Shown piece by piece: positions 1 to 64,000 of a stretch of DNA of 64,000 bases. The stretch's first letter is position 1, and every line of letters starts with the position of its first letter. Source of the stretch: Bacilli bacterium (GTDB taxonomy: Bacteria; Bacillota_I; Bacilli_A; RFN20; CAG-826); contig JAKSUV010000002.1 in assembly GCA_024408655.1 (NCBI GenBank), positions 1-64,000 of the forward strand. The letters are read 5' to 3'. The notes under the pieces are model-generated. The model did no database searches and was not told where the DNA came from. It saw only the letters and a program-made list of their open reading frames with translations. Position numbers and translations under genes: made by a program.

Positions 1-1194
1 CAAATCAAAATTGAAAAGGGTGTTGATTTAAACGATAAGATGGCGATGCAACGTTTCCTTGATGCGGCTGAAAAAGCCAAGATCGAACTTTCTAGTTCGC
101 TTGAAGCTACGATCTCATTACCATTCATTGGGATGGGGAAAGCGGGTCCAATTAACTACGAAGGTGTCTTAACTAGAGCCAAATTCCAAGACTTAACTAA
201 GCACCTCTTAGCGCGTTGCGAAGTGCCAGTGAAGAACGCTTTACGGGATGCGAAATTAACCGCGAAAGATATCGACGAAGTCTTACTAATCGGTGGTAGT
301 ATCAGAATGCCAGCGGTGCAAGATTTAGTGAAACGCTTACTTGGTAAACAACTTAATATGTCCGTTAACCCTGACGAAGCCGTAAGTATTGGCGCCGCGA
401 TTCAAGGTGGTGTCATCTCGGGTGATGTGAAGGACGTCGTCTTACTTGACGTCACACCTTTAACCTTAGGCATTGAAACCTTAGGTGGAGTGTTAACTCC
501 GTTAATTACCCGGAACACGACCATTCCAACGACGAAGAGTCAAATCTTCTCGACGGCGGCGGATAATCAACCAGCGGTGGACATCATGGTCTACCAAGGC
601 GAACGCCCAATGGCGCACGATAATAAATTATTAGGTCACTTCCAATTAACCGGTATTAAACCCGCTCGGCGTGGTGAACCTCGGATTGAAGTTACCTTCT
701 CAATCGACGTCAACGGCATTGTAAACGTCAAAGCCCAAGACCTTGATACCAAGAAAGAACAAAGTATCGAGATCAAGAATAGTAGTGGCTTAAGTAAAGA
801 AGATATCGACCGCATGGTAAGAGAAGCCGAAGAAAATAAAGAGGCCGACGAAAAGCGGAAAGCTGATGTCGAACTTAAGAATAAAGCGGAACAATACCTT
901 AATAGTATTGACCAAAGCTTACAAGAAAAGGGTGATAAGTTAACTCCCGAACAAAAACAACAAACCGAAAAACTCCGGGACGAATTAAAAGAAGCGCTCA
1001 ATAAGAATGATATGGAGACGCTTAAGAACCGGATTAACGAACTTGAGCAAGCCGCCCAAATGATGGCGAGTGCCCAGGCGGGTAACGGCGATCCAACCGC
1101 CCAAGCGAATGGTGCAGCCGACCATCAAGAGGCGAATAAGCAAAACGACAAAGATGTCGTGGACGCTGATTTTACCGACAAGAATAAAAACTAA
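1..1194 (+). CDS. dnaK: Chaperone DnaK (Hsp70), 5' part missing
   Basis: The reading frame is open from base 1, so the gene enters from the left and 397 residues of roughly 600 are visible; an internal ATG at 40 is not the real start. Seen: the end of the ATPase domain with the adenosine-binding [11 protein letters not shown] motif and the [15 protein letters not shown] motif, the conserved linker [14 protein letters not shown], the beta-sandwich substrate-binding domain ([12 protein letters not shown]), the helical lid and the acidic tail VVDADF that is the DnaK signature end. It is the ATP-driven cytosolic chaperone that works with DnaJ (the next gene) and GrpE. Gene order dnaK-dnaJ is the usual Firmicutes arrangement, so hrcA and grpE probably lie just left of the window. 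Confidence 0.98.
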
Positions 1195-1206
1195 AAAACA
1201 TGAGGA

Positions 1207-1230
1207 GCGCAAGGGGTCATTCCCTTGCGT
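1207..1230 (+). terminator. Hairpin between dnaK and dnaJ
   Basis: CGCAAGGG (1208-1215) pairs perfectly with CCCTTGCG (1222-1229), extended by G-T pairs, over a short TCAT loop. It is followed only by TTTCC, so it is a weak terminator at best; it may lower dnaJ expression relative to dnaK or protect the dnaK 3' end. Confidence 0.55.
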
Positions 1231-1246
1231 TTCCTTATAGGAATTT

Positions 1247-2365
1247 ATGGCAAACAAACGAGATTATTACGAAGTATTAGGTCTAAGTAAGAACGCAAGT
1301 AAGGACGAAATTAAATCCGCTTACCGCAAATTAGCGAAACAATATCACCCGGATATTAATAAAGCCCCCGGTGCTGAAGCGAAATTTAAAGAAGTCCAAG
1401 AAGCTTACGATGTTCTTTATGATGATAATAAGCGTGCGACTTATGACCAATTTGGTCACGCCGCCTTTGAACAAGGCATGAACCAAGGTGGTTTTGGGGG
1501 ACAAGGTTTCTCCGGCGCGGGCTTTGGCGATATTAATCTCGATGATATTTTTGGTTCTTTCTTTGGCGGTGGTTCCCGTCGGTCACGGAGTCGCGGTAAT
1601 GCGGCAAGACGCGGCGATGACGAAGTCATGCGCATTCGTCTTTCCTTTATGGACGCGATTAAAGGGAAAACGATTACGCTTAATTTGACGTATGATGAAA
1701 TGTGTAGTAGTTGCCATGGACAAGGCGGCACGACCGAAACTTGTAGTAATTGCGGTGGTTCTGGTTATGTAATGGGGACCCGCAATACCTTCTTTGGGAT
1801 GATGCAAAGTCAAGAAACTTGTCCAGCCTGTGGCGGAAGTGGCAAGATTATTACTTCGCGTTGTAGTGCATGTAATGGTAAAGGTTATAACAAAGTTAAA
1901 AAATCATTTGATGTTAAGATTCCAGCCGGCATTAACTCAGGTCAACAAATTCGTTTAAGCGGCAAAGGGGCGCGTGGTAGTAATGGTGGGCCTAATGGTG
2001 ATTTATATTTAGAGATTCAAGTTCAGGACCATCCAAACTTTAAACGCGACGGTAATGATATTCATATTAAGATTCCGCTTTCTTTTGTGGATGCCGCGCT
2101 TGGTACATCAATTGATGTGCCAACTGTCTATGGCGAAGTCAGTTTAACAATTCCCGCCGGTAGTCAACCAACCCAAATCTTTAAACTTAAAGGTCGGGGT
2201 GTTAAGGATTGGCGGACCGCGACACCTGGTGATCAATATGTTCACCTTGATATTAAGACCCCAACTAGTTTAAGTAAGGAACAAAAGAACCTACTTAAAG
2301 AATTTAAAGAGCAAGAGGGTAATGATAATTGGTTCACCCGCTTTAAAAGCGCATTTAAACGTTAA
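1247..2365 (+). CDS. dnaJ: Chaperone DnaJ (Hsp40)
   Basis: A 372-residue type I Hsp40, co-chaperone that delivers clients to DnaK and stimulates its ATPase. Seen in order: J-domain with the invariant HPD (YHPDINK, about residues 33-39), a Gly/Phe-rich linker, four zinc-binding CxxCxGxG-type repeats (CSSCHGQG, CSNCGGSG, CPACGGSG, CSACNGKG), then the C-terminal client-binding domains. The start is set by an AGGAA ribosome site 6 bases upstream of the ATG. Its stop codon abuts the next ATG with no spacer, so the downstream phosphodiesterase is translationally coupled. Confidence 0.98.
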   Translation: MANKRDYYEVLGLSKNASKDEIKSAYRKLAKQYHPDINKAPGAEAKFKEVQEAYDVLYDDNKRATYDQFGHAAFEQGMNQGGFGGQGFSGAGFGDINLDDIFGSFFGGGSRRSRSRGNAARRGDDEVMRIRLSFMDAIKGKTITLNLTYDEMCSSCHGQGGTTETCSNCGGSGYVMGTRNTFFGMMQSQETCPACGGSGKIITSRCSACNGKGYNKVKKSFDVKIPAGINSGQQIRLSGKGARGSNGGPNGDLYLEIQVQDHPNFKRDGNDIHIKIPLSFVDAALGTSIDVPTVYGEVSLTIPAGSQPTQIFKLKGRGVKDWRTATPGDQYVHLDIKTPTSLSKEQKNLLKEFKEQEGNDNWFTRFKSAFKR

Positions 2366-2812
2366 ATGAAAATCTTAATCGTAAGTGACTCCCACGGTCA
2401 CGATGAAATCTTAAGAAAAGTCGCGGGATTACACCCAGATTGTGATTTTTATTTGCACGCGGGCGATAGTCAAAGTGATGCGGAAAACATTCATCCGTTT
2501 GTGAGTGTGAAGGGAAATTGTGATTTCTTTCACCGTGATTATCAAAGCCATTATGAACTAATGACACCATTAGGGAAACTTTATATGGAACATATTCCGT
2601 TTTACCAAATGGATTTTAGCGATTTAAAGAAAGCAAATGTCAAAATCTATGTTTGTGGACACACCCACATGAGAAAATGCGAGATTATTGACGGGATTCA
2701 TCTGATTAATCCTGGTTCATTAGCCTATCCGCGGGACGGTAAGGCTGGTTACGCGATTGTGGAAATTACTGAACAAAAATTTGACTATAAATTTTACGAT
2801 TTATCGTTATAA
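2366..2812 (+). CDS. YfcE/MJ0936-family metallophosphoesterase
   Basis: A small calcineurin-like phosphodiesterase of 148 residues, somewhat shorter than the usual 155-180. The metal-binding motifs are all visible: DSHGH (residues 8-12), HAGDS (about 32-36), KGNCD, and near the end GHTHM followed by NPGS. Family members hydrolyse phosphodiesters with Mn2+ in the cytoplasm; the natural substrate is not evident. The ATG follows the dnaJ stop directly, with no ribosome site of its own, so expression is probably tied to dnaJ. It precedes a lipoprotein gene whose own -10 box overlaps this stop codon. Confidence 0.85.
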   Translation: MKILIVSDSHGHDEILRKVAGLHPDCDFYLHAGDSQSDAENIHPFVSVKGNCDFFHRDYQSHYELMTPLGKLYMEHIPFYQMDFSDLKKANVKIYVCGHTHMRKCEIIDGIHLINPGSLAYPRDGKAGYAIVEITEQKFDYKFYDLSL

Positions 2813-2813
2813 T
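2808..2813 (+). promoter_or_regulatory. -10 box placing a start site at the lipoprotein ATG
   Basis: TATAAT ends 8 bases before the ATG at 2822; no Shine-Dalgarno sequence is present. No good -35 at normal spacing. This fits a leaderless or 0-2 base leader transcript. Confidence 0.5.
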
Positions 2814-2821
2814 AATTTTGT

Positions 2822-3298
2822 ATGAATAAGCGACTTATTTTATTACCGATACTCTTATTAGGTTGTTTTAATGTCACGAGTTGTAACGTTGAAGATGGTG
2901 ATATTAATGAATGGGTTGGCGAATACAAGTGGGGAGCGAACCGTGAAGAAAAATGGCATCACTTTATTACCGGCGAGAAAAAAAAGCGAAGCGAAACTTC
3001 CTATTGGTGGGACGATTATATGTATCCTTTTGTGATTAAACAAGATAAGACTTGGTTTCAACATAATAGTGATAAAATCGAAACTTCTGGTTATTCAGGA
3101 AAAGTTAAATGTTATAAAGATCACCTTTGTTTTACTGATATGCCTAGTAATTATCACGTCAATGTGAAATTTAATTTTAAACATTATACCGATACCCAAG
3201 GTGCCTGGATAAGATATTATTACGATGAAAGCGTGGACCGCCATGACCTTGATTACGATTACACGATTAGAACAATCTATTTGAAACTAATAAAATAG
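2822..3298 (+). CDS. Putative lipoprotein of unknown function
   Basis: 158 residues. The N-terminus has two basic residues, a hydrophobic stretch and a lipobox VTSC, so signal peptidase II cleavage and membrane anchoring outside the cell are likely. The mature part is rich in aromatic and charged residues (many W, Y, K, D), with motifs such as WWDDYMYPF and YYDESVDRHDLDYDY. I do not recognise a family. It stands alone between the dnaKJ group and nifJ, with its own -10 box at 2808-2813 and no ribosome site. Confidence 0.75.
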   Translation: MNKRLILLPILLLGCFNVTSCNVEDGDINEWVGEYKWGANREEKWHHFITGEKKKRSETSYWWDDYMYPFVIKQDKTWFQHNSDKIETSGYSGKVKCYKDHLCFTDMPSNYHVNVKFNFKHYTDTQGAWIRYYYDESVDRHDLDYDYTIRTIYLKLIK

Positions 3299-3310
3299 TT
3301 TATTTTATCG

Positions 3311-3339
3311 TTGATAATACAATCATTAACTCTTATAAT
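3311..3339 (+). promoter_or_regulatory. Sigma-A promoter of nifJ
   Basis: TTGATA (3311-3316), a 17-base spacer, then TATAAT (3334-3339). Transcription should start near 3346, giving a short leader that carries the AAAGGAG ribosome site (3354-3360) before the ATG at 3368. This gene shows the organism also uses classical SD-led messages. Confidence 0.85.
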
Positions 3340-3367
3340 ATTTTCTAGTTAGTAAAGGAGTTTTTCT

Positions 3368-6300
3368 ATGGAAATTAAGAAGAGATTTCAATCCGTTGAT
3401 GGTAATACAGCGGCCGCTTTAGCGAGTTACAATTTTACCGAAGTTGCGGGTATTTATCCGATTACGCCGAGTAGCCCAATGGCCGAAAGCGTGGATGTTT
3501 TTGCCGCCCAAGGGAAGAAAAATTTCTTTGGTAAAGAAGTGAAAGTTGTTGAACTTCAATCCGAAGGTGGTGCCTCAGGTGCGGTGCACGGTGCGTTACA
3601 AGCGGGTGCCTTAGCCACTACTTATACCGCTTCACAAGGTTTACTCTTAATGATTCCTAACATCTATAAATGGGTTGGTGAATTATTACCAGCAGTGTTA
3701 CACGTTTCCGCGCGAAGCTTAGCCACTCACGCTTTAAGTATCTTTGGTGATCAACAAGATATTTATGCGATTCGCCAAACCGGTATTACCTTACTTTGTT
3801 CTCATAGTGTCCAAGAAATTGCTGACTTAGCAAGTGTCGCTCACTTAATCGCGATTGATAGTGAAGCGCCCGTTTGTCACTTCTTTGATGGCTTTAGAAC
3901 GAGCCACGAAGTGCAAAACGTTGAATTCGTTGATGATGAAGAGTGGAAGAAACTCTTACCAATGGATAAAGTTGAGAAATTTAGAAGTCGTGCCCTTAAC
4001 CCCCATACTCATCCAGTGACTCGTGGTGGAGCGGAAAACGACGATATTTATTTCCAAAAACGTGAAGCGCAAAATAAGCACTTTGCGAAAGTCGTCGAAA
4101 TTGCCGAGAAATATTTAAAAGAAGCGAGTCGGTTAACGGGTCGAGAATATGCGCCCTTTACCTATTATGGTAGTAAGACCGCGAAATATGTTATCGTCGC
4201 AATGGGTAGCGTTACCGAATGCGCTAAAGAAGTGATCGATGAATTAAAAGATAACGATATTGGCTTAGTGAAAGTCCATCTTTATCGTCCATTTAGTGCA
4301 AAGCACTTAAGTAATGTGTTACCAAAGACTGTCAAGCGGATTGCGGTTTTAGACCGGACCAAAGAAGTTGGTGGTTTAGGTGAACCACTATATCTCGATG
4401 TGGTGGCCGCGTTAAATCAAGTGAACCGCCAAGACATTGAAGTCTATGGTGGTCGGTACGGCTTAAGTAGCAAAGATACACAACCACGCGATATTAAATC
4501 AGTCTACGATTTCATTAAAGGGAAACCTTGGAATTCCTTTAGTATCAGTATCACTGATGATATGACTCATTTAAGTATTCCCGTTGATGAAAACTTTAAT
4601 GTTAAAACTGATTACACTTCTTGCTTATTCTATGGTTTAGGAAGTGATGGCACGGTGAGTGCGAATAAATCATCGGTCAAGATTATTGGTGATGCAACGC
4701 ATCAATACGCGCAAGCTTATTTCCAATACGATAGCCGGAAAGCGGGTGGCGTTACTCGTTCCCACTTACGTTTTGGTAAGTCACCCATTAGAAGTACTTA
4801 TTACGTAAAGAACGCGGACTTTATCTCTTGTTCGCTTGATAGTTACATCTTTAAATTCGATATCATTAAGAACTTAAAAGATGGCGGTACCTTCCTTCTA
4901 AATACCAATATGGATGAAGCGACCTTAGTGAAGAGCATGCCCAACCGCATGAAATATTTACTCGCGAAGAAACACGCGAAGATGTATATCATTGATGCGA
5001 ACAAACTCGCGATGGAAATTGGTATGGGTCGTCACACCAATACCACCTTACAAGCGAGTTTCTTTAACCTTAACCAAGGCATCATGAAATACGAAGAAGC
5101 CCAAAAGTGGATGAAGAAATTCGCCGAAAAGAGTTACGCCAAGAAAGGTCAAGAAGTGGTGGAGATGAACTGGAAAGCCATTGACGCCGGTGCGGATGGC
5201 TTAAAAGAAATTAAAGTTGATCCCGCCTGGGAAAAATTAGACGCGACACGTGTCTTAGCCCATGATGGCGATGCTTACTTTGATAGCTTTGTGAACCGGA
5301 TGGCGGCGCTTGATGGTGATGATATTCCGACTTCTACTTTCGAGAAATTAGATATCTTAGACGGCACGATGAAAAACGATGCGACTTATAAAGAGCAACG
5401 GAGTATCGCGGACCGTGTTCCATTATGGAATCCGGATGGTTGTATTCAATGTAACCAATGCGCTTTTGTTTGCCCACACGCGACCATTCGTCCGTTCTTA
5501 TTAGACGCTAGTGAAGAAGCCAAGGCCCCCGAAATCGTGAAGAAGAAATTAGTGCCCGCGATGGCGAAACCTGGTTATAAATATGTGTTACAAGTAAGTC
5601 CAAAGAACTGCGTTGGTTGTGGCTTATGCGTGACTGAATGTATGGGTAATAAGACTGGTAAGAAAGTCTTAACAATGACCGATGCGAAATCACAATTCGC
5701 CGATGAAGAAGCCGCGACCTTCTTATATAAACATACCGAATATAAACCATTATTCCCAACGAATACTGTTAAAGGCGTTGGTTTCTTAATGCCTTACATG
5801 GAAATCTCGGGTGCTTGTGCGGGATGTGGCGAAACACCATATTACCGTTTACTCTCCCAATTATTCGGTAAGGATTTAATGATCGCTAACGCGACTGGTT
5901 GTTCAAGTATTTATAGTGGTTCAACTCCTTTAACCCCGTTCTGTACGGATAAAAATGGTGAAGGTGTTGCCTGGGCCAATAGCTTATTTGAAGATAACGC
6001 GGAATTTGGTTATGGTATGCGGATTGCGACCGATTATAAATTCGGCGTGATTGTGAAAATCTTAAAAGACAATAAGGATAAGTGTGAACCTGAACTCCAA
6101 AATAAGATTGATGAATACATCAATAATATTAAGGATAAAGAAAAGGTACGTCCAATTGCGAAAGACTTAGTGAAACTTGTTAAGGCGAGTAAATGCCAAG
6201 AAGTGAAGGAAGTCTTAAAATATGAACGTGACCTTATCGATAAGAGCATCTGGATCATCGGTGGTGATGGTTGGGGCTACGATATCGGTTACGGTGGCTT

Positions 6301-6889
6301 AGATCATATCTTAGCGAGTAACGACGATGTTAACGTCTTATTACTTGATACCGAAGTCTATAGTAATACGGGTGGTCAATCTAGTAAATCGACCCAAACC
6401 GGCGCGATTGCCAAATTCGCTGCCTCAGGTAAAACCGGTTATAAGAAGAACCTGGCTTTAATGGCGATGGCCTATGGTCACGTCTATGTGGCGCAAATTA
6501 CGATGGCGAATCCAATGAAAGCGATTCAGGCTTTAAAAGAAGCGGAAAGCTATCACGATGGACCAAGCTTAGTTATTTGTTACGCCCCATGCGCGAACCA
6601 TGGTATTAAAGGCGGCTTATCTAACTCCTTTGACGTTGAAAGAAAAGCGGTAGAATGTGGTTACTTCACTAACTTCCGTTTTGATCCACGCAACGAAAAA
6701 GCGGGTAAACCATTATTAACGCTTGATAGTAAAGAACCTGACTTCACTAAATTTAGAGAATTCGTAATGCGCGAAACCCGGTATTCTCAATTACCGAAGG
6801 TTAATCCAGCGCACGCCGAAGAACTCTTAACGAAGAGTGAAGAATTAGCCAAAGCTCGTTATGCTCGTGTGAAAAAATTCGGGTTATAA
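3368..6889 (+). CDS. nifJ: Pyruvate:ferredoxin (flavodoxin) oxidoreductase, single chain
   Basis: 1173 residues, full length for homodimeric PFOR. It oxidatively decarboxylates pyruvate with CoA to acetyl-CoA and CO2, passing electrons to ferredoxin or flavodoxin. Seen in order: pyruvate domain start with YPITPSSPMAE (residues 30-40), the CoA-binding and second domain, an inserted two-cluster ferredoxin domain (CIQCNQCAFVCP near 692; CVGCGLCVTEC near 748, with Met instead of Pro after the last Cys), then the TPP domain with CAGCGETP (near 817) and GDGWGYDIGYGGLDH (near 965) plus EVYSNTGGQSS. Strong promoter and AAAGGAG ribosome site suggest high expression. It marks fermentative anaerobic metabolism. 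Confidence 0.97.
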   Translation: MEIKKRFQSVDGNTAAALASYNFTEVAGIYPITPSSPMAESVDVFAAQGKKNFFGKEVKVVELQSEGGASGAVHGALQAGALATTYTASQGLLLMIPNIYKWVGELLPAVLHVSARSLATHALSIFGDQQDIYAIRQTGITLLCSHSVQEIADLASVAHLIAIDSEAPVCHFFDGFRTSHEVQNVEFVDDEEWKKLLPMDKVEKFRSRALNPHTHPVTRGGAENDDIYFQKREAQNKHFAKVVEIAEKYLKEASRLTGREYAPFTYYGSKTAKYVIVAMGSVTECAKEVIDELKDNDIGLVKVHLYRPFSAKHLSNVLPKTVKRIAVLDRTKEVGGLGEPLYLDVVAALNQVNRQDIEVYGGRYGLSSKDTQPRDIKSVYDFIKGKPWNSFSISITDDMTHLSIPVDENFNVKTDYTSCLFYGLGSDGTVSANKSSVKIIGDATHQYAQAYFQYDSRKAGGVTRSHLRFGKSPIRSTYYVKNADFISCSLDSYIFKFDIIKNLKDGGTFLLNTNMDEATLVKSMPNRMKYLLAKKHAKMYIIDANKLAMEIGMGRHTNTTLQASFFNLNQGIMKYEEAQKWMKKFAEKSYAKKGQEVVEMNWKAIDAGADGLKEIKVDPAWEKLDATRVLAHDGDAYFDSFVNRMAALDGDDIPTSTFEKLDILDGTMKNDATYKEQRSIADRVPLWNPDGCIQCNQCAFVCPHATIRPFLLDASEEAKAPEIVKKKLVPAMAKPGYKYVLQVSPKNCVGCGLCVTECMGNKTGKKVLTMTDAKSQFADEEAATFLYKHTEYKPLFPTNTVKGVGFLMPYMEISGACAGCGETPYYRLLSQLFGKDLMIANATGCSSIYSGSTPLTPFCTDKNGEGVAWANSLFEDNAEFGYGMRIATDYKFGVIVKILKDNKDKCEPELQNKIDEYINNIKDKEKVRPIAKDLVKLVKASKCQEVKEVLKYERDLIDKSIWIIGGDGWGYDIGYGGLDHILASNDDVNVLLLDTEVYSNTGGQSSKSTQTGAIAKFAASGKTGYKKNLALMAMAYGHVYVAQITMANPMKAIQALKEAESYHDGPSLVICYAPCANHGIKGGLSNSFDVERKAVECGYFTNFRFDPRNEKAGKPLLTLDSKEPDFTKFREFVMRETRYSQLPKVNPAHAEELLTKSEELAKARYARVKKFGL

Positions 6890-6913
6890 TGTAGAATCGT
6901 TATAGAGGTATTT

Positions 6914-7657
6914 ATGCAAAACGCGAAAAAAGGCTTAAAACTGATGACCATTTCCATCATTATCATGATGGTTTATACGGTTATTTATTCAATTTTAATG
7001 TCGCTCACGGCTAGTGATAAACTTAGCCCGGAATTGCTCGAACGTCTGTTTATGTTCTTCGTTACGTTTGGAATTTTAGGATCAGCCTTAATCCAAGTGA
7101 TTACCTATGTGATTGCGATGGTTGGTTTAAAGATTGCTGGTAAGGACAATGAGTGTTTTAAGAAAGCCCGTAAGGCTAAGCTATTCTCATTAATCCTTTC
7201 GGCGATTGGTGTTGTTGCCGGTATTGTTTGCGTGTTGGCGTTTCTCTTTTCTAATCAAGAAGGAGACGCTGGTAAAATATTAGCTATTCTCGGTGAAGGA
7301 AGCTTTTTTGTAAGCGCTGGTACTAACGTCTTAATGATTGTTACCGAAGTAATCGCTTTTCATTCGATTACCAAAGGGTGCCGCGAAATCGCGCCAACCG
7401 TCGGTGGCATATCTATTGCTACTTATGCATTTTATATCATTGCACTAGTGCTAAATGTTATTTTACCGGTTTTCCCACTTGCTATGAATATGCTACAAGC
7501 ATCAGGGATCGGCACTAAACTTATCACGGTTGTCGGTTATGTTGAAACATTGGCGTCCACCGCCTATAGCGTGCTCTATATCGTCTTAATCTTTGTGACA
7601 ACTGGTAATATGAAGAAAAAAGAAGAGCCCAAAATGCGGACGAAACTCCCAAGATAA
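6914..7657 (+). CDS. Multi-pass membrane protein of unknown function
   Basis: 247 residues with about six hydrophobic helices, beginning near residues 11-32, 45-72, 90-112, 125-147, 165-190 and 200-227, and a basic tail ending MRTKLPR. I see no catalytic or transporter motif. It begins 24 bases after the nifJ stop behind an AGAGG ribosome site and is followed by a clear terminator, so it is the last gene of the nifJ transcript. Function unassigned; nothing links it to PFOR beyond co-transcription. Confidence 0.75.
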   Translation: MQNAKKGLKLMTISIIIMMVYTVIYSILMSLTASDKLSPELLERLFMFFVTFGILGSALIQVITYVIAMVGLKIAGKDNECFKKARKAKLFSLILSAIGVVAGIVCVLAFLFSNQEGDAGKILAILGEGSFFVSAGTNVLMIVTEVIAFHSITKGCREIAPTVGGISIATYAFYIIALVLNVILPVFPLAMNMLQASGIGTKLITVVGYVETLASTAYSVLYIVLIFVTTGNMKKKEEPKMRTKLPR

Positions 7658-7670
7658 ATTATATTTATTG

Positions 7671-7698
7671 AAAAAGACCGGTTCAGCCGGTCTTTTTT
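7671..7698 (+). terminator. Rho-independent terminator after the nifJ operon
   Basis: GACCGG (7676-7681) pairs with CCGGTC (7687-7692) over a TTCAG loop, extended by the flanking A and T runs, and is followed by six T. Confidence 0.95.
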
Positions 7699-7729
7699 CG
7701 TAATTAATTTCCTTATTAATTAATGAATG

Positions 7730-7738
7730 TGCTATAAT
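7730..7738 (+). promoter_or_regulatory. Extended -10 promoter of pnp
   Basis: TGC directly precedes TATAAT (7733-7738), an extended -10 element; the -35 region is poor. It lies just after a terminator, so pnp needs its own promoter. Leader of about 37 bases contains AGTGAGGA before the ATG at 7782. Confidence 0.75.
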
Positions 7739-7781
7739 CTTTCACGTTTAGAAATAATTCAAAGTGAGGATTTAAGAAATT

Positions 7782-9962
7782 ATGAAAAACGTATTCGAAT
7801 TAGAATTCGAAGGCAAGAAACTTGTGGTCGAACAAGGTGAAGTTGCCAAACAAGCCGATGGTGCAGTCTTAACTAGATTAAACGAAACCGTCGTCTTATC
7901 AACCGTCTGTTGTAGCGATTTACCAAAGGAAGGCGATTTCTTCCCCTTAACGGTTAACTACGAAGAAAAACAATATGCGGCTGGGAAAATTCCTGGCTCC
8001 TTTAACCGGCGTGAAGGACGCGCTGGTGAACACGCGACCTTAGCAGCGCGTTTAATTGATCGTCCCATTCGCCCAATGTTTGCGGATGGCTTTCGAAACG
8101 AAGTCCAAATCATTAACACGGTAATGAGTGTTGATAAAGACTCTACGCCTGAAATGACTGCATTATTCGGTTCATCGTTAGCCCTAGGAATATCGGATAT
8201 TCCTTTTGATGGTCCAGTTGCGGGCGTATATGTTGGCCGTGTGAATGGTAAGCTTATCATTAACCCCAGCGTAGAAGAACGCGCGAAGAGCGATATTAAT
8301 TTAGCGGTCGCGGGTACTGAAACCGCGATTAACATGGTCGAAGCCGGTGGTGCCGAAATTAGTGAAAGCGATATGCTTGACGCCTTAATGTTTGGCCATG
8401 ATGCGATTAAAAAGCTCTGCGCTTTCCAAAAAGACATTATCGCAAAGATTGGCAAAGCCAAACGCGAAATTAGTTTATACGCACCTGATCCCGCTGTGAA
8501 AGCTGATATCGAAGGTAAGATTAAAGAAAGAATGGTGAAAGCCATCTCCATCTTTGATAAACTTGAACGGCAAAACGCGGTCGATGCTTTAAAGAAAGAA
8601 ATTATCGATGAATACGAAGCGAAGGCCTATCCAAACGAAAAAGAAAAGTTTATGAATATGCTCATGGTAAACGATATCTTAGAAACCATGGTCGCTAACG
8701 AAGTTCGTCGTTTAATTACCGAAGAAAAGATTCGTCCGGATGGCCGGAAAGTTGATGAGATTCGTCCACTTGATGCCCAAGTTGATGTGTTGCCGCGTCC
8801 CCATGGCTCTGCCATGTTTACGCGTGGTCAAACGCAGGTTATTTCAACCACTACCCTTGGTGCGGTCACCGATGAACAATTAATTGATGATTTAACGGAA
8901 GAGACCACTCGTCACTTTATGCATCATTATAATTTCCCGCCCTTTAGTGTGGGTGAAATTGGTCGGACTGGTAGTCCAGGTCGCCGCGAAATTGGTCATG
9001 GTAAATTAGGTGAAAGAGCCTTGTCTTATGTGATTCCTTCATTAGAAGAATTCCCATATACGATCCGCGTTGTGAGTGAAGTCGTTGAAAGTAACGGTTC
9101 TTCTTCACAAGCGAGTATCTGTGCTGGTTGTATGTCCTTAATGGCAGCCGGTGTTCCGATCAAAGGCATGGTGAGTGGTATTGCCATGGGCTTAATTACA
9201 AGTGGCCCATTAGATGGTAAACATCCTTATACCATCTTAACGGATATCCAAGGTCTAGAAGATCACTTTGGTGATATGGACTTTAAAGTTGCCGGTACCG
9301 CGAAAGGTATTACCGCTTTACAAATGGATATTAAGATTAAAGGCGTGACGCGCGAAATCTTACAAGAAGCGTTAGCACAAGCTAATAAAGCGCGAGCGGA
9401 AATCCGCGCGAAGATGGAAAGTGCGATTAAAGAACCACGGAAAGATGTTGGTAAATATGCGCCGAAGATGACCACCTTTAGAATTGATCCAGATAAGATT
9501 CGGGAAGTAATTGGTACGGGTGGTAAAGTCATTAACGATATTATCGCTAAGTGTGATAACTGTAAGATTGATATCGAAGATGATGGTAAAGTCACTGTCT
9601 ATCATATGAACCGCGAAATCATCAATAAAGCGGTCGCGATGATTAATGATATTATTCGCGAAGCGAAAGTTGGTGAAGTCTACGAAGGTATCGTTAACCG
9701 GATTGAAGACTATGGCGCATTTGTGAATCTCTTCGGTGATTGCGATGGATTATGCCATGTCTCGCGTTTAGGTTGGGGCTTTATTAATAAGGCAAGTGAC
9801 GTTGTCCATGTGGGTGATAAACTCAAAGTGGTCGTCACCGAAATTGATAATCAAGGCAAGGTTAAAGTCTCCCACCGCGAGTTTGTCGAAAAGCCAGCGG
9901 GCTATGTTGAAAAACCAGAACCGGAACATAAAGAACGGCACGGTCATTTTCACCGGCGATAA
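7782..9962 (+). CDS. pnp: Polynucleotide phosphorylase
   Basis: 726 residues, the normal length. It degrades RNA 3' to 5' using phosphate, releasing nucleoside diphosphates, and is a core member of the Firmicutes RNA-decay machinery. Seen: first RNase PH-like domain (GSFNRREGRAGEH, DRPIRPMF), helical linker, second RNase PH domain with FSVGEIGRTGSPGRREIGHGKL and SNGSSSQAS around residues 385-440, KH domain with IGTGGKVIND near 575, and an S1 domain (GIVNRIEDYGAFVNL) near 635-700, ending in a His/Glu-rich tail. The start follows a weak AGTGAGGA ribosome site with wide spacing. It is monocistronic or reads weakly into the next genes; no terminator is seen after it. Confidence 0.97.
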   Translation: MKNVFELEFEGKKLVVEQGEVAKQADGAVLTRLNETVVLSTVCCSDLPKEGDFFPLTVNYEEKQYAAGKIPGSFNRREGRAGEHATLAARLIDRPIRPMFADGFRNEVQIINTVMSVDKDSTPEMTALFGSSLALGISDIPFDGPVAGVYVGRVNGKLIINPSVEERAKSDINLAVAGTETAINMVEAGGAEISESDMLDALMFGHDAIKKLCAFQKDIIAKIGKAKREISLYAPDPAVKADIEGKIKERMVKAISIFDKLERQNAVDALKKEIIDEYEAKAYPNEKEKFMNMLMVNDILETMVANEVRRLITEEKIRPDGRKVDEIRPLDAQVDVLPRPHGSAMFTRGQTQVISTTTLGAVTDEQLIDDLTEETTRHFMHHYNFPPFSVGEIGRTGSPGRREIGHGKLGERALSYVIPSLEEFPYTIRVVSEVVESNGSSSQASICAGCMSLMAAGVPIKGMVSGIAMGLITSGPLDGKHPYTILTDIQGLEDHFGDMDFKVAGTAKGITALQMDIKIKGVTREILQEALAQANKARAEIRAKMESAIKEPRKDVGKYAPKMTTFRIDPDKIREVIGTGGKVINDIIAKCDNCKIDIEDDGKVTVYHMNREIINKAVAMINDIIREAKVGEVYEGIVNRIEDYGAFVNLFGDCDGLCHVSRLGWGFINKASDVVHVGDKLKVVVTEIDNQGKVKVSHREFVEKPAGYVEKPEPEHKERHGHFHRR

Positions 9963-10005
9963 TTTATTTTAAAATTTAATTAGTAATTCATAATAACTAT
10001 GTTAT

Positions 10006-10011
10006 TATAAT
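10006..10011 (+). promoter_or_regulatory. -10 box immediately upstream of the oxidoreductase ATG
   Basis: TATAAT ends 7 bases before the ATG at 10019, so the predicted first transcribed base is at or one base before the A of the start codon. No ribosome site is present. A candidate leaderless promoter. Confidence 0.6.
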
Positions 10012-10018
10012 ATCCGTA

Positions 10019-11470
10019 ATGGATAACCTTTCCTACGATATTATTGTAATTGGAGCAGGCGTTATTGGCTCAAATATTGCGCGGGTTTTAAGCGAATACC
10101 AAACCCGCGTTTTAGTAATTGAAAAAGATAACGATGTGTGCGCAAGAGCAAGCATGGCAAATAGTGCGATTGTCCATTCGGGTTATGATCCGGTGCCTGG
10201 TACACTTAAAGCACGCTTTAATGTTGCGGGTAATAAACTCTTCCCAGATTTATGTAAGCGACTTGACGTTGAATATAAGCAAATTGGTTCACTTACAATC
10301 GCGATGAGCGATGAAGATATGGTGACGCTTGAATCATTAAAAGAAAGAGCTAATACTAATGGTGTTCCGGTAGAAATTATTAATCATGACCGTTTATTAG
10401 AATTAGAACCAAACGTTAATCCAAAGGCGAAAGGAGCCTTACTTGCGCCAACCGCGGGGATTGTTGATCCATTTACTTTCTGTTCACACAATATGGAGAA
10501 CGCACTTGATAATGGAGTGCAACTCCATTTAAATGAATTTGTAAAGAATATCGAAGATCACCAAGATTATTTTATTTTAAAAACTAACTTCGCAACTTAT
10601 ACTTGTCGCGTGGTGATTAACGCCGCGGGTCATGGCGCTTATTCTTTAGGTAGTATCTTTGAACGTTTCGATTATAAGATTACGCCTAAAAAAGGTGAAT
10701 ATTTTGTCTTAGATCACTACGCACCAGGGCTTGTTAATCACACGATTTTCCCTTTACCAAGTGAAAAAGGGAAAGGCATCTTAGTGAGTCCCACTTATAG
10801 TGGCAATTATCTAATTGGTCCAAGTAGTGAATTAAGTTTAGCGAATGATCACTCCACTGATCCAGCAACTTTAGCAATGATTAAAGCTGGTGCGCTTGAA
10901 TTAGTGCCGAGTATTCCGTTTACGGAATTAATTCGGGTATTCGCGGGAGTCCGGGCCGCTCCAACTGATCACGATTTCCATATTGCACCATTAAAGAAAC
11001 ATCCTAACTTTATTCATTTATGTGGCATTGAATCACCTGGTTTCGTTTCTTCACCCGCGATTGCGGAGTATGTGGTAAACGAACTCGTGAAACCAATTTT
11101 AAATTTTGCGAAAAATAATAACTATAATCCAACTGTCCGCCCGCGTATTCATCCTGAGACTATGAAAGACGAAGCGCGGAAGAAACTCATTGCGAGTAAT
11201 CCAGATTATGGCGAAATCATCTGCCAATGCGAAAAGATTAGTAAAGGCGAAATCATTGACGCAATGAGTCGAAGTGATCACCCACACACCATTAAAGCGA
11301 TTAAGAAACGTTGCCGCGCGGGCTTTGGCAAATGTCAAGGTGGCTTCTGTCAACCACTAGTTGCGCGATTAATTAGCGAATATTATCACATTCCTTTAAC
11401 CCAGGTCGTCTATTCAAAACTTGGTAGTAACATTGTCCGCTACCGCACTAAAGGAGATAACGATGATTAA
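10019..11470 (+). CDS. FAD-dependent oxidoreductase of the GlpA/LhgO type with BFD-like iron-sulfur domain
   Basis: 483 residues. N-terminal FAD fold with GAGVIGSNIA (residues 12-21) and VLVIEKDNDV, a DAO-type body (NSAIVHSGYDP, GVDEI-like region FAGVRAAPTDHDF, GIESPGFVSSPAIAEYV), and a C-terminal bacterioferritin-ferredoxin-like domain with CQC near 402 and CxxxxxxFGKCQGGFC near 432-443, ligands for a [2Fe-2S] cluster. Members act as anaerobic glycerol-3-phosphate or hydroxy-acid dehydrogenases; the two following genes form the same conserved trio found in Clostridia and relatives, where it is usually assigned to glycerol-3-phosphate oxidation. No glpK or glpF is seen here, so the substrate stays open. 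Stop overlaps the next start by 8 bases. Confidence 0.85.
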   Translation: MDNLSYDIIVIGAGVIGSNIARVLSEYQTRVLVIEKDNDVCARASMANSAIVHSGYDPVPGTLKARFNVAGNKLFPDLCKRLDVEYKQIGSLTIAMSDEDMVTLESLKERANTNGVPVEIINHDRLLELEPNVNPKAKGALLAPTAGIVDPFTFCSHNMENALDNGVQLHLNEFVKNIEDHQDYFILKTNFATYTCRVVINAAGHGAYSLGSIFERFDYKITPKKGEYFVLDHYAPGLVNHTIFPLPSEKGKGILVSPTYSGNYLIGPSSELSLANDHSTDPATLAMIKAGALELVPSIPFTELIRVFAGVRAAPTDHDFHIAPLKKHPNFIHLCGIESPGFVSSPAIAEYVVNELVKPILNFAKNNNYNPTVRPRIHPETMKDEARKKLIASNPDYGEIICQCEKISKGEIIDAMSRSDHPHTIKAIKKRCRAGFGKCQGGFCQPLVARLISEYYHIPLTQVVYSKLGSNIVRYRTKGDNDD

Positions 11471-12722
11471 GAAACATTATGATTTAGTCGTTATCGGTGG
11501 TGGTAGTGCTGGGATGGCGGGCGCGATTGAAGCGCATAAACTCGGCATTAAAAATATTTTAATTATTGACCGGAACGATTATTTAGGCGGTATCTTAAAT
11601 CAATGCGTACATAATGGTTTTGGTTTAACTGAATTTAAAGAAGAATTAACCGGTCCTGAATTTATGACCCGTTTATCCGATGAAGTTAAAGCGCTTAATA
11701 TTGAATATGTTTTAAATACCACCGTCACCTCCATCTTACCTGATAAAACCATCTTTGCGTCTAATCGCGAAGGCTATCACATTATTAAAGCGAAAGCGAT
11801 TCTTGTCACTACTGGTTGCTATGAACGTAATGCCGGGGCGATTATGTTACCGGGGGAAAGACCAAGCGGGGTGATTACCGCCGGAACCGCGCAATTATAC
11901 TTAAACGTTTATGGCTATTTAGTTGGTAAACGCGTCTTTATCTTAGGTAGTGGTGACATTGGTTTAATTATGGCGCGTCGCTTAACCCTTGAAGGGGCGA
12001 AAGTTCTTGGTGTCGCAGAAATTTGTCCATATTCTAACGGTCTTAACCGCAATATCGTCCAATGTTTAAAAGATTATAATATTCCCTTATATTTATCGCA
12101 CACTGTAAGTGATGTTAAAGGTAGTGACGGTCGACTTCTAGGGATTACGATTTCGCAAGTTGATGAACATAATAATATTATTCCTGGTACGGCGAAGGGC
12201 TTTGAATGCGATACTTTACTTTTATCGGTTGGGCTTGTTCCTAATTCGCCCTTATTACGTGATGCAGGTGTCGAGTTAAGTCGCAACAAAGGTGCGATTA
12301 TTAACGAACGTTATGAAACTAATATTTGTGGTATCTTTACCGCTGGTAATGTCTTACATGTTCATGACTTAGTTGACCTAGTGACAAAAGAGAGTCGTTT
12401 AGTCGCCCATTATATTAATGAATATTTAAAAGGTAACAGCATTATTGATCAAATTTATCGTCCGGTTGTTGCCGGCGATGGTTTAGGTTATGTCCTTCCT
12501 CATAAAGTCGGCACCCATCCACTTGATGAAGTCACCTTTAAATTCCGGGTCCGTCGTCCGGTAAAGGATGTTAACGTTATCTTCTACGAAGATAACCAAA
12601 CGATTAAATCGGTTTTTAAGCCGGTCTTAATTCCAAGCGAAATGACCGAGATTACTTTATCACTTGATGAATTAAAACAATTTAAACAAACAATCAATGT
12701 CAAACTGGAGCAAAAGCAATGA
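11463..12722 (+). CDS. Pyridine nucleotide-disulfide oxidoreductase family FAD protein
   Basis: 419 residues from the ATG at 11463, chosen because AAAGGAG sits 8 bases before it and the protein then begins with the family's dinucleotide fold (VVIGGGSAGMAGA, residues 9-21); a longer in-frame TTG start at 11421 is unlikely. A second Rossmann motif GSGDIGLIMARR lies near residue 163 and the FAD-contacting TAGNVLHVHDLV near the end of the oxidoreductase core. The redox CxxC of true disulfide reductases is absent (only LNQCVHNG). Together with the FAD protein before it and the cysteine protein after it, it likely forms an electron-transfer complex passing electrons from the substrate flavin to NAD or the reverse. 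Confidence 0.82.
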   Translation: MIKKHYDLVVIGGGSAGMAGAIEAHKLGIKNILIIDRNDYLGGILNQCVHNGFGLTEFKEELTGPEFMTRLSDEVKALNIEYVLNTTVTSILPDKTIFASNREGYHIIKAKAILVTTGCYERNAGAIMLPGERPSGVITAGTAQLYLNVYGYLVGKRVFILGSGDIGLIMARRLTLEGAKVLGVAEICPYSNGLNRNIVQCLKDYNIPLYLSHTVSDVKGSDGRLLGITISQVDEHNNIIPGTAKGFECDTLLLSVGLVPNSPLLRDAGVELSRNKGAIINERYETNICGIFTAGNVLHVHDLVDLVTKESRLVAHYINEYLKGNSIIDQIYRPVVAGDGLGYVLPHKVGTHPLDEVTFKFRVRRPVKDVNVIFYEDNQTIKSVFKPVLIPSEMTEITLSLDELKQFKQTINVKLEQKQ

Positions 12723-13063
12723 GAGAATTAATTTGTATTACTTGCCCACGTGGTTGTCACTTAGTAGTGGATGATAATAAAAACGTCACCGGGAATTTTT
12801 GTCCCCGGGGTGTTACTTACGCGATTAGTGAAGTTACTCATCCCGTCCGGGTGGTCACTTCAACCGTTAAATTAACTAATAGCGTTTATCCTCGCGTCAG
12901 CGTTAAAACTAAAGACCCCATCCCCAAAAGTAAAATCGGGGCGGTCATGGAAGAGATTAACCGGGTGAGTTTAAAAGCCCCCGTCAAGATTGGCGATATC
13001 GCGATTCAAAATGTTCTAAATCTTGGGGTCGATGTGGTGGTGACAAAGAACATCGACAAATAA
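12719..13063 (+). CDS. DUF1667 cysteine protein, third subunit of the oxidoreductase trio
   Basis: 114 residues. Four cysteines near the N-terminus (C6, C9, C13, C28, in CITCPRGC and NFCPRG) are the family hallmark and suggest a metal or iron-sulfur site; the rest is a small beta-rich domain. The start overlaps the preceding stop as ATGA, so the two are translationally coupled. The family is known almost only from this operon context next to GlpA-like and FAD/NAD proteins. The biochemical role is not established. Confidence 0.85.
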   Translation: MRELICITCPRGCHLVVDDNKNVTGNFCPRGVTYAISEVTHPVRVVTSTVKLTNSVYPRVSVKTKDPIPKSKIGAVMEEINRVSLKAPVKIGDIAIQNVLNLGVDVVVTKNIDK

Positions 13064-13064
13064 T

Positions 13065-13093
13065 TTGCAATTTTACCTAATTACGAAGATAAT
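13065..13093 (+). promoter_or_regulatory. Promoter of the tRNA-Asp/tRNA-Phe unit
   Basis: TTGCAA (13065-13070), 17-base spacer, GATAAT (13088-13093). Predicted start near 13100, ten bases before the mature tRNA-Asp. Confidence 0.8.
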
Positions 13094-13109
13094 AGTTAAG
13101 CACGGTTCT

Positions 13110-13185
13110 GGACCAGTGGTGTAGCGGTTAACATGTCTCCCTGTCACGGAGAAGATCGTGGGTTCGATTCCCATCTGGTCCGCCA
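13110..13185 (+). tRNA. tRNA-Asp (GTC)
   Basis: 76 bases including encoded CCA. Acceptor GGACCAG pairs with CTGGTCC, discriminator G; anticodon GTC in the loop CTGTCAC; T-loop is the canonical TTCGATT (13163-13169). Cotranscribed with the tRNA-Phe 17 bases downstream. Confidence 0.97.
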
Positions 13186-13202
13186 AAAAGTGCAAATGCA
13201 TT

Positions 13203-13278
<76 letters not shown>

Positions 13279-13285
13279 GTCATAG

Positions 13286-13312
13286 AAAGCTGTCAGAGGA
13301 CAGTTTTTCTTT
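13286..13312 (+). terminator. Terminator of the tRNA unit
   Basis: CTGTC (13290-13294) pairs with GACAG (13299-13303) over an AGAG loop, extended by AAAG against the T run, followed by five T and a further T-rich stretch. Confidence 0.9.
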
Positions 13313-13345
13313 TTCTAAATTCTTGTAGACCAAAATTCTACATAA

Positions 13346-13354
13346 TGCTATATT
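13346..13354 (+). promoter_or_regulatory. Extended -10 promoter of the HTH-acetyltransferase gene
   Basis: TGC followed by TATATT (13349-13354), ending 6 bases before the ATG at 13361, which puts the expected start of transcription on the A of the ATG. A terminator lies just upstream, so a dedicated promoter is required here. Strong case for a leaderless message. Confidence 0.65.
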
Positions 13355-13360
13355 AATGGT

Positions 13361-14725
13361 ATGAATAATCGTTTAGGTGAGGCGCTTAAAGCCTTAAGAA
13401 AAAAGAAACATTTAAGCCAAGATGAACTGGCGAAATCCTTAGGTTACGCTTCGCGTAGTTCGATTAATAAAATTGAATTAGGGCACAAGAAGATGAGCTA
13501 TCAAAAACTCGTCTTATTACAAAATAAGTATCATCTTGCCTTTAATGATTTAGTAGTCGCCGATAATTCATTACCGCATGATAAAGAAATGTTTCCAAAT
13601 CCCGCGATTCCTTCCCTTTGTTACATTAAAAGCGTAGTGAAGAATAATCCAAAGATTATTGTTGGTGATTATACCTATTATGATGATGCGATCGATGGAG
13701 GCGATTCTTTTCTTCGTCATGTGACCCATCATTATTCTTTTAGTACTGACCGCTTAATTATTGGTAAATATTGCGCAATTGCCCGCGGTGTTGAATTTGT
13801 GATGAATGCGGCGAACCACCGGATGAACGCGCCTTCGACTTATCCGTTTTATATTATGGGTGGGAAGTGGGGAAGCGCGATTGCGCCTGTCGCAAGTGAA
13901 TTACCCAATAAAGGTGACACGGTGATTGGTAACGACGTTTGGATTGGCCAAAACGTTACAATTTTGCCCGGTGTTCATATTGGTGATGGAGCAATTATTG
14001 GTTTAAATAGCACGGTGGCTAGTGATATACCCGCTTACACAATTGCGGCGGGTAATCCAGCGCGCGTAATTAAAAAACGCTTTGATGATGAGCTAATTAA
14101 TTTACTAGAAGAATTCGCTTGGTGGAATAAACCGATTCAAGAAGTTGATTCGCTATTAAAGATTATTTGTAATAGTGATTTAACATATGTTAAGTCCGAA
14201 TTAAAGAAGCGGCTTCGTGATCACTTAACAGTGAGAAAAGCGACCCTAAAAGACTTTGATACGATTATTAAAATCTATGTGAACGCACGAAAGTTTATGG
14301 TGAAAAATGGCAATCCAACTCAATGGGGTAAATCTTGGCCACCGCGCGATATCATTAAAGAGTCAATTAAAGCTAACGAAACTTTTGTGATTATCGATAA
14401 ACAAAAGAAGATTCATGGAACTTTTGCCTTAACTTTAAAACCCGAACCGGACTATAAGGTTATTAAAGACGGTCATTGGTTAAATGATTATCCGTATGTC
14501 ACTTTACACCGCTTAGCAAGTGATTTTAAAGTCCATGGCGTCGCTAGTGCTATGTTTGAATTTGCGGAACGATTTCATTTAGATGTACGGGGCGATACTC
14601 ATCAAGATAATAAAATCATGCAAAAACAGTTTAAAAAGCACGGTTTTAAGCACGTCGGCACCATTTATATTAATCACCAAGGGACGTTAAGTCCGCGTCT
14701 TGCGTACCAAAAAACTCTAAAGTAG
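13361..14725 (+). CDS. Three-domain fusion: XRE HTH, Vat-like hexapeptide acetyltransferase, GNAT acetyltransferase
   Basis: 454 residues. Residues 1-68 are a Cro/CI-type helix-turn-helix ([24 protein letters not shown]). Residues about 85-268 closely follow xenobiotic acetyltransferases such as streptogramin A acetyltransferase Vat: [27 protein letters not shown], the catalytic-region ANHRM, STYPF, then left-handed beta-helix hexapeptides ([26 protein letters not shown]) and [12 protein letters not shown]. Residues about 287-454 are a GNAT domain ([55 protein letters not shown]). The combination suggests a self-regulated acetylation enzyme; acetyl acceptors are unknown, and Vat-like folds also include non-resistance enzymes. 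I see no frame break, so it is a genuine fusion. Confidence 0.88.
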
Positions 14726-14737
14726 CGAAAATTTCTA

Positions 14738-14765
14738 TTTACAAACGCGAAAAAATAGTTATCAT
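14738..14765 (+). promoter_or_regulatory. Candidate promoter before the 174-residue gene
   Basis: TTTACA (14738-14743), 16-base spacer, TATCAT (14760-14765), ending 9 bases before the ATG at 14775; no ribosome site. Another near-leaderless arrangement. Confidence 0.5.
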
Positions 14766-14774
14766 ATTCTCACG

Positions 14775-15299
14775 ATGAACGTTTCTACTATCTACGATAA
14801 GAGTGTCAAAATGATCGACGAATGCTACGAGCGGCTTTTACGCATCTGGCAATTACCCAAAGGCTCGATTAGTAAGAAGACCATTAATAGTCATAATTAT
14901 TACTATCACCAATATCGCGAAGGGAAGAAAGTCATCACGAAATTAGTGAAAGGCGAACAAATCGCTGAATTAAGAAAACAAATTAACGAACGGAAACGGC
15001 TCGTGAAATTAAATAAGAATGCGAAAGAGGCAATCCAAAAGAATGTGAAAGTGATTGCGATTTTTGATAAAGGTTTAAGCACTTCCTTATTAGACGAAGT
15101 CTACGCGTATGGTTTTGACGAGATTCCAGTGAGTGAACGGAGCCATGTTGTAATGCCGATCGCTCAAATGAATATCCGGCAAGCCGATGGTAGTTACACG
15201 ATTAACGAAAATTTAACTGAATATTATAAGCAATGGGTCAAAGGCGAGATTCGCGCTCGCGAAATTTCTAACTTCATCATCCAAAAGATTAGCGACTAA
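14775..15299 (+). CDS. Conserved-looking protein of unknown function
   Basis: 174 residues, soluble, very basic in the first two thirds. Residues about 26-75 ([28 protein letters not shown], then a charged helix [15 protein letters not shown]) resemble a short module found in many gut Firmicutes proteins beside nucleotidyltransferase-like parts, but I see no nucleotidyltransferase motif here. The second half ([44 protein letters not shown]) is not recognised. It ends 3 bases before typA, which has no ribosome site of its own, so the two are probably coupled. Confidence 0.7.
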
Positions 15300-15302
15300 C
15301 TT

Positions 15303-17117
15303 ATGCAGTTAAGAAATATTGCCATTATCGCCCATGTTGACCATGGGAAAACGACCCTTGTTAACCAACTGTTAAAAAGCAGTGGGACTTTTCGCGCGAA
15401 TGAAACGGTGGTTGACCGCGCGATGGATAGTAATGATCTTGAACGGGAACGGGGGATCACCATCTTAGCGAAAACCACCGCGATTGCCTATAAAGATTAT
15501 CGTATTAATATCCTAGACACTCCGGGTCATGCTGACTTTGGTGGCGAAGTCGAACGAATTATGCACATGGTCGATGGCTGTTTATTACTTGTCGACGCCT
15601 TTGAAGGCACGATGCCCCAAACCCGTTTTGTTTTAAAGAAAGCGCTTGAAGCGGGAGTAAAGCCCGTGGTGGTGATTAATAAAATTGATCGGCCAAACGC
15701 CAACCCAAAACTCGCAGTGGATAAAGTATTAGAACTATTTATTGAACTTGGTGCACCAAGTGAATTCCTAGATTTTAAGGTTGTTTATACGAGTGCCCTA
15801 AAAGGTACGAGCGGTGATACACCTGAAGACCAAGTGAATAACATGGACAAAGTCCTTGATTTAATTATTAACGAAATCCCGGAACCACGGGTTATACCAA
15901 ATGGTCCTTTTAAATTCCAACCCGCATTACTTGATTATAATGACTTCGTTGGTCGAATCGGAATTGGCGTGGTTAAGCGCGGAAATGTTCATGTTAATGA
16001 TATTGTGACGGATGTTCGTTTAGATGGTAGCCATAAATCTTTTAAGATTTTAAAACTCTTTGGCTATTTTGGCCTTAAGCGCGTCGAAATTGAAGAAGCA
16101 CATGCTGGTGACATCATTGCGATTGCGGGCTTAAGTGATATTAACGTTGGTGAAACCATTTGTGATCCAAAGTGTTTAGAGAAAGAACCACCGTTAAGAA
16201 TTGATGAACCAACTTTACAAATGACTTTTGCCACTAACACTTCACCCTTTGCAGGGCGCGATGGTAAATATGTAACGGCCCGGGTAATTGAGGAAAGACT
16301 TTTTAAAGAGATTCAACGCGATGTCTCACTCAAGGTTGAACGAATTATCAATAAAGAAGCGTGGATGGTGTGTGGTCGTGGTGAATTACATTTAGGTATT
16401 TTAATTGAGAATATGCGCCGCGAAGGCTATGAACTCGAAGTCAGTAAACCAACACCCATCATTAAAGAAATTGATGGGGTGAAATATGAACCTTACGAAG
16501 ATGTCTTAATTGATATCCCTAACGCTTATCAAGGAACGATTATGGAAACGCTTGGTAACCGTGACGCGGAACTCGTGAATATGGAAGACGATGGAGTAAC
16601 TACTCGTCTTACTTACGTTATCCCAAGCCGTGGTTTATTAGGTTTTGTTACTAATTTCTTAACTTTAACACGGGGTTATGGGATTTTATCCCACACCTAT
16701 AAAGAATATCGCCCCATGAAGTCGAAAACGATTGGTGAAAGAAATATCGGTGTTTTAGTTTCTACTCATACGGGTAAAGCCACGCCTTATGCGATTGAAA
16801 AGGTGGAAGAACATGGCACAATGTTTATTAAACCTGGTACTGAATGCTATGAAGGGATGATTATTGGCGAACATAAATATTCAATCGATTTGGCGGTGAA
16901 TGTTACTTTAGAGAAACACCAAACCAACGTCAGAAGTTCCACTAAAGATTTAACCGTGGTCTTAAAATCACCACGTGTCATGAGTCTAGAAGCGTGTCTT
17001 GATTATATTAATACGGATGAATTAGTCGAAATCACACCGACTTCCTTTAGAATGCGGAAAAAAATCCTTAACACGAGTGAACGGAAGAAGTTTGATTCGC
17101 GTAAAAAAGCCCAATAA
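15303..17117 (+). CDS. typA: Translational GTPase TypA/BipA
   Basis: 604 residues, family-typical. N-terminal GTPase with [13 protein letters not shown] (P-loop), the switch region [24 protein letters not shown] and NKID; then EF-G-like domains II, III and V and the BipA-specific C-terminal domain ([23 protein letters not shown]). It binds the ribosome, resembles EF-G/LepA and assists 50S assembly and growth under stress. The ATG lies 4 bases after the preceding stop and lacks an SD sequence, suggesting coupling to the upstream gene. Confidence 0.97.
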
Positions 17118-17130
17118 AACAAAAATATTC

Positions 17131-17158
17131 TTGACTTCACTTAATAAATCATTACCAT
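17131..17158 (+). promoter_or_regulatory. Candidate promoter of the repeat lipoprotein
   Basis: TTGACT (17131-17136), 16-base spacer, TACCAT (17153-17158). The -35 is good and the -10 weak. A strong AAAGGAG ribosome site follows before the ATG at 17186. Confidence 0.55.
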
Positions 17159-17185
17159 TTTTTACGCAATCAAAGGAGAAACCTG

Positions 17186-18325
17186 ATGAAAAAGAAGACG
17201 ATTTTACTTAGCGTTGCGCCAATTCTTATGGCCGCCGCTTCCTTAACTAGCTGTGGTGGTAGTCACCCGGATGATCCAATTAAAGATGTCGAGCCTTTAT
17301 GTTTCACCGCGCTACATGATGATTCTTCGATTTACGCTTGTTTTGCGGTTGCCGAAGAGGGTAAAGTTCCTGAGCAATTACCAATAATTTATTACTATAT
17401 CGGCGAGCAACCATCTGGCAATCCTAAAGATTGGAAACAATTTGAAATTGATAACCCAGAATATAGTGAGCAATTAGAAGAAGGCTATCAAAAAATCGCC
17501 ACGATTAATAAAGGACAAAATATTTATTTTGTAGGGAAAAATCCCAACGGAATTAATGGACCGAAAGCACACGCAGATCCACTAGATGCAACAGTTTATT
17601 GGCACTTTGGAACTGATGTTTATAAAAAAGGGAATCCGCATAGTTTTGAAATTAGCGGGAACATTATGTCACTTATCGACTATACAAAATCGATTGAAAA
17701 GATTCCTGGCGAGTATTGTTTTGCTTACTTATTCGCGAACCGCTACTATGGCGCTCCGCAATTTGTCAATGCGAGTAAATTACAATTATCGGCAACTGAG
17801 TTGACGGCCGGATGCTATTACAATCTTTTTTATAATAATTCGTTATTAACCGATGCGGAGATCGAATTGGTCGCCGGTACTATGGAACCTTATTGTTATA
17901 GCGGAATGTTCTTTGGCTGTGAAAAACTAGAAAAGGCGCCAAAAACATTAAAAGCAATGAACCTTGCTGAACACTGCTACGAGAAAATGTTTTGTAACTG
18001 TTTCAACGGCCTAAAAAATTCACCAGAACTATTAGCAACTGATTTAAAAGATGGCTGCTACAACTATATGTTCAACAATTGCCATAAATTAAATAATATA
18101 GTCGTACATTTCGACAAAAGTTGTGACCCAGATGAAATGAACAAATGGGCAAGTGGAAAATATTCTTACAACTGGTTAGATGTAGGCGGTGGCGCTGAAA
18201 GCAAGTACCCCAGAACCTTTACTTCGCCTATGAGTAAAGATAGCATTACTACTAGAAATGATAATACCGTACCAAATGACGATGTTTACAGTGAATGGGA
18301 TATCAAGGAATTTCAATCTGAATAA
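17186..18325 (+). CDS. Surface lipoprotein with Cys/Leu-rich BspA-like repeats
   Basis: 379 residues. Signal peptide with lipobox LTSC (Cys 23) followed by GG, so an exported lipid-anchored protein. Residues about 200-310 hold four imperfect repeats of the form A-x-x-L-x-x-x-CY-x-x-(M/L)F-x-x-C-x-x-L-x-x-(A/S)P, the pattern of BspA/leucine-rich surface proteins of gut Bacteroides, Treponema and Firmicutes; the last repeat passes into a NW-containing capping segment typical of that family. Such proteins are inferred to bind host or microbial surfaces. Own promoter, AAAGGAG ribosome site and terminator make it a single-gene unit. Codon use is looser than in neighbouring housekeeping genes. Confidence 0.82.
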   Translation: MKKKTILLSVAPILMAAASLTSCGGSHPDDPIKDVEPLCFTALHDDSSIYACFAVAEEGKVPEQLPIIYYYIGEQPSGNPKDWKQFEIDNPEYSEQLEEGYQKIATINKGQNIYFVGKNPNGINGPKAHADPLDATVYWHFGTDVYKKGNPHSFEISGNIMSLIDYTKSIEKIPGEYCFAYLFANRYYGAPQFVNASKLQLSATELTAGCYYNLFYNNSLLTDAEIELVAGTMEPYCYSGMFFGCEKLEKAPKTLKAMNLAEHCYEKMFCNCFNGLKNSPELLATDLKDGCYNYMFNNCHKLNNIVVHFDKSCDPDEMNKWASGKYSYNWLDVGGGAESKYPRTFTSPMSKDSITTRNDNTVPNDDVYSEWDIKEFQSE

Positions 18326-18341
18326 TTACTAATAATTAATT

Positions 18342-18363
18342 AACGGGCTTCGGCCCGTTTTTT
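18342..18363 (+). terminator. Rho-independent terminator with UUCG tetraloop
   Basis: AACGGGC (18342-18348) pairs with GCCCGTT (18353-18359) over TTCG, followed by six T. Confidence 0.96.
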
Positions 18364-18414
18364 ATATTTATATAATAAATATATTTAAAAATTCGCGTCA
18401 GCCTCTTAAAAAAT

Positions 18415-18433
18415 CCCTATATATAAGTAGGGA
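18415..18433 (+). other. Small inverted repeat ahead of the 59-residue peptide gene
   Basis: CCCTA and TAGGG flank a TATATAAG core a few bases upstream of the AAAGGAGGAAG ribosome site. It may be a leader hairpin or an operator; the core also looks like a -10 element. Function not determined. Confidence 0.35.
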
Positions 18434-18451
18434 GAAAAGGAGGAAGAAATT

Positions 18452-18631
18452 ATGAAGATCAAATTGACAGATGAACATCTAAACAAAGTGGATGTTGGTG
18501 AAGCTATCACCTTAACTAGCATCATGACCGTGATGGCAATTGCGATTACCGCGGTTGTAATTTACCGGTTATTTAAATCTAAAGCGGGAAGTACCACGGC
18601 GCCCGGAGGCTGGAAGTTTGAATGGAAGTAA
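18452..18631 (+). CDS. 59-residue single-span membrane peptide with PGGWKFEW end
   Basis: A short gene with an excellent AAAGGAGG ribosome site 8 bases before its ATG. The product has a charged N-terminus (KIKLTDEHLNKVDVGEAI), one hydrophobic helix (about residues 21-40, rich in I, V, A, M), a basic stop-transfer (YRLFKSK) and a polar end PGGWKFEWK. It overlaps the radC start by 10 bases. I do not recognise the family. The Gly-Gly plus aromatic tail and the DVGEA segment make it look like a deliberately conserved small peptide rather than a chance ORF; a signalling, toxin or bacteriocin-like role is only conjecture. Confidence 0.7.
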   Translation: MKIKLTDEHLNKVDVGEAITLTSIMTVMAIAITAVVIYRLFKSKAGSTTAPGGWKFEWK

Positions 18632-19308
18632 TTAATATTAAAAGACTTCCTGAACTAGAACGACCAAGAGAAAAAGCGAAACATTACGGCATTAATAAAC
18701 TAAGTAATATTGAATTACTGGCCTTAGTAATTGGTAGCGGGACTAAAGATGCAAATGTATTAATGGTAGCGCAAGATCTACTTATTAAGACACGCGGCAT
18801 CGAGCATCTATTAAACGTTTCCTATCAAGACTTACTGAAAGTTAATGGAATTAAAGAAGCGACCGCTTTTCGCTTCTTAGCCATTAATGAATTAGTGAAA
18901 CGGGCAGGACAAAGTAGCGTGACTTCAACTTACCAAAGTAGCGAAAGCGTGGCACGCCGCTATCAACAGATTATTGGCGGCAACAATAATGAATCACTTT
19001 ATCTAATCGGTCTTGATGATAAGGGGAAGCTAGTAAAGGAACGCGAAATCTATGTGGGCACTAATTCTCACTTTGTGAGTAGCGAAGAAGAGATTATTGA
19101 TTATCTAAAGAAAGAGAGGATTCGTTTCTTTATGTTGGTCCATAATCATCCGAGCGGCAATGTTGAGCCAAGTCATGACGATATTATCGCCACTAACCAC
19201 TTGCTAGTGAGAGCGAAACGCAATAATTTAATTCTCGTTGATCACATCATTGTCCACATCAGTAGTGGTTACTATTCGTTTCGCGAAACCCAGGGCTTAT
19301 TACACTAA
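18622..19308 (+). CDS. radC: RadC family JAB/MPN protein
   Basis: 228 residues, the usual length for RadC (UPF0758). The N-terminal helix-hairpin-helix-like part (LPELERPREKAKHYGINKLSNIELLALVIGSGTKDANV) is followed by the JAMM metalloprotease-like motif MLVHNHPSGNVEPSHDD around residues 172-188, with both His, Ser and Asp ligands intact. Despite the name, a DNA repair role is unproven; the family is often associated with mobile or competence-linked functions. It has no ribosome site of its own and overlaps the upstream peptide gene, implying translational coupling. Confidence 0.95.
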   Translation: MEVINIKRLPELERPREKAKHYGINKLSNIELLALVIGSGTKDANVLMVAQDLLIKTRGIEHLLNVSYQDLLKVNGIKEATAFRFLAINELVKRAGQSSVTSTYQSSESVARRYQQIIGGNNNESLYLIGLDDKGKLVKEREIYVGTNSHFVSSEEEIIDYLKKERIRFFMLVHNHPSGNVEPSHDDIIATNHLLVRAKRNNLILVDHIIVHISSGYYSFRETQGLLH

Positions 19309-19313
19309 TCTAG

Positions 19314-19342
19314 TTGCATAAATATTATTTATCATATATAGT
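19314..19342 (+). promoter_or_regulatory. Promoter of the rplU-prp-rpmA operon
   Basis: TTGCAT (19314-19319), 17-base spacer, TATAGT (19337-19342); predicted start near 19349, giving a leader of about 105 bases. Confidence 0.8.
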
Positions 19343-19349
19343 ATTTCTC

Positions 19350-19453
19350 GTTGTCGTCTGACTTTTAGACTACAACCGCCTAAAAGAGGTAACTAACTAA
19401 TTACTACGTAATTGACCTTCATAGCGAGTCTAATTTTAAAAGGAGGGTTTTAC
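19350..19453 (+). promoter_or_regulatory. Structured 5' leader of rplU, probable L21 leader
   Basis: A hairpin forms from GTTGT (19350-19354) with ACAAC (19372-19376) and inner GTCT with AGAC; a second from AGGT...AATTAC with GTAATT...ACCT (about 19387-19420). Position, length and operon match the autoregulatory L21 leader found in Firmicutes, where r-protein binding represses the operon. I infer this from context and structure; no covariance search was possible. Confidence 0.6.
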
Positions 19454-19759
19454 ATGTACGCGATTATTGAAACTGGTGGCAAACAAGTGAAAGTTGAAGT
19501 TGGCCAAAAGGTTTTTGTCGAGAAACTAAACGTCAAAGTTGGCGAAAAGTACACATTTGATAAGGTCTTATGTGTCGCTGATAAGGACGCCAAGTTTGGT
19601 AATCCATACTTAGCCAACGCCAAAGTCGTTGCCAAGGTGGAGAAACAAGGATTAAGTCGGAAGCTACATATTTATAAATATAAAGCGAAGACGAACGAAC
19701 GGAAGCGGATTGGTCATCGCCAACCGTATACGTGTGTGGTAATTGAGAGCATTAATTAA
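19454..19759 (+). CDS. rplU: 50S ribosomal protein L21
   Basis: 101 residues from the ATG at 19454, which has an AAGGAGGG ribosome site 7 bases upstream; a longer in-frame TTG at 19412 lies inside the leader and is rejected. Family features: [18 protein letters not shown] at the start and [22 protein letters not shown] near the end, the rRNA-binding segment. L21 binds 23S rRNA domain with L20. Its stop overlaps the next start as TAATG. Confidence 0.97.
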
Positions 19760-20052
19760 TGATTATAGTGAGTCAAAGTCCAAAAGAGATCAAAATTAGC
19801 GGCCACGCAAACTACGCCCCGAAAGGTCAAGACATTGTGTGTGCAGCGGTGAGTGCTCTTGTGACCGCGACCGTTAATTCCCTTGATAGCTTCAAAAAGA
19901 ATCAAATCAAAGTGAAAACGGATGGCCAAGTGACTTTGCTTCTTCATTCCTCAATCAGTAAAAACGATCAAAGTTGTCTAAAATTATTGATGAACGGATT
20001 AAAATTAATTAGCAAACAATACCCAAAATATGTCAAAATAAGGAGAAAATAA
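19759..20052 (+). CDS. prp: Ribosomal-processing cysteine protease Prp (YsxB)
   Basis: 97 residues. The catalytic pair is visible: His16 in SGHANYAP and Cys28 in DIVCAAVSA. In Firmicutes this protease removes the N-terminal extension of L27 so that L27 can reach the peptidyl-transferase centre. The next gene, rpmA, carries exactly such an extension, so the pair is functionally consistent. The start overlaps the rplU stop by one base, the standard rplU-ysxB-rpmA arrangement. Confidence 0.95.
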
Positions 20053-20053
20053 T

Positions 20054-20338
20054 ATGAGAATGTTATTAGATTTACAACTCTTCGCCAGTAAGAAGGGTGT
20101 CGGTTCCACTAAGAACGGCCGTGATTCACGGAGTAAACGTCTTGGCGCGAAGAAAAGCGATGGCGAATACGCGACTGCCGGTAGTATTATCTTCCGTCAA
20201 CGTGGCACCAAAATTATGCCTGGTCATAACACCATGAAAGGTGGCGATGACACGATTTTCTGCACAATTAACGGCATCGTGAAATACGAACGCGTGGGGC
20301 GTCGCGGTACCCGGGTTTCGGTTTACGCGAAGAACTAA
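20054..20338 (+). CDS. rpmA: 50S ribosomal protein L27 with Prp-cleavable N-terminal extension
   Basis: 94 residues. Begins with a short hydrophobic leader ending LQLF followed by [15 protein letters not shown]; the Firmicutes Prp site is LQFF before ASKKG, so cleavage after residue 10 is expected. The remainder ([29 protein letters not shown]) is standard L27. Start at 20054 chosen because AAGGAG ends 8 bases before it; the internal ATG at 20060 is possible. A strong terminator follows. Confidence 0.97.
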
Positions 20339-20358
20339 TTGCAAACCAAAAAATAATT

Positions 20359-20382
20359 AAACACCCCTATGGGGTGTTTTTT
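20359..20382 (+). terminator. Rho-independent terminator after rpmA
   Basis: Nine-pair stem AAACACCCC/GGGGTGTTT (20359-20367 with 20371-20379) over a TAT loop, ending in six T. Confidence 0.96.
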
Positions 20383-20397
20383 AATTAATAAAACGAG

Positions 20398-20403
20398 TAT
20401 AAT
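20398..20403 (+). promoter_or_regulatory. -10 box for leaderless ktrB
   Basis: TATAAT ends 7 bases before the ATG at 20411, only 15 bases after the rpmA terminator. The gene must have its own promoter and there is no room for a leader or ribosome site. One of the clearest leaderless candidates in the window. Confidence 0.7.
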
Positions 20404-20410
20404 ATTTTAT

Positions 20411-21727
20411 ATGTTTAAAAAAGTTGGTAACTTTTTTCGCCGACAAAGTAGCGCCCGCTATATTGCGCTCGGGTTTTTGTTAACTATTTTACTTGGTTCT
20501 GGACTATTAATGATTCCGGCGTGTTGGAAAGATGGGGTAAGACTTGCTTATGTCGATTCACTATTTACTTCTACTAGCGCTATTTGTGTTACCGGTTTAG
20601 CAACTGTTGACTTATTTGATACCTTTACGCCGCTAGGACAAGTAATCATTTTCTTCTTACTCCAGATTGGTGGCTTAGGTGTCACGACTCTAGGCGCAGC
20701 GGTGATTTTAGCTTTTCGCCGGAACATCAATTTAAAAGAGCGAAACATTATTCAAGATTCACTAAACACTGATAGTGCAAGAGGTTTACTAAAACTTTTT
20801 AAACGAGTCTTTATTTATACGATTGTTATCGAACTCGTTGGTGCCGCTCTTTCACTTATCTCTTTTGCGCGCACTTACCCAATCGGTGAAGCCATTTGGA
20901 AAAGCGCCTTCCATAGCGTGGCCTCTTTTAATAACGCCGGTTTTGATATCCTCGGTGGCTTCCAGAATTTACAAAATTATAAAGGCGATGTTTTGCTTAA
21001 TATCGTCACGATGCTTTTAATTGTCCTCGGTGGTTTAGGGTTCCTTGTGATGAGCGATGTGGTTAATAAACGTGGTAACTTTAAGAAACTTACCGTTCAT
21101 TCAAAAGTCGTTTTATTAATGACGGGTGTATTAATTGTCCTCGGGATGTTTTTACTGAAACTAACCGAAATGAATAATATTAGTTGGCTCGGCGCTTTAT
21201 TTACTAGTGTGAGTTCACGGACCGCTGGTTTTGCTACCTTTGATATTGGTAAGTTCACTAAACCCGGCTTATTAGTTCTCATTGTTTTAATGTTTATTGG
21301 AGCATCGCCTGGTTCGACCGGTGGTGGTATTAAGACGACTTCCTTCTTTTTAATGCTCGTTGGGACTAGGAGCATGATTTCCCATCACACCCCGCACGCT
21401 TTTAAATATTCTTTTTCTGAGGAAAGCGTGAAACGCGCGATGGTTATTTCTTTATTAGCCCTCACGACAATTTTGCTTGGATCATTTGCGATGTCCATGA
21501 TTGAACCAGACATTCATTTTATCGATATTCTTTTTGAAAATACGAGCGCTTTTGGCACCGTTGGACTCTCGACCGGCATTACCCCCAATTTATCAATTGG
21601 TAGTAAAATAATTAGTTGTTTACAAATGTATGTTGGTCGAATTGGTCCGCTCACCTTTGTTTCGACTTGGTATACTGGTAATGATGAATACTTTAAATAT
21701 AGCGAAGGAGTTATTCCGGTTGGTTAG
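20411..21727 (+). CDS. ktrB: Ktr/Trk potassium channel subunit (KtrB type)
   Basis: 438 residues from the ATG at 20411; the upstream in-frame codon at 20369 lies within the rpmA terminator and is rejected. Four pore-loop/selectivity-filter repeats are visible: STSAICVTGLATVD, SVASFNNAGFDILG, SVSSRTAGFATFD and ENTSAFGTVGLSTG, each with the key glycine, plus about eight membrane helices. It imports K+ with the regulatory subunit encoded by the next gene, which starts 11 bases on. The pair sits between rpmA and obg, where B. subtilis has sporulation gene spo0B. Confidence 0.95.
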   Translation: MFKKVGNFFRRQSSARYIALGFLLTILLGSGLLMIPACWKDGVRLAYVDSLFTSTSAICVTGLATVDLFDTFTPLGQVIIFFLLQIGGLGVTTLGAAVILAFRRNINLKERNIIQDSLNTDSARGLLKLFKRVFIYTIVIELVGAALSLISFARTYPIGEAIWKSAFHSVASFNNAGFDILGGFQNLQNYKGDVLLNIVTMLLIVLGGLGFLVMSDVVNKRGNFKKLTVHSKVVLLMTGVLIVLGMFLLKLTEMNNISWLGALFTSVSSRTAGFATFDIGKFTKPGLLVLIVLMFIGASPGSTGGGIKTTSFFLMLVGTRSMISHHTPHAFKYSFSEESVKRAMVISLLALTTILLGSFAMSMIEPDIHFIDILFENTSAFGTVGLSTGITPNLSIGSKIISCLQMYVGRIGPLTFVSTWYTGNDEYFKYSEGVIPVG

Positions 21728-21738
21728 GAGGTAAAATT

Positions 21739-22413
21739 ATGCATCATCGTCATCCGAAGGAAAAGAAACTAACTTATGGTATCATCGGCCTTGGCCGATT
21801 TGGTACCGCTTTAGCCTTAGAACTATACAAAAAAGGCGCGGAAATGATTATCGTGGATTCACATCCGGAAAAAATCCGTTGGGCCCGTGAGCTCACCGAA
21901 AACGCCTACATTGTGAATTCTTTTGATCATGCTTCGTTACGGAAGATCGGCATTCAAAACTGTGACATTGCGGTGGTTTGTATTGGTAAACACATTGATG
22001 ATTCCATTATGATCACCCTTGACTTAGTTACGATGAAAATTCCGAAAGTGTTCGCCAAAGCTCAAAACGATAAACACGGCGTTATTCTTGAAAAACTCGG
22101 CGCCCACGTGGTGTATCCAGAACGCGAGATGGCGCTCCGCTTAGCGAGTTACTTAGAAAACGCTCGTACATTAGACTATGTCCGTTTAAGCAAAAAAGTT
22201 AATATTACGAAAGTCCAAGTCACCGAACAAAGTAATAATCTAACCATTCTTGATTTAAAGATTCGGAATAAATTTGGTTGTAACATCATTGCTATTGAAC
22301 ACGAAGGCAAGGTCTATGATGTCATTAATCCCGATACAAAATTATTCACTAATGATATTATTTATGTCACCGGCTCACAAGAGCGTTTGGATAAATTAAT
22401 TAAAGCGATTTAG
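21739..22413 (+). CDS. ktrA: KtrA, RCK-domain regulator of K+ uptake
   Basis: 224 residues, normal for KtrA. N-terminal RCK_N Rossmann domain with GLGRFGTALALEL (residues 14-26) and VDSHPEK, which binds ATP/ADP or NAD(H), then an RCK_C domain (LTILDLKIRNKFGCNIIAIEHEGKV, ending VTGSQERLDKL). It forms a cytosolic ring gating KtrB. A GGAGGT ribosome site lies 8 bases before the ATG. Cyclic-di-AMP often binds the RCK_C domain in Firmicutes; not testable here. Confidence 0.95.
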   Translation: MHHRHPKEKKLTYGIIGLGRFGTALALELYKKGAEMIIVDSHPEKIRWARELTENAYIVNSFDHASLRKIGIQNCDIAVVCIGKHIDDSIMITLDLVTMKIPKVFAKAQNDKHGVILEKLGAHVVYPEREMALRLASYLENARTLDYVRLSKKVNITKVQVTEQSNNLTILDLKIRNKFGCNIIAIEHEGKVYDVINPDTKLFTNDIIYVTGSQERLDKLIKAI

Positions 22414-22416
22414 ATT

Positions 22417-23682
22417 ATGTTTATTGACCGCTGCGTAGTTGAGGTAAGAAGTGGAAAAGGCGGCAACGGTCGCATCGCTTTCTTACACGAAAAATACGTC
22501 GCGAAAGGCGGTCCAAGTGGCGGTAACGGAGGCCGTGGTGGTTCCGTTATTTTTGTCACCGACCCGACCATGAATTCCTTATTCGCTTTCCGTCACTCGA
22601 AAGTATTAGCGGCTAAAGATGGAGAAAACGGCGATATTAAAAATCGTTATGGTCGTCAAGGCGAAGATTGTATCGTTAAAGTACCGGTTGGGACAGTGGT
22701 AATCGATGAGACAAGTAAAGAAGTGCTCTTTGATTTAAGCGAAGCTAACCAAAAAGTCGTGGTCGCTAAAGGCGGACGTGGAGGACGAGGTAACGCCGCG
22801 TTTAAAAATGACCGGAACCGAGTGCCTAATATTGCCGAGAATGGTTTACCAGGCATTAAGAAACGTTTAATTCTTGAATTAAAACTAATCGCGGATGTTG
22901 GTTTAGTGGGTTTGCCTAGTGTTGGTAAATCAACTTTATTATCAATTGTGAGCGATGCGCGCCCGGCGATTGCGGATTATCCGTTTACGACTTTAAGTCC
23001 TAATCTTGGTGTTGTTAAATATCATGACTATGAATCATTTGTGATGGCGGATTTACCAGGTTTAATTGAAGACGCTCATAAAGGCAAAGGTTTAGGCCTA
23101 GAATTTTTACGGCATATTGAACGGTGCCGAGTCATTATTCATTTAGTAAGTATGGAAGAAGGCTCTGACCCCTTAAAAGCGTATAAAACCATTAATAACG
23201 AACTTAAAAAATATGATCTTAATTTATTAAAACGTCCAACGATTATCGTGGCAAGTAAGATGGATGAAGAAGGCGCCGAAGAACGAAAAGCCGCTTTCGC
23301 GAAAGCGATTAAAAAACCTGTCATTGGTATAAGCGCTTTAACTAATGACGGAGTGAAAGAACTCCTTAATAAATGTATGGAGACTCTCGCGAATGCACCG
23401 AAACCATTACTAAAAGGTGAAGCGAAAAAACATAAAGTTTATGACGCAAGAAAAGACGCGCATATTTTTGATATTGTCAAAGAAAAAGAACATACTTGGC
23501 GGATTGTTGGTGATAGTGTGACGCGCACTTATTCACTTATTAATATTTCAACCGATGAAGGTTTATTAAGATTATTATCTTATTTACGCAAAATCGGGGT
23601 CGATGATGAATTAGAAAAGATGGGGGCAAAAGACGGAGACACCGTTTACTTAATGGACTTCGCTTTTGAATATACTAGATGA
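22417..23682 (+). CDS. obg: GTPase Obg (CgtA)
   Basis: 421 residues with all three domains: glycine-rich Obg fold (residues 1-158; GKGGNGRIAFLHEKYVAKGGPSGGNGGRGG), GTPase domain (GLPSVGKSTLLS, ADYPFTTLSPNLGVV, DLPGLIEDAHKGKGLG) and the Firmicutes-type C-terminal OCT domain (about 340-421). It is an essential 50S-assembly and stringent-response GTPase. The ATG follows ktrA by 3 bases without an SD sequence. It ends in TGA overlapping the nadE start (ATGA), showing UGA is a stop here. Confidence 0.97.
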   Translation: MFIDRCVVEVRSGKGGNGRIAFLHEKYVAKGGPSGGNGGRGGSVIFVTDPTMNSLFAFRHSKVLAAKDGENGDIKNRYGRQGEDCIVKVPVGTVVIDETSKEVLFDLSEANQKVVVAKGGRGGRGNAAFKNDRNRVPNIAENGLPGIKKRLILELKLIADVGLVGLPSVGKSTLLSIVSDARPAIADYPFTTLSPNLGVVKYHDYESFVMADLPGLIEDAHKGKGLGLEFLRHIERCRVIIHLVSMEEGSDPLKAYKTINNELKKYDLNLLKRPTIIVASKMDEEGAEERKAAFAKAIKKPVIGISALTNDGVKELLNKCMETLANAPKPLLKGEAKKHKVYDARKDAHIFDIVKEKEHTWRIVGDSVTRTYSLINISTDEGLLRLLSYLRKIGVDDELEKMGAKDGDTVYLMDFAFEYTR

Positions 23683-24410
23683 CACTAAAAAATTATTTAA
23701 ACGTAATCGTTAAGTTTTTAAAAGACTATCTCAAGAAAAGTCACGCGAGTGGCTACACCCTTGGTTTATCTGGTGGTGTCGATAGTGCGTTAACCTTAGC
23801 GCTTTTACTTAAAGCGGTAAAGAAAGAACAGATTCACCTTGTCATTATGCCGATTGAATCTGATCCCAATGATCAAAAAGATGCCATCGCGCTATGTAAA
23901 AAGTTCAAAGTGAAATATGATTTAGTTAATTTAACTAACGCCTTCCGTAAGCTCCGGAAGGACATTGAAGAAGTCCATCCACTTAACGCTTTAGCGATTT
24001 CCAATATTAAAGTTCGCTTACGGATGGTGACCTTATACGCGATTGCCCAAAAAGAAAATTCATTAGTGGTGGGGACCGATAACTTAGATGAACGTTATGT
24101 TGGTTATTTCACTAAATTTGGTGATGGCGCCTGCGATATTTTACCAATCGCTAAACTCACCAAACACGAAGTCTACGAAGCCAGTAAGATGCTTGGTGTC
24201 ACTACCACAATTCTTAAACGTCCACCAAGTGCGGGTCTCTTCCTTAATCAACGTGATGAAGTTGAATTAGGTATTTCTTATCCCGTTCTTGATCGTTATT
24301 TACTCGGTGAGAAGGTCAGTAAAAAAGACGAAGAACGGATTAAACATCTTCACGCGGTGAGCGAACATAAACGCGCCAATATCCCAGAACCCGAGGACTT
24401 TAAACGATGA
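23679..24410 (+). CDS. nadE: NH3-dependent NAD+ synthetase
   Basis: 243 residues, the short ammonia-dependent type without an amidase domain. P-loop pyrophosphatase motif SGGVDSALTLALL at residues about 28-40; NAD-adenylate contacts GTDNLDERYVGYFTKFGDGACDI. It makes NAD from deamido-NAD in the cytoplasm; together with the nadD-yqeK gene at 50413-51513 it completes the last two steps of NAD synthesis. Overlaps obg by 4 bases and overlaps the following small gene by 4 bases. Confidence 0.96.
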   Translation: MTLKNYLNVIVKFLKDYLKKSHASGYTLGLSGGVDSALTLALLLKAVKKEQIHLVIMPIESDPNDQKDAIALCKKFKVKYDLVNLTNAFRKLRKDIEEVHPLNALAISNIKVRLRMVTLYAIAQKENSLVVGTDNLDERYVGYFTKFGDGACDILPIAKLTKHEVYEASKMLGVTTTILKRPPSAGLFLNQRDEVELGISYPVLDRYLLGEKVSKKDEERIKHLHAVSEHKRANIPEPEDFKR

Positions 24411-24508
24411 AAGAAGAGAAAAAGATTAACAAAGTTCTCCTCTCCTCCCTAATTAGTGTTATGCTAATGTTAGCCATTATTTTGATGTTTATTTTATTAA
24501 ATAAATAG
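24407..24508 (+). CDS. 33-residue single-span membrane peptide
   Basis: Starts as ATGA overlapping the nadE stop and ends 7 bases before ruvA. The product is a basic/acidic head (KEEKKINK), one hydrophobic helix (VLLSSLISVMLMLAIILMFILL) and an NK end. It fills the nadE-ruvA gap exactly and its tail carries the ruvA ribosome site, which suggests it is real. Function unknown; no family recognised. Confidence 0.55.
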   Translation: MKEEKKINKVLLSSLISVMLMLAIILMFILLNK

Positions 24509-24515
24509 GAGATTT

Positions 24516-25067
24516 ATGTACTATTCACTGAAAGGAAAAATTACCCAAATTACTACCACGAGTATCGTGATTGATGTTCATGATGTTAGTTATGAAGTGA
24601 TGGTGGCGCACCCGAATAGTTTTAATCTTAACGAAGAAACAACCGTTTACACTCACTACGTGATTCGCGAAGATGAACAGTATCTTGTTGGTTTTAAATC
24701 ACTTGATGAAAAGAAAGCGTTTATGTCCTTAATTAATGTTAAAGGAATTGGTCCTAAGACTGCGCTTAATGCCTTAAGCGGCACTTCGACCGAAGAATTA
24801 TTTAATGCGATTGCCGCTAATAACATTACTTTCCTTAAGAAATTACCTGGGATTGGTACTAAAGCCGCGAGCCAAATTATCTTAGATTTAAAAGGTAGTT
24901 TAACTAGCGCCAAAGCCGATATCCATCAATATGAACAAGTTAGAACAGCGCTTAAAGGTTTAGGTTTTAAAGTAAAAGAGATTGAAGACGCGTTAGCGCA
25001 AGTTAATATCCCCAATGGCACAAACGAAATGATTTTAAAAGAAGCGCTCCGGAAATTAAGGAAGTAA
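24516..25067 (+). CDS. ruvA: Holliday junction branch migration protein RuvA
   Basis: 183 residues, slightly short of the usual 190-205. N-terminal OB fold ([26 protein letters not shown]), two helix-hairpin-helix motifs ([13 protein letters not shown] and [18 protein letters not shown], about 70-130) and the C-terminal RuvB-binding domain ([16 protein letters not shown]). RuvA tetramers hold Holliday junctions for the RuvB motor encoded next. SD TAGGAG lies 6 bases upstream of the ATG. No ruvC is seen; Firmicutes normally use RecU instead. Confidence 0.96.
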
Positions 25068-25069
25068 TT

Positions 25070-26080
25070 ATGCCTAGACTCATGGACGCCAAAAAAGATA
25101 TCCAAGACGAAAAAGTCGAAATTTCTTTGCGTCCGCAATCCTTAAAAGAATACATTGGGCAAAAAGAATTAAAAAAGAATTTAGAGATTTTTATTGGTGC
25201 GGCTAAACACCGGAATGAAGTGCTTGATCACGTACTTCTTTATGGCCCACCCGGCTTAGGTAAAACGACTTTAGCCTACATAATCGCGAACGAAATGAAA
25301 GGCAAAGTCCGTTTAATTAATGGACCAAGCATTGAGCGACCCGGCGATTTAGCAAGCATTCTTTCTACCCTTGAACCCGGCGAGATTTTATTCATCGATG
25401 AAATTCATCGGATGCCCCGAGTAGTCGAAGAAATCCTTTATAGCGCGATGGAAGATTTTAAACTCATTACGATGGCGGGAATGGGGGATAGCGCGACGAG
25501 TATTGAAATGCCTTTACCGCCTTTTACTTTAGTGGGCGCAACGACACGAGCGGGTGCCTTATCTTCACCCTTAAGAGCGCGTTTTGGGATCACTCAAAAA
25601 CTTAACTTTTATTCGTTAGATGAAATTAGTCAAATTGTCCGCCGGACCAGCAAAGTTTTTAAAACCAAAATTAGCGAAGAAGCCGTCAATTTAATTGCGG
25701 CGAGAAGTCGCGGAACACCCCGAATTGCGAACCGTTTATTCCGCCGGGTCCGCGATTTTGCTAACTACGAAAATAAAGATGAGATCACGACCGAAATTGC
25801 CAAAAAAGCTTTGACCGCTTTAAAGGTTGATAAACTAGGACTCGACGAAGTCGATATTCGTTATCTAAAGGCTATCATGGAACGTTTTCATGGTGGACCA
25901 GTTGGCTTAGAAGCAATTGCGGCGGCGATTGGTGAAGAAGTGATGAACCTTGAAGACGTGTATGAACCATACTTAATTCAATCGGGACTCGTCAACCGGA
26001 CTCCTCGTGGTCGAACCGTAACCGACAAAGCATATTCACACTTAGAAAAACATCATCATTTTTCTTTATTTGATTTTTAG
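25070..26080 (+). CDS. ruvB: Holliday junction helicase RuvB
   Basis: 336 residues, full length. Walker [12 protein letters not shown], Walker [10 protein letters not shown], sensor [18 protein letters not shown], arginine-finger region [17 protein letters not shown] and the winged-helix DNA-binding end ([16 protein letters not shown]). AAA+ hexamer that drives branch migration with RuvA. Starts 2 bases after ruvA in the same transcript. Confidence 0.97.
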
Positions 26081-26081
26081 T

Positions 26082-26101
26082 TTTTATAACTTGTTATAAA
26101 A
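26082..26101 (+). repeat. Perfect 20-base inverted repeat between ruvB and secDF
   Basis: TTTTATAAC (26082-26090) and GTTATAAAA (26093-26101) separated by TT. It is followed by TTTATC, so it could be a weak AT-rich terminator of ruvAB, or an operator just upstream of the secDF promoter (its -35 starts 19 bases on). Confidence 0.7.
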
Positions 26102-26119
26102 TTTATCGTGGTCTTTCGG

Positions 26120-26148
26120 TTGCATTAGCATACTGCTAAGAGTAAAAT
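26120..26148 (+). promoter_or_regulatory. Promoter of secDF giving a near-leaderless transcript
   Basis: TTGCAT (26120-26125), 17-base spacer, TAAAAT (26143-26148), ending 8 bases before the ATG at 26157. Both boxes and spacing are good, and there is no ribosome site. Confidence 0.75.
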
Positions 26149-26156
26149 ATCAACAT

Positions 26157-28721
26157 ATGCGGAGATTTGTTGCTTATCTTTTAGCGTCAGTCACCATCTT
26201 TTTAGGTGTTGGTGTTACTTTTAAGCCTGTCGCAACGAGTATTAACCCTGATTTAAGTTATCGGAAAGGCCAAGCAATTACTTTCCGAATCTCGCATGAA
26301 GAGGATGAAGAACACACCGTAACCGAAGAAGAACTGCTTGATTACGCCCAAATCGCCGAAGATCGCTTAAAAGCTTTCGATGTCACCGATTATAAAATCG
26401 AAGTACGGAAGAATACGGAATTTAGTGAAGACGATACAACCGGCACATTTACGATTACTTGCACCGCGAATAACTCGGATGAATACGACTATATTTCGAA
26501 AATCATTTGCGCTAATCCGAAGATTAGTTTCGATACGGTGAATGGCACTCTACCAGTTGATGAAGACGGCTTTTCCTGGCACGAAAATGAAGCGACGATT
26601 GAATACGATGGAAACGCTTCGGTTTTAGTCTTAAAGATTCCTGATAAGGCCAAAACCAAAGTTGATGAATTAATTGAAAAAGCCAAGGAAGAAGAAGGCG
26701 ATGACCCTGATCCAGAAACAAACGAAGGTGAAGATCCCGGACCTTCAATTGTGATGTGGTTAAACCGGGTGGAAGGTGATGACTACGATAAGCGCGATGA
26801 CGATATTAATATTAAAAACAAAATCTTTAACGAATGCCGTTCTGATAGTTTTTATCACACTGGTAAAACTGACGAAATCCAAATTCGCTACGAAGCCGCT
26901 GGTTCATCAAAATTTGAAATCCAAGCTGCGTACCGGAAAGCGCTGTGCGCTTGTAATGTCTTAAACGCAAAAGAGACCGAATTTAAATGTGTAAAACTCG
27001 GTAGCGAGATTGTTGAACCAACGATTGAAGAATTAATTAACTATGGCAGCCACGCTGAACTAGCAATGAGTGCTACGCTTATTTCGCTGATGGTAAGTTA
27101 TGCGGTAACGGCAATAATTTTAGCCATCTTCTGTCGGATTACTTCCATTGCGATTTTAGCCTCCGCCACTTTGTCCACCTTCTTAACCTTTAGCCTCTTT
27201 GTGTTCTTTAAACCATTGTTTAACGTTGGCGCTTTAGTGGGTCTATTAATTGTAATGGGCGCTGGTTTATTCTCAGGTCTTGCGCATAATCATTATCTCC
27301 ACGAAGAAGTTTATAAAGGCCGGAGTTTAAAGAAAGCGAACTATGAAGCGAGCAAAAAGACAACGTTATTAACGGTTGATTCTTCCGTTGTTTTGGCTTT
27401 ACTTGGCATTTTCATTTACTTCATCGGTGGTTCGACGGTCGCAAGTCTTGGGGCCATCTTAATCTTTGGTTCAGTGCTTAATGTTTTAGTAAACACGTTT
27501 GTCTTAAAGGGCTTAATGTGGCTCGTCACTAATAACACCAAAACCCAAGATCAACTGAAGATGTTTGCTATTAATAAAAAACATGTGCCAAATTTAGCGA
27601 AAGAGGAAAAGCCAACTTATTTTGGTCCATACACTCGTTATAATTTCGCTAAGAAAAGGAAATTAGTTGGCATAATTGCGGGTGCTGTTTTACTCGCCGG
27701 TTCGATTGGGATGATTACCTTTAAAGCGGTGAACGGCGATATGTTTAACGCGGGTGATTATTTCGTCACCAAAAACGAATTCTGCATTTCGAGCACAACC
27801 GGCGCTAACGAATCTGACCCAATCGGTTCGATTGATACATTTAAGGCCGATGTCTTAAATAAAATTATGATCGCCGGCACCGATAAACATCTTGGATACG
27901 TTGATGATATTAGTCGTTACGAATATCAATATCACGATTCTTCGAAAGAAGCAGATTATCTTATCCACTACAATATCGTTACGGTGACTAGTGACGTGAC
28001 TGCCCTTTATTCATATAACGGTGGAGACCCCGAACCGCTTTACGACATTTTTCACTTTGCAGTCGGTGACTATAGTTCCGTCCTCAATGTCACTCAACGC
28101 GAAGTCCAGGCTTATGATTTGCCTAGTAACGCTGGTTTTATTTTATTAGCGAATGTGATGGCGGTGACCGTGAGCGCTTTCTATTTATGGATTCGTTACC
28201 GGGCGTCTCGCGCTGTTAGCACATTAATCATTGGCGCTAGTAGCGCACTTACGACGATTGGAGTAATGAGTTTATTACGGATTACCGCGACACCAGTGAT
28301 GGCGATTGCGGCCTCATTAGTTACGATGTTCTCTCTCCTTTATAGTTTATATATCCTTCATAAGGATAAAGATCTCATTCGTGATGAACGAATTCGTGAC
28401 TACGATACAAGAAAGAATACCCTTGTTAAAGCGCACCAAATGGCAACGGAACCGGCAATTAATTTAACCGCCGTCTTTATTTGTACCATGGTCATTTGCT
28501 TTGGCTTTGGTCCACATCAATTTATCGCTGTCTTCTTATCCGCCTTTATTGGTGGTTTAGTGAGCGTCGCAATGAATCTTTTCCTCTTTACGAGCATTAC
28601 TCAATACTTTGAAAAACAAATTAGTCAGATTAAGCTACCTGAGATTAAACTCAGAAAGAAGAAAGTGGCGGTTCAAGATAACGAATTATCCGAAGCCATC
28701 TTCATTGGCATTAACGACTAA
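26157..28721 (+). CDS. secDF: Fused protein-export membrane protein SecDF, divergent
   Basis: 854 residues, longer than B. subtilis SecDF (about 740). One N-terminal helix, a large extracytoplasmic P1-like domain (residues about 30-300, unusually acidic, with a run of E/D/P near 180-200), six-helix bundle with MGAGLFSGLAHNHYLHEEVYKGRSLKKA (SecD motif D5/D6 area), then a second extracytoplasmic domain and second six-helix bundle (SecF half). It uses the proton gradient to help SecYEG secretion. Assignment rests on topology, residual motifs and its place between ruvAB and recJ exactly as in B. subtilis; sequence motifs such as the canonical D-x-x-x-G are weak. Confidence 0.85.
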   Translation: MRRFVAYLLASVTIFLGVGVTFKPVATSINPDLSYRKGQAITFRISHEEDEEHTVTEEELLDYAQIAEDRLKAFDVTDYKIEVRKNTEFSEDDTTGTFTITCTANNSDEYDYISKIICANPKISFDTVNGTLPVDEDGFSWHENEATIEYDGNASVLVLKIPDKAKTKVDELIEKAKEEEGDDPDPETNEGEDPGPSIVMWLNRVEGDDYDKRDDDINIKNKIFNECRSDSFYHTGKTDEIQIRYEAAGSSKFEIQAAYRKALCACNVLNAKETEFKCVKLGSEIVEPTIEELINYGSHAELAMSATLISLMVSYAVTAIILAIFCRITSIAILASATLSTFLTFSLFVFFKPLFNVGALVGLLIVMGAGLFSGLAHNHYLHEEVYKGRSLKKANYEASKKTTLLTVDSSVVLALLGIFIYFIGGSTVASLGAILIFGSVLNVLVNTFVLKGLMWLVTNNTKTQDQLKMFAINKKHVPNLAKEEKPTYFGPYTRYNFAKKRKLVGIIAGAVLLAGSIGMITFKAVNGDMFNAGDYFVTKNEFCISSTTGANESDPIGSIDTFKADVLNKIMIAGTDKHLGYVDDISRYEYQYHDSSKEADYLIHYNIVTVTSDVTALYSYNGGDPEPLYDIFHFAVGDYSSVLNVTQREVQAYDLPSNAGFILLANVMAVTVSAFYLWIRYRASRAVSTLIIGASSALTTIGVMSLLRITATPVMAIAASLVTMFSLLYSLYILHKDKDLIRDERIRDYDTRKNTLVKAHQMATEPAINLTAVFICTMVICFGFGPHQFIAVFLSAFIGGLVSVAMNLFLFTSITQYFEKQISQIKLPEIKLRKKKVAVQDNELSEAIFIGIND

Positions 28722-28730
28722 TCATCTTTG

Positions 28731-30260
28731 ATGACTCTTTTTGATAAATTATTAACTTACTACCATATTAGCCAAAAAGATTTTGTTATTTTATCGCGCG
28801 ACGCTAACGATGGCGATGTGCCAAATTATCACGCTTTCATAGAGATAGATATCGCTAAAGCACGAATAAAAAAAGCGATTGATAATAAAGAAAAGATATT
28901 AGTCTATGGTGATTATGATGCCGATGGGATTTTAGCCACTTCAATCCTGGTTAGAACACTAAAAAAATTAAACACCGAAGTTGATTATTATGTTCCGTCG
29001 CGTTATCTCGATGGTTATGGTCTTAGCGAAGAGAAAGTAATTAAAGCCTACGAACAAGGTTATACCTTAATTATTACTGTTGATAATGGGGTAACCGCTC
29101 TAGCGGCGATTAAAAAAGCGAAAGAATTAAAACTTGATTTAATTATCACCGATCACCACGAGTACCAAACGCGACCTGACGCACTTGCGTTTCTTCATCC
29201 CAAAGCCTCGAGTTTAAAAGTAACCACGAGTGGCGCCATGACCGCATTCTATTTAAGCTACGCTTTATTAGAAGAAATTGATCCTTACTTCTTAATTATG
29301 GGTGCAACCTCCATTCTTTCTGACGTGATGCCATTATTAGAAGAGAACCGCTTTATCGTCAAATTAGCGCTCAAATACTTAAACAAAAATAAGTACGACC
29401 AATTTAATTTATTAAGTGGTGTTTATCAGTATGATGAAATGACTTTAAATAGTTTAGTCATTCCTAAAATTAACGCGGTGGGGCGGATTGAACAAGGGAA
29501 AGAAGTAAACGTTTTAGTTAAATATTTTATAAGTGATAATTACCGTGATTTAGTCAAAATTCGTGACTATGTTAACGAAGTTAACGAACGTCGAAAAGAT
29601 TTAGCGAATAACGCTTTACAAGCTTCCGTCGATATTACTAAAGCGTGCGTTTGTTTAAAACTTGATTGCTTAACTGGTTTATCCGGCTTAATCGCTAACC
29701 GCTTTTTAATGGCGCATGATAAACCCGCCGCCATCTTCGCTCAGGACTTAAAAGAAGGATATATCCGTGGTTCATTACGTAGTAAAAACGGTTGTAATGT
29801 CATTGATTTTATTAATCAAAACCAAGATTTATTTACTGAATTTGGTGGACACGCTTTTGCGGCGGGAGTAGTCATTAAAGAAAGTGACTTTTTGACTTTT
29901 ACTGACCGATTTGACGCTTACGCTAAAGCGCATCCGTTTACCCAAGCAGAAGATTTAATTATGATTGGTAAGAACGAAATTACTTTCGATAACTATAATC
30001 TTTTACGTTCTTTTGCCCCGTTTGGTGAAAACTGGCGGGAACCAACTTTTTTACTTAAAAATATTGCCACCAATACATTTACGCGGATTGGTAATAACGC
30101 TCAGCACCTTGCCATCCCGCTTACTCACGACATCAAAATCATCGGCTTTAATTACCCATTTGATGAAGCACACAATAAGGAAGAAGTTGATTTAGTGGGG
30201 AAATTCCGTCTCAACCGGTTTAAGAATCGCGTCACGCTTAATTTTGTTTTAGAAAATTAA
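28731..30260 (+). CDS. recJ: Single-stranded-DNA exonuclease RecJ, short form
   Basis: 509 residues from the ATG at 28731 (a TTG one codon earlier is unlikely). DHH-family motifs: VYGDYDADGILATSIL, DNGVTA, TDHHE (DHH), and later GGHAFAAGV of the DHHA1 domain, then an OB-like end (PTFLLKNIATNTF). Much shorter than B. subtilis RecJ (about 780), lacking the long C-terminal region. Digests ssDNA 5' to 3' in RecF-type repair. Lies 9 bases after secDF without a ribosome site. Confidence 0.92.
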   Translation: MTLFDKLLTYYHISQKDFVILSRDANDGDVPNYHAFIEIDIAKARIKKAIDNKEKILVYGDYDADGILATSILVRTLKKLNTEVDYYVPSRYLDGYGLSEEKVIKAYEQGYTLIITVDNGVTALAAIKKAKELKLDLIITDHHEYQTRPDALAFLHPKASSLKVTTSGAMTAFYLSYALLEEIDPYFLIMGATSILSDVMPLLEENRFIVKLALKYLNKNKYDQFNLLSGVYQYDEMTLNSLVIPKINAVGRIEQGKEVNVLVKYFISDNYRDLVKIRDYVNEVNERRKDLANNALQASVDITKACVCLKLDCLTGLSGLIANRFLMAHDKPAAIFAQDLKEGYIRGSLRSKNGCNVIDFINQNQDLFTEFGGHAFAAGVVIKESDFLTFTDRFDAYAKAHPFTQAEDLIMIGKNEITFDNYNLLRSFAPFGENWREPTFLLKNIATNTFTRIGNNAQHLAIPLTHDIKIIGFNYPFDEAHNKEEVDLVGKFRLNRFKNRVTLNFVLEN

Positions 30261-30269
30261 GAAAACATC

Positions 30270-30275
30270 TATAAT
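30270..30275 (+). promoter_or_regulatory. -10 box for leaderless rel
   Basis: TATAAT ends 8 bases before the ATG at 30284 in the 23-base gap after recJ; no ribosome site. Confidence 0.6.
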
Positions 30276-30283
30276 ATTGGGTA

Positions 30284-32503
30284 ATGGCAAATCCGAAAAC
30301 AACATCGATTAACGGGGGTTATCCCCTTCATACTTTCGAAGATATTCGTGATCTTTATTCTGTCTATATTAGTAATCCTACCGACCGGGAATTAATCGAA
30401 AAAGCCTATAAATTAGCCCTCAAAAAACACGAAGGTGTGACTCGCCAAACGGGCGAACCTTATATCCATCATCCCCTCGAAGTTTGCTACATTTTAGCGC
30501 GTCTCCACGTCGGCCCCAAAACGATTGCCGCGGGCTTTTTACATGACCTCGTCGAAGATACCGATGTCACCATCGAACAAATTGGCAAAATGTTTGGTAA
30601 AGAAGTTCAAGGAATTGTGGACGCTTTAACTAAAATCCAACGTTTAAAATTATCCCACCAAGACCGGATTAATTTAACCGCTGAGGATCATAAGAAAATT
30701 TTCCTTGGAATGTCAAAAGACATTCGGGTCATCATTATTAAACTCGCTGACCGTTTACATAATATGCGGACGATTGACGGCTTACCGCCTGAACGGATTG
30801 AACGGTTAAGCCGCGAAACAATTGAAGTCTTTGTCCCGATTGCCCACCGCCTTGGTATTTATTCCATTCAAAGTGAACTAGAAGACTTGGTACTTAAGCA
30901 CTTAAAGCCAGATATTTATCGCGAAATTAATACGTTAGTCAATAAGAAAATTAAGAACCGGAAAAAGAGCCTTGATATCTTAATGAAGCGGATTGCGGAT
31001 TTGCTTTTTGAACACAAGATTCCTTTTGAAATTAAAAGCCGTGTGAAAAGTATTTATTCGATATATAAAAAGATTTATCTTAAAGGGCGAAACTTCGATG
31101 AAATCTACGATATTTTAGCCATTCGAATTATCACCGACACCGAACTTCGTTGTTACGAAATCATTGGTCTCATTCATAATTTATATAAACCGATTCCGGG
31201 TCGCTTTAAAGATTATATTGCGGTGCCCAAAGCGAACATGTATCAATCCTTACACACTTCAATCATGTCGGGTGATGGTCACTTCTTTGAAGTGCAAGTA
31301 AGAACCCACGAGATGAACGAAATCGCTGAGACTGGTGTCGCTGCCCACTGGAAATATAAAGAGGGTCGTCGCTATAACTCAAAACGCGAAATGAAAGAAA
31401 TTGAATCGCGGCTCCATTGGTTCCGTGATTTTGTTGCGATGAGTGGTTCAGAATTAAGTCAAAACGCGAGTGATTATATTAACGATTTACGGCACGATAT
31501 CTTTGATAGTAGCGTTTACGTAATTACGCCCCTAGGAAAAGTAATTGATTTACCCGCTGGTGCGACGCCACTAGATTTTGCTTATAAGATTCACACCCGC
31601 GTTGGTGATCAAGCAGTTGGTGCGATTGTTAATAACGTGATGGTTCCGCTTAACACGGTTTTAAAAAGCGGCGATATTGTCGAAATTAAAACTAATCCCA
31701 ATAGTGGTGGACCAAACGAAGGCTGGTTAAAGATTGCCAAAAGTAATTCCGCTTTAGCGCATATTCGTAAAGCGCTGGCGAAGAAGAATTCTTCGTTACA
31801 CCAAGAAGAACGGGCGGGACACGGTCGAACCGCCTTAAAAGAACAATTCGCGAAATTTAATTTCAGCGAAGAAGAAATGCTCGAACGCGTTGGTAGTAAA
31901 AGTGTTCTTGATTATTATCAATGTAAAAACATGCAAGAGTTATTTGTGAAAGTAAGTGACCGAAATCCAACGGCCGCCGCCGTTTTTGAACATTTAAATC
32001 TTAAATCAAAGCGCGCTGCCGAATTAAAACTCGACCGGATTAAGAAAAATCCAACTGATGTTGTCCCAGTTACTATTGGCGGAGAAACCCGCATTGCGGT
32101 TTCGCTTGGTAGCTGTTGTACACCAATCCCCGGCGATGATATTGTTGGCTATATTACCAAAGGTAAAGGCGTCACGATTCACCGGGTTAATTGTCCAAAT
32201 ATTCAACATCATCCGGAACGCTTAATGGAAGCGGAATGGAACGAACAAGACCGGCTCGTTACCTATCCCGTTGATATCGCTATTGAAGCCAATGACCGTA
32301 ACAATTTATTAAGTGATATTATGAGCGTCATTAACCAACATAATGTCCCAATCTCAGCCATTTCGGCGCATCTTCATAGTGAAAACCTCACTTCAACCAT
32401 TAACGCCACTATCCACGTGAGTGATTCAAAGCGCCTCAACGATATCTTTAATGTCATCTTAAATATCCCTGGCGTTTATGATGTCGCTCGCGTAATTCAC
32501 TAA
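30284..32503 (+). CDS. rel: Bifunctional (p)ppGpp synthetase/hydrolase Rel
   Basis: 739 residues with the full long-RSH layout: HD hydrolase (HHPLEVCYILA, FLHDLVEDTD, residues about 60-110), synthetase (YDILAIRIITD, GRFKDYIAVPKANMYQSLHTSIM, about 240-350), TGS (VITPLGKVIDLPAGATPLDFAYKIHT), zinc-finger/helical region (SCCTPIPGDDIVGYI) and C-terminal ACT. HD residues are intact, so both activities are expected. It senses amino-acid starvation on the ribosome. Between recJ and hisS as in B. subtilis, but apt and dtd are missing. Confidence 0.97.
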   Translation: MANPKTTSINGGYPLHTFEDIRDLYSVYISNPTDRELIEKAYKLALKKHEGVTRQTGEPYIHHPLEVCYILARLHVGPKTIAAGFLHDLVEDTDVTIEQIGKMFGKEVQGIVDALTKIQRLKLSHQDRINLTAEDHKKIFLGMSKDIRVIIIKLADRLHNMRTIDGLPPERIERLSRETIEVFVPIAHRLGIYSIQSELEDLVLKHLKPDIYREINTLVNKKIKNRKKSLDILMKRIADLLFEHKIPFEIKSRVKSIYSIYKKIYLKGRNFDEIYDILAIRIITDTELRCYEIIGLIHNLYKPIPGRFKDYIAVPKANMYQSLHTSIMSGDGHFFEVQVRTHEMNEIAETGVAAHWKYKEGRRYNSKREMKEIESRLHWFRDFVAMSGSELSQNASDYINDLRHDIFDSSVYVITPLGKVIDLPAGATPLDFAYKIHTRVGDQAVGAIVNNVMVPLNTVLKSGDIVEIKTNPNSGGPNEGWLKIAKSNSALAHIRKALAKKNSSLHQEERAGHGRTALKEQFAKFNFSEEEMLERVGSKSVLDYYQCKNMQELFVKVSDRNPTAAAVFEHLNLKSKRAAELKLDRIKKNPTDVVPVTIGGETRIAVSLGSCCTPIPGDDIVGYITKGKGVTIHRVNCPNIQHHPERLMEAEWNEQDRLVTYPVDIAIEANDRNNLLSDIMSVINQHNVPISAISAHLHSENLTSTINATIHVSDSKRLNDIFNVILNIPGVYDVARVIH

Positions 32504-32518
32504 GGGCGATTAACAAAT

Positions 32519-32544
32519 GCACTCTAAAAGAGTGCTTTTGTTTT
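32519..32544 (+). terminator. Terminator after rel
   Basis: GCACTCT (32519-32525) pairs with AGAGTGC (32529-32535) over AAA, then TTTTGTTTT. Confidence 0.92.
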
Positions 32545-32558
32545 AGGGGCATTTTAGA

Positions 32559-32564
32559 TATAAT
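32559..32564 (+). promoter_or_regulatory. -10 box of the hisS-aspS-tkt transcript
   Basis: TATAAT shortly after a terminator; predicted start near 32571 gives a leader of about 15 bases with only a weak AGAGAG before the ATG at 32586. No T-box leader is present, unlike many Firmicutes hisS-aspS operons. Confidence 0.65.
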
Positions 32565-32585
32565 ACTAGCAAGAGAGTTTTTGTT

Positions 32586-33908
32586 ATGGAATACCAAAAT
32601 GTTAAAGGCACACACGATATTATCTTAAAAGAAGCCCGCTATTACCAAGCGATTGAATCGCTTTTTATTTCGCTTGCCGAAATATATGGTTATAACGAAT
32701 TTAGAACACCAATTATTGAACCGACCGAACTCTTCTCTCGTTCAAAGAACGATAGTAGTGATATGGTCCGGAAACAAATGTATACGTTTAAAGATTTAGC
32801 GGATCGTTCAATCACCCTTCGTCCGGAAGGTACCGCGAGTGTCGCTCGCGCCATCGTTAATAATAAACTTCACGCGGAACAAGATTTCCCGATTAAAGCC
32901 TATTATCTAGGTCCGGTGTTTCGTTATGAACGTCCAAAAGCCGGTACTTACCGTCAGTTCCTCCAATTTGGGATTGAAAACATCGGCGTTGATAGTGAAT
33001 ACGCGGATGTAGAAACGATTATTCTTAGTTACCGCGCTTTAAAGATGCTTGGCTTCCAAAAACTAAAATTAAAGATTAATACTTTAGGTGATAGTGAGTC
33101 CCGCGAGAATTATAAAAAAGCGCTAGTGAAATATTTCACTCCCTTAATTAGCAAGATGTGCCCGGATTGCCAAGAACGCTTAAAACTTAATCCATTACGG
33201 ATTCTTGATTGTAAAGTTCCTGAAGATCATGAATTAACTAAGAAAGCGCCAAGAATAAAAGAATATTTAACTAAAGCCGCTGCGGAACGCTTTAAGAAAA
33301 CGACTGAATTACTTGATGAAGTTGGAATCCCCTACGAAGTTGATGACACGATTGTCCGTGGACTCGATTATTATTCCCACATTGTTTATGAATACGAATA
33401 TATTAGTCAATCCGGCTTAAATGTTGGTGCCTTAGGTGGTGGAGGTCACTACGATAATTTAGTGAGTGAAGTGGGCGGACCAAAACTCGCGGGCGTGGGT
33501 TTTGCCTTTGGCATTGAACGCATTTATTCACTTTTAAAAGAAGAAAACCTTTTACCAAAATTACACGCTGGCTTTGATTTCTATGTGATGCCAGTTGGTG
33601 AAGCCTGTATTAAGCGCGCCTATATTGTTGCCGACTATTTACGGATGCTTGGCTATAAAGCCGATGCAATTATCGAAAAGAAATCGTTTAAAGCGATGTT
33701 CCGTAAAGCCGAAAAACACGAGGCCCGCTTTAGCGTCATTATCGGCGAGAACGAATTAAAGAATAACGAAGTGGTCATTAAAAATATGGATACACAAGAA
33801 CAAAAGACGGTTAAAAATACCGAGCTCAAAGCTTATTGTGATTCCTTATTTAACGAACACGAATGTCATTGTCATGATGAGGGTTGTGAGTGTCATCACA
33901 AAAAATAA
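32586..33908 (+). CDS. hisS: Histidyl-tRNA synthetase with a Cys/His-rich tail
   Basis: 440 residues. Class II motifs: motif 1 region YNEFRTPIIEPTELFSR, motif 2 YLGPVFRYERPKAGTYRQFLQFGIE, histidine-specific LGDSESRENY and GLDYYSHIVYEY, motif 3 GVGFAFGIERIYSL, then the anticodon-binding domain. After the normal end it carries an extra tail of about 20 residues, EHECHCHDEGCECHHKK, with four Cys and five His, which looks like a metal-binding appendage and is not part of the usual enzyme. Followed 3 bases later by aspS. Confidence 0.97.
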   Translation: MEYQNVKGTHDIILKEARYYQAIESLFISLAEIYGYNEFRTPIIEPTELFSRSKNDSSDMVRKQMYTFKDLADRSITLRPEGTASVARAIVNNKLHAEQDFPIKAYYLGPVFRYERPKAGTYRQFLQFGIENIGVDSEYADVETIILSYRALKMLGFQKLKLKINTLGDSESRENYKKALVKYFTPLISKMCPDCQERLKLNPLRILDCKVPEDHELTKKAPRIKEYLTKAAAERFKKTTELLDEVGIPYEVDDTIVRGLDYYSHIVYEYEYISQSGLNVGALGGGGHYDNLVSEVGGPKLAGVGFAFGIERIYSLLKEENLLPKLHAGFDFYVMPVGEACIKRAYIVADYLRMLGYKADAIIEKKSFKAMFRKAEKHEARFSVIIGENELKNNEVVIKNMDTQEQKTVKNTELKAYCDSLFNEHECHCHDEGCECHHKK

Positions 33909-33911
33909 ATT

Positions 33912-35645
33912 ATGGAAAGAACAAATAATAACGGAACACTTAGTTTAAAAGACGTTGGTCAAGACGTTATCTTAGTCGGCTGGGTCCACAAGAAAAGAAA
34001 CCTTGGCTCTTTAATGTTTATTGATTTACGTGACCGGAGCGGCATTATCCAAATAACGGTGCGTGATGATGTGAAAGTGCCTGATATCCGTAACGAATAC
34101 GTGATTCAAGTTTATGGTAAAGTGGCGAAAAAAGATGTTCCTAACAAAGCCTTAAAGACCGGGGCGATTGAAGTTATCGCAAGTAAAATTAATGTTATTA
34201 ATACCGCGGAAACTACGCCAATGATTATCGATGATAATACGGACGCACTTGAAGATACGCGGCTAAAATATCGTTACCTTGATTTACGTCGCCCAATCAT
34301 GCAACAACGTTTAATCACCCGAGCGAAAATCGTTAAAGCCACCCATGAATATTTAGATGAACACGGTTTCTTAGAAGTAGAAACACCAATTCTAACTTTA
34401 TCCACTCCCGAAGGAGCGCGTGACTATTTAGTGCCAAGCCGGATTCATCACGGTTGTTTCTACGCGTTACCACAATCACCACAAGTTTATAAACAACTCT
34501 TAATGATCGGCGGCATTGAACGGTATTACCAAATCGCTAAATGTTTCCGCGATGAAGATTTGCGGGCCGACCGGCAACCGGACTTCACCCAAATTGACGT
34601 TGAAACGTCTTTCTTAGATGAAGACCAATTATTAGCATTAATGGAAGGCTTAATCGCTAACATCTTTAAGAAAGTCATTAATTACGATGTTAAATTACCT
34701 TTACGCCGGTTAAAATACGATGAAGCGGTCGACACTTATGGGAGCGATAAACCTGATACCCGTTTTGAAATGCACCTTATTGATGTAAAAGATGTGTTGA
34801 AGGATTCAGACTTCAACGTCTTTAAAGAATTAAGTACCATTAAATGTATTGTGGTGCCAGGCGTCGCCTCGATCACCAGCCGCAAGAATATTGATAATCT
34901 TCAACTCGAAGCGAAGAAATTTTCCTTAAAAGGTTATACCGTCATCAAAAATTTAAATGGGGTATTAGAAGGAAGCGTCGTTAAATATTTTAACGATGAT
35001 GTTAAAAAGCGTTTACTTGATGTAACGAAAGCAAAACATAATGACATCATCATTATCGCCGCGAGTAATGAATATCGTGATGTCTGTTTTGGTCTAGGCG
35101 CCTTAAGAACTAGTTACGCGAACGAACTAAAATTAATTAAGCCAAACACTTATGACTTATTATGGGTCAACGATTTCCCGTTATTTGAAAAGAGCAAGGA
35201 AACGGGGCAAATCACTTCTAGTCACCATCCCTTCACACGACCCAAAGAAGCCGAAGCGAAATATCTTGATACTGATCCAACTAAAGTCCACGCTTCCGCC
35301 TATGACATTGTCATTAATGGTTATGAAGCCGGTGGTGGTTCACTAAGAATTTATGACCAAAAAATGCAAAAGAAGGTTTTCCAATTACTTGGTTTAAGCG
35401 ATGAAGATATTAAACGGAAGTTTGGTTTCTTTATTGATGCGTTTAAATATGGCACGCCACCACACGCCGGGATCGCCTTTGGTCTTGAGCGCCTTACGAT
35501 GGTGTTAAGCGGAACGAATAATATTCGTGACGTCATTGCTTTCCCGAAAAATTTAGCGGCAGCTTGCCCAATGAGCAATAGTCCACGCGCAGTTGATAAA
35601 GCCCAACTTGATGAACTTGGTATTGAAATTAAAAAGGAGAAATAG
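33912..35645 (+). CDS. aspS: Aspartyl-tRNA synthetase
   Basis: 577 residues, bacterial type. OB-fold anticodon domain (residues 1-105; GWVHKKRNLGSLMFIDLRDRSG), class II core with motif 2 FRDEDLRADRQPDFTQID, the bacterial GAD insertion (about 280-400), then HHPFTRPKEAE and motif 3 GIAFGLERLTMVLSG. Charges tRNA-Asp. hisS-aspS pairing is classical for Firmicutes. No SD sequence; the ATG is 3 bases after the hisS stop. Confidence 0.97.
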   Translation: MERTNNNGTLSLKDVGQDVILVGWVHKKRNLGSLMFIDLRDRSGIIQITVRDDVKVPDIRNEYVIQVYGKVAKKDVPNKALKTGAIEVIASKINVINTAETTPMIIDDNTDALEDTRLKYRYLDLRRPIMQQRLITRAKIVKATHEYLDEHGFLEVETPILTLSTPEGARDYLVPSRIHHGCFYALPQSPQVYKQLLMIGGIERYYQIAKCFRDEDLRADRQPDFTQIDVETSFLDEDQLLALMEGLIANIFKKVINYDVKLPLRRLKYDEAVDTYGSDKPDTRFEMHLIDVKDVLKDSDFNVFKELSTIKCIVVPGVASITSRKNIDNLQLEAKKFSLKGYTVIKNLNGVLEGSVVKYFNDDVKKRLLDVTKAKHNDIIIIAASNEYRDVCFGLGALRTSYANELKLIKPNTYDLLWVNDFPLFEKSKETGQITSSHHPFTRPKEAEAKYLDTDPTKVHASAYDIVINGYEAGGGSLRIYDQKMQKKVFQLLGLSDEDIKRKFGFFIDAFKYGTPPHAGIAFGLERLTMVLSGTNNIRDVIAFPKNLAAACPMSNSPRAVDKAQLDELGIEIKKEK

Positions 35646-35647
35646 TT

Positions 35648-37618
35648 ATGAAGAATAACCACATTGATGAACTCGCAATCGCGAGCATTCGGAGTCTATG
35701 TATTGATGAAATCAATAAACCCAAAAGCGGTCACCCTGGTATGGCGTTAGGCGCGGCTCCAGCTATGTATACTTTATATAAGTATCATCTGGTAAGTGAT
35801 CCGAAACATCCAACTTGGATTAACCGCGACCGGTTTATTTTAAGTAGCGGACACGCGAGTGGCTTACTTTATGTTATGCTCCATGTCTGTGGCTATCAAG
35901 TGAGCATAAACGATATCAAAGCGTTCCGGACCATTAATTCATTAACCACCGGTCACCCCGAATTCGGTCATACTCCTGGTGTTGACAATACCTCAGGTCC
36001 ACTTGGTCAAGGTCTTAGCCAAGCGGTTGGGGTAGCGATGGCGGAAGCTCATATTGCCTCAACTTACCCAATGGGTAAAAGTTTAATGAACCACTATACC
36101 TATTGTATGTTAGGCGATGGTGATCTTGAAGAAGGGATTAGCCAAGAAGCGATTAGTCTAGCGGGACTACAAAAATTAAATAAATTAATTTGTCTTTACG
36201 ATAGTAATGGCATTACGCTTGATGGTAAATTATCCTTATCCTTTAACGATAATACGAAGGCGCGATTTTTAGCGTCTCATTGGAATGTCCTTAATGTTAA
36301 AGATGGTAATGATGTTAATGAAATTAACCAGGCCATCAGTAAAGCCAAGCTTAGTAAAGATAAACCAACCTTAATTATCGTTAACACAATTATTGGTTAT
36401 GGTAGTAAAAACCAAGGCACCAATAAAGTCCATGGTGCGCCGCTTGGTGTTGAAGACGGAGCGTATGCGAAAAAGTCCTATCACTATAATTTCCCCGAAT
36501 TCACTATTCCTAAGGAAGTCTATAAGACTTTACGCGATAGCTTTATTGCCCGAGGCGAAAAAGCTTATAAGAAATATCAAAGTGTTCTTACTCAATATAA
36601 ACAAAAACACCCGAAAGATTATCAAATCTTTAACGACGCCTTTAATCTTAATCTCAAAAAATATATTAAAGATAATGTCACCTATGATCCAAAACTCAAC
36701 GAAGCGAGTAGAAAAACTAGCGGGAATTTAGTTAATAAATTCGCTAGCGAAATTCCCTTTATGCTCGGTGGAGCAGCGGATGTTGCTGGGAGCGTCATGA
36801 CAAAAATTAACACTGATACTGAATTTTCTCCAACTAACCGTCAAGGTCGGAACATTAGTTTTGGTATCCGGGAATTTGAAATGGCGGGCATCCAAAACGG
36901 GATGTTACTCCATGGTGGACTTCGTCCATATGTTGGTTGCTTCCTTGTTTTTGCTGACTATATGAAAAACGCCATTCGGATGAGTGCGTTATCAAAATTA
37001 CCCGCGATTTATTTATTCTCCCACGACTCAATCTATTTAGGTGAAGATGGACCAACCCATCAACCCGTTGAGCAGGTTGCGATGTTGCGGAGTATTCCCA
37101 ATTTAGACGTTTATCGACCCGCTGATGCCCGTGAGACCTATGGGGCGTGGAAGTTAGCGTTAACTAGTAAAACGACGCCAAGTGCCATCATTTTATCAAG
37201 ACAAAATTTACCTTTATTAAAAGGTAGTAATGATATTAAAGTCGCTAACGGCGCCTATATCATCGCAAAAGAAAAGAGTAAAAAGTTTGTGACCGTGATT
37301 GCCACCGGTAGCGAAGTTAACTTAGCCATCCAAGCCAAAGAATTATTAAATAATAAAATCGATATTCGAGTTGTTAGTATGCCATCGATGGAACGCTTTA
37401 ATGCGTTAGACGAAAAAACTCAACAAGCGATTCTTGGCGCGCCATATGAAAAGCGCATCGCTATTGAAGCTTTAACAACCTTTGGTTGGCACCGTTACGC
37501 TAAACACGTCATCGGGGTTGATCAATACGGCTTAAGTGGTAAGGGTGAAGAAGTCGCAAAAGTCTTTGGCATTACCGTCGATCACCTAGTGGAAGTCATT
37601 AAAAAGGTAGGAAAATAA
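35648..37618 (+). CDS. tkt: Transketolase
   Basis: 656 residues, full length. TPP-dependent two-carbon transfer in the non-oxidative pentose phosphate pathway. Seen: INKPKSGHPGMALGAAPAMY, HPTWINRDRFILSSGHAS, the TPP motif LGDGDLEEGISQEA ... KLICLYDSNGITLDG, and the pyrimidine domain (REFEMAGIQNGM, FSHDSIYLGEDGPTHQPVEQVAMLRSIPN). AAAGGAG ribosome site 8 bases before the ATG. It links sugar phosphates to the deoB and dxs reactions nearby. Confidence 0.97.
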   Translation: MKNNHIDELAIASIRSLCIDEINKPKSGHPGMALGAAPAMYTLYKYHLVSDPKHPTWINRDRFILSSGHASGLLYVMLHVCGYQVSINDIKAFRTINSLTTGHPEFGHTPGVDNTSGPLGQGLSQAVGVAMAEAHIASTYPMGKSLMNHYTYCMLGDGDLEEGISQEAISLAGLQKLNKLICLYDSNGITLDGKLSLSFNDNTKARFLASHWNVLNVKDGNDVNEINQAISKAKLSKDKPTLIIVNTIIGYGSKNQGTNKVHGAPLGVEDGAYAKKSYHYNFPEFTIPKEVYKTLRDSFIARGEKAYKKYQSVLTQYKQKHPKDYQIFNDAFNLNLKKYIKDNVTYDPKLNEASRKTSGNLVNKFASEIPFMLGGAADVAGSVMTKINTDTEFSPTNRQGRNISFGIREFEMAGIQNGMLLHGGLRPYVGCFLVFADYMKNAIRMSALSKLPAIYLFSHDSIYLGEDGPTHQPVEQVAMLRSIPNLDVYRPADARETYGAWKLALTSKTTPSAIILSRQNLPLLKGSNDIKVANGAYIIAKEKSKKFVTVIATGSEVNLAIQAKELLNNKIDIRVVSMPSMERFNALDEKTQQAILGAPYEKRIAIEALTTFGWHRYAKHVIGVDQYGLSGKGEEVAKVFGITVDHLVEVIKKVGK

Positions 37619-37619
37619 T

Positions 37620-37967
37620 ATGGCCGACCGGAAATATTTTAATATTAAAAACTATTCCACCAATGGTGAACTCGCCATTAGCCGTCACGTTTTTGAAACG
37701 ATTGCGTCAATTGCAATTAAACGCGTTAAGGGAGCGAAACTTTATAAAGGCAAAGAAAAAGGAAAAACCTTTGGTACTTATCATCCAGTGACTTGTTCAA
37801 TCCGTAAGGATAACCGGGTCGAAGTGAAAGTGGATATCAGTGTGAAGAAGGGCGTGAACGTTAAAACGACCTGTGAAAAGATTCAGGACGAAATTTCCCA
37901 AAGCTTAATGCTAGCGTGCGAAACCGTTCCTTTTAGTGTCAAGATTAACGTCGCCGCAATTGAATAA
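37620..37967 (+). CDS. Asp23/Gls24 family protein (YqhY-like)
   Basis: 115 residues; the family core is visible as GELAISRHVFETIASIAIKRVKGAKLYKG and VDISVKKGVNVKTTCEKIQDEISQSL. Cytosolic, often linked to envelope stress or fatty-acid metabolism in Firmicutes. It directly precedes nusB, as yqhY does in B. subtilis, which supports orthology. ATG lies 1 base after the tkt stop with GGTAGG just upstream. Confidence 0.88.
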   Translation: MADRKYFNIKNYSTNGELAISRHVFETIASIAIKRVKGAKLYKGKEKGKTFGTYHPVTCSIRKDNRVEVKVDISVKKGVNVKTTCEKIQDEISQSLMLACETVPFSVKINVAAIE

Positions 37968-37976
37968 ATTATATTT

Positions 37977-38378
37977 ATGGCGTCACGAAATCAATCTCAT
38001 GAATTAATTATGCAAAGTCTCTACATCGCTTTAACCTACGCAGCGATGAAAGAGGAGATTGATATTCCAAAAATTATGGAAGGAGTTTATAAAACTCCCT
38101 TTAACGACATTGATAAATTTTCGCGAGGTGTCGTGATTAAAACCCTCGCGCACACTAATGAGATTATTCCCTTATTTGAAAGTAAATTAAAAAATTGGAA
38201 GTGGTCACGTCTTCCCAAAATCACCCAAGCGATTTTACTCATGAGCTATGCTCATTATCACTATGTTGAAAAAGTGGATAAAGCGGTAGTGATTAATACC
38301 GCGATTCGCCTAGCGAAAAAATATTTAGACCAAAACGATTATAAATTTATTAACGGAGTCCTTGATCAGGTGTTATGA
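37977..38378 (+). CDS. nusB: Transcription antitermination factor NusB
   Basis: 133 residues, all-helical. Family features: ASRNQSHELIMQSLYIAL start (normally R..ARELALQ.LY), ITQAILLMSYAHYHYVEKVDKAVVINTAIRLAKKY and KFINGVLDQVL end. Binds boxA RNA with S10 to support rRNA transcription. Overlaps xseA by 4 bases. Confidence 0.92.
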   Translation: MASRNQSHELIMQSLYIALTYAAMKEEIDIPKIMEGVYKTPFNDIDKFSRGVVIKTLAHTNEIIPLFESKLKNWKWSRLPKITQAILLMSYAHYHYVEKVDKAVVINTAIRLAKKYLDQNDYKFINGVLDQVL

Positions 38379-39583
38379 AAGATGGCGTTTATTCGGTTCA
38401 TGAACTTAACCAATACATTAAAACGCTTTTTGATCATGACGGATCTTTACGACTAGTAAAACTAGAAGGTGAACTCCAAGACGTTAAACTATATCCAAGT
38501 GGCCACATGTATTTTAATGTCACCGATGAAGCCGCCAGTATTAGTGGAGTGATGTTTGATCATGATGTCGCTGGACTCGACTTTAAACCCAAGAATGGTG
38601 ACAAGGTTTTATTAATCGGCAGTGTTTCTACTTATATAAAAACGGGCCGCTACCAAATATATGTACGCGCGATGTATCTTGATGGCGCGGGAGCAAAACT
38701 CTTAGCGCTAAAAAAACTCCGCGAAAAATTAGAAAAAGAAGGACTCTTCTCCCGGGCGAAACGAAGCATCAATCGTTACCCAAAAGCGATTGGTCTAATT
38801 ACCGCTAGAGGTAGCGCCGCCTGCGCGGATTTGGTTACTAATATCACTAGACGATATTCGTTAGTTAATGTGTACGCGTTCTACACAAGCGTCCAAGGTA
38901 AAGAAGCACCAAAAGAAATTGTCAGCGCTTTAAAGAAAGCTTATGCTTTTACCCCTAAACTTGATACGATTATCATTTCGCGAGGTGGTGGAAGTAGTGA
39001 AGATCTTGATGCCTTTAATGATGAACTAGTGGTGCGGACCGCCTTTAATTCACCCGTGCCTTTAATTGCGGCAATTGGTCACGAAGTAGATTTTACTTTA
39101 GTTGAGTATGTGGCGGATATTAGAGCGAGCACACCAACCGCGGCCGCCGAATACGCGACGATTGATAAACGAGAAATCTATGAACAACTTGATGCATGCT
39201 ACGAGTCAATGACGAATTCTCTTAACGCCCGCATCCAATTAATCCGCGATAAATTACACTTACTGATGAATCGACCATTCTTTATTAACCCAAGTAGCAT
39301 CTACCAAGATAAACTTAATAATATTAAACTTACCAAAGAGAACTTAGAAAACGCGTGGCATCTATATTTAGCGGGTAAAATAAATGATCTTAGCACCCGA
39401 AAGGAACGCTTAGAGGCGATTAACCCAACACAAGTGTTAAAACGCGGATTCGCTTTGTTACGAGCAAAAAACGGAAAAGTAATTAAACAAGTGGAAGATG
39501 TGGAAGTGGGGGAAACCATGGAGACAGTGATGAGTAATGGCAAGATATATGCGCGGGTAACGCAAAAGGAGAAACATGTATGA
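38375..39583 (+). CDS. xseA: Exonuclease VII large subunit
   Basis: 402 residues. N-terminal OB-fold (VKLEGELQDVKLYPSGHMYFNVTDEAASISGVMF), catalytic core with IGLITARGSAACADLVTNITRRY, IISRGGGSSEDLDAFNDELVVRTAFNSPVPLIAAIGHEVDFTLVEYVADIRASTPTAAAEYA, then a coiled region and the C-terminal beta segment (VLKRGFALLRAKNGKVI). Degrades ssDNA from both ends together with XseB, encoded next with a 4-base overlap. Confidence 0.96.
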   Translation: MKDGVYSVHELNQYIKTLFDHDGSLRLVKLEGELQDVKLYPSGHMYFNVTDEAASISGVMFDHDVAGLDFKPKNGDKVLLIGSVSTYIKTGRYQIYVRAMYLDGAGAKLLALKKLREKLEKEGLFSRAKRSINRYPKAIGLITARGSAACADLVTNITRRYSLVNVYAFYTSVQGKEAPKEIVSALKKAYAFTPKLDTIIISRGGGSSEDLDAFNDELVVRTAFNSPVPLIAAIGHEVDFTLVEYVADIRASTPTAAAEYATIDKREIYEQLDACYESMTNSLNARIQLIRDKLHLLMNRPFFINPSSIYQDKLNNIKLTKENLENAWHLYLAGKINDLSTRKERLEAINPTQVLKRGFALLRAKNGKVIKQVEDVEVGETMETVMSNGKIYARVTQKEKHV

Positions 39584-39804
39584 GTGAAAAGAAAAAAGAT
39601 GAGACCATTGATTTTGAAGGAAGTCTTAAGCGTCTAGATGAGATCGTGGAGAAGATTGAAAGTAACGTCTTGCCGCTTGATGAGTCAATTAAGCTTTATG
39701 AAGAAGGTAGCAAGCTCATCAAAAAATTAGAAGGCGCTTTAAAAGATGCCGAAAAAAAGATGGCTAAGGTCATCGATACCGATGCTATCGGTAGTGGTAA
39801 GTGA
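39580..39804 (+). CDS. xseB: Exonuclease VII small subunit
   Basis: 74 residues, helical: IDFEGSLKRLDEIVEKIESNVLPLDESIKLYEEGSKLIKK is the family signature. Forms the extended stalk of exonuclease VII around XseA. Followed by a short gap with an ATTTAGTAG motif before dxs; ispA, which sits here in B. subtilis, is absent. Confidence 0.95.
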   Translation: MSEKKKDETIDFEGSLKRLDEIVEKIESNVLPLDESIKLYEEGSKLIKKLEGALKDAEKKMAKVIDTDAIGSGK

Positions 39805-39835
39805 TTTAGTAGATATTTAGTGAATTGAGGGAAAA

Positions 39836-41689
39836 ATGGAAAAATCAAATCTTAATATTAATGATATTAAAGAAATTAAATCGCCGGATTTTCTTCACGC
39901 CCTTAATTACGCGGGGTTAACTGATTTATCTAAATTAATTAGAGATAATATTATTAGCGTCACGAGCGCACGCGGAGGCCACTTATCAAGTAATTTAGGA
40001 GTAGTAGATTTAACAATCGCGCTCCATCGTAACTTCGATTTTAAGAAAAATAAATTAATTTTTGATGTCGGGCATCAGGCGTATACACATAAGATTTTAA
40101 CGGGCCGTGACATTTCTTCTTTACGGCAAAAGGGTGGGGTGAGTGGTTTTGTTAAAACCAGTGAATCGCCATATGATATTTTTGAAGCCGGGCATAGTTC
40201 CACAAGTCTAAGCGCAGCGTATGCTTACGCTTTAGACCGAGATAATAAAGGCCAACATTATGATGTTGTGACTTTAATTGGCGATGCGAGTATCGCTAAC
40301 GGGGTTGCCTTTGAAGCACTTAACCATATTCCATCAAGCAATCACAAAGTGATTATTGTTTTAAACGATAACGAAATGGCGATTAGTTCTTCAGTGGGTG
40401 GCCTTTCCAACATTTTCCGGAATCTACAAACAAGCCGTAGTTATATCTTCGTTAAGAAAGGCTTCCGGAAGGTGTTAAGGTTTATCAAACCTTTATATCG
40501 TTTAGCGGCGAAAATGAAAAATTGGATCAAGCGCCATCTCATTGCGATTAACATCTTTGATGCAATGGGGTTTGTTTATATTGGTGTCGTTGATGGTCAT
40601 GACTTTAAGGCCATGGACCGGGCTTTTAATAAAGCCAAGAAGACGCCGAGTAGCGTAGTTATTCACGTGCGCACAATTAAAGGCAAGGGTTATCCACTCG
40701 CCGAACAAGATAAAGATGGGTATTGGCATGGAGTGGCGCCTTTTAATAAAGAAACCGGGAAACCAACCGCTTATCATCCCGATAAAATTAGTTGGTCAAA
40801 CGTTTACCATGATTTATTAATCAATCAATTAAAGAATGATGAGAAATTCTATTTAATTTGCCCGGGCACGTTAATGGGATCAAGTTTAGAAGATGTCGCG
40901 AAATTATATCCCGACCGGGTGATTGATACCGGGATTGCCGAAGAACACGCGGTGATTGTGGCAAGTAATCTAGCTAAGCTAAATTACCATGTCGCAATTT
41001 CGATTTATTCCACCTTCATGCAACGCGCGTTCGACCAAATTTCTCACGATGTGGCAAGAATCCATTCGCCCGTTATTTTCCTCGTTGATCGAAGTGGCCT
41101 TATTGGAGCGGATGGGGAAACGCATCAAGGCATCTATGATGAGGCGTTTTTAATGAGCACACCACATATTAATGTGATGATGGCGAGTCAAATAAATGAC
41201 GCTAACGCCGTCTTTAATCAAGCCCTCAAAAATAAAGAAGCAACCTTTATTCGTTATCCAAGGTCACTAGTAAAAAAGGTTGAACCTACTAATGTAAAGT
41301 ATAAGAGTTACGAAGTGATTAAACGCGGGCATAAGACATGCGTGATTGGTGTTGGTCCTTTGATGCGCGAACTAAGTGAAGCAATTACTAATTTACCTGT
41401 CGATAGTATTCTTCTCTTCCAATTAAAACCGCTGGAGGAATCACTCATCAAACAATTACTAACTTATCAAAAAATCGTTATTTATACCCCGTATGAAACC
41501 TCTGAGGGTGTGGGTGCGACACTTATTCGCGAATTAACTCTTCGTGGCTTTAAACACGCGATTTTCCTTAAAGCAGTTCCAACAACTTTTATTACGCACG
41601 CAAGCATTACTGAACAACTCGAAGCTAGTGGCTTATCGGTTAAACAAATGAAGGAGTACATTAAGAAAAATTTATGCGTTACGAAGTAA
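39836..41689 (+). CDS. dxs: 1-deoxy-D-xylulose-5-phosphate synthase
   Basis: 617 residues. Condenses pyruvate and glyceraldehyde-3-phosphate with TPP; feeds isoprenoid (MEP), thiamine and pyridoxal synthesis. Motifs: SARGGHLSSNLGVVDLTIALH, FDVGHQAYTHKILTGR, TPP site LIGDASIANGVAFEALNHI with NDNEMAISSSVGGL, then the central FMQRAFDQISHDVA and LVDRSGLIGADGETHQGIYD. TGAGGG ribosome site upstream. Gene order nusB-xseA-xseB-dxs is Bacillus-like with folD and ispA missing. Overlaps the next gene by 16 bases. Confidence 0.96.
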   Translation: MEKSNLNINDIKEIKSPDFLHALNYAGLTDLSKLIRDNIISVTSARGGHLSSNLGVVDLTIALHRNFDFKKNKLIFDVGHQAYTHKILTGRDISSLRQKGGVSGFVKTSESPYDIFEAGHSSTSLSAAYAYALDRDNKGQHYDVVTLIGDASIANGVAFEALNHIPSSNHKVIIVLNDNEMAISSSVGGLSNIFRNLQTSRSYIFVKKGFRKVLRFIKPLYRLAAKMKNWIKRHLIAINIFDAMGFVYIGVVDGHDFKAMDRAFNKAKKTPSSVVIHVRTIKGKGYPLAEQDKDGYWHGVAPFNKETGKPTAYHPDKISWSNVYHDLLINQLKNDEKFYLICPGTLMGSSLEDVAKLYPDRVIDTGIAEEHAVIVASNLAKLNYHVAISIYSTFMQRAFDQISHDVARIHSPVIFLVDRSGLIGADGETHQGIYDEAFLMSTPHINVMMASQINDANAVFNQALKNKEATFIRYPRSLVKKVEPTNVKYKSYEVIKRGHKTCVIGVGPLMRELSEAITNLPVDSILLFQLKPLEESLIKQLLTYQKIVIYTPYETSEGVGATLIRELTLRGFKHAIFLKAVPTTFITHASITEQLEASGLSVKQMKEYIKKNLCVTK

Positions 41690-42294
41690 AAACTATTAAT
41701 AGTGTTAACGAAATTAATTGGGAAAATATTCCCGTGGCGAAAATTGACAAAGTCATGTGGGTTAAAACTAACCAAGTGCCAACGGCGTTTGCCCAAATGG
41801 TGTTTATTAAAAACTATGGCTTTATTGTGCGGATGACATGCCTAGAAGTTAATCCCAAGCGTACCTGCACGCACGATAACGATGACCTCCGGGTCGACTC
41901 AGCCCTTGAAGCGTATTTTATGTTTGACGGGGAACGCTACATGAATCTAGAGAACAACGCTAACGGAGCGAGAAAGCAAGCCATCCGTTATAACCGCGAA
42001 AATAAAAAATATTTTTATAATAACGAATTCGGCGGATTCAAAGTGACTCCCGAAATCTTTAGTGACCGTTGGCAAATTACCATCGATATTCCCCTTGATC
42101 ACTTAGTGAAACTTTATGGCAACATCAAGAAAGAAGACTTTAAACCTGGCTACAGTTTTACCGGGAACTTTTATAAAGTTCATGAATTAGTGGGGACGCC
42201 GTCTGAACATTATCTCGCTTGGCAAGAGATCCATAGTCCGTTCCCGGAATGTCACCTTAAAGAACAATTTGGTGAGTTTGTAATTATTGCATAA
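41674..42294 (+). CDS. DOMON-like (type 9 carbohydrate-binding-like) protein
   Basis: 206 residues, no signal peptide, predicted cytosolic and beta-rich. The pattern DDLRVDSALEAYFMFDGERYMNLENNANGA followed later by WQITIDIPLDHLVKLYG and TGNFYKVHELVGTPSEHYLAWQEI matches stand-alone DOMON-like type 9 carbohydrate-binding proteins of Firmicutes. Ligand unknown: a sugar or sugar-phosphate is plausible but unproven, and the lack of a secretion signal is odd for a carbohydrate-binding module. Starts inside the dxs 3' end. Confidence 0.75.
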   Translation: MRYEVKTINSVNEINWENIPVAKIDKVMWVKTNQVPTAFAQMVFIKNYGFIVRMTCLEVNPKRTCTHDNDDLRVDSALEAYFMFDGERYMNLENNANGARKQAIRYNRENKKYFYNNEFGGFKVTPEIFSDRWQITIDIPLDHLVKLYGNIKKEDFKPGYSFTGNFYKVHELVGTPSEHYLAWQEIHSPFPECHLKEQFGEFVIIA

Positions 42295-42303
42295 TTTGGT
42301 TAA

Positions 42304-42309
42304 CATAAT
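42304..42309 (+). promoter_or_regulatory. -10-like box before dinB
   Basis: CATAAT ends 5 bases before the ATG at 42315; no ribosome site is present. Possible leaderless promoter, weaker than the others. Confidence 0.4.
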
Positions 42310-42314
42310 ATTGT

Positions 42315-43508
42315 ATGGCGAAAGTCATCATGCATGTCGACCTTAATTATTTTTTTGTCCGCTGCGAAGAACTTAAAAATCCACGATTAGTGAATCAACC
42401 AGTCATGATTGGTGGGGTGGGACGAGCGGGGATTGTTTCGACTTGTTCCTATAAGGCCCGTGCGTATGGAGTAAGAAGTGGGATGCCAAGTTATAAAGCG
42501 CTTGCGCTTTGCCCAGAACTTATTGTCATTAAAGGTGACTATCATTTTTATTCATTAATGAGCAAAGAATTCTTCGCGTATGCGCGCAAATATACACATA
42601 TAATAGAAGAGGCCTCAATTGATGAGTGCTATATGGATATTACTTCGTTAGCGAAAAAGACTGACGATGTCCCCGGGTTATTAAAAAAGTTCCAGAGTGG
42701 TTTATTAAAGAAAACTGGTTTAAAGTGTTCGATTGGCGTCGCGCCGACAAAATTTTTAGCCAAGATGGGGAGCGACATGAAAAAGCCGATGGGAATTACC
42801 ATTATCCATAAACGCGATATTAAGGATAAGATTTATCCTTTACCCATTACTGACTTCTTTGGGATTGGCAAAAAAACCGCGCCGCGCCTAAAGGCGATGG
42901 GTATTAAAACAATTGGTGACTTAGCCGAATTTATTAAAGACGAAGGAAAAGCGGAAGAATATTTTGGTAGCTTCTATCTTGACTTAAAAGCGTGTCTTGA
43001 AGGAACTTCAAGTGACACCGTTCATACCGAATATGATGATCCGAAAAGTATTGGTAACTCGATGACCCTCATGCGTGACACGGCGGATGAAGAAGAAATT
43101 GCTCGAGCCATTATGTTAATGGCGAAAGAAGTATCTATGCGCGCTAAGGGACAAAAAGTTAAAGGGAAAACAATTCAACTCGTTTTAAAAGACCCGACCT
43201 TTAAGGTCCACAATAAATCAATGACCGTGAGTGAGGCGATTGTTGAGGCTAATGATATTCACGCGATTGCGAATCGCTTATATCTAGATAATTATCGGGG
43301 TGAAACGTTCCGTTTAGTGGGGGTGACACTCCAAAATTTAGTGCCACTTCATGAAGAGAATATTCAGATGTCATTATTTAATTATGAGGACTACGAAAAA
43401 ACGGATGATGTGAATAATATTATTCAAAACGTAAACCGGAAGTTTAAAAAGAAAGTGGTGGATAAAGCCTCGCTAATGTTAAAGGAGAAAGGGCATGGAA
43501 ATCGTTGA
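42315..43508 (+). CDS. dinB: DNA polymerase IV (Y family)
   Basis: 397 residues. Catalytic carboxylates in MHVDLNYFFVRCEE (near residue 8) and EASIDECYMDIT (near 105), fingers GMPSYKALALCPELIV, helix-hairpin-helix TDFFGIGKKTAPRLKAMGIKTIGDLA, little-finger domain and a C-terminal beta-clamp-type peptide QMSLFNYED. Error-prone translesion polymerase. Overlaps xerD by 14 bases, so the two are cotranscribed. Confidence 0.96.
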   Translation: MAKVIMHVDLNYFFVRCEELKNPRLVNQPVMIGGVGRAGIVSTCSYKARAYGVRSGMPSYKALALCPELIVIKGDYHFYSLMSKEFFAYARKYTHIIEEASIDECYMDITSLAKKTDDVPGLLKKFQSGLLKKTGLKCSIGVAPTKFLAKMGSDMKKPMGITIIHKRDIKDKIYPLPITDFFGIGKKTAPRLKAMGIKTIGDLAEFIKDEGKAEEYFGSFYLDLKACLEGTSSDTVHTEYDDPKSIGNSMTLMRDTADEEEIARAIMLMAKEVSMRAKGQKVKGKTIQLVLKDPTFKVHNKSMTVSEAIVEANDIHAIANRLYLDNYRGETFRLVGVTLQNLVPLHEENIQMSLFNYEDYEKTDDVNNIIQNVNRKFKKKVVDKASLMLKEKGHGNR

Positions 43509-44376
43509 CGCGTTAGCGAAATTCTATCAAAACCTTCTCGCGGTTAAAGGCTGTGCGAAGACCACCGTTACATCTTATGATCAAGATTTAAAACAATTTT
43601 TTATCTTATTTAAAGATAAGAAGACTACTGACGATTTAGAGCCCACTGATTTAACGGATTTCTTAGCGAGTGAATTAAATAAAGGTCACGCGGTTTCAAC
43701 CGCCCTCCGTCGTCTCACTGCTTCCCGGGCCTTCTACGCTTTTTTAGTTAGCGAAAACATTATCCATATCGCTTTACCAAAAATCTCTGCGCCCAAAACC
43801 ATTAAAACTTTGCCTAATGTTTTAAGCGTTGAAGAAGTGGAAGCGTTGTTAAACGCTCCCGATGTTAATAAGGGAGATGGGGTACGTGACCGGGCGATGC
43901 TTGAGTTAATGTATGGAAGTGGGCTCCGAGTAAGTGAACTCATTAATGTCCAAATTAAAGATATTAACTTTGTTAAACACACGATTACTATCCGCGGAAA
44001 AGGGAGCAAGATGCGGCGAGTAAGCGTTGGTGAATACGCCCTTGAATGGATTGCTAATTATATTAATCATGTCCGTTGTCACAACATTGGACGCACGAAT
44101 AAATATTTATTTTTAAATCGTTATGGCGAACCATTAAGCCGCCAATACTTTTTTAAGTTAGTCAAAAAATATGCCGCTCAGGTTGGGATTAGCGAAAACA
44201 TTTCGCCTCATACTTTGCGGCATAGCTTTGCTACCCATATGCTCGAAAATGGGGCTAAGCTTATCTCGGTTCAAGAAATGCTTGGTCATGAAAATTTGGC
44301 GACCACCCAAATTTATACTCACGTTTCAACTAGACGCATTAAAGAAGCATATGATTTATATATCAAAGACAAGTAG
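43495..44376 (+). CDS. xerD: Tyrosine recombinase XerD (XerC/D family)
   Basis: 293 residues. N-terminal SAM-like DNA-binding domain, then the catalytic domain with YGSGLRVSELINV (first Arg), RGKGSKMRRV (Lys), HTLRHSFATHML (His-x-x-Arg), MLGHENLATTQIYTHVS (His and nucleophile Tyr). It is followed by deoB, matching xerD-drm synteny in B. subtilis, so I favour XerD. It would resolve chromosome dimers at dif together with a partner recombinase; a dif-like site lies only 6 kb away at 49996-50023. Confidence 0.93.
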   Translation: MEIVDALAKFYQNLLAVKGCAKTTVTSYDQDLKQFFILFKDKKTTDDLEPTDLTDFLASELNKGHAVSTALRRLTASRAFYAFLVSENIIHIALPKISAPKTIKTLPNVLSVEEVEALLNAPDVNKGDGVRDRAMLELMYGSGLRVSELINVQIKDINFVKHTITIRGKGSKMRRVSVGEYALEWIANYINHVRCHNIGRTNKYLFLNRYGEPLSRQYFFKLVKKYAAQVGISENISPHTLRHSFATHMLENGAKLISVQEMLGHENLATTQIYTHVSTRRIKEAYDLYIKDK

Positions 44377-44378
44377 TT

Positions 44379-44384
44379 TATAAT
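44379..44384 (+). promoter_or_regulatory. -10 box for leaderless deoB
   Basis: TATAAT ends 8 bases before the ATG at 44393, in the 16-base gap after xerD. The AAAAGG just before the ATG is too close to act as a normal ribosome site. Confidence 0.55.
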
Positions 44385-44392
44385 ATAAAAGG

Positions 44393-45586
44393 ATGAAAAA
44401 GTATCAACGGATCTTTGTAATTGTTATGGATAGTCTTGGGGTCGGCGAGATGCCTGACGCCGCATTATTTCACGATGCAAATAGTAATACCCTTAAACAT
44501 ATCATTGAAAAAGCCGGGCCGATTAACGCCCCAACTTTAGAAAAACTTGGGATGGGTGATTTTGTGAATATCGGCTTTAAGAAAGTCAATCATCCTCATT
44601 CCTACACCTCTATTATGTGCGAAACGAGTAATGGTAAAGACACGATGACGGGACACTGGGAAATGATGGGAATTAATACAACAAAGCCATTCCAAACTTT
44701 TACTGATACAGGCTTCCCACAGAGTTTAGTTGATGAATTAAGCAAGGCTACCGGTTATAAATTTATTGGTAATTACGCTAGTAGTGGAACAAAAATAATT
44801 GAACTTCTTGGCGAAGAACATATGCGTGATAAATCACTCATCCTTTATACAAGTAGTGATTCCGTTCTTCAAATTGCCGCTCACGAAGAGGTGATTCCGC
44901 TTCAAGAACTTTATCGCGTCTGCGAAATCGCTCGTAAGATATGCATGAAACCTGAATATTTTGTCGGTCGGATTATTGCGCGCCCATTTGTCGGAAAAGA
45001 TAAAACAAGTTTTAAACGCATCACAGGTGACCGGCATGACATTGCGGTTTCACCAAGCGAAGCAACGGTGCTTGATATATTAAAAGAAAATCATATTGCT
45101 ACGGTTGGGGTTGGCAAAATTGGCGATATCTTTAATCAACAAGGTATTAGCAAGTCGATTAAAACAAGAAATAATGTCGAAGGAATGCAAGTAACAATCG
45201 ACTTAGCCAAGAAAGAAAATAATCCCGGACTTTACTTTGTAAACCTTGTCGAATTTGATAGCGAATTCGGTCATCGACGTGACCCAAAAGGCTATAAAGG
45301 CTGCATTGAAGAATTTGACCAATACTTAGCGAAGTTATTACCCGTTATGCGTGATGATGATTTACTAATTTTGACCGCCGATCATGGCAATGACCCGACG
45401 ATGCCTGGTAGCGATCACACTCGCGAAAAAGTTCCTTTTATTGCTTATTCTAAGCAAATAAGTGGTGGAAAAATGCTCAGTGAACGTTCGACTTTCGCCG
45501 ATATTGGTGCGAGTGTTTTAATTAACTTCAATTTAAAGAAAAAACCGCATCTTCTTGGTAAAGAAATATCCGAATTATTTTTATAA
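44393..45586 (+). CDS. deoB: Phosphopentomutase
   Basis: 397 residues, normal. Alkaline-phosphatase superfamily enzyme interconverting (deoxy)ribose 1- and 5-phosphate with Mn2+. Motifs: VMDSLGVGEMPDA, TSNGKDTMTGHWEMMG (phosphothreonine region), ITGDRHDIAVSP, and LTADHGNDPTMPGSDHTREKVP. Works in nucleoside salvage and connects with the nucleoside-type ABC importer at 60-64 kb and with transketolase. Confidence 0.97.
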   Translation: MKKYQRIFVIVMDSLGVGEMPDAALFHDANSNTLKHIIEKAGPINAPTLEKLGMGDFVNIGFKKVNHPHSYTSIMCETSNGKDTMTGHWEMMGINTTKPFQTFTDTGFPQSLVDELSKATGYKFIGNYASSGTKIIELLGEEHMRDKSLILYTSSDSVLQIAAHEEVIPLQELYRVCEIARKICMKPEYFVGRIIARPFVGKDKTSFKRITGDRHDIAVSPSEATVLDILKENHIATVGVGKIGDIFNQQGISKSIKTRNNVEGMQVTIDLAKKENNPGLYFVNLVEFDSEFGHRRDPKGYKGCIEEFDQYLAKLLPVMRDDDLLILTADHGNDPTMPGSDHTREKVPFIAYSKQISGGKMLSERSTFADIGASVLINFNLKKKPHLLGKEISELFL

Positions 45587-45595
45587 AATAATTTT

Positions 45596-45625
45596 TTGCC
45601 AAATATTATCTAAGCGTTGTATAAT
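45596..45625 (+). promoter_or_regulatory. Promoter of the SpoIIE-type phosphatase gene
   Basis: TTGCCA (45596-45601), 18-base spacer, TATAAT (45620-45625); predicted start near 45632 gives a 15-base leader without a ribosome site. A second CATAAT at 45631-45636 lies even closer to the ATG. Confidence 0.7.
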
Positions 45626-45646
45626 TATTGCATAATTAAAGATTTT

Positions 45647-48343
45647 ATGGCGCTTTCAATTTTTATAGTTATTATCTGCTCACTCAGCGTTGTAGGAATG
45701 GTCGGAGTAGTTTTGTTTTTGCTTCCACTGATTAAGCCATATAACAAGCTCCCGCAATTGTATAAAGATTTAATTATCGGTACGCTCTTCCTTCTTTTAA
45801 ATATTATTTTAATGAGTTTCAGCGTAGTTGGTGGTGAAGGCGAAGCACAAATTCGCTTTTCGCCTTGTATATTACCTCCACTAGTGGTTTCACTATTATT
45901 TAATTACCCTGCTGCTTTGGTGACCACTATTGGCAGTTTCTTCTACCGCACCTTCTTTAACTTTACATCAGTTGATTTAATTCGTTATAGTTCCGCTTTT
46001 AGTATCTTAATCGCAATGGTGATTGGAGCGTTATTGCAGCATTACATCTTTAATAAAAAAGAAACTGGCGTCCGTTTAAACTACGTTTATGGTTTCTTTA
46101 TTGGTAGCATTGTTGAAACCATTAGAATGTTCACTACCATCATCGCCAACATGGATATAATTGATCTTATTTATCCCTCCATAGTTATAATGGATATTTT
46201 TTCAATCTTCACGGCTGGTATCACCACTGCCTTTAGCGTACTTATTTTGATGATTTATAGGAAAGAAAGCATTCGTTTACGTCTCCGCCACGATGATCGG
46301 ATCAATTCGAAAGTGCAAAAACGAACATTAGGCGCGATTGTGCTTTGCTCCCTTATTTCCCTCATTCTAACTAGTTCTGTTGCTAACAATCAAGCAAAAA
46401 TTAATACTAATGCCACCATTGTTAACGCTAACTACAACATTGCTAACGAGATTCATAACACTAGAATTCCGGACCCGGAGAAAAAAGAATCAGAATGGTC
46501 GATTGCTCTCGCTAACATTAAACAGTACGTTAAAACTCGTTCTGTTCAAAAAACCGGCTATATTGTTATTATTACTGACCAAGATATAGTATTGGATGGC
46601 GGCACGTGCAAAAAAGGCGAAATATTTGCCACCCATATGGATCAACTTTCGTTACGCGGTATTCCGTTTAAATTATCAAGTGGTCGCACCATATGGGAAG
46701 ATGAGGAAAAGAATAATGTGGTAGTTCGTAATTGGCGAAATGAAGATTACGCAATGGCTTGGACAGACGTCTCGTCCTACACACAACCAGACGAGATTTG
46801 GATTCCATATGCTTTTCATATTGTTTCGCTAATTCCGATGACTGAAATTGATGCTAACTTTGGTGTTTCTGTCCGTATTTCGGTGTATTTACAAATAATG
46901 ATATTCGCTATTCTCTACCTTATTATCATTCGTTTTATTAGTAAGAAAGTTGTGAAAAATATTACTGATATCAACTCAACATTGATCGATATCTCGGAAG
47001 GCAATTTAAACGCTAAGGTTGACGCTACCGGTTCACGTGAATTTGTTACTTTAAGTCAAAACATCAATCTTGCCGTCGGTTCACTTAAGAATTATTCCGA
47101 CGAAATATCCCGTCGTCTTGAACAAGAAACTGAGTTAGCCATTAACATTCAAAAGAACTCTGTTATGACAAACTTCCCGAATGAACCTAACTTTGAAGTT
47201 TATGGTAGTATGCGAACGGCTCAAGAAATTGGTGGCGACTTCTACGAGTATATTAAATTAAGTGACGACAAAGTCGTCTTCTTACTCGCTGACGTTATCG
47301 GAACCGGCATCGCCGCGGCCATGTACATGGTGCGCGCTAAGACTTTCCTACGTACTCTCTTAGTGCTTGATGAAAAGACCAAGTCAATTAATTTATCATC
47401 TGTTGTAAATCGGATGAATCAAGAATTCGCAACTGATAACATTATGAAAAGTGGGATGTCAATGTGGATTGGTTTACTCGACATGAAGACGAATACTTTA
47501 CAATATATTAGCGCCGATCACCCCGCGCCACTCGTTGCACTTGAAGATAAAGTCTATCGTCCATTACCTTGTCGCTCAAACGTCTATATCGGTATCGAAA
47601 AAGAGTATAACTACGAAGTAGAAACCATCACTTTTGCTCCGGGTAGCGAAATCTTACTTTATACTGCTGGTGTCACCCAAATTCGTAATAAGAGCGGGCA
47701 GATGTTTGGTCTAGAAGCGCTGACTGAGTTAGTCAATTCAACTAGATACTTTACGATGAAACAATTAGTACAAAATATTAATGACCGCCTTGATGAATAT
47801 AACAAAGGTGGCGTCCAAATTAATGATGACTTAACCTTCTTAAGCTTTGCTTTCACTGGCTTAAAAGATAAGAAGCCCGAACACGAAATTACCTTAAAAG
47901 CGATTCCGAACAACACACCGATTGCCACGAAGTTTGTTGAGTCCATTATGCAACAATATAACTGCTCACAAAAATCACAAGCGATTATGTTAATCGCGGT
48001 GGACGAACTCTTTAGTAACATTGCCTACTATGCCTATAAGGGTAAAGAAGGCGGTGGTAATGGTACCATCCGGATTGAAATCAAAGACAAAGTCTTTAAG
48101 ATGCAATTAATCGATAACGGCATCCCCTTTAACCCGTTAGCCCACTTAGATCCTAATTACATCAATAGTAGCGCCGAAGAAAGAACTAACAAAGGTGGTT
48201 TAGGTATCTTCATGGTCCGCCGGAGCGTTGATGATATGCAATACGTTTACGAAAATGGCCAAAACATTTTGACCATTATTAAGACCATCCCAGAAATGCA
48301 CGAAGAAGAATTTAAAGATTCTTATTCCACGACCCGCGATTAA
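45647..48343 (+). CDS. Membrane PP2C/SpoIIE-type phosphatase with HAMP and HATPase domains
   Basis: 898 residues from the ATG at 45647 (a TTG at 45617 overlaps the -10 box and is rejected). Order: about six membrane helices resembling a 5TM/LytS sensor (1-210), a second helix, an extracellular loop (about 245-410), another helix, HAMP (about 440-490), SpoIIE-type phosphatase (about 520-740: GGDFYEY, ADVIGTGIAAAMYM, NDDLTFLSF) and an RsbW-like HATPase (about 755-880: AVDELFSNI, DNGIPFNP, GGLGIFMV). The usual LYTDGVTE motif reads LYTAGVTQ near 670, replacing a metal-binding Asp. Likely a partner-switching signal transducer; no sigma or antagonist gene is adjacent. Confidence 0.88.
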   Translation: MALSIFIVIICSLSVVGMVGVVLFLLPLIKPYNKLPQLYKDLIIGTLFLLLNIILMSFSVVGGEGEAQIRFSPCILPPLVVSLLFNYPAALVTTIGSFFYRTFFNFTSVDLIRYSSAFSILIAMVIGALLQHYIFNKKETGVRLNYVYGFFIGSIVETIRMFTTIIANMDIIDLIYPSIVIMDIFSIFTAGITTAFSVLILMIYRKESIRLRLRHDDRINSKVQKRTLGAIVLCSLISLILTSSVANNQAKINTNATIVNANYNIANEIHNTRIPDPEKKESEWSIALANIKQYVKTRSVQKTGYIVIITDQDIVLDGGTCKKGEIFATHMDQLSLRGIPFKLSSGRTIWEDEEKNNVVVRNWRNEDYAMAWTDVSSYTQPDEIWIPYAFHIVSLIPMTEIDANFGVSVRISVYLQIMIFAILYLIIIRFISKKVVKNITDINSTLIDISEGNLNAKVDATGSREFVTLSQNINLAVGSLKNYSDEISRRLEQETELAINIQKNSVMTNFPNEPNFEVYGSMRTAQEIGGDFYEYIKLSDDKVVFLLADVIGTGIAAAMYMVRAKTFLRTLLVLDEKTKSINLSSVVNRMNQEFATDNIMKSGMSMWIGLLDMKTNTLQYISADHPAPLVALEDKVYRPLPCRSNVYIGIEKEYNYEVETITFAPGSEILLYTAGVTQIRNKSGQMFGLEALTELVNSTRYFTMKQLVQNINDRLDEYNKGGVQINDDLTFLSFAFTGLKDKKPEHEITLKAIPNNTPIATKFVESIMQQYNCSQKSQAIMLIAVDELFSNIAYYAYKGKEGGGNGTIRIEIKDKVFKMQLIDNGIPFNPLAHLDPNYINSSAEERTNKGGLGIFMVRRSVDDMQYVYENGQNILTIIKTIPEMHEEEFKDSYSTTRD

Positions 48344-48361
48344 TCCATTGATTAATTAACA

Positions 48362-49141
48362 ATGAAAAGATTCAATAAATTCAGTCGCGACCAAAAAATC
48401 ATTTTCTATAATATTGTCGGAATTGTTGTTCTCTTTTTCTTGTGGTGGATTGTTTCGGCAATTGTTAATAATCCCAATTTCCCAACACCGATTGTTGTTA
48501 CTCCAACCTTCTTTAGCTTATTAGGAGTCGGTTACACCTACGTCGCGATTGGCGGCACTTTCTTTCGTTTACTAATTGCTTTCCTAATTAGTTTTCTAAT
48601 TGGCGCGATTCTAGGCACGCTTGGTGGCTACTTTTATCGCTTTGACGCCATTATGAAACCAATCGTTGGTTTCTTTCGGGCGTTACCAACCGCCGCGGTG
48701 ATGCTAATTGTAGCAGCGTTAGTGAACCCGGTCTTAGGTACCATTATTATTACTACTTTAATCATGTTTCCGATTATTTATGCTGCCTTTAAAGATGGAG
48801 TGGTGCAAATTAATAAAGATTATAATGACAAGATGAAAATGGATAATGTTACTTTAAAGAATTCGTTCTTTAAGATTTATGTACCGTTATTATCCCCTTA
48901 TATGATGCTAGGGATCTCTCAAGCCGTGGGGTTAGGATTAAAGGTTTCCGTCATGAGTGAAGTGGTGGGGAAAAGTTCAGGAGCGATTGCCGGGTTAGGA
49001 CGCCTAATTATTGATACTGAATCGCCAACGGAAAAAGTTGCCTATTGTCTTATTACTATATTAATAATAATTATTATTGATATACTGCTTTATTTTGTGA
49101 AGCGAGGATTAAAGGTTTATGCTCACCGAAAATCAAACTAA
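48362..49141 (+). CDS. ABC transporter permease (SsuC/TauC-like), orphan
   Basis: 259 residues with about six membrane helices and the binding-protein-dependent permease loop (MDNVTLKNSFFKIYVPLLSPYMMLGISQAVGLGLKVSVMSEVVG, the EAA-like coupling helix, near residues 160-205). The family imports alkanesulfonates, taurine, nitrate or thiamine precursors; substrate not evident. No ATPase or binding protein gene is adjacent, so partners must be encoded elsewhere. It starts 18 bases after the phosphatase gene and overlaps the sirtuin gene by 23 bases. Confidence 0.88.
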   Translation: MKRFNKFSRDQKIIFYNIVGIVVLFFLWWIVSAIVNNPNFPTPIVVTPTFFSLLGVGYTYVAIGGTFFRLLIAFLISFLIGAILGTLGGYFYRFDAIMKPIVGFFRALPTAAVMLIVAALVNPVLGTIIITTLIMFPIIYAAFKDGVVQINKDYNDKMKMDNVTLKNSFFKIYVPLLSPYMMLGISQAVGLGLKVSVMSEVVGKSSGAIAGLGRLIIDTESPTEKVAYCLITILIIIIIDILLYFVKRGLKVYAHRKSN

Positions 49142-49862
49142 ATTAAAAGCGCTAATTAAAACAAGTAAACATATTGTCTTTTTAACCGGTGCGGGTATTT
49201 CTAAACCAAGTGGAATACCAGATATCCGTGGGGCCGATGGCTTAAGTAAACGCCAAGCGAATGATATTAAATATGGGGCAACCTATGAAGAAATCGTTTC
49301 CCATAGTTACTTTATGATGGAAACCGCCAAATTCTATCGTTATTACTTTAACGAGATGATTTATTTAGACGCAAAACCCAATAAAGCGCACCTTGCGATT
49401 ACGCGACTAGGTGATAAGGCAACTGTCGTTACCCAAAACATTGACGCCCTCCATACGCGTGCGGGTTCAAAAGACGTCATTGAAGTACATGGATCAACCT
49501 ATAAAAATCGGTGCCTTGGATGCCACCAATTTTATACCCTTGATGAGGTGCTAAAATTAAGGGACGAAAATGGGGTACCAAAATGCCCAAAATGTGGCAA
49601 GGTAATTAAGCCCGAAGTTGTCCTCTTTGAGGAAGCCTTAAATGAAGCGGATATTGATGCGGCCGTGAACGCGATGATGCACGCCGATTTACTTATAGTA
49701 ATCGGGAGCAGTTTAGTGGTGAACCCGGCGGCTAGTTTGCCTTTCTATTATCCGGGTAAGAACTTCGTCATTATTAATAAAGAACCAACGCCTTTAGACG
49801 CTCGGGCGAGCATCATCATCCGGGAACCAGTCGAAAGCTTTATTGACGAGGTCATAGACTAA
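49119..49862 (+). CDS. NAD-dependent protein deacylase, sirtuin family
   Basis: 247 residues. Sir2 motifs: TGAGISKPSGIPDIRG, TQNIDALHTRAG, VHGSTYKNRC with catalytic His, two zinc Cys pairs (CLGC and CPKC), GSSLVVNPAASLP and a final NK-type region. Removes acetyl or other acyl groups from lysine using NAD. Starts inside the end of the permease gene. Last gene of the plus-strand run before the convergent junction. Confidence 0.95.
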   Translation: MLTENQTKLKALIKTSKHIVFLTGAGISKPSGIPDIRGADGLSKRQANDIKYGATYEEIVSHSYFMMETAKFYRYYFNEMIYLDAKPNKAHLAITRLGDKATVVTQNIDALHTRAGSKDVIEVHGSTYKNRCLGCHQFYTLDEVLKLRDENGVPKCPKCGKVIKPEVVLFEEALNEADIDAAVNAMMHADLLIVIGSSLVVNPAASLPFYYPGKNFVIINKEPTPLDARASIIIREPVESFIDEVID

Positions 49863-49888
49863 TTTAGTAGTTTTATAGTAAATGTGGA

Positions 49889-49921
49889 AAAGTCACATTT
49901 CGGTGGGAAAGTGGCTTTTTT
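49889..49921 (+). terminator. Terminator at the convergent junction
   Basis: AAAGTCAC (49889-49896) pairs with GTGGCTTT (49911-49918) and ends in six T. An alternative hairpin AAATGTG/CACATTT (49880-49886 with 49894-49900) competes with it. Ends the sirtuin transcript. Confidence 0.8.
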
Positions 49922-49941
49922 ACTTCCAAATTTTATGTTTA

Positions 49942-49969
49942 GTATTTTTTGTTATATTCTTAAAAATAC
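49942..49969. repeat. AT-rich inverted repeat near dif
   Basis: GTATTTTT (49942-49949) and AAAAATAC (49962-49969) with 12 bases between them. It could be a hairpin or protein site flanking the dif candidate; no known match. Confidence 0.45.
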
Positions 49970-49995
49970 CATAAATACGCTACTTTATACATTTA

Positions 49996-50023
49996 AGTTA
50001 ACATAATATACCTTATGCGAAGT
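49996..50023 (-). other. dif: Candidate dif site (XerC/XerD recombination site, chromosome terminus)
   Basis: Read on the minus strand: left arm ACTTCGCATAA, centre GGTATA, right arm TTATGTTAACT, exactly 11+6+11. By hand alignment without gaps, 23 of 28 positions equal E. coli dif and 22 of 28 equal B. subtilis dif; the XerD-side arm is nearly consensus. It lies in the only convergent intergenic gap of the window, with genes on both sides pointing at it, and xerD is 6 kb away. I infer this is the replication terminus where chromosome dimers are resolved. Confidence 0.85.
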
Positions 50024-50073
50024 TATATTGAATTTTGCTAAATCTACTAAATTTACTGCGGCGGTCACTGCCA

Positions 50074-50403
50074 CTACTTCGACTTCTTGTTGAGTAACTC
50101 TTCTAGGTTAAACCGGGCACGTTCGGCTTTCGAGAAGATATTAATAATATAAGAATAGGCATCCACTAAAACCCACCCACTACTACTACGACCTTCAACG
50201 TGGTTGATCTTAATTTTGTTCTTTTCTAGGGTATCAACTACCGCATCTTTGATGGCGTCAATTTGGCGGGGATTATTCGCGGAGGCGATGATATAAAAGT
50301 CAGCAAAAGGTGTCCGACTTTTGACATCAATAATTTCAATCTTTTCACCCTTCTTTTCACTGATGGATTTTTTAATGATTTTTAGTGCGTCTTTTTGGTT
50401 CAT
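50074..50403 (-). CDS. rsfS: Ribosomal silencing factor RsfS
   Basis: 109 residues, family length. MNQKDALKIIKKSISEKKGEKIEIIDVKSRTPFADFYIIASANNPRQIDAI and the conserved SSSGWVLVDAYSYIINIFSKAERARFNLEELL are visible. It binds L14 on free 50S subunits and blocks joining with 30S during starvation. Last gene of the minus-strand operon, 9 bases after nadD-yqeK, with GGAGT as ribosome site. Confidence 0.95.
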   Translation of the reverse strand: MNQKDALKIIKKSISEKKGEKIEIIDVKSRTPFADFYIIASANNPRQIDAIKDAVVDTLEKNKIKINHVEGRSSSGWVLVDAYSYIINIFSKAERARFNLEELLNKKSK

Positions 50404-50412
50404 ATTTTACTC

Positions 50413-51513
50413 CTATTTTCCAAGGTATAATTCCATGCATTTTTTGGTGAGTGGATTATCAAAAGATAATTGGTGCTTAATAAGGTGCTCGCGGTTCGCC
50501 GCTAGGACATCATAAAAACCAGCATCGATATCATCCATACACCCTTTAATTAATTTACTACTATCATAATCACGTAATGGGTCAAGCTTATCCGCCGCGT
50601 AAACAATTTTGCTAATGGTTGGCATATGGGCCTTACCCGTCGCGTGATAGGTAATCGCATCTAACACCACTTCATCAGTGATTCCTAATTCGTTTTTCGC
50701 GATATAGGCACCAACAAATTGGTGATAAAGAGTCGCGGGCACTTGATGATAATACTCAGAATAATACTTTTGCATGATTAAGCGCATCTTATCTTCATCG
50801 ACCTTTTTACCAAGATCATGTAATAAACCCGCAATATAGCATTGAGCGGGATCAATTTTATTGGCAATGGCAATCTTATAAGCAAGATTAGCGACACTTA
50901 AAGCGTGTTTAAAGCGTTTTTCGGTATAATATTTATCTTTTAATAATTTAATATAATAAAGTTCGTGCTTTTCAATGTATTGAATAACTGAATAAGTCGT
51001 ATCTAAACCATTTAGGTGACGAATTGAGTGACTCGAAGCTGCCCCACTTTTATCATAAGTAAGACTATCCATCTTAAATTTGGCGACATTTTCACTTTTA
51101 ATCACAATATCCGGACGATTAACATAAATAATTTTGGCGAGTTCCGCAATCCGCGCGGCGTCTTTCCATTTATCAAAGGCAGCAACTTGATCTGCTCCAA
51201 TAAGTAAATAAAGCTGATAGGTTGGATAGAGCTTCTTAAAATGCTCTAAAGTATCGACAGTATAGTTAATCTCATCATTACTCTTCATTTCGTAATCGGA
51301 AATAGTTAAGGAAGAGACATTAAGATCTTTTAAAGCGAGTTTAAGCATCTCGTAGCGTTCGTTAATTGAGGCGTGTGGCGCTTTCCAGCGTGGACTCTTC
51401 GCGGGTAAAAAGATGACATCCGCATTGAGTTTAAGTGAAGCATAAGAAGCAACCCTTAGGTGCGCATTATGAATGGGATCAAAGGTCCCGCCAAAGATAA
51501 TTAACTTTTCCAT
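50413..51513 (-). CDS. nadD: Fusion of nicotinate-nucleotide adenylyltransferase (NadD) and HD-domain YqeK
   Basis: 366 residues. The first half (1 to about 190) is NadD: GGTFDPIHNAHLRVA nucleotidyltransferase motif, GADQVAAFDKWKDA, and the SSHSIRHL C-terminal site. The second half is YqeK, an HD phosphohydrolase (KHALSVANLAYKIAIANKIDPAQCYIAGLLHDLGKK, then HQFVGAYIAKNELGI), known in Firmicutes as an Ap4A hydrolase. In B. subtilis these are separate adjacent genes (yqeJ, yqeK); here one reading frame spans both. NadD makes deamido-NAD, the substrate of NadE. It follows yhbY by 1 base. Confidence 0.95.
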   Translation of the reverse strand: MEKLIIFGGTFDPIHNAHLRVASYASLKLNADVIFLPAKSPRWKAPHASINERYEMLKLALKDLNVSSLTISDYEMKSNDEINYTVDTLEHFKKLYPTYQLYLLIGADQVAAFDKWKDAARIAELAKIIYVNRPDIVIKSENVAKFKMDSLTYDKSGAASSHSIRHLNGLDTTYSVIQYIEKHELYYIKLLKDKYYTEKRFKHALSVANLAYKIAIANKIDPAQCYIAGLLHDLGKKVDEDKMRLIMQKYYSEYYHQVPATLYHQFVGAYIAKNELGITDEVVLDAITYHATGKAHMPTISKIVYAADKLDPLRDYDSSKLIKGCMDDIDAGFYDVLAANREHLIKHQLSFDNPLTKKCMELYLGK

Positions 51514-51514
51514 A

Positions 51515-51808
51515 TTAATTTAAGATAATCCGGTCTTTTTTATTTGGATTGGCTTTATATAAGACAATCGAATGACCAATTGTGGTCACTAGTTCACACT
51601 GCGTCGCAATAATAATCTCGTCGGTTAGTTTAGCCATTTCGCTTGTGATACTTCGATTAAAGTAAACTTTAATTAGTTCGTGCGCCTTTAAAGCGTTATT
51701 TAATAGCGCCACTACGGAAGCATCAACAGCGCCTTTACCGATTTGATACTTATGAGTGGAGGTATTCGCTAACGCTTTTAATTGTTTTTTATTTTTGTTT
51801 GTCAGCAT
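51515..51808 (-). CDS. yhbY: RNA-binding CRM-domain protein YhbY (YqeI)
   Basis: 97 residues from the ATG at 51808, chosen because YhbY proteins begin MLT-x-K-x-K-x-x-L-K; an in-frame ATG at 51841 would add 11 atypical residues. Core features: YQIGKGAVDASVVALLNNALKAHELIKVYF and the VTTIGHSIVLYKANPNK end. Associates with pre-50S particles. Overlaps the yqeH 3' end by 20 bases, with no own ribosome site, so coupling is likely. Confidence 0.92.
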   Translation of the reverse strand: MLTNKNKKQLKALANTSTHKYQIGKGAVDASVVALLNNALKAHELIKVYFNRSITSEMAKLTDEIIIATQCELVTTIGHSIVLYKANPNKKDRIILN

Positions 51809-52934
51809 GGGGAATTTTGGCTCGACAGGAATAAATACCAACGCCTTTTGGCACCGTAATCCGGAAGGTTTGGTTATTACCCATAAAGGAAATCCAGCCT
51901 AAACCTTGAATACCAAGGTCACGACCTTCGTGCTCCGTAATATTAATTTCGTAGGTGTTAAAATCCGCGAGTGAATTTAAGTTCTTCGAAGAAGGAACGA
52001 TGTTTTTCTTTAATAAAATTTTATTAAAGATATAATCAGTCCGCCGCGTGGAAATCCGTTTGATGTCAACCCGCCGAGAGAAGTAAGCGTAAACTTGAGT
52101 AGTCTTACCTTTCAGGAAATCAAAACGAGCAATCCCACCGATAAATAATGACACTTCCGGCCACATCTTATAATCAACTGGTTTAATTTCGCGAGCCGGC
52201 GTCACAATTTTATGTAATTCCTTTTCAAGGTGTTCAGTAATGGTATTAGTGACTTTTAAACCACCGGTATCATATAAAGTCGTATTTTTATCTAACGGAA
52301 TTTGTAACACGCTTAAAGATGTTCCTGGATATTCCATTGTCTTAATTGGCCGCTGGGTTGGGTTCTTATAGTTACGTAAAATCGCGTTAATGAGGAAGGT
52401 TTTACCCATACCATCACCACCAATTAAGTAGGCATCATGGCCTTTTCTTAATTCGTTAATCCGTTTAATAATTTCTTTAATGTGAAGCTCGGTAGTTGCG
52501 CTAGTCAAGATAATGTCTTGCACTTTAATCTTTTCCATTCTTAACCGGTGGGCAACGTCTTCTTTTAAAATTGCATCATCAACATCTTTTGGTAATAAGT
52601 CACGTTTCGTGGCCACTACTAAGACATTCCGCCCCACTAAGCGTTTGGTAATCGCACTAGAAAAAGCGGCTTCGAAGGAGAATAAATCAAGCACAAAAAC
52701 GATTAAAGCGTCGGTCGCGTGCGCGTCCGCGAGAATCGTTTTAAAGGCGTCGGATAAGTCTAATTTATTAGGAACTAAATCGTAAGTTTCTTTCTTAAAA
52801 CACTTATCACAAAACATCACGCGAATGTCGTTTTCAAAGAGTTCAGGCGAGATATAGCCTTCCGCTTTTGGGTCGGTGTCTTGTAAGACCGCCCCACAGC
52901 TATAACATTTACGAATGACGTTGAGCTTACTCAT
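51789..52934 (-). CDS. yqeH: Ribosome-assembly GTPase YqeH
   Basis: 381 residues. N-terminal zinc finger (CYSCG ... CDKCF), then the circularly permuted GTPase with motif order G4-G5-G1-G2-G3: ATKRDLLP (G4), SATTELH (G5), GGDGMGKTFLINA (G1), DTGG (G3), followed by the RNA-binding C-terminal part. Needed for 30S assembly and 16S maturation. Gene order yqeG-yqeH-yhbY-nadD-yqeK-rsfS is that of B. subtilis except aroE is missing. Overlaps yqeG by 4 bases. Confidence 0.95.
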   Translation of the reverse strand: MSKLNVIRKCYSCGAVLQDTDPKAEGYISPELFENDIRVMFCDKCFKKETYDLVPNKLDLSDAFKTILADAHATDALIVFVLDLFSFEAAFSSAITKRLVGRNVLVVATKRDLLPKDVDDAILKEDVAHRLRMEKIKVQDIILTSATTELHIKEIIKRINELRKGHDAYLIGGDGMGKTFLINAILRNYKNPTQRPIKTMEYPGTSLSVLQIPLDKNTTLYDTGGLKVTNTITEHLEKELHKIVTPAREIKPVDYKMWPEVSLFIGGIARFDFLKGKTTQVYAYFSRRVDIKRISTRRTDYIFNKILLKKNIVPSSKNLNSLADFNTYEINITEHEGRDLGIQGLGWISFMGNNQTFRITVPKGVGIYSCRAKIPHADKQK

Positions 52935-53452
52935 AAATAGTTCTTCCAGTTATTAAGTTTACCACATTTTTTGAGTCGCGCGCGCAAAGGTTTTTCAAAG
53001 AGCCGATTAATCTTTGTTCTAATCGGATCTTCTTTGACTAATTTTTCGGTCAATAAAGTGCGAATATGCGCAGAATTTCCGCACTGGACATCGGTCATCA
53101 TTTGGTCGCCGATGATTAAACAATCATCCGGATTAATATTGAGAGCTCTTAATTTTCTTAGTAAGCGGCCCTTAAATGGTTTATTAACAAACGCAAGAAA
53201 TTCAATCTCTAAATCTTTCGCGTAAGTCCGGACTCGCTTACCGGTGTTATTACTCGTAATAACCGGCCGTAAACCATTCGCTTTTAATTGTTTAATATAA
53301 TCAATTGTCCGTTTGCTCGGTGTTTTTACGCGATACGATTCAAGTGTATTATCTAGGTCAAGTAGCAAAACTTTCACATGATTTTTCACGAAAAATTTTG
53401 GATCAATCTCGTAGAGATTATTCGCATGAAAAGTCGGAGTAAAACGCTTCAT
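52931..53452 (-). CDS. yqeG: HAD-superfamily phosphatase YqeG
   Basis: 173 residues, HAD IIIA type. Motif I LLLDLDNTLE (Asp32 and Asp34), motif II VITSNNTG, motif III/IV KPFKGRLLRK and CLIIGDQMMTDVQCGNSA. Probable cytosolic phosphatase acting in the YqeH ribosome-assembly group, substrate unknown. Overlaps the parC stop by one base (TAATG). Confidence 0.93.
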   Translation of the reverse strand: MKRFTPTFHANNLYEIDPKFFVKNHVKVLLLDLDNTLESYRVKTPSKRTIDYIKQLKANGLRPVITSNNTGKRVRTYAKDLEIEFLAFVNKPFKGRLLRKLRALNINPDDCLIIGDQMMTDVQCGNSAHIRTLLTEKLVKEDPIRTKINRLFEKPLRARLKKCGKLNNWKNYL

Positions 53453-56052
53453 TATTTTTGCTCGTCGTTATCTTCATCAAAGATGGAAATTTGCGTATAT
53501 TTAGCGGGTTTTTTCTCGTTATTAATCGGTTCGTTCGCTGGCTTTTCGCTCACTGGTTTAGGCTTATAAGTGGACACTAATTTTGGGTTCACCACTTCAC
53601 CATGGGAATATAAATATAAAAGCGTGTCGCGTTTAGCAATCCCAAGATTTGTCTTCGCGTATTTTTCAATTGGTGTGAAATAGAAATCATCAATCTTTAA
53701 ATCCACTAAGCCTTTGGCTTGACTAATCGCTAATAAATGAAGTTCACCTTCACTCCGATTAAATTTCTTCACACCCATAATTTTGTGTGGTTCACCTTTA
53801 AAGGATGGCATAATTAAGGTCGGTTTATTTAAGCGTTTAGTAATCGCGATATGTTCTTTATCAAACACCCGGTAATGCCCGTGATCAGTGATAATTAAGA
53901 TCTTATTCTTTTCGTCTTGTTGATAAACAAGCATTGCGGCAATATAGGTTTTATTTAGTTTAGCGGCTTTCACTCCACCCGCCTTTGGACCAATCGGGGT
54001 TAATACTTCTTCGGGATAATACACCGCTTCCCCACTTCCCATAAAGAGCATGATGTTATCCGCTCCGGTACTAATCGCAACATCGACGAGTCGATCAGTG
54101 TTAAGTAAACGGAACGCAGTGTATAAACGGTTACAACGAGTTAGATAAAAGTCCGCCATCGCGGTCCGCTTAATTTGCCCATTCCGACTCACTAAAATAA
54201 AGAAGAGATCTTTCCGGAAACTCTTTAAAGTAAAGGCCCGGACAAATCGATCTTCCATCGCATTATAGTTAATGTGATAAGAGAGTTGTTTTCCTTCTTC
54301 TTTCCAACGGATTTCGGGAATTTCGTGGACCGGGATCACAATAAAATTACCGTGTTCAGTGAAAGCAATTAAATAATCTTCGGTGTTACATTGATTATTA
54401 TAAATAATCACGTCGCCTTCTTTGACACCAGGTAACGACTCTTCACTACTCTTAAAGCTCTTGAGTGAACTCCGTTTTATATAGCCATCACGGGTGAGAC
54501 AAACCATCACGTCTTCTTTATTAATTAAGTCGCGTTGATCAAACACCTTTTCTTCCATCGCCACTTCACGAATTTCGGTCCGGCGCGGATTACTATATTC
54601 ACGTTGAATCACGCGTAAATCCTTAATAATTTCGCGGTTAAGCACTTCGCGGTCACTTAAGATTTCTTTTAAGCGCTTAATCTCAACATCTAAGTTTTTC
54701 TTCTCTTGATTGAGCGTACTCATATCCGTATGCGAAAGCTTATATAAAGGCATCATCACGATGGCTTCGCTTTGCGCTTCACTAAATTTATACGCTTCGG
54801 CGAGCTTAGCTTTTGCGTCCGCTTTATCGTTACTCTTTTTAATAATCCGAATCACTTCATCTAGATGCGCAATTGCTTTAATAAGACCATCAACAATTTC
54901 TAAACGTGCTTTATTTTTATCTAAATTATATTGCGAAACCCGGGTGACTACATCCACTTGGTGAGCAATATAACAATCAATATATTCAAGGATATTTAAG
55001 GTCCGTGGGTGGCCATCAACAATCGCCACCATATTCGCGGTATAGCTAGAAGTTAAGCCGGTTTTCGTCATTAAATATTTTAAAATCGCATCCGGATTAA
55101 CTGACTTCTTACAATCAACCACAATCTTTAAACCATGGCGGTCACTTTCATCACGAACTTCAATGATACCTTCAATTACTTTCTTATGACGAATCTCATC
55201 GATTTCGTGAACGATGTTAATCTTTACCGCTTTATAAGGAATCTCGGTAATGACAATTTTATTAACGCCATCTTCGTTTCTCACAATTTCGGCTTTCGCC
55301 GCTACCTCAATTCGACCATGTCCCGTTGCGTAAATATTTTTTAAGCCTTCGCTAGAAGAAATGACGCCACCGGTTGGGAAATCCGGGCCTTTAATAAACT
55401 CCATTAAATCAAGGGGTTCGACCCGCACACGCCGAATCCGGTAAATGACTGCTTCAATTAATTCACGTAAATTGTGGGGAGGGATTTCGGTTGCCATCGC
55501 GACGGCAATGCCTTCCGCCCCGTTAACGAGTAAGTTTGGGAAACGGGCTGGCAAAACCACCGGTTCATATTCGGTATCATCGTAAGTTAAAATTTTATCA
55601 ACTGCGTTTTTATTTAAATCACGGACCAGTTCATCCGCTAAAGCGCTGAGCTTAGCTTCAGTGTAACGATAGGCGGCTGGGATATCGCCATCAATACTAC
55701 CATTATTACCTTGAAAGGTAATAAGCGGCATCCGGACTTTCCAATCTTGGCTCATCCGGGCTAAAGCTTCGTAGACCGAAGTATCACCATGCGGGTGATA
55801 TTTACCAATGACATCACCAACAATCTTCGCGCACTTTCTGGTCTTATAAGCGCTCGTGTTTTTATTCGCCCACATCGAGTAAATAATGCGCCGTTGCACT
55901 GGTTTTAAACCATCACGCGCATCCGGAATCGCCCGATCTTGAATGACATATTTCGCGTAAATTCCGTACCGGTCACCCATGACATCATCAAGGGCTTCGA
56001 CCGAAATATTTTCGCGAATCACTGGCTCTTCAACTTTCTTTTTCCGACTCAT
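53452..56052 (-). CDS. parC: DNA topoisomerase IV subunit A
   Basis: 866 residues. Winged-helix and tower domains with the ParC-type NNGSIDGDIPAAYRYTEAKLS around the active-site Tyr, NLLVNGAEGIAVAMATEIPPHN and a C-terminal beta-pinwheel lacking the GyrA-box (QRRGG...G) of gyrase. The quinolone-determining region reads GKYHPHGDTSVYEA, with Thr at the position that is Ser in staphylococcal GrlA. Works with ParE (next upstream, 1-base overlap) to decatenate daughter chromosomes, fitting its position near the terminus. Ends in a lysine/proline-rich tail. Confidence 0.95.
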   Translation of the reverse strand: MSRKKKVEEPVIRENISVEALDDVMGDRYGIYAKYVIQDRAIPDARDGLKPVQRRIIYSMWANKNTSAYKTRKCAKIVGDVIGKYHPHGDTSVYEALARMSQDWKVRMPLITFQGNNGSIDGDIPAAYRYTEAKLSALADELVRDLNKNAVDKILTYDDTEYEPVVLPARFPNLLVNGAEGIAVAMATEIPPHNLRELIEAVIYRIRRVRVEPLDLMEFIKGPDFPTGGVISSSEGLKNIYATGHGRIEVAAKAEIVRNEDGVNKIVITEIPYKAVKINIVHEIDEIRHKKVIEGIIEVRDESDRHGLKIVVDCKKSVNPDAILKYLMTKTGLTSSYTANMVAIVDGHPRTLNILEYIDCYIAHQVDVVTRVSQYNLDKNKARLEIVDGLIKAIAHLDEVIRIIKKSNDKADAKAKLAEAYKFSEAQSEAIVMMPLYKLSHTDMSTLNQEKKNLDVEIKRLKEILSDREVLNREIIKDLRVIQREYSNPRRTEIREVAMEEKVFDQRDLINKEDVMVCLTRDGYIKRSSLKSFKSSEESLPGVKEGDVIIYNNQCNTEDYLIAFTEHGNFIVIPVHEIPEIRWKEEGKQLSYHINYNAMEDRFVRAFTLKSFRKDLFFILVSRNGQIKRTAMADFYLTRCNRLYTAFRLLNTDRLVDVAISTGADNIMLFMGSGEAVYYPEEVLTPIGPKAGGVKAAKLNKTYIAAMLVYQQDEKNKILIITDHGHYRVFDKEHIAITKRLNKPTLIMPSFKGEPHKIMGVKKFNRSEGELHLLAISQAKGLVDLKIDDFYFTPIEKYAKTNLGIAKRDTLLYLYSHGEVVNPKLVSTYKPKPVSEKPANEPINNEKKPAKYTQISIFDEDNDEQK

Positions 56053-57971
56053 TATTTAATTTCCTCGAAATTATCTTTCTCAGTAAAATCAACGTTTTCT
56101 GCCACCCATTTCCGGCGTAGCGATGCGTCTTTTCCCATTAAAACCGCGACGCGCGATTCGACAAGTAATGGATCATCAATCCGAATACGCACAAGTAAAC
56201 GGTGACGAGGATTCATCGTGGTATTCCAAAGTTGTTCGGCGTCCATTTCGCCTAACCCTTTAAAGCGACTAATCTCGTAGCCACGGCCGACTTCCGCTTT
56301 CGCTTCTTCTAAGTCATTATCACGCCAAGCATAGCGTTCTTTTTTGTCTTTATAAACTCGGTATAATGGCGGAACTGCAACATAGACCATCCCACTAGTA
56401 ATAAGGGGGCGCATGTAGTGATAAAAGAAAGTTAATAAAAGGGTTTGGATGTGCGCACCATCAGTATCCGCGTCGGTCATAATAATGATTTTCCCATAAC
56501 GGGAATCATTCACATCAAATTCACTACCAACGCCAGCACCAATCGTGTTAATAATCGTGGCAAACTCTTCGTTTTTTAGCATCCGTTCCATCGTAATTGA
56601 ATCGGTATTTAATGGTTTTCCACGAAGTGGAAGAATGGCTTGATGAAGCCGGTCACGCCCTTTACGGGCGGAGCCACCCGCGGATTCGCCTTCAACAATG
56701 AAGAGTTCGTTCCGGGCGTAGTCTTTACTTTGCGCTGGAGTCAATTTATCCGAGAGAATAATTTCGCGATTTTTCTTTTTACCGCGCGCTTCGTCTTTAG
56801 CTTTTCTTGCGGCCATACGGGCTTGTTGTGATTCAACACATTTTTGAATAAGTTTTAAGGCAAGTTCGCTATTTTCGTTTAAGTAATAAGTGAGTTTAGT
56901 GTAAATAAAATTGTTGACTAAGGCGGTCGCTTCTGGGGTACCTAGTTTACCTTTTGTTTGACCTTCGTATTCAAGTTTTTCTTCCGGAATCCGTAAGGAT
57001 AAAATCGCGGTTAAACCTTCCCGAATATCGCCACCTTCAAGCTTTTTACCATGGAGCAAATCTTTCTCTTCCGCGTAATCATTGACCGCCCGAGTGATAC
57101 CAAGTTTAAAGCCGGTTTCGTGAGTACCACCATCGTGAGTGCGAACGTTGTTCGCGTAGCTATAAATGTTCTCGTTATAATCGTTACTACAATATTGGAA
57201 CGCCACTTCCATCTTGATGTCGTTACTATCATCGGTAAAGGAAACCACTGGTCCAATCGGGGTTTTATTTTCATTTAACGCGGCGACATATTCTTTTAGT
57301 CCCTCGTTATATAAATATTCGACTGTGTTATAAGGAATGCTCCGTTGATCAGTCACAATAAATTTTACTTTTTTAAGTAAAAACGCGGATTCTTGTAGGT
57401 GTTTAGTAATGGTATCCCAACGGAAATCAACACTACTAAAGATCTTCTTATCCGGTTTAAAACGAACGATGGTTCCGGTCTTCCGGGTTTCCCCAATCAC
57501 TTTTAGTGGCTCCACTAACTTGCCACCTTTTTCGTAGCGCGTATGGTAAATCTTACCATCCCGCATCACGGTTACATCAAGCCACTCACTAAGCGCATTG
57601 GTGACGGAGGCGCCAACGCCATGTAATCCCGCGGAGTTACTGTACACTTTGTTAGAAAACTTACCACCACTATGGAGAGTTGAGAAAATAAGATGAACCG
57701 CCGGAACATTGTATTTCTTTTGGATGCCACACGGAATCCCACGTCCATGGTCTTCGACACTTAAAGAACCGTCCCGGTGGATGATTAAAGTGATCGTGTC
57801 ACCATAGCCACTTAACGCTTCGTCAATCGCGTTATCGACAATTTCCCAAACGAGGTGATGAAGGCCACTAAGGTTCGTCGAGCCAATATACATGGCTGGG
57901 CGTTTTCTTACGCCTTCAAGCCCTTCGAGGACTTCGATATCGTTTGCATCATAATTGCGATTATTCGCCAT
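56052..57971 (-). CDS. parE: DNA topoisomerase IV subunit B
   Basis: 639 residues. GHKL ATPase (EIVDNAIDEALSGYGD, DHGRGIPCG, GLHGVGASVTNALS), transducer, and TOPRIM domain (FIVEGESAGGSARKGRDR, MTDADTDGAHIQTLL). IGAGVGSEF in place of the IGTGIG of GyrB, and RKRPAMYIGS start, identify ParE rather than GyrB. Forms topoisomerase IV with ParC. Its own promoter (57983-58012) gives an almost leaderless message with no ribosome site. Confidence 0.95.
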   Translation of the reverse strand: MANNRNYDANDIEVLEGLEGVRKRPAMYIGSTNLSGLHHLVWEIVDNAIDEALSGYGDTITLIIHRDGSLSVEDHGRGIPCGIQKKYNVPAVHLIFSTLHSGGKFSNKVYSNSAGLHGVGASVTNALSEWLDVTVMRDGKIYHTRYEKGGKLVEPLKVIGETRKTGTIVRFKPDKKIFSSVDFRWDTITKHLQESAFLLKKVKFIVTDQRSIPYNTVEYLYNEGLKEYVAALNENKTPIGPVVSFTDDSNDIKMEVAFQYCSNDYNENIYSYANNVRTHDGGTHETGFKLGITRAVNDYAEEKDLLHGKKLEGGDIREGLTAILSLRIPEEKLEYEGQTKGKLGTPEATALVNNFIYTKLTYYLNENSELALKLIQKCVESQQARMAARKAKDEARGKKKNREIILSDKLTPAQSKDYARNELFIVEGESAGGSARKGRDRLHQAILPLRGKPLNTDSITMERMLKNEEFATIINTIGAGVGSEFDVNDSRYGKIIIMTDADTDGAHIQTLLLTFFYHYMRPLITSGMVYVAVPPLYRVYKDKKERYAWRDNDLEEAKAEVGRGYEISRFKGLGEMDAEQLWNTTMNPRHRLLVRIRIDDPLLVESRVAVLMGKDASLRRKWVAENVDFTEKDNFEEIK

Positions 57972-57982
57972 AACAATTTAAG

Positions 57983-58012
57983 ATTTTAGCACAAGGGAAA
58001 ACGAAAAATCAA
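57983..58012 (-). promoter_or_regulatory. Promoter of the parE-parC-yqe operon
   Basis: On the minus strand: TTGATT (58012-58007), 18-base spacer containing TG just before TAAAAT (57988-57983). Predicted start is about 5 bases before the parE ATG; no SD sequence. Confidence 0.7.
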
Positions 58013-58239
58013 AAAACATTTTCGCGAGTGAGCATAATTGCGCGATGAAAAAATCGAGTTATCTTCTCGCGCACACCAAAGGAAAATTTATCATAAAATT
58101 TAGCCATAATTTGTCGAAAAATCAAGACGCATAAATCGGACAAAAATATTGATTAAATTCTCGATAAATTTCTTCGTATAGTCAATAACATAATTTAGTT
58201 TTAATTTAGTAGTTTAGTAGTTTTTATTATTTATATATA
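58013..58239. other. Non-coding AT-rich stretch between yneF and parE
   Basis: With the adjoining promoter and terminator this is a 318-base gap without a gene. It holds an interrupted inverted repeat (CGCGAG at 58023-58028, CTCGCG at 58066-58071) enclosing a smaller CGAT/ATCG hairpin with a GAAAAA loop (58043-58056), just upstream of the parE promoter, and two ATTTAGTAG-type repeats (58204-58221). I see no coding frame, no DnaA-box cluster and no known riboswitch. Confidence 0.5.
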
Positions 58240-58270
58240 AATAAAAAGGCAAGAACTTAATCTTGCCTCT
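58240..58270 (-). terminator. Terminator after yneF (minus strand)
   Basis: AGGCAAGA (minus strand 58268-58261) pairs with TCTTGCCT (58254-58247) over a six-base loop, followed by TTTTTATTT on the minus strand. Ends the rpmG-efp-yneF run and separates it from parE. Confidence 0.9.
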
Positions 58271-58289
58271 TAATTTTAATCTAACCAAA

Positions 58290-58508
58290 TTATTGGCTAT
58301 TTTTCATGTTTTGAATGACTGCACGAATTTGGGCTTCACTGGGCTTACGTCCCATTGACATAAACATCGCCCGAATCATGTTCTCGTTGATTGGTGGGTT
58401 CTTCTTGAGCTCATGCTTCATAAGTTTTCTAGCGCCTAAGAAACCAACCACGAGGCCCACGAAAAGTAAACCAATCGCTAAGCCAAACCAACTTCCATTC
58501 CAATCCAT
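58290..58508 (-). CDS. YneF/UPF0154 family small membrane protein
   Basis: 72 residues: one N-terminal membrane helix (WFGLAIGLLFVGLVVGFLGARKLM) followed by the signature KKNPPINENMIRAMFMSMGRKPSEAQIRAVIQNM, typical of YneF of Firmicutes and Mollicutes. Function unknown, cell membrane. TTAGGAGGAG ribosome site about 7 bases before the ATG, one of the strongest in the window. Confidence 0.93.
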   Translation of the reverse strand: MDWNGSWFGLAIGLLFVGLVVGFLGARKLMKHELKKNPPINENMIRAMFMSMGRKPSEAQIRAVIQNMKNSQ

Positions 58509-58527
58509 AATTTTCTCCTCCTAAATA

Positions 58528-59091
58528 TTATTGATTGACCCGGCCATCATAATCACCGGTATCCGTTCTTACGTAAATTGTTTCACCATTATCAATAAAT
58601 AACGGGACCTTAACTTGGTAGCCAGTTTCAAGTTTTGCATTCTTCATCGCGGACTTCACTGTGTCACCACGCACCGCAGGTTCACAATCGACAATCTTTA
58701 AAGCGACCTTCACGGGCATACTAATACCTAAGATCTCATCGTTATACGATAAGACATCAATTTCGGTATTCGCGACTAAGAAATTCATTTCCCATTTTAA
58801 CCGTTCATGGGGAATTTCGATTTGTTCATAAGTCGTGTTATCCATAAAACATAACCCCATGCCACTATCATAAAGATAGCTCATCTTCTTTTTATCGAGC
58901 CGGACTACATCAACCATGTAGCCACTGTTCCGCGAAAGTTCAATAATCGCACCCGTGCGAACATTTTTCACTTTGACTTTCGCCACCATTTTTCTCATCG
59001 CGGTCTTATTTAATAAGATGTCCATGACGACAAACATTTGGTTCTCATCGATAAAATAATTACCGGGTCTTAATTCAGTTACATTTACCAT
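58528..59091 (-). CDS. efp: Translation elongation factor P with altered acceptor loop
   Basis: 187 residues, three beta-barrel domains: KOW-like N-terminus, then MSYLYDSG, GISMPVKVALKIVDCEPAVRGDT and a normal C-terminal end (VKVPLFIDNGETIYVRTDTGDYDGRV). It rescues ribosomes stalled at polyproline. The domain I loop that is VKPGKGAAF in B. subtilis reads NKTAMRKMV here; an ungapped alignment puts Met32 at the position of the modifiable Lys32. AAGGAG ribosome site upstream. Confidence 0.95.
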   Translation of the reverse strand: MVNVTELRPGNYFIDENQMFVVMDILLNKTAMRKMVAKVKVKNVRTGAIIELSRNSGYMVDVVRLDKKKMSYLYDSGMGLCFMDNTTYEQIEIPHERLKWEMNFLVANTEIDVLSYNDEILGISMPVKVALKIVDCEPAVRGDTVKSAMKNAKLETGYQVKVPLFIDNGETIYVRTDTGDYDGRVNQ

Positions 59092-59134
59092 TGTTTATTT
59101 CTCCTTCAAGCTTTTACTATTATACACGAACTAC

Positions 59135-59749
59135 TTATAGATACTCATTTTTTACGAAACGATATTCATCTTTTAGAGTGGTTTTATTACCGTGTCCCGG
59201 ATAAACAATTGTCTCCATGGGTAAGGTGAATAACTTTGTTAATGACTCGCGAATCTTCCGTGGCTCACTCGTGGGTAAATCACTCCGCCCAATCGCGTTA
59301 AAGAATAAAGTGTCGCCCGTTAGAACGGTTTTTAATTCTGGTAAATAATAGCAAACGCTCCCGGCGGTATGAAAAGGCGTATGGATAACTTTAATGTGCA
59401 TGCCATAGAGATCTAATTCGTCTTGATCTTTTAATAATTTGGTCTTTACATCATCGACCGTGAATTGGTTTAATGACATAAACGAACAGTTATAGCGGCT
59501 ATTATGAAGAGCCGCTTCTTCCGCTTGATGAAGATAGACTGGCACCTTTTTCATCGTTTTTAGGCCCAAAGTATGATCATAGTGAGCGTGGGTGAGTAAG
59601 ACTCCACGGAGGGTTAATCCGCGCTTAGTAATGGCTTTAATTAAACAATCATGTTCGTTATAACCCGGGTCCACCACTAAACAATCATGTTCGTTAATTA
59701 AAAGATAGGTATTACAGTTGTGATTAAAAAAGATTAATTCAATTTTCAT
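59135..59749 (-). CDS. MBL-fold hydrolase (YqgX/glyoxalase II-like)
   Basis: 204 residues. Metal-binding THAHYDHTLG (near 53-62), a further HTAGS, GDTLFFNAIGRSDLP with the bridging Asp, and a final PGHG. The family includes hydroxyacylglutathione hydrolases and YqgX-type enzymes with unknown thioester substrates. Sits between rpmG and efp, as in many Firmicutes. Minus-strand TATATA lies just upstream of the ATG, leaving little leader. Confidence 0.9.
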   Translation of the reverse strand: MKIELIFFNHNCNTYLLINEHDCLVVDPGYNEHDCLIKAITKRGLTLRGVLLTHAHYDHTLGLKTMKKVPVYLHQAEEAALHNSRYNCSFMSLNQFTVDDVKTKLLKDQDELDLYGMHIKVIHTPFHTAGSVCYYLPELKTVLTGDTLFFNAIGRSDLPTSEPRKIRESLTKLFTLPMETIVYPGHGNKTTLKDEYRFVKNEYL

Positions 59750-59779
59750 ACCTTTATATATAAAGAGATAATCGAAAAA

Positions 59780-59932
59780 CTATTTTCTTTCCTTGTGAAC
59801 GGTTTCTTTTTTGCACCGTGAACAATACTTTTTCTTTTCAATCCGTTCCGGATGTTTACGTTTATTTTTGGTTGTAATATAGTTCTCTTCACCACAGACG
59901 GTACATTTTAAAATGATGTTCTCACGCGCCAT
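59780..59932 (-). CDS. rpmG: 50S ribosomal protein L33, zinc-binding form
   Basis: 50 residues from the ATG at 59932, chosen because GAGGAG lies 7 bases before it and the protein then starts [14 protein letters not shown] as usual; an upstream in-frame ATG would add a non-homologous extension. Two CxxC pairs (CTVC, CSRC) mark the zinc-containing variant. First gene of the minus-strand run, divergent from the ABC operon. Confidence 0.95.
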
Positions 59933-60002
59933 AAATTTCTCCTCAATTTGAGCACTAATTATCATATCACTAATCAGTAATATCGCAACTTTTTAATTTT
60001 CG

Positions 60003-60031
60003 TTGCCATATCATTTCATATATGAAATAAT
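60003..60031 (+). promoter_or_regulatory. Promoter with palindromic operator for the nucleoside ABC operon
   Basis: TTGCCA (60003-60008), 17-base spacer, AATAAT (60026-60031). The spacer is almost filled by a perfect 16-base palindrome, ATTTCATA/TATGAAAT (60013-60028), positioned where a bound repressor would block RNA polymerase. Predicted start near 60038. Confidence 0.7.
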
Positions 60032-60072
60032 ATATGGGTCATGAAACAAGAAAAAAGATGAGCTAATTACTC

Positions 60073-60095
60073 AGGGGGTAGTGCCCCTTTTTTTA
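60073..60095 (+). terminator. Terminator-like hairpin inside the leader of the ABC operon
   Basis: AGGGG (60073-60077) pairs with CCCCT (60084-60088) over GTAGTG and is followed by a run of seven or more T. It lies between the predicted start (60038) and the first gene (60127), with no upstream plus-strand gene to terminate, so it is an attenuator candidate. A TGAG/CTCA mini-hairpin (60059-60073) precedes and could compete with it. Confidence 0.7.
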
Positions 60096-60126
60096 TTGTT
60101 AATGATGGCTATCAAAGGAGAGAAAA

Positions 60127-61767
60127 ATGAAGAAACATTGGAAGTTAGCGTTATTACCTGCTCTCTTTTTAGTTTGTGCCACCCACGTTGGTTGCGCCCG
60201 CAGTACCGCCGAAGTTGCCCTGGTGACTGGCCTTGGTGATATTGATGATGGTTCATTTAACCAATCTTCTTGGGAAGCGGTCAAAGAATTCTGCGAAGAT
60301 CCTGAACATCCATTATCATATGAATATTATCGTCCCTTCGCCACAAGCGATTTTGCCCGGCGTTTAGCGATTCGCCAAGCGGTGGCAAAAGGTGCTAAAG
60401 TAATTGTCTTTCCAGGTTTTGATCTTGCTAACGTGGCTGCTCAAGCACAAATTGATTACCCCAATGTTAAATTTTTGTTACTTGATTCAACCGTCTCTAA
60501 CTATAACGCTCCTAATCTTTGTTGTGTTACCTATTCAAGCGCATATTCTGGTTATTTAGCCGGTTACGCAACTGGATATGATTACGCTGAATACAAAAAA
60601 GAGCACGGCGGTTTGGGTGACGATGATAAATACACTTACGGCTATTGTGGCGCAATCCCAATCGACACCGTTTTCCCATTCGGTTATGGTTTTATTCAAG
60701 GGTTAGTCCGCGGTATTGACCAAGTATATAATCCCGACCCTACAAACACTCGTCCTGATCCAAAACTAGATGTTAAATTTCTTTATTCGCACGTCTTCGC
60801 GCACGATGATAAAACTAGTGCCGCGATGATGGGTTGGTATGCCGAAGGACTTAAAGCGGTTTTCTCTTGCGGTGGTAAACTTTATCAATCCGTCACTGAT
60901 GGCGTGAAAGACTATAACCACAAACATGGTTATTATGATTTTATCGAAGGCGAAGCGCCAATTGAAGCCGCTCGTTGGATTGGCGTTGATACTGATCAAT
61001 ATAGCGCGTTAAAAGATGACCACGAAAGAAAAACCATCATCACTAGTGCCTTAAAAGATTTACACCAAACCGTTAAAGACGCTTTAACCTATTATGTAGT
61101 TGATAAAAAAGATAATGGCGCTTGGAATGACATTATTGGTAATGGCCCTGGCAGTAGAGATCAAAAAACATTTGAATCTGAAAAGGAAGCTAGAGACTAT
61201 ATTAATAACAAGGATACAGCTCATTGGTTTGCTGGATATAAATATGATATAACGCAAAATGACGAGAATAAGTGGATAATCAATCTTAAAACTAGTGATC
61301 CAAAGATAACTTATACATTTAGCGAAACTAATCCCACATGGAAACTTGAACTAAAAGATTTGTTTGGTGTTAAAGAACAAATGGGAGAACATGGGCTTAA
61401 TCCCGAAGAAAGAATCCATGACTATGTTGGTATTCCAACTGCATTAAAAAGCGGAAGTGACAGCGTTTTGCGTGGTTTTAATTATTTCACCAGAGGATTA
61501 CTAGAAGATGCTGTTAACAAAATTCATAGGAAAGAATGGAAAGTCTATTGCGGTGATGGCACTGACATATATATTAATCAAGAAGGAACTAAAGACCCTC
61601 ACGCCTCTGAACCCGGTTACTATGGTTACGCCCGTTTCATGAGCGAACGTAGTAATAAATTCTATGTTGATACCAGTACTGGCGATAGCGATGCTTATAC
61701 ACCATTCAATGAAGAGTATTTCCCTGAAGATTATAATCCAGAGAATATTATCGTAACACCATGCTAA
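60127..61767 (+). CDS. BMP-family nucleoside-binding lipoprotein, enlarged
   Basis: 546 residues against about 350 for usual BmpA/YufN proteins. Lipoprotein signal with lipobox VGC. Family features at the start of the mature protein: VTGLGDIDDGSFNQSSWEAVKEF, VFPGFDLANVAAQAQIDYPNVKFLLLDS, and later PFGYGFIQGLVRGI, WIGVDTDQY, ITSALKDLHQTV. The region from about 325 to 500 is additional and of looser codon use. Extracytoplasmic solute receptor for nucleosides, delivering to the ATPase/permeases downstream. AAAGGAG ribosome site 7 bases before the ATG. Confidence 0.9.
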   Translation: MKKHWKLALLPALFLVCATHVGCARSTAEVALVTGLGDIDDGSFNQSSWEAVKEFCEDPEHPLSYEYYRPFATSDFARRLAIRQAVAKGAKVIVFPGFDLANVAAQAQIDYPNVKFLLLDSTVSNYNAPNLCCVTYSSAYSGYLAGYATGYDYAEYKKEHGGLGDDDKYTYGYCGAIPIDTVFPFGYGFIQGLVRGIDQVYNPDPTNTRPDPKLDVKFLYSHVFAHDDKTSAAMMGWYAEGLKAVFSCGGKLYQSVTDGVKDYNHKHGYYDFIEGEAPIEAARWIGVDTDQYSALKDDHERKTIITSALKDLHQTVKDALTYYVVDKKDNGAWNDIIGNGPGSRDQKTFESEKEARDYINNKDTAHWFAGYKYDITQNDENKWIINLKTSDPKITYTFSETNPTWKLELKDLFGVKEQMGEHGLNPEERIHDYVGIPTALKSGSDSVLRGFNYFTRGLLEDAVNKIHRKEWKVYCGDGTDIYINQEGTKDPHASEPGYYGYARFMSERSNKFYVDTSTGDSDAYTPFNEEYFPEDYNPENIIVTPC

Positions 61768-61776
61768 GAGAGAATT

Positions 61777-63726
61777 ATGAAGAAAACAGTTGTAACTAGA
61801 ACACATAGCGAAGCGCCCTTAGCGGTTGAGATGATTAATATCACCAAGAAATTTGGTCCACTTTACGCGAACAAGAATGTTAATTTAAAAATTAAAAAGG
61901 GTGAGATTCACGCTTTACTTGGTGAAAATGGCGCAGGTAAATCCACCATTATGTCTATCCTTTTTGGTATGTATAGCGCCGATGAAGGAAAAATTAAAAT
62001 CAACGGAAAAGAAGTTGAAATTAAAGATCCTAACGATGCGAATGATTTAAAAATCGGCATGGTCCACCAGCACTTTAAACTCGTCGATATTTTCCCGGTT
62101 CTTGATAACATCATCATGGGTCGCGAAATTGCTAAGTGTCACTTCTTAGAAGACGCTAAAAAGCGGCGTGAAAAAAATGTCACGCGCCTTTATGTTATTA
62201 GTGGTCTTCTCCGTGCCTATGAACATTTTGATGAACTCATGGATATCGTCAAGAAAGCGAAAACGCCGACATCAGTCCTAGTTGATTTATACAATAAATT
62301 TCATCTCACCAGTTCCCAAACTGATGCCCTCCTTGCTACTCCATTAAGTGAATTAACTGTTCTTCGCCGCGAAGCGTTAAAACGCGAAGCAAAAAAATTA
62401 AGAGACGCAGTCATTCGCGAGGGCTCCGAAAAAGAGTCATTTGTTTCACGCATGTGGTGGAACTTCGTTTTCTCACTCGCTCGTTTTGCGGATTGGTTTA
62501 ATAAAAAGACTCATAACGTCGACCGGGCAAAAGCGGCATTTGAAATTACCGCGATTGCGAAAAAGTATGGTCTAGAAATCGATCTTGATACCCCGATTGA
62601 AGAATGCACGGTTGGTATGCAACAACGGACCGAAATTCTTAAGATGCTCTACCGTGATTCCGATATTCTCATCTTTGATGAACCGACTGCGGTCTTAACT
62701 CCACAAGAAATTGATAGTCTTCTTCAAATTATGCGTAATCTTAAAGCGGAAGGAAAAACTATTATCTTTATTACTCATAAACTTAACGAAATTATGGCCG
62801 TCGCTGACCGCGTGACGATTTTGCGCCGTGGTGAAGTAATTGGTACGGTTAACACTAAAAATACCACTGCCGCACAATTATCCGATATGATGGTTGGCCG
62901 TCACGTTAACTTAACAGTTAAGAAAACTAACAAAGTTGCTGGTAAACCTGTGCTAAAAGTTCGTAACCTAACGATGTTTGATAAACACAAACAAAAGAAT
63001 GTTGTGCAATCGGCAAACTTTGATGTTCGCGCTGGAGAAATTGTTACTATCGCCGGAATTGATGGCAATGGTCAACGTGAATTAATATACGGAATTACCG
63101 GTCTAAAGAATCCAGTTAAGGGTAGCATTAACTTCTTAACTAATACTTTAAAACCCGGAAACATTAAACAACGTAATCATCTTGGTATGTCCCATATTCC
63201 TGAGGACCGCCATAAGCACGGCCTCGTCCTTGATTATCGGCTTGATCAAAACCTTGTTCTACGTGATTTCCAAGATAAGCGTTTCGCTAAATATGGTTTC
63301 ATCTTAAACGAAAATATTCGTAAACACGCCAACGAATTAATTAGTGGACATGACATTCGGAGTAGTGAGGGCGCAAAGAGTAGTGCGCGTAGTATGTCTG
63401 GTGGTAACCAACAAAAAGCCATCATCGCTCGCGAAATAAATCGGAAACCGAAATTCTTAGTGGCGGTTCAACCAACCCGTGGCGTGGATGTTGGCGCGAT
63501 TGAACAAATCCATAAACGGATTGTAGCGGAACGTGATCGGGGTGTTGGTGTTTTACTCGTCTCCTACGAATTAGACGAAGTCTTTAGTCTATCTGACCGG
63601 ATTTTAGTGATGTATGAAGGCGAAATTGTTGGTGAGTTTGATCCAAAGAAAACCACTCGTCAAGAACTTGGTCTATATATGTCGGGCGCGAAAAAGAATT
63701 ATCAATTTCACGAGGAGGCTAATTAA
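61777..63726 (+). CDS. Nucleoside ABC importer ATPase with a large insertion in the first NBD
   Basis: 649 residues; the family (YufO/RbsA type, two fused nucleotide-binding domains) is normally about 510. First NBD: Walker A GENGAGKST (49-57), Q-loop VHQHF (98), then about 130 extra residues (about 118-250, containing basic and amphipathic stretches such as FNKKTHNVDR and MWWNFVFSLARFADW), then signature TVGMQQRTEIL (278-288) and Walker B LIFDEP (298-303). Second NBD has the degenerate Walker A GIDGNGQRE normal for this family, SGGNQQKAIIAREI and VAVQPTRGVDVGA. Drives nucleoside uptake with the lipoprotein upstream and permease downstream. Confidence 0.93.
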   Translation: MKKTVVTRTHSEAPLAVEMINITKKFGPLYANKNVNLKIKKGEIHALLGENGAGKSTIMSILFGMYSADEGKIKINGKEVEIKDPNDANDLKIGMVHQHFKLVDIFPVLDNIIMGREIAKCHFLEDAKKRREKNVTRLYVISGLLRAYEHFDELMDIVKKAKTPTSVLVDLYNKFHLTSSQTDALLATPLSELTVLRREALKREAKKLRDAVIREGSEKESFVSRMWWNFVFSLARFADWFNKKTHNVDRAKAAFEITAIAKKYGLEIDLDTPIEECTVGMQQRTEILKMLYRDSDILIFDEPTAVLTPQEIDSLLQIMRNLKAEGKTIIFITHKLNEIMAVADRVTILRRGEVIGTVNTKNTTAAQLSDMMVGRHVNLTVKKTNKVAGKPVLKVRNLTMFDKHKQKNVVQSANFDVRAGEIVTIAGIDGNGQRELIYGITGLKNPVKGSINFLTNTLKPGNIKQRNHLGMSHIPEDRHKHGLVLDYRLDQNLVLRDFQDKRFAKYGFILNENIRKHANELISGHDIRSSEGAKSSARSMSGGNQQKAIIAREINRKPKFLVAVQPTRGVDVGAIEQIHKRIVAERDRGVGVLLVSYELDEVFSLSDRILVMYEGEIVGEFDPKKTTRQELGLYMSGAKKNYQFHEEAN

Positions 63727-63728
63727 TT

Positions 63729-64000
63729 ATGAATAAGATTAAAGCTTTCTTTACTCGCGATAACTTCAAACATATTTTCTCTAGTAATGGCGCCAATCAT
63801 TTATATTCATCTTTAATTTGTGTCGCGTTTGGCTTATTGCTTGGCTTCATCATTATGCTTTGTTTATCGCCTGATATCGCCGGCACCGATTTCTTAATGC
63901 TTATTACTGGCGGCCTTGTTTATTACGGAAGCGAAGGCTTTGGTAATATCTTAGCGACTCTTGCCCCACTCCTTTGTTGTGGCGTGGCAATTATCTTTGC
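63729..64000 (+). CDS. ABC transporter permease (YufP-like), 3' part cut by window edge
   Basis: 90 codons are visible from the ATG at 63729, 2 bases after the ATPase stop, with GAGG just upstream. The frame stays open to the edge: a basic N-terminus (MNKIKAFFTRDNF), then hydrophobic helices beginning SSLICVAFGLLLGFIIMLCLS and a periplasmic-facing GSEGFGNILATLAPLLCCGVAIIF, the YEGFG-ILATLAPL pattern typical of BMP-family nucleoside permeases. It continues the lipoprotein-ATPase-permease operon. Confidence 0.88.
   Translation, partial: MNKIKAFFTRDNFKHIFSSNGANHLYSSLICVAFGLLLGFIIMLCLSPDIAGTDFLMLITGGLVYYGSEGFGNILATLAPLLCCGVAIIF

Follow-up and report, generated by a model that had tools for sequence, protein, structure and literature searches.

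A predicted dif site close to xerD, and conserved XerD-type half-sites, at the replication terminus of an uncultured lineage of Bacilli

The window analysed in this work is a stretch of 64,000 bases, corresponding to bases 1-64000 of contig C3 (175,622 bases) in an assembly of 913 kb, 10 contigs, and 66.6% completeness. Table 1 lists the main features. A dinB-xerD-deoB gene group and the two topoisomerase IV genes lie on opposite sides of a convergent gap of 211 bp, which holds a dif-like 28-mer and is free of any mobile element. Between deoB and the gap, positions 45617-48343 encode a 908-aa protein with a SiaA-like phosphatase (~537-746) and an RsbW-like anti-sigma kinase (~774-895). A CBM9-like gene (41674-42294) is inserted between dxs and dinB in G000, G008, and G061; in G039, a member of their genus, it was not seen. 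Near the right edge, 61777-63726 encodes an ATPase of an ABC transporter whose first ABC domain contains an insert; the profile of topoisomerase IV subunit A matches residues 129-212 of this protein (7.8e-6, short of the Pfam cut-off), a resemblance that perhaps reflects a shared coiled coil.

Table 1. Genes and predicted sites around the convergent gap (positions of the window).
Feature	Position	Strand	Remarks
Isolated XerD half-site ATTATGTTAACCAA	42296..42309	-	5 bp before dinB start; upstream of the operon in 17 genera
dinB (DNA polymerase IV)	42315..43508	+	First gene of dinB-xerD-deoB
xerD	43495..44376	+	TIGR02225 316 bits vs XerC model 288; overlaps dinB
deoB (phosphopentomutase)	44393..45586	+	Neighbour of xerD
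SIR2-family deacylase	49119..49862	+	Left neighbour of dif
Sole convergent intergenic gap in the window	49863..50073	.	Contains dif; skew maximum at 49914
dif	49996..50023	-	XerC arm ACTTCGCATAA, centre GGTATA, XerD arm TTATGTTAACT
XerD-binding arm (predicted)	49996..50006	-	By homology to E. coli and B. subtilis dif
XerC-binding arm (predicted)	50013..50023	-	By homology to E. coli and B. subtilis dif
rsfS (ribosome silencing factor)	50074..50403	-	Right neighbour of dif
parC (topoisomerase IV subunit A)	53452..56052	-	
parE (topoisomerase IV subunit B)	56052..57971	-	

The minus-strand 28-mer at 49996-50023 reads ACTTCGCATAAGGTATATTATGTTAACT. In ungapped alignment the initial annotation had counted 23/28 identities with the dif of E. 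coli and 22/28 with that of B. subtilis, and the same values were obtained when we recomputed them; the next best windows in the 64 kb score 18. We then searched with a dif pattern that tolerates up to three mismatches across the 22 arm positions, using the reversed pattern as the control. The 28-mer is the sole match in the 913-kb assembly and the control gave none, and a better match elsewhere, the counter-test named by the initial annotation, did not emerge from this 66.6%-complete assembly. Because of that level of completeness, the expectation of one match per genome was moved to relatives: a match was found in 129 of 146 same-family genomes, which span 31 of 35 genera, and exactly one each except in G026; the reversed pattern matched once overall in the 146 genomes. 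The arms are conserved in this family and the 6-bp centre is variable. An identical dif is present in the closest named relative, a horse-faeces MAG of class Bacilli. Genome size and gene content tentatively suggest that the lineage may belong to the GTDB order RF39 or to a neighbouring one.

GC skew was calculated on stretches rather than on one whole genome. Over all 175,622 bases of contig C3, the cumulative skew reaches its maximum 82 bp from dif, as had been predicted for a terminus, and the corresponding distances in G011, G103, and G039 are 101, 33, and 286 bp. Peaks 33-286 bp from dif are unusually tight when set against a proteobacterial survey in which the distance from the skew switch to dif has a median of 7,277 bp and a smallest value of 146 bp (PMC2731167). 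At the other extreme, the cumulative minimum over the initial 100 kb of contig C1, at 35660, adjoins dnaA (34031-35353). The gene polarity reported earlier was also recovered, with ORFs in 1-49862 on the plus strand and those in 50074-59749 on the minus strand; it requires the qualification that plus-strand genes begin at 60127. Genes on the right side of dif run leftward except in an island of opposite orientation at ~60-70 kb, and leftward again beyond it. This island, which runs against the replichore direction from 60127 to ~70000 of C3, opens with two plus-strand genes, of which the first encodes a BMP-type transporter; G039 has the island as well. In five of five genomes examined the coding strand switches exactly at dif. 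In G132 (C1 around 605584) the GC skew is weak and, on either side of dif, opposite in sign to gene polarity, and yet the polarity switch at dif is intact. Skew and polarity are therefore partly independent signals, and skew alone would miss the terminus in G132. Gene orientation could account for part of the GC skew near dif.

The second recombinase gene, xerC, is located at C6:13022-13900 (327 bits with the XerC model, 315 bits with the XerD model) in the order rnhB-dprA-topA-xerC-rpsB-tsf-pyrH-frr, the neighbours being named by reading their translations. FtsK is encoded on the same contig as dif (C3:115530-117908) with motor, alpha, and gamma domains (PF01580, PF17854, PF09397). Since both xerC and xerD are present, the locus is not a single-recombinase module of the XerS or XerH kind. 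A 28-bp site of 11-6-11 design in single copy at the terminus and skew switch, two recombinases, and an FtsK with a gamma domain are shared with XerCD/dif of E. coli and CodV/RipX of B. subtilis; every defining feature of the XerCD/dif system that can be tested in sequence is present. We concluded that the 28-mer is, with little doubt, the canonical chromosomal XerC/XerD dif at the replication terminus, and that the dif site by itself is ordinary. By analogy with the known XerCD system, XerC would bind ACTTCGCATAA and XerD would bind TTATGTTAACT; polar sequences (candidate AGTGGKG, below) would guide FtsK toward dif and up to the synapse, where its gamma domain would activate XerD for the first strand exchange, leading to the resolution of chromosome dimers.

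Short motifs polar toward dif are known as KOPS in E. coli (GGGNAGGG), SRS in B. subtilis (GAGAAGGG), and GAAGAAG in lactococci; the best candidate in this lineage is like them in polarity and unlike them in sequence. AGTGGKG occurs 152 times toward dif and 10 times away in 1.18 Mb from four genomes, with toward:away counts of 134:8 in genes directed at dif, 15:2 in those directed away from it, and 3:0 in intergenic DNA. Ranked by orientation-independent polarity among 14,065 heptamers, AGTGGGG is first and AGTGGTG fourth. Contig C3 and the relatives G011, G103, and G132 all have AGTGGKG strongly polar toward dif, in whichever direction the genes run. In a held-out test near dif in other genomes of the family the count was 91:9 toward dif; other heptamers score equally high there owing to homologous genes, and this test thus lends weak support. 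No polarity was found in other families (11:13). These counts make AGTGGKG a candidate KOPS for the family. Among the known motifs tried, the B. subtilis SRS gave few and mixed counts (16:5, 3:1, 5:1), the E. coli KOPS was unconvincing at 24:20 in dif-ward genes, and the lactococcal GAAGAAG tracks gene direction here.

Next, we examined the gene neighbourhood. The initial annotation had placed xerD ~6 kb and topoisomerase IV ~3.5 kb from dif and regarded them as a cluster of segregation genes; the measured distances are 5.6 kb for xerD and 3.4 kb for parC, and the cluster turned out to be conserved synteny. Among genomes selected because one of their contigs, in most cases a long one, carries dif, xerD lies near dif in 62/62 members of the order, at 1.4-5.9 kb in 45/45 genomes of the family and at 1.2-7.0 kb in 17/17 genomes from other families. 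The parC gene is 2.9-9.0 kb from dif wherever it falls inside the stretch examined (42/45 family and 9/17 other-family genomes). In the usual layout, parE-parC-yqeG-yqeH-yhbY-nadD-rsfS and deoB-xerD-dinB stand on either side of dif with both arms aimed at it; in two f8 genomes the xerD operon lies on the opposite side of dif. The xerD-deoB order matches ripX-drm of B. subtilis. This arrangement differs from that of usual XerCD/dif systems in the 1.2-7.0 kb between xerD and dif in all 62 members of the order examined: most genomes carry xerC close to dif and xerD close to the origin (PMC3025954). Genetic linkage between a recombinase gene and its target site, at the terminus, is found in XerS/difSL of streptococci and lactococci and in XerH/difH of epsilonproteobacteria, which have one recombinase and an atypical site where the present system has two recombinases and a canonical dif. 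The persistent dif-xerD linkage within a two-recombinase system is one of the less ordinary features here.

The XerD arm recurs outside dif. The 12-mer TATTATGTTAAC has exactly two copies in the assembly, one in dif and one at 42299-42310, 7.7 kb from dif and just before dinB. Scoring 0-1 mismatch to each genome's own XerD arm, we found the half-site before dinB-xerD-deoB in 30 of 43 family genomes, 20 of them exact; as controls, the reversed arm was found upstream of dinB in 1/43 and the XerC arm in 0/43. It lies 3-42 bp from the dinB start where its orientation is the usual one and is inverted in two genera (G002, G020), and the G002 copy has the same T-to-A variant as the G002 dif. Several genera and all other families examined lack a half-site upstream of the operon. 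In 46 family genomes, 56 of the 109 exact non-dif copies of ATTATGTTAAC fall within 10 kb of dif, vs 1.8% expected; the nominal p of 1e-66 for this clustering is not a true probability, as the genomes are related. After exclusion of the dinB-upstream copy, 21 exact half-sites remain within 10 kb of dif, chiefly in g12, g31, and g33; the reversed control has 5. In some genera half-sites also occur within nadD, dxs, and xerD. Half-sites of the XerC arm are not enriched near dif, and far from dif the XerD 11-mer occurs at about the control rate.

The position of the half-site at the head of an operon that contains xerD suggests a regulatory role. We estimate at about even the chances that XerD would bind the half-site at 42296-42309 before dinB-xerD-deoB and thereby limit its own expression; an incomplete literature search found no report on XerD autoregulation. 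Somewhat doubtful, though worth weighing next, is the view that the half-site is a promoter element only (TTAACA as -35 or CATAAT as -10) and that its likeness to the dif arm is fortuitous. TTAACA does lie 16-18 bp before a TATAAT-like box near the ATG in about half of 28 genomes, so that the half-site overlaps or adjoins a promoter in those genomes, and promoter constraint may contribute to its conservation. A -35 box needs only six positions, however, and 11-14 bp are conserved; the spacing to the best -10 box ranges from 9 to 30 bp across genomes while the sequence stays constant. The inverted copies in G002 and G020, the T-to-A variant that the G002 copy shares with its dif, and the near-control rate of the 11-mer away from dif also speak against chance likeness. 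In the window itself, no promoter with 16-18 bp spacing is visible and the half-site abuts the dinB ATG. The TATAAT-like box ends ~6 bp before the dinB ATG in relatives such as G111, G048, and G080, and a box so close to the ATG suggests a leaderless operon mRNA.

Half-sites might instead serve as a local antenna that raises the XerD concentration round dif or aids the dif search, with no part in transcription. The copies inside nadD, dxs, and xerD are in keeping with such a function; we consider it improbable, as the sole widely conserved copy keeps its place at the start of the xerD operon while its distance from dif varies from 3.6 to 7.7 kb. In B. subtilis, XerD-specific sites (XDS) unload SMC complexes at the terminus, according to the passages on Karaboja et al. 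(2021) in PMC8357415 and PMC10945525. The marked concentration of half-sites near dif, seen for the XerD arm and not for the XerC arm, and the several copies on both sides of dif in g12, g31, and g33, resemble the extra XerD-type half-sites near B. subtilis dif. The conserved half-site at the start of the operon holding xerD, in contrast, sets the present lineage apart from B. subtilis, and so does the outcome of a condensin search. In this search, which covered Smc and ScpA models only, Smc was above the cut-off in 0/14 genomes (best 28 bits, cut-off 567), including the single-contig, 99% complete G103, and ScpA was found in 0/35 genomes from seven families of the order; the B. subtilis and Lactococcus controls were detected, and many of the genomes are 94-100% complete. 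An incomplete literature search found nothing on Smc in RF39-type Bacilli. The order has apparently lost the Smc-ScpAB condensin. With half-sites clustered at the terminus and neither Smc nor ScpA found, SMC unloading is very unlikely to be the role of the extra XerD sites here, and autorepression by XerD is favoured over it.

Joining autorepression to the synteny, we tentatively propose a wider scheme, judged somewhat less likely than not: in this order of Bacilli, apparently without Smc-ScpAB, xerD would be kept near dif and XerD would repress its own operon through a half-site at the promoter, linking the amount of recombinase to a lesion-bypass polymerase and to the resolution of dimers at the terminus. 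What is less ordinary, beyond the dif itself, is the dif-xerD linkage, the family-wide XerD half-site, and the apparent lack of Smc-ScpAB. The terminus position and dif sequence are now fixed for an uncultured lineage, which should help in estimating growth rates from coverage and in drawing chromosome maps. Two testable questions are also raised: how chromosomes are segregated across a whole order without detectable Smc-ScpAB, and whether one half of its recombination site lets a site-specific recombinase control the gene that encodes it.

Mobile elements adjoin dif in two relatives. In G026 and G058, filamentous-phage-like elements lie between a dif-like repeat and dif (L319 at G026 C3:94100-99582, and L216 on G058 C34), and phage-like elements abutting dif are expected if XerCD uses the site. 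That the 28-mer of the window is itself an attachment site left or used by a phage or plasmid with a dif-like sequence, as these bounded elements might suggest, is scarcely credible, since the 211-bp gap is empty of any element, dif is single and in the same conserved place across many genera, and its XerD arm is intact, whereas XerD arms are usually degenerate in phage dif-like sites (PMC3025954). No relatives of the two dif-integrated elements were found among the viral contigs searched. The G026 element encodes a Zot-domain ATPase, and both elements encode Rep_OBD replication proteins and small membrane proteins; L319 and L216 are likely Xer-using inovirus-like proviruses in Bacilli.
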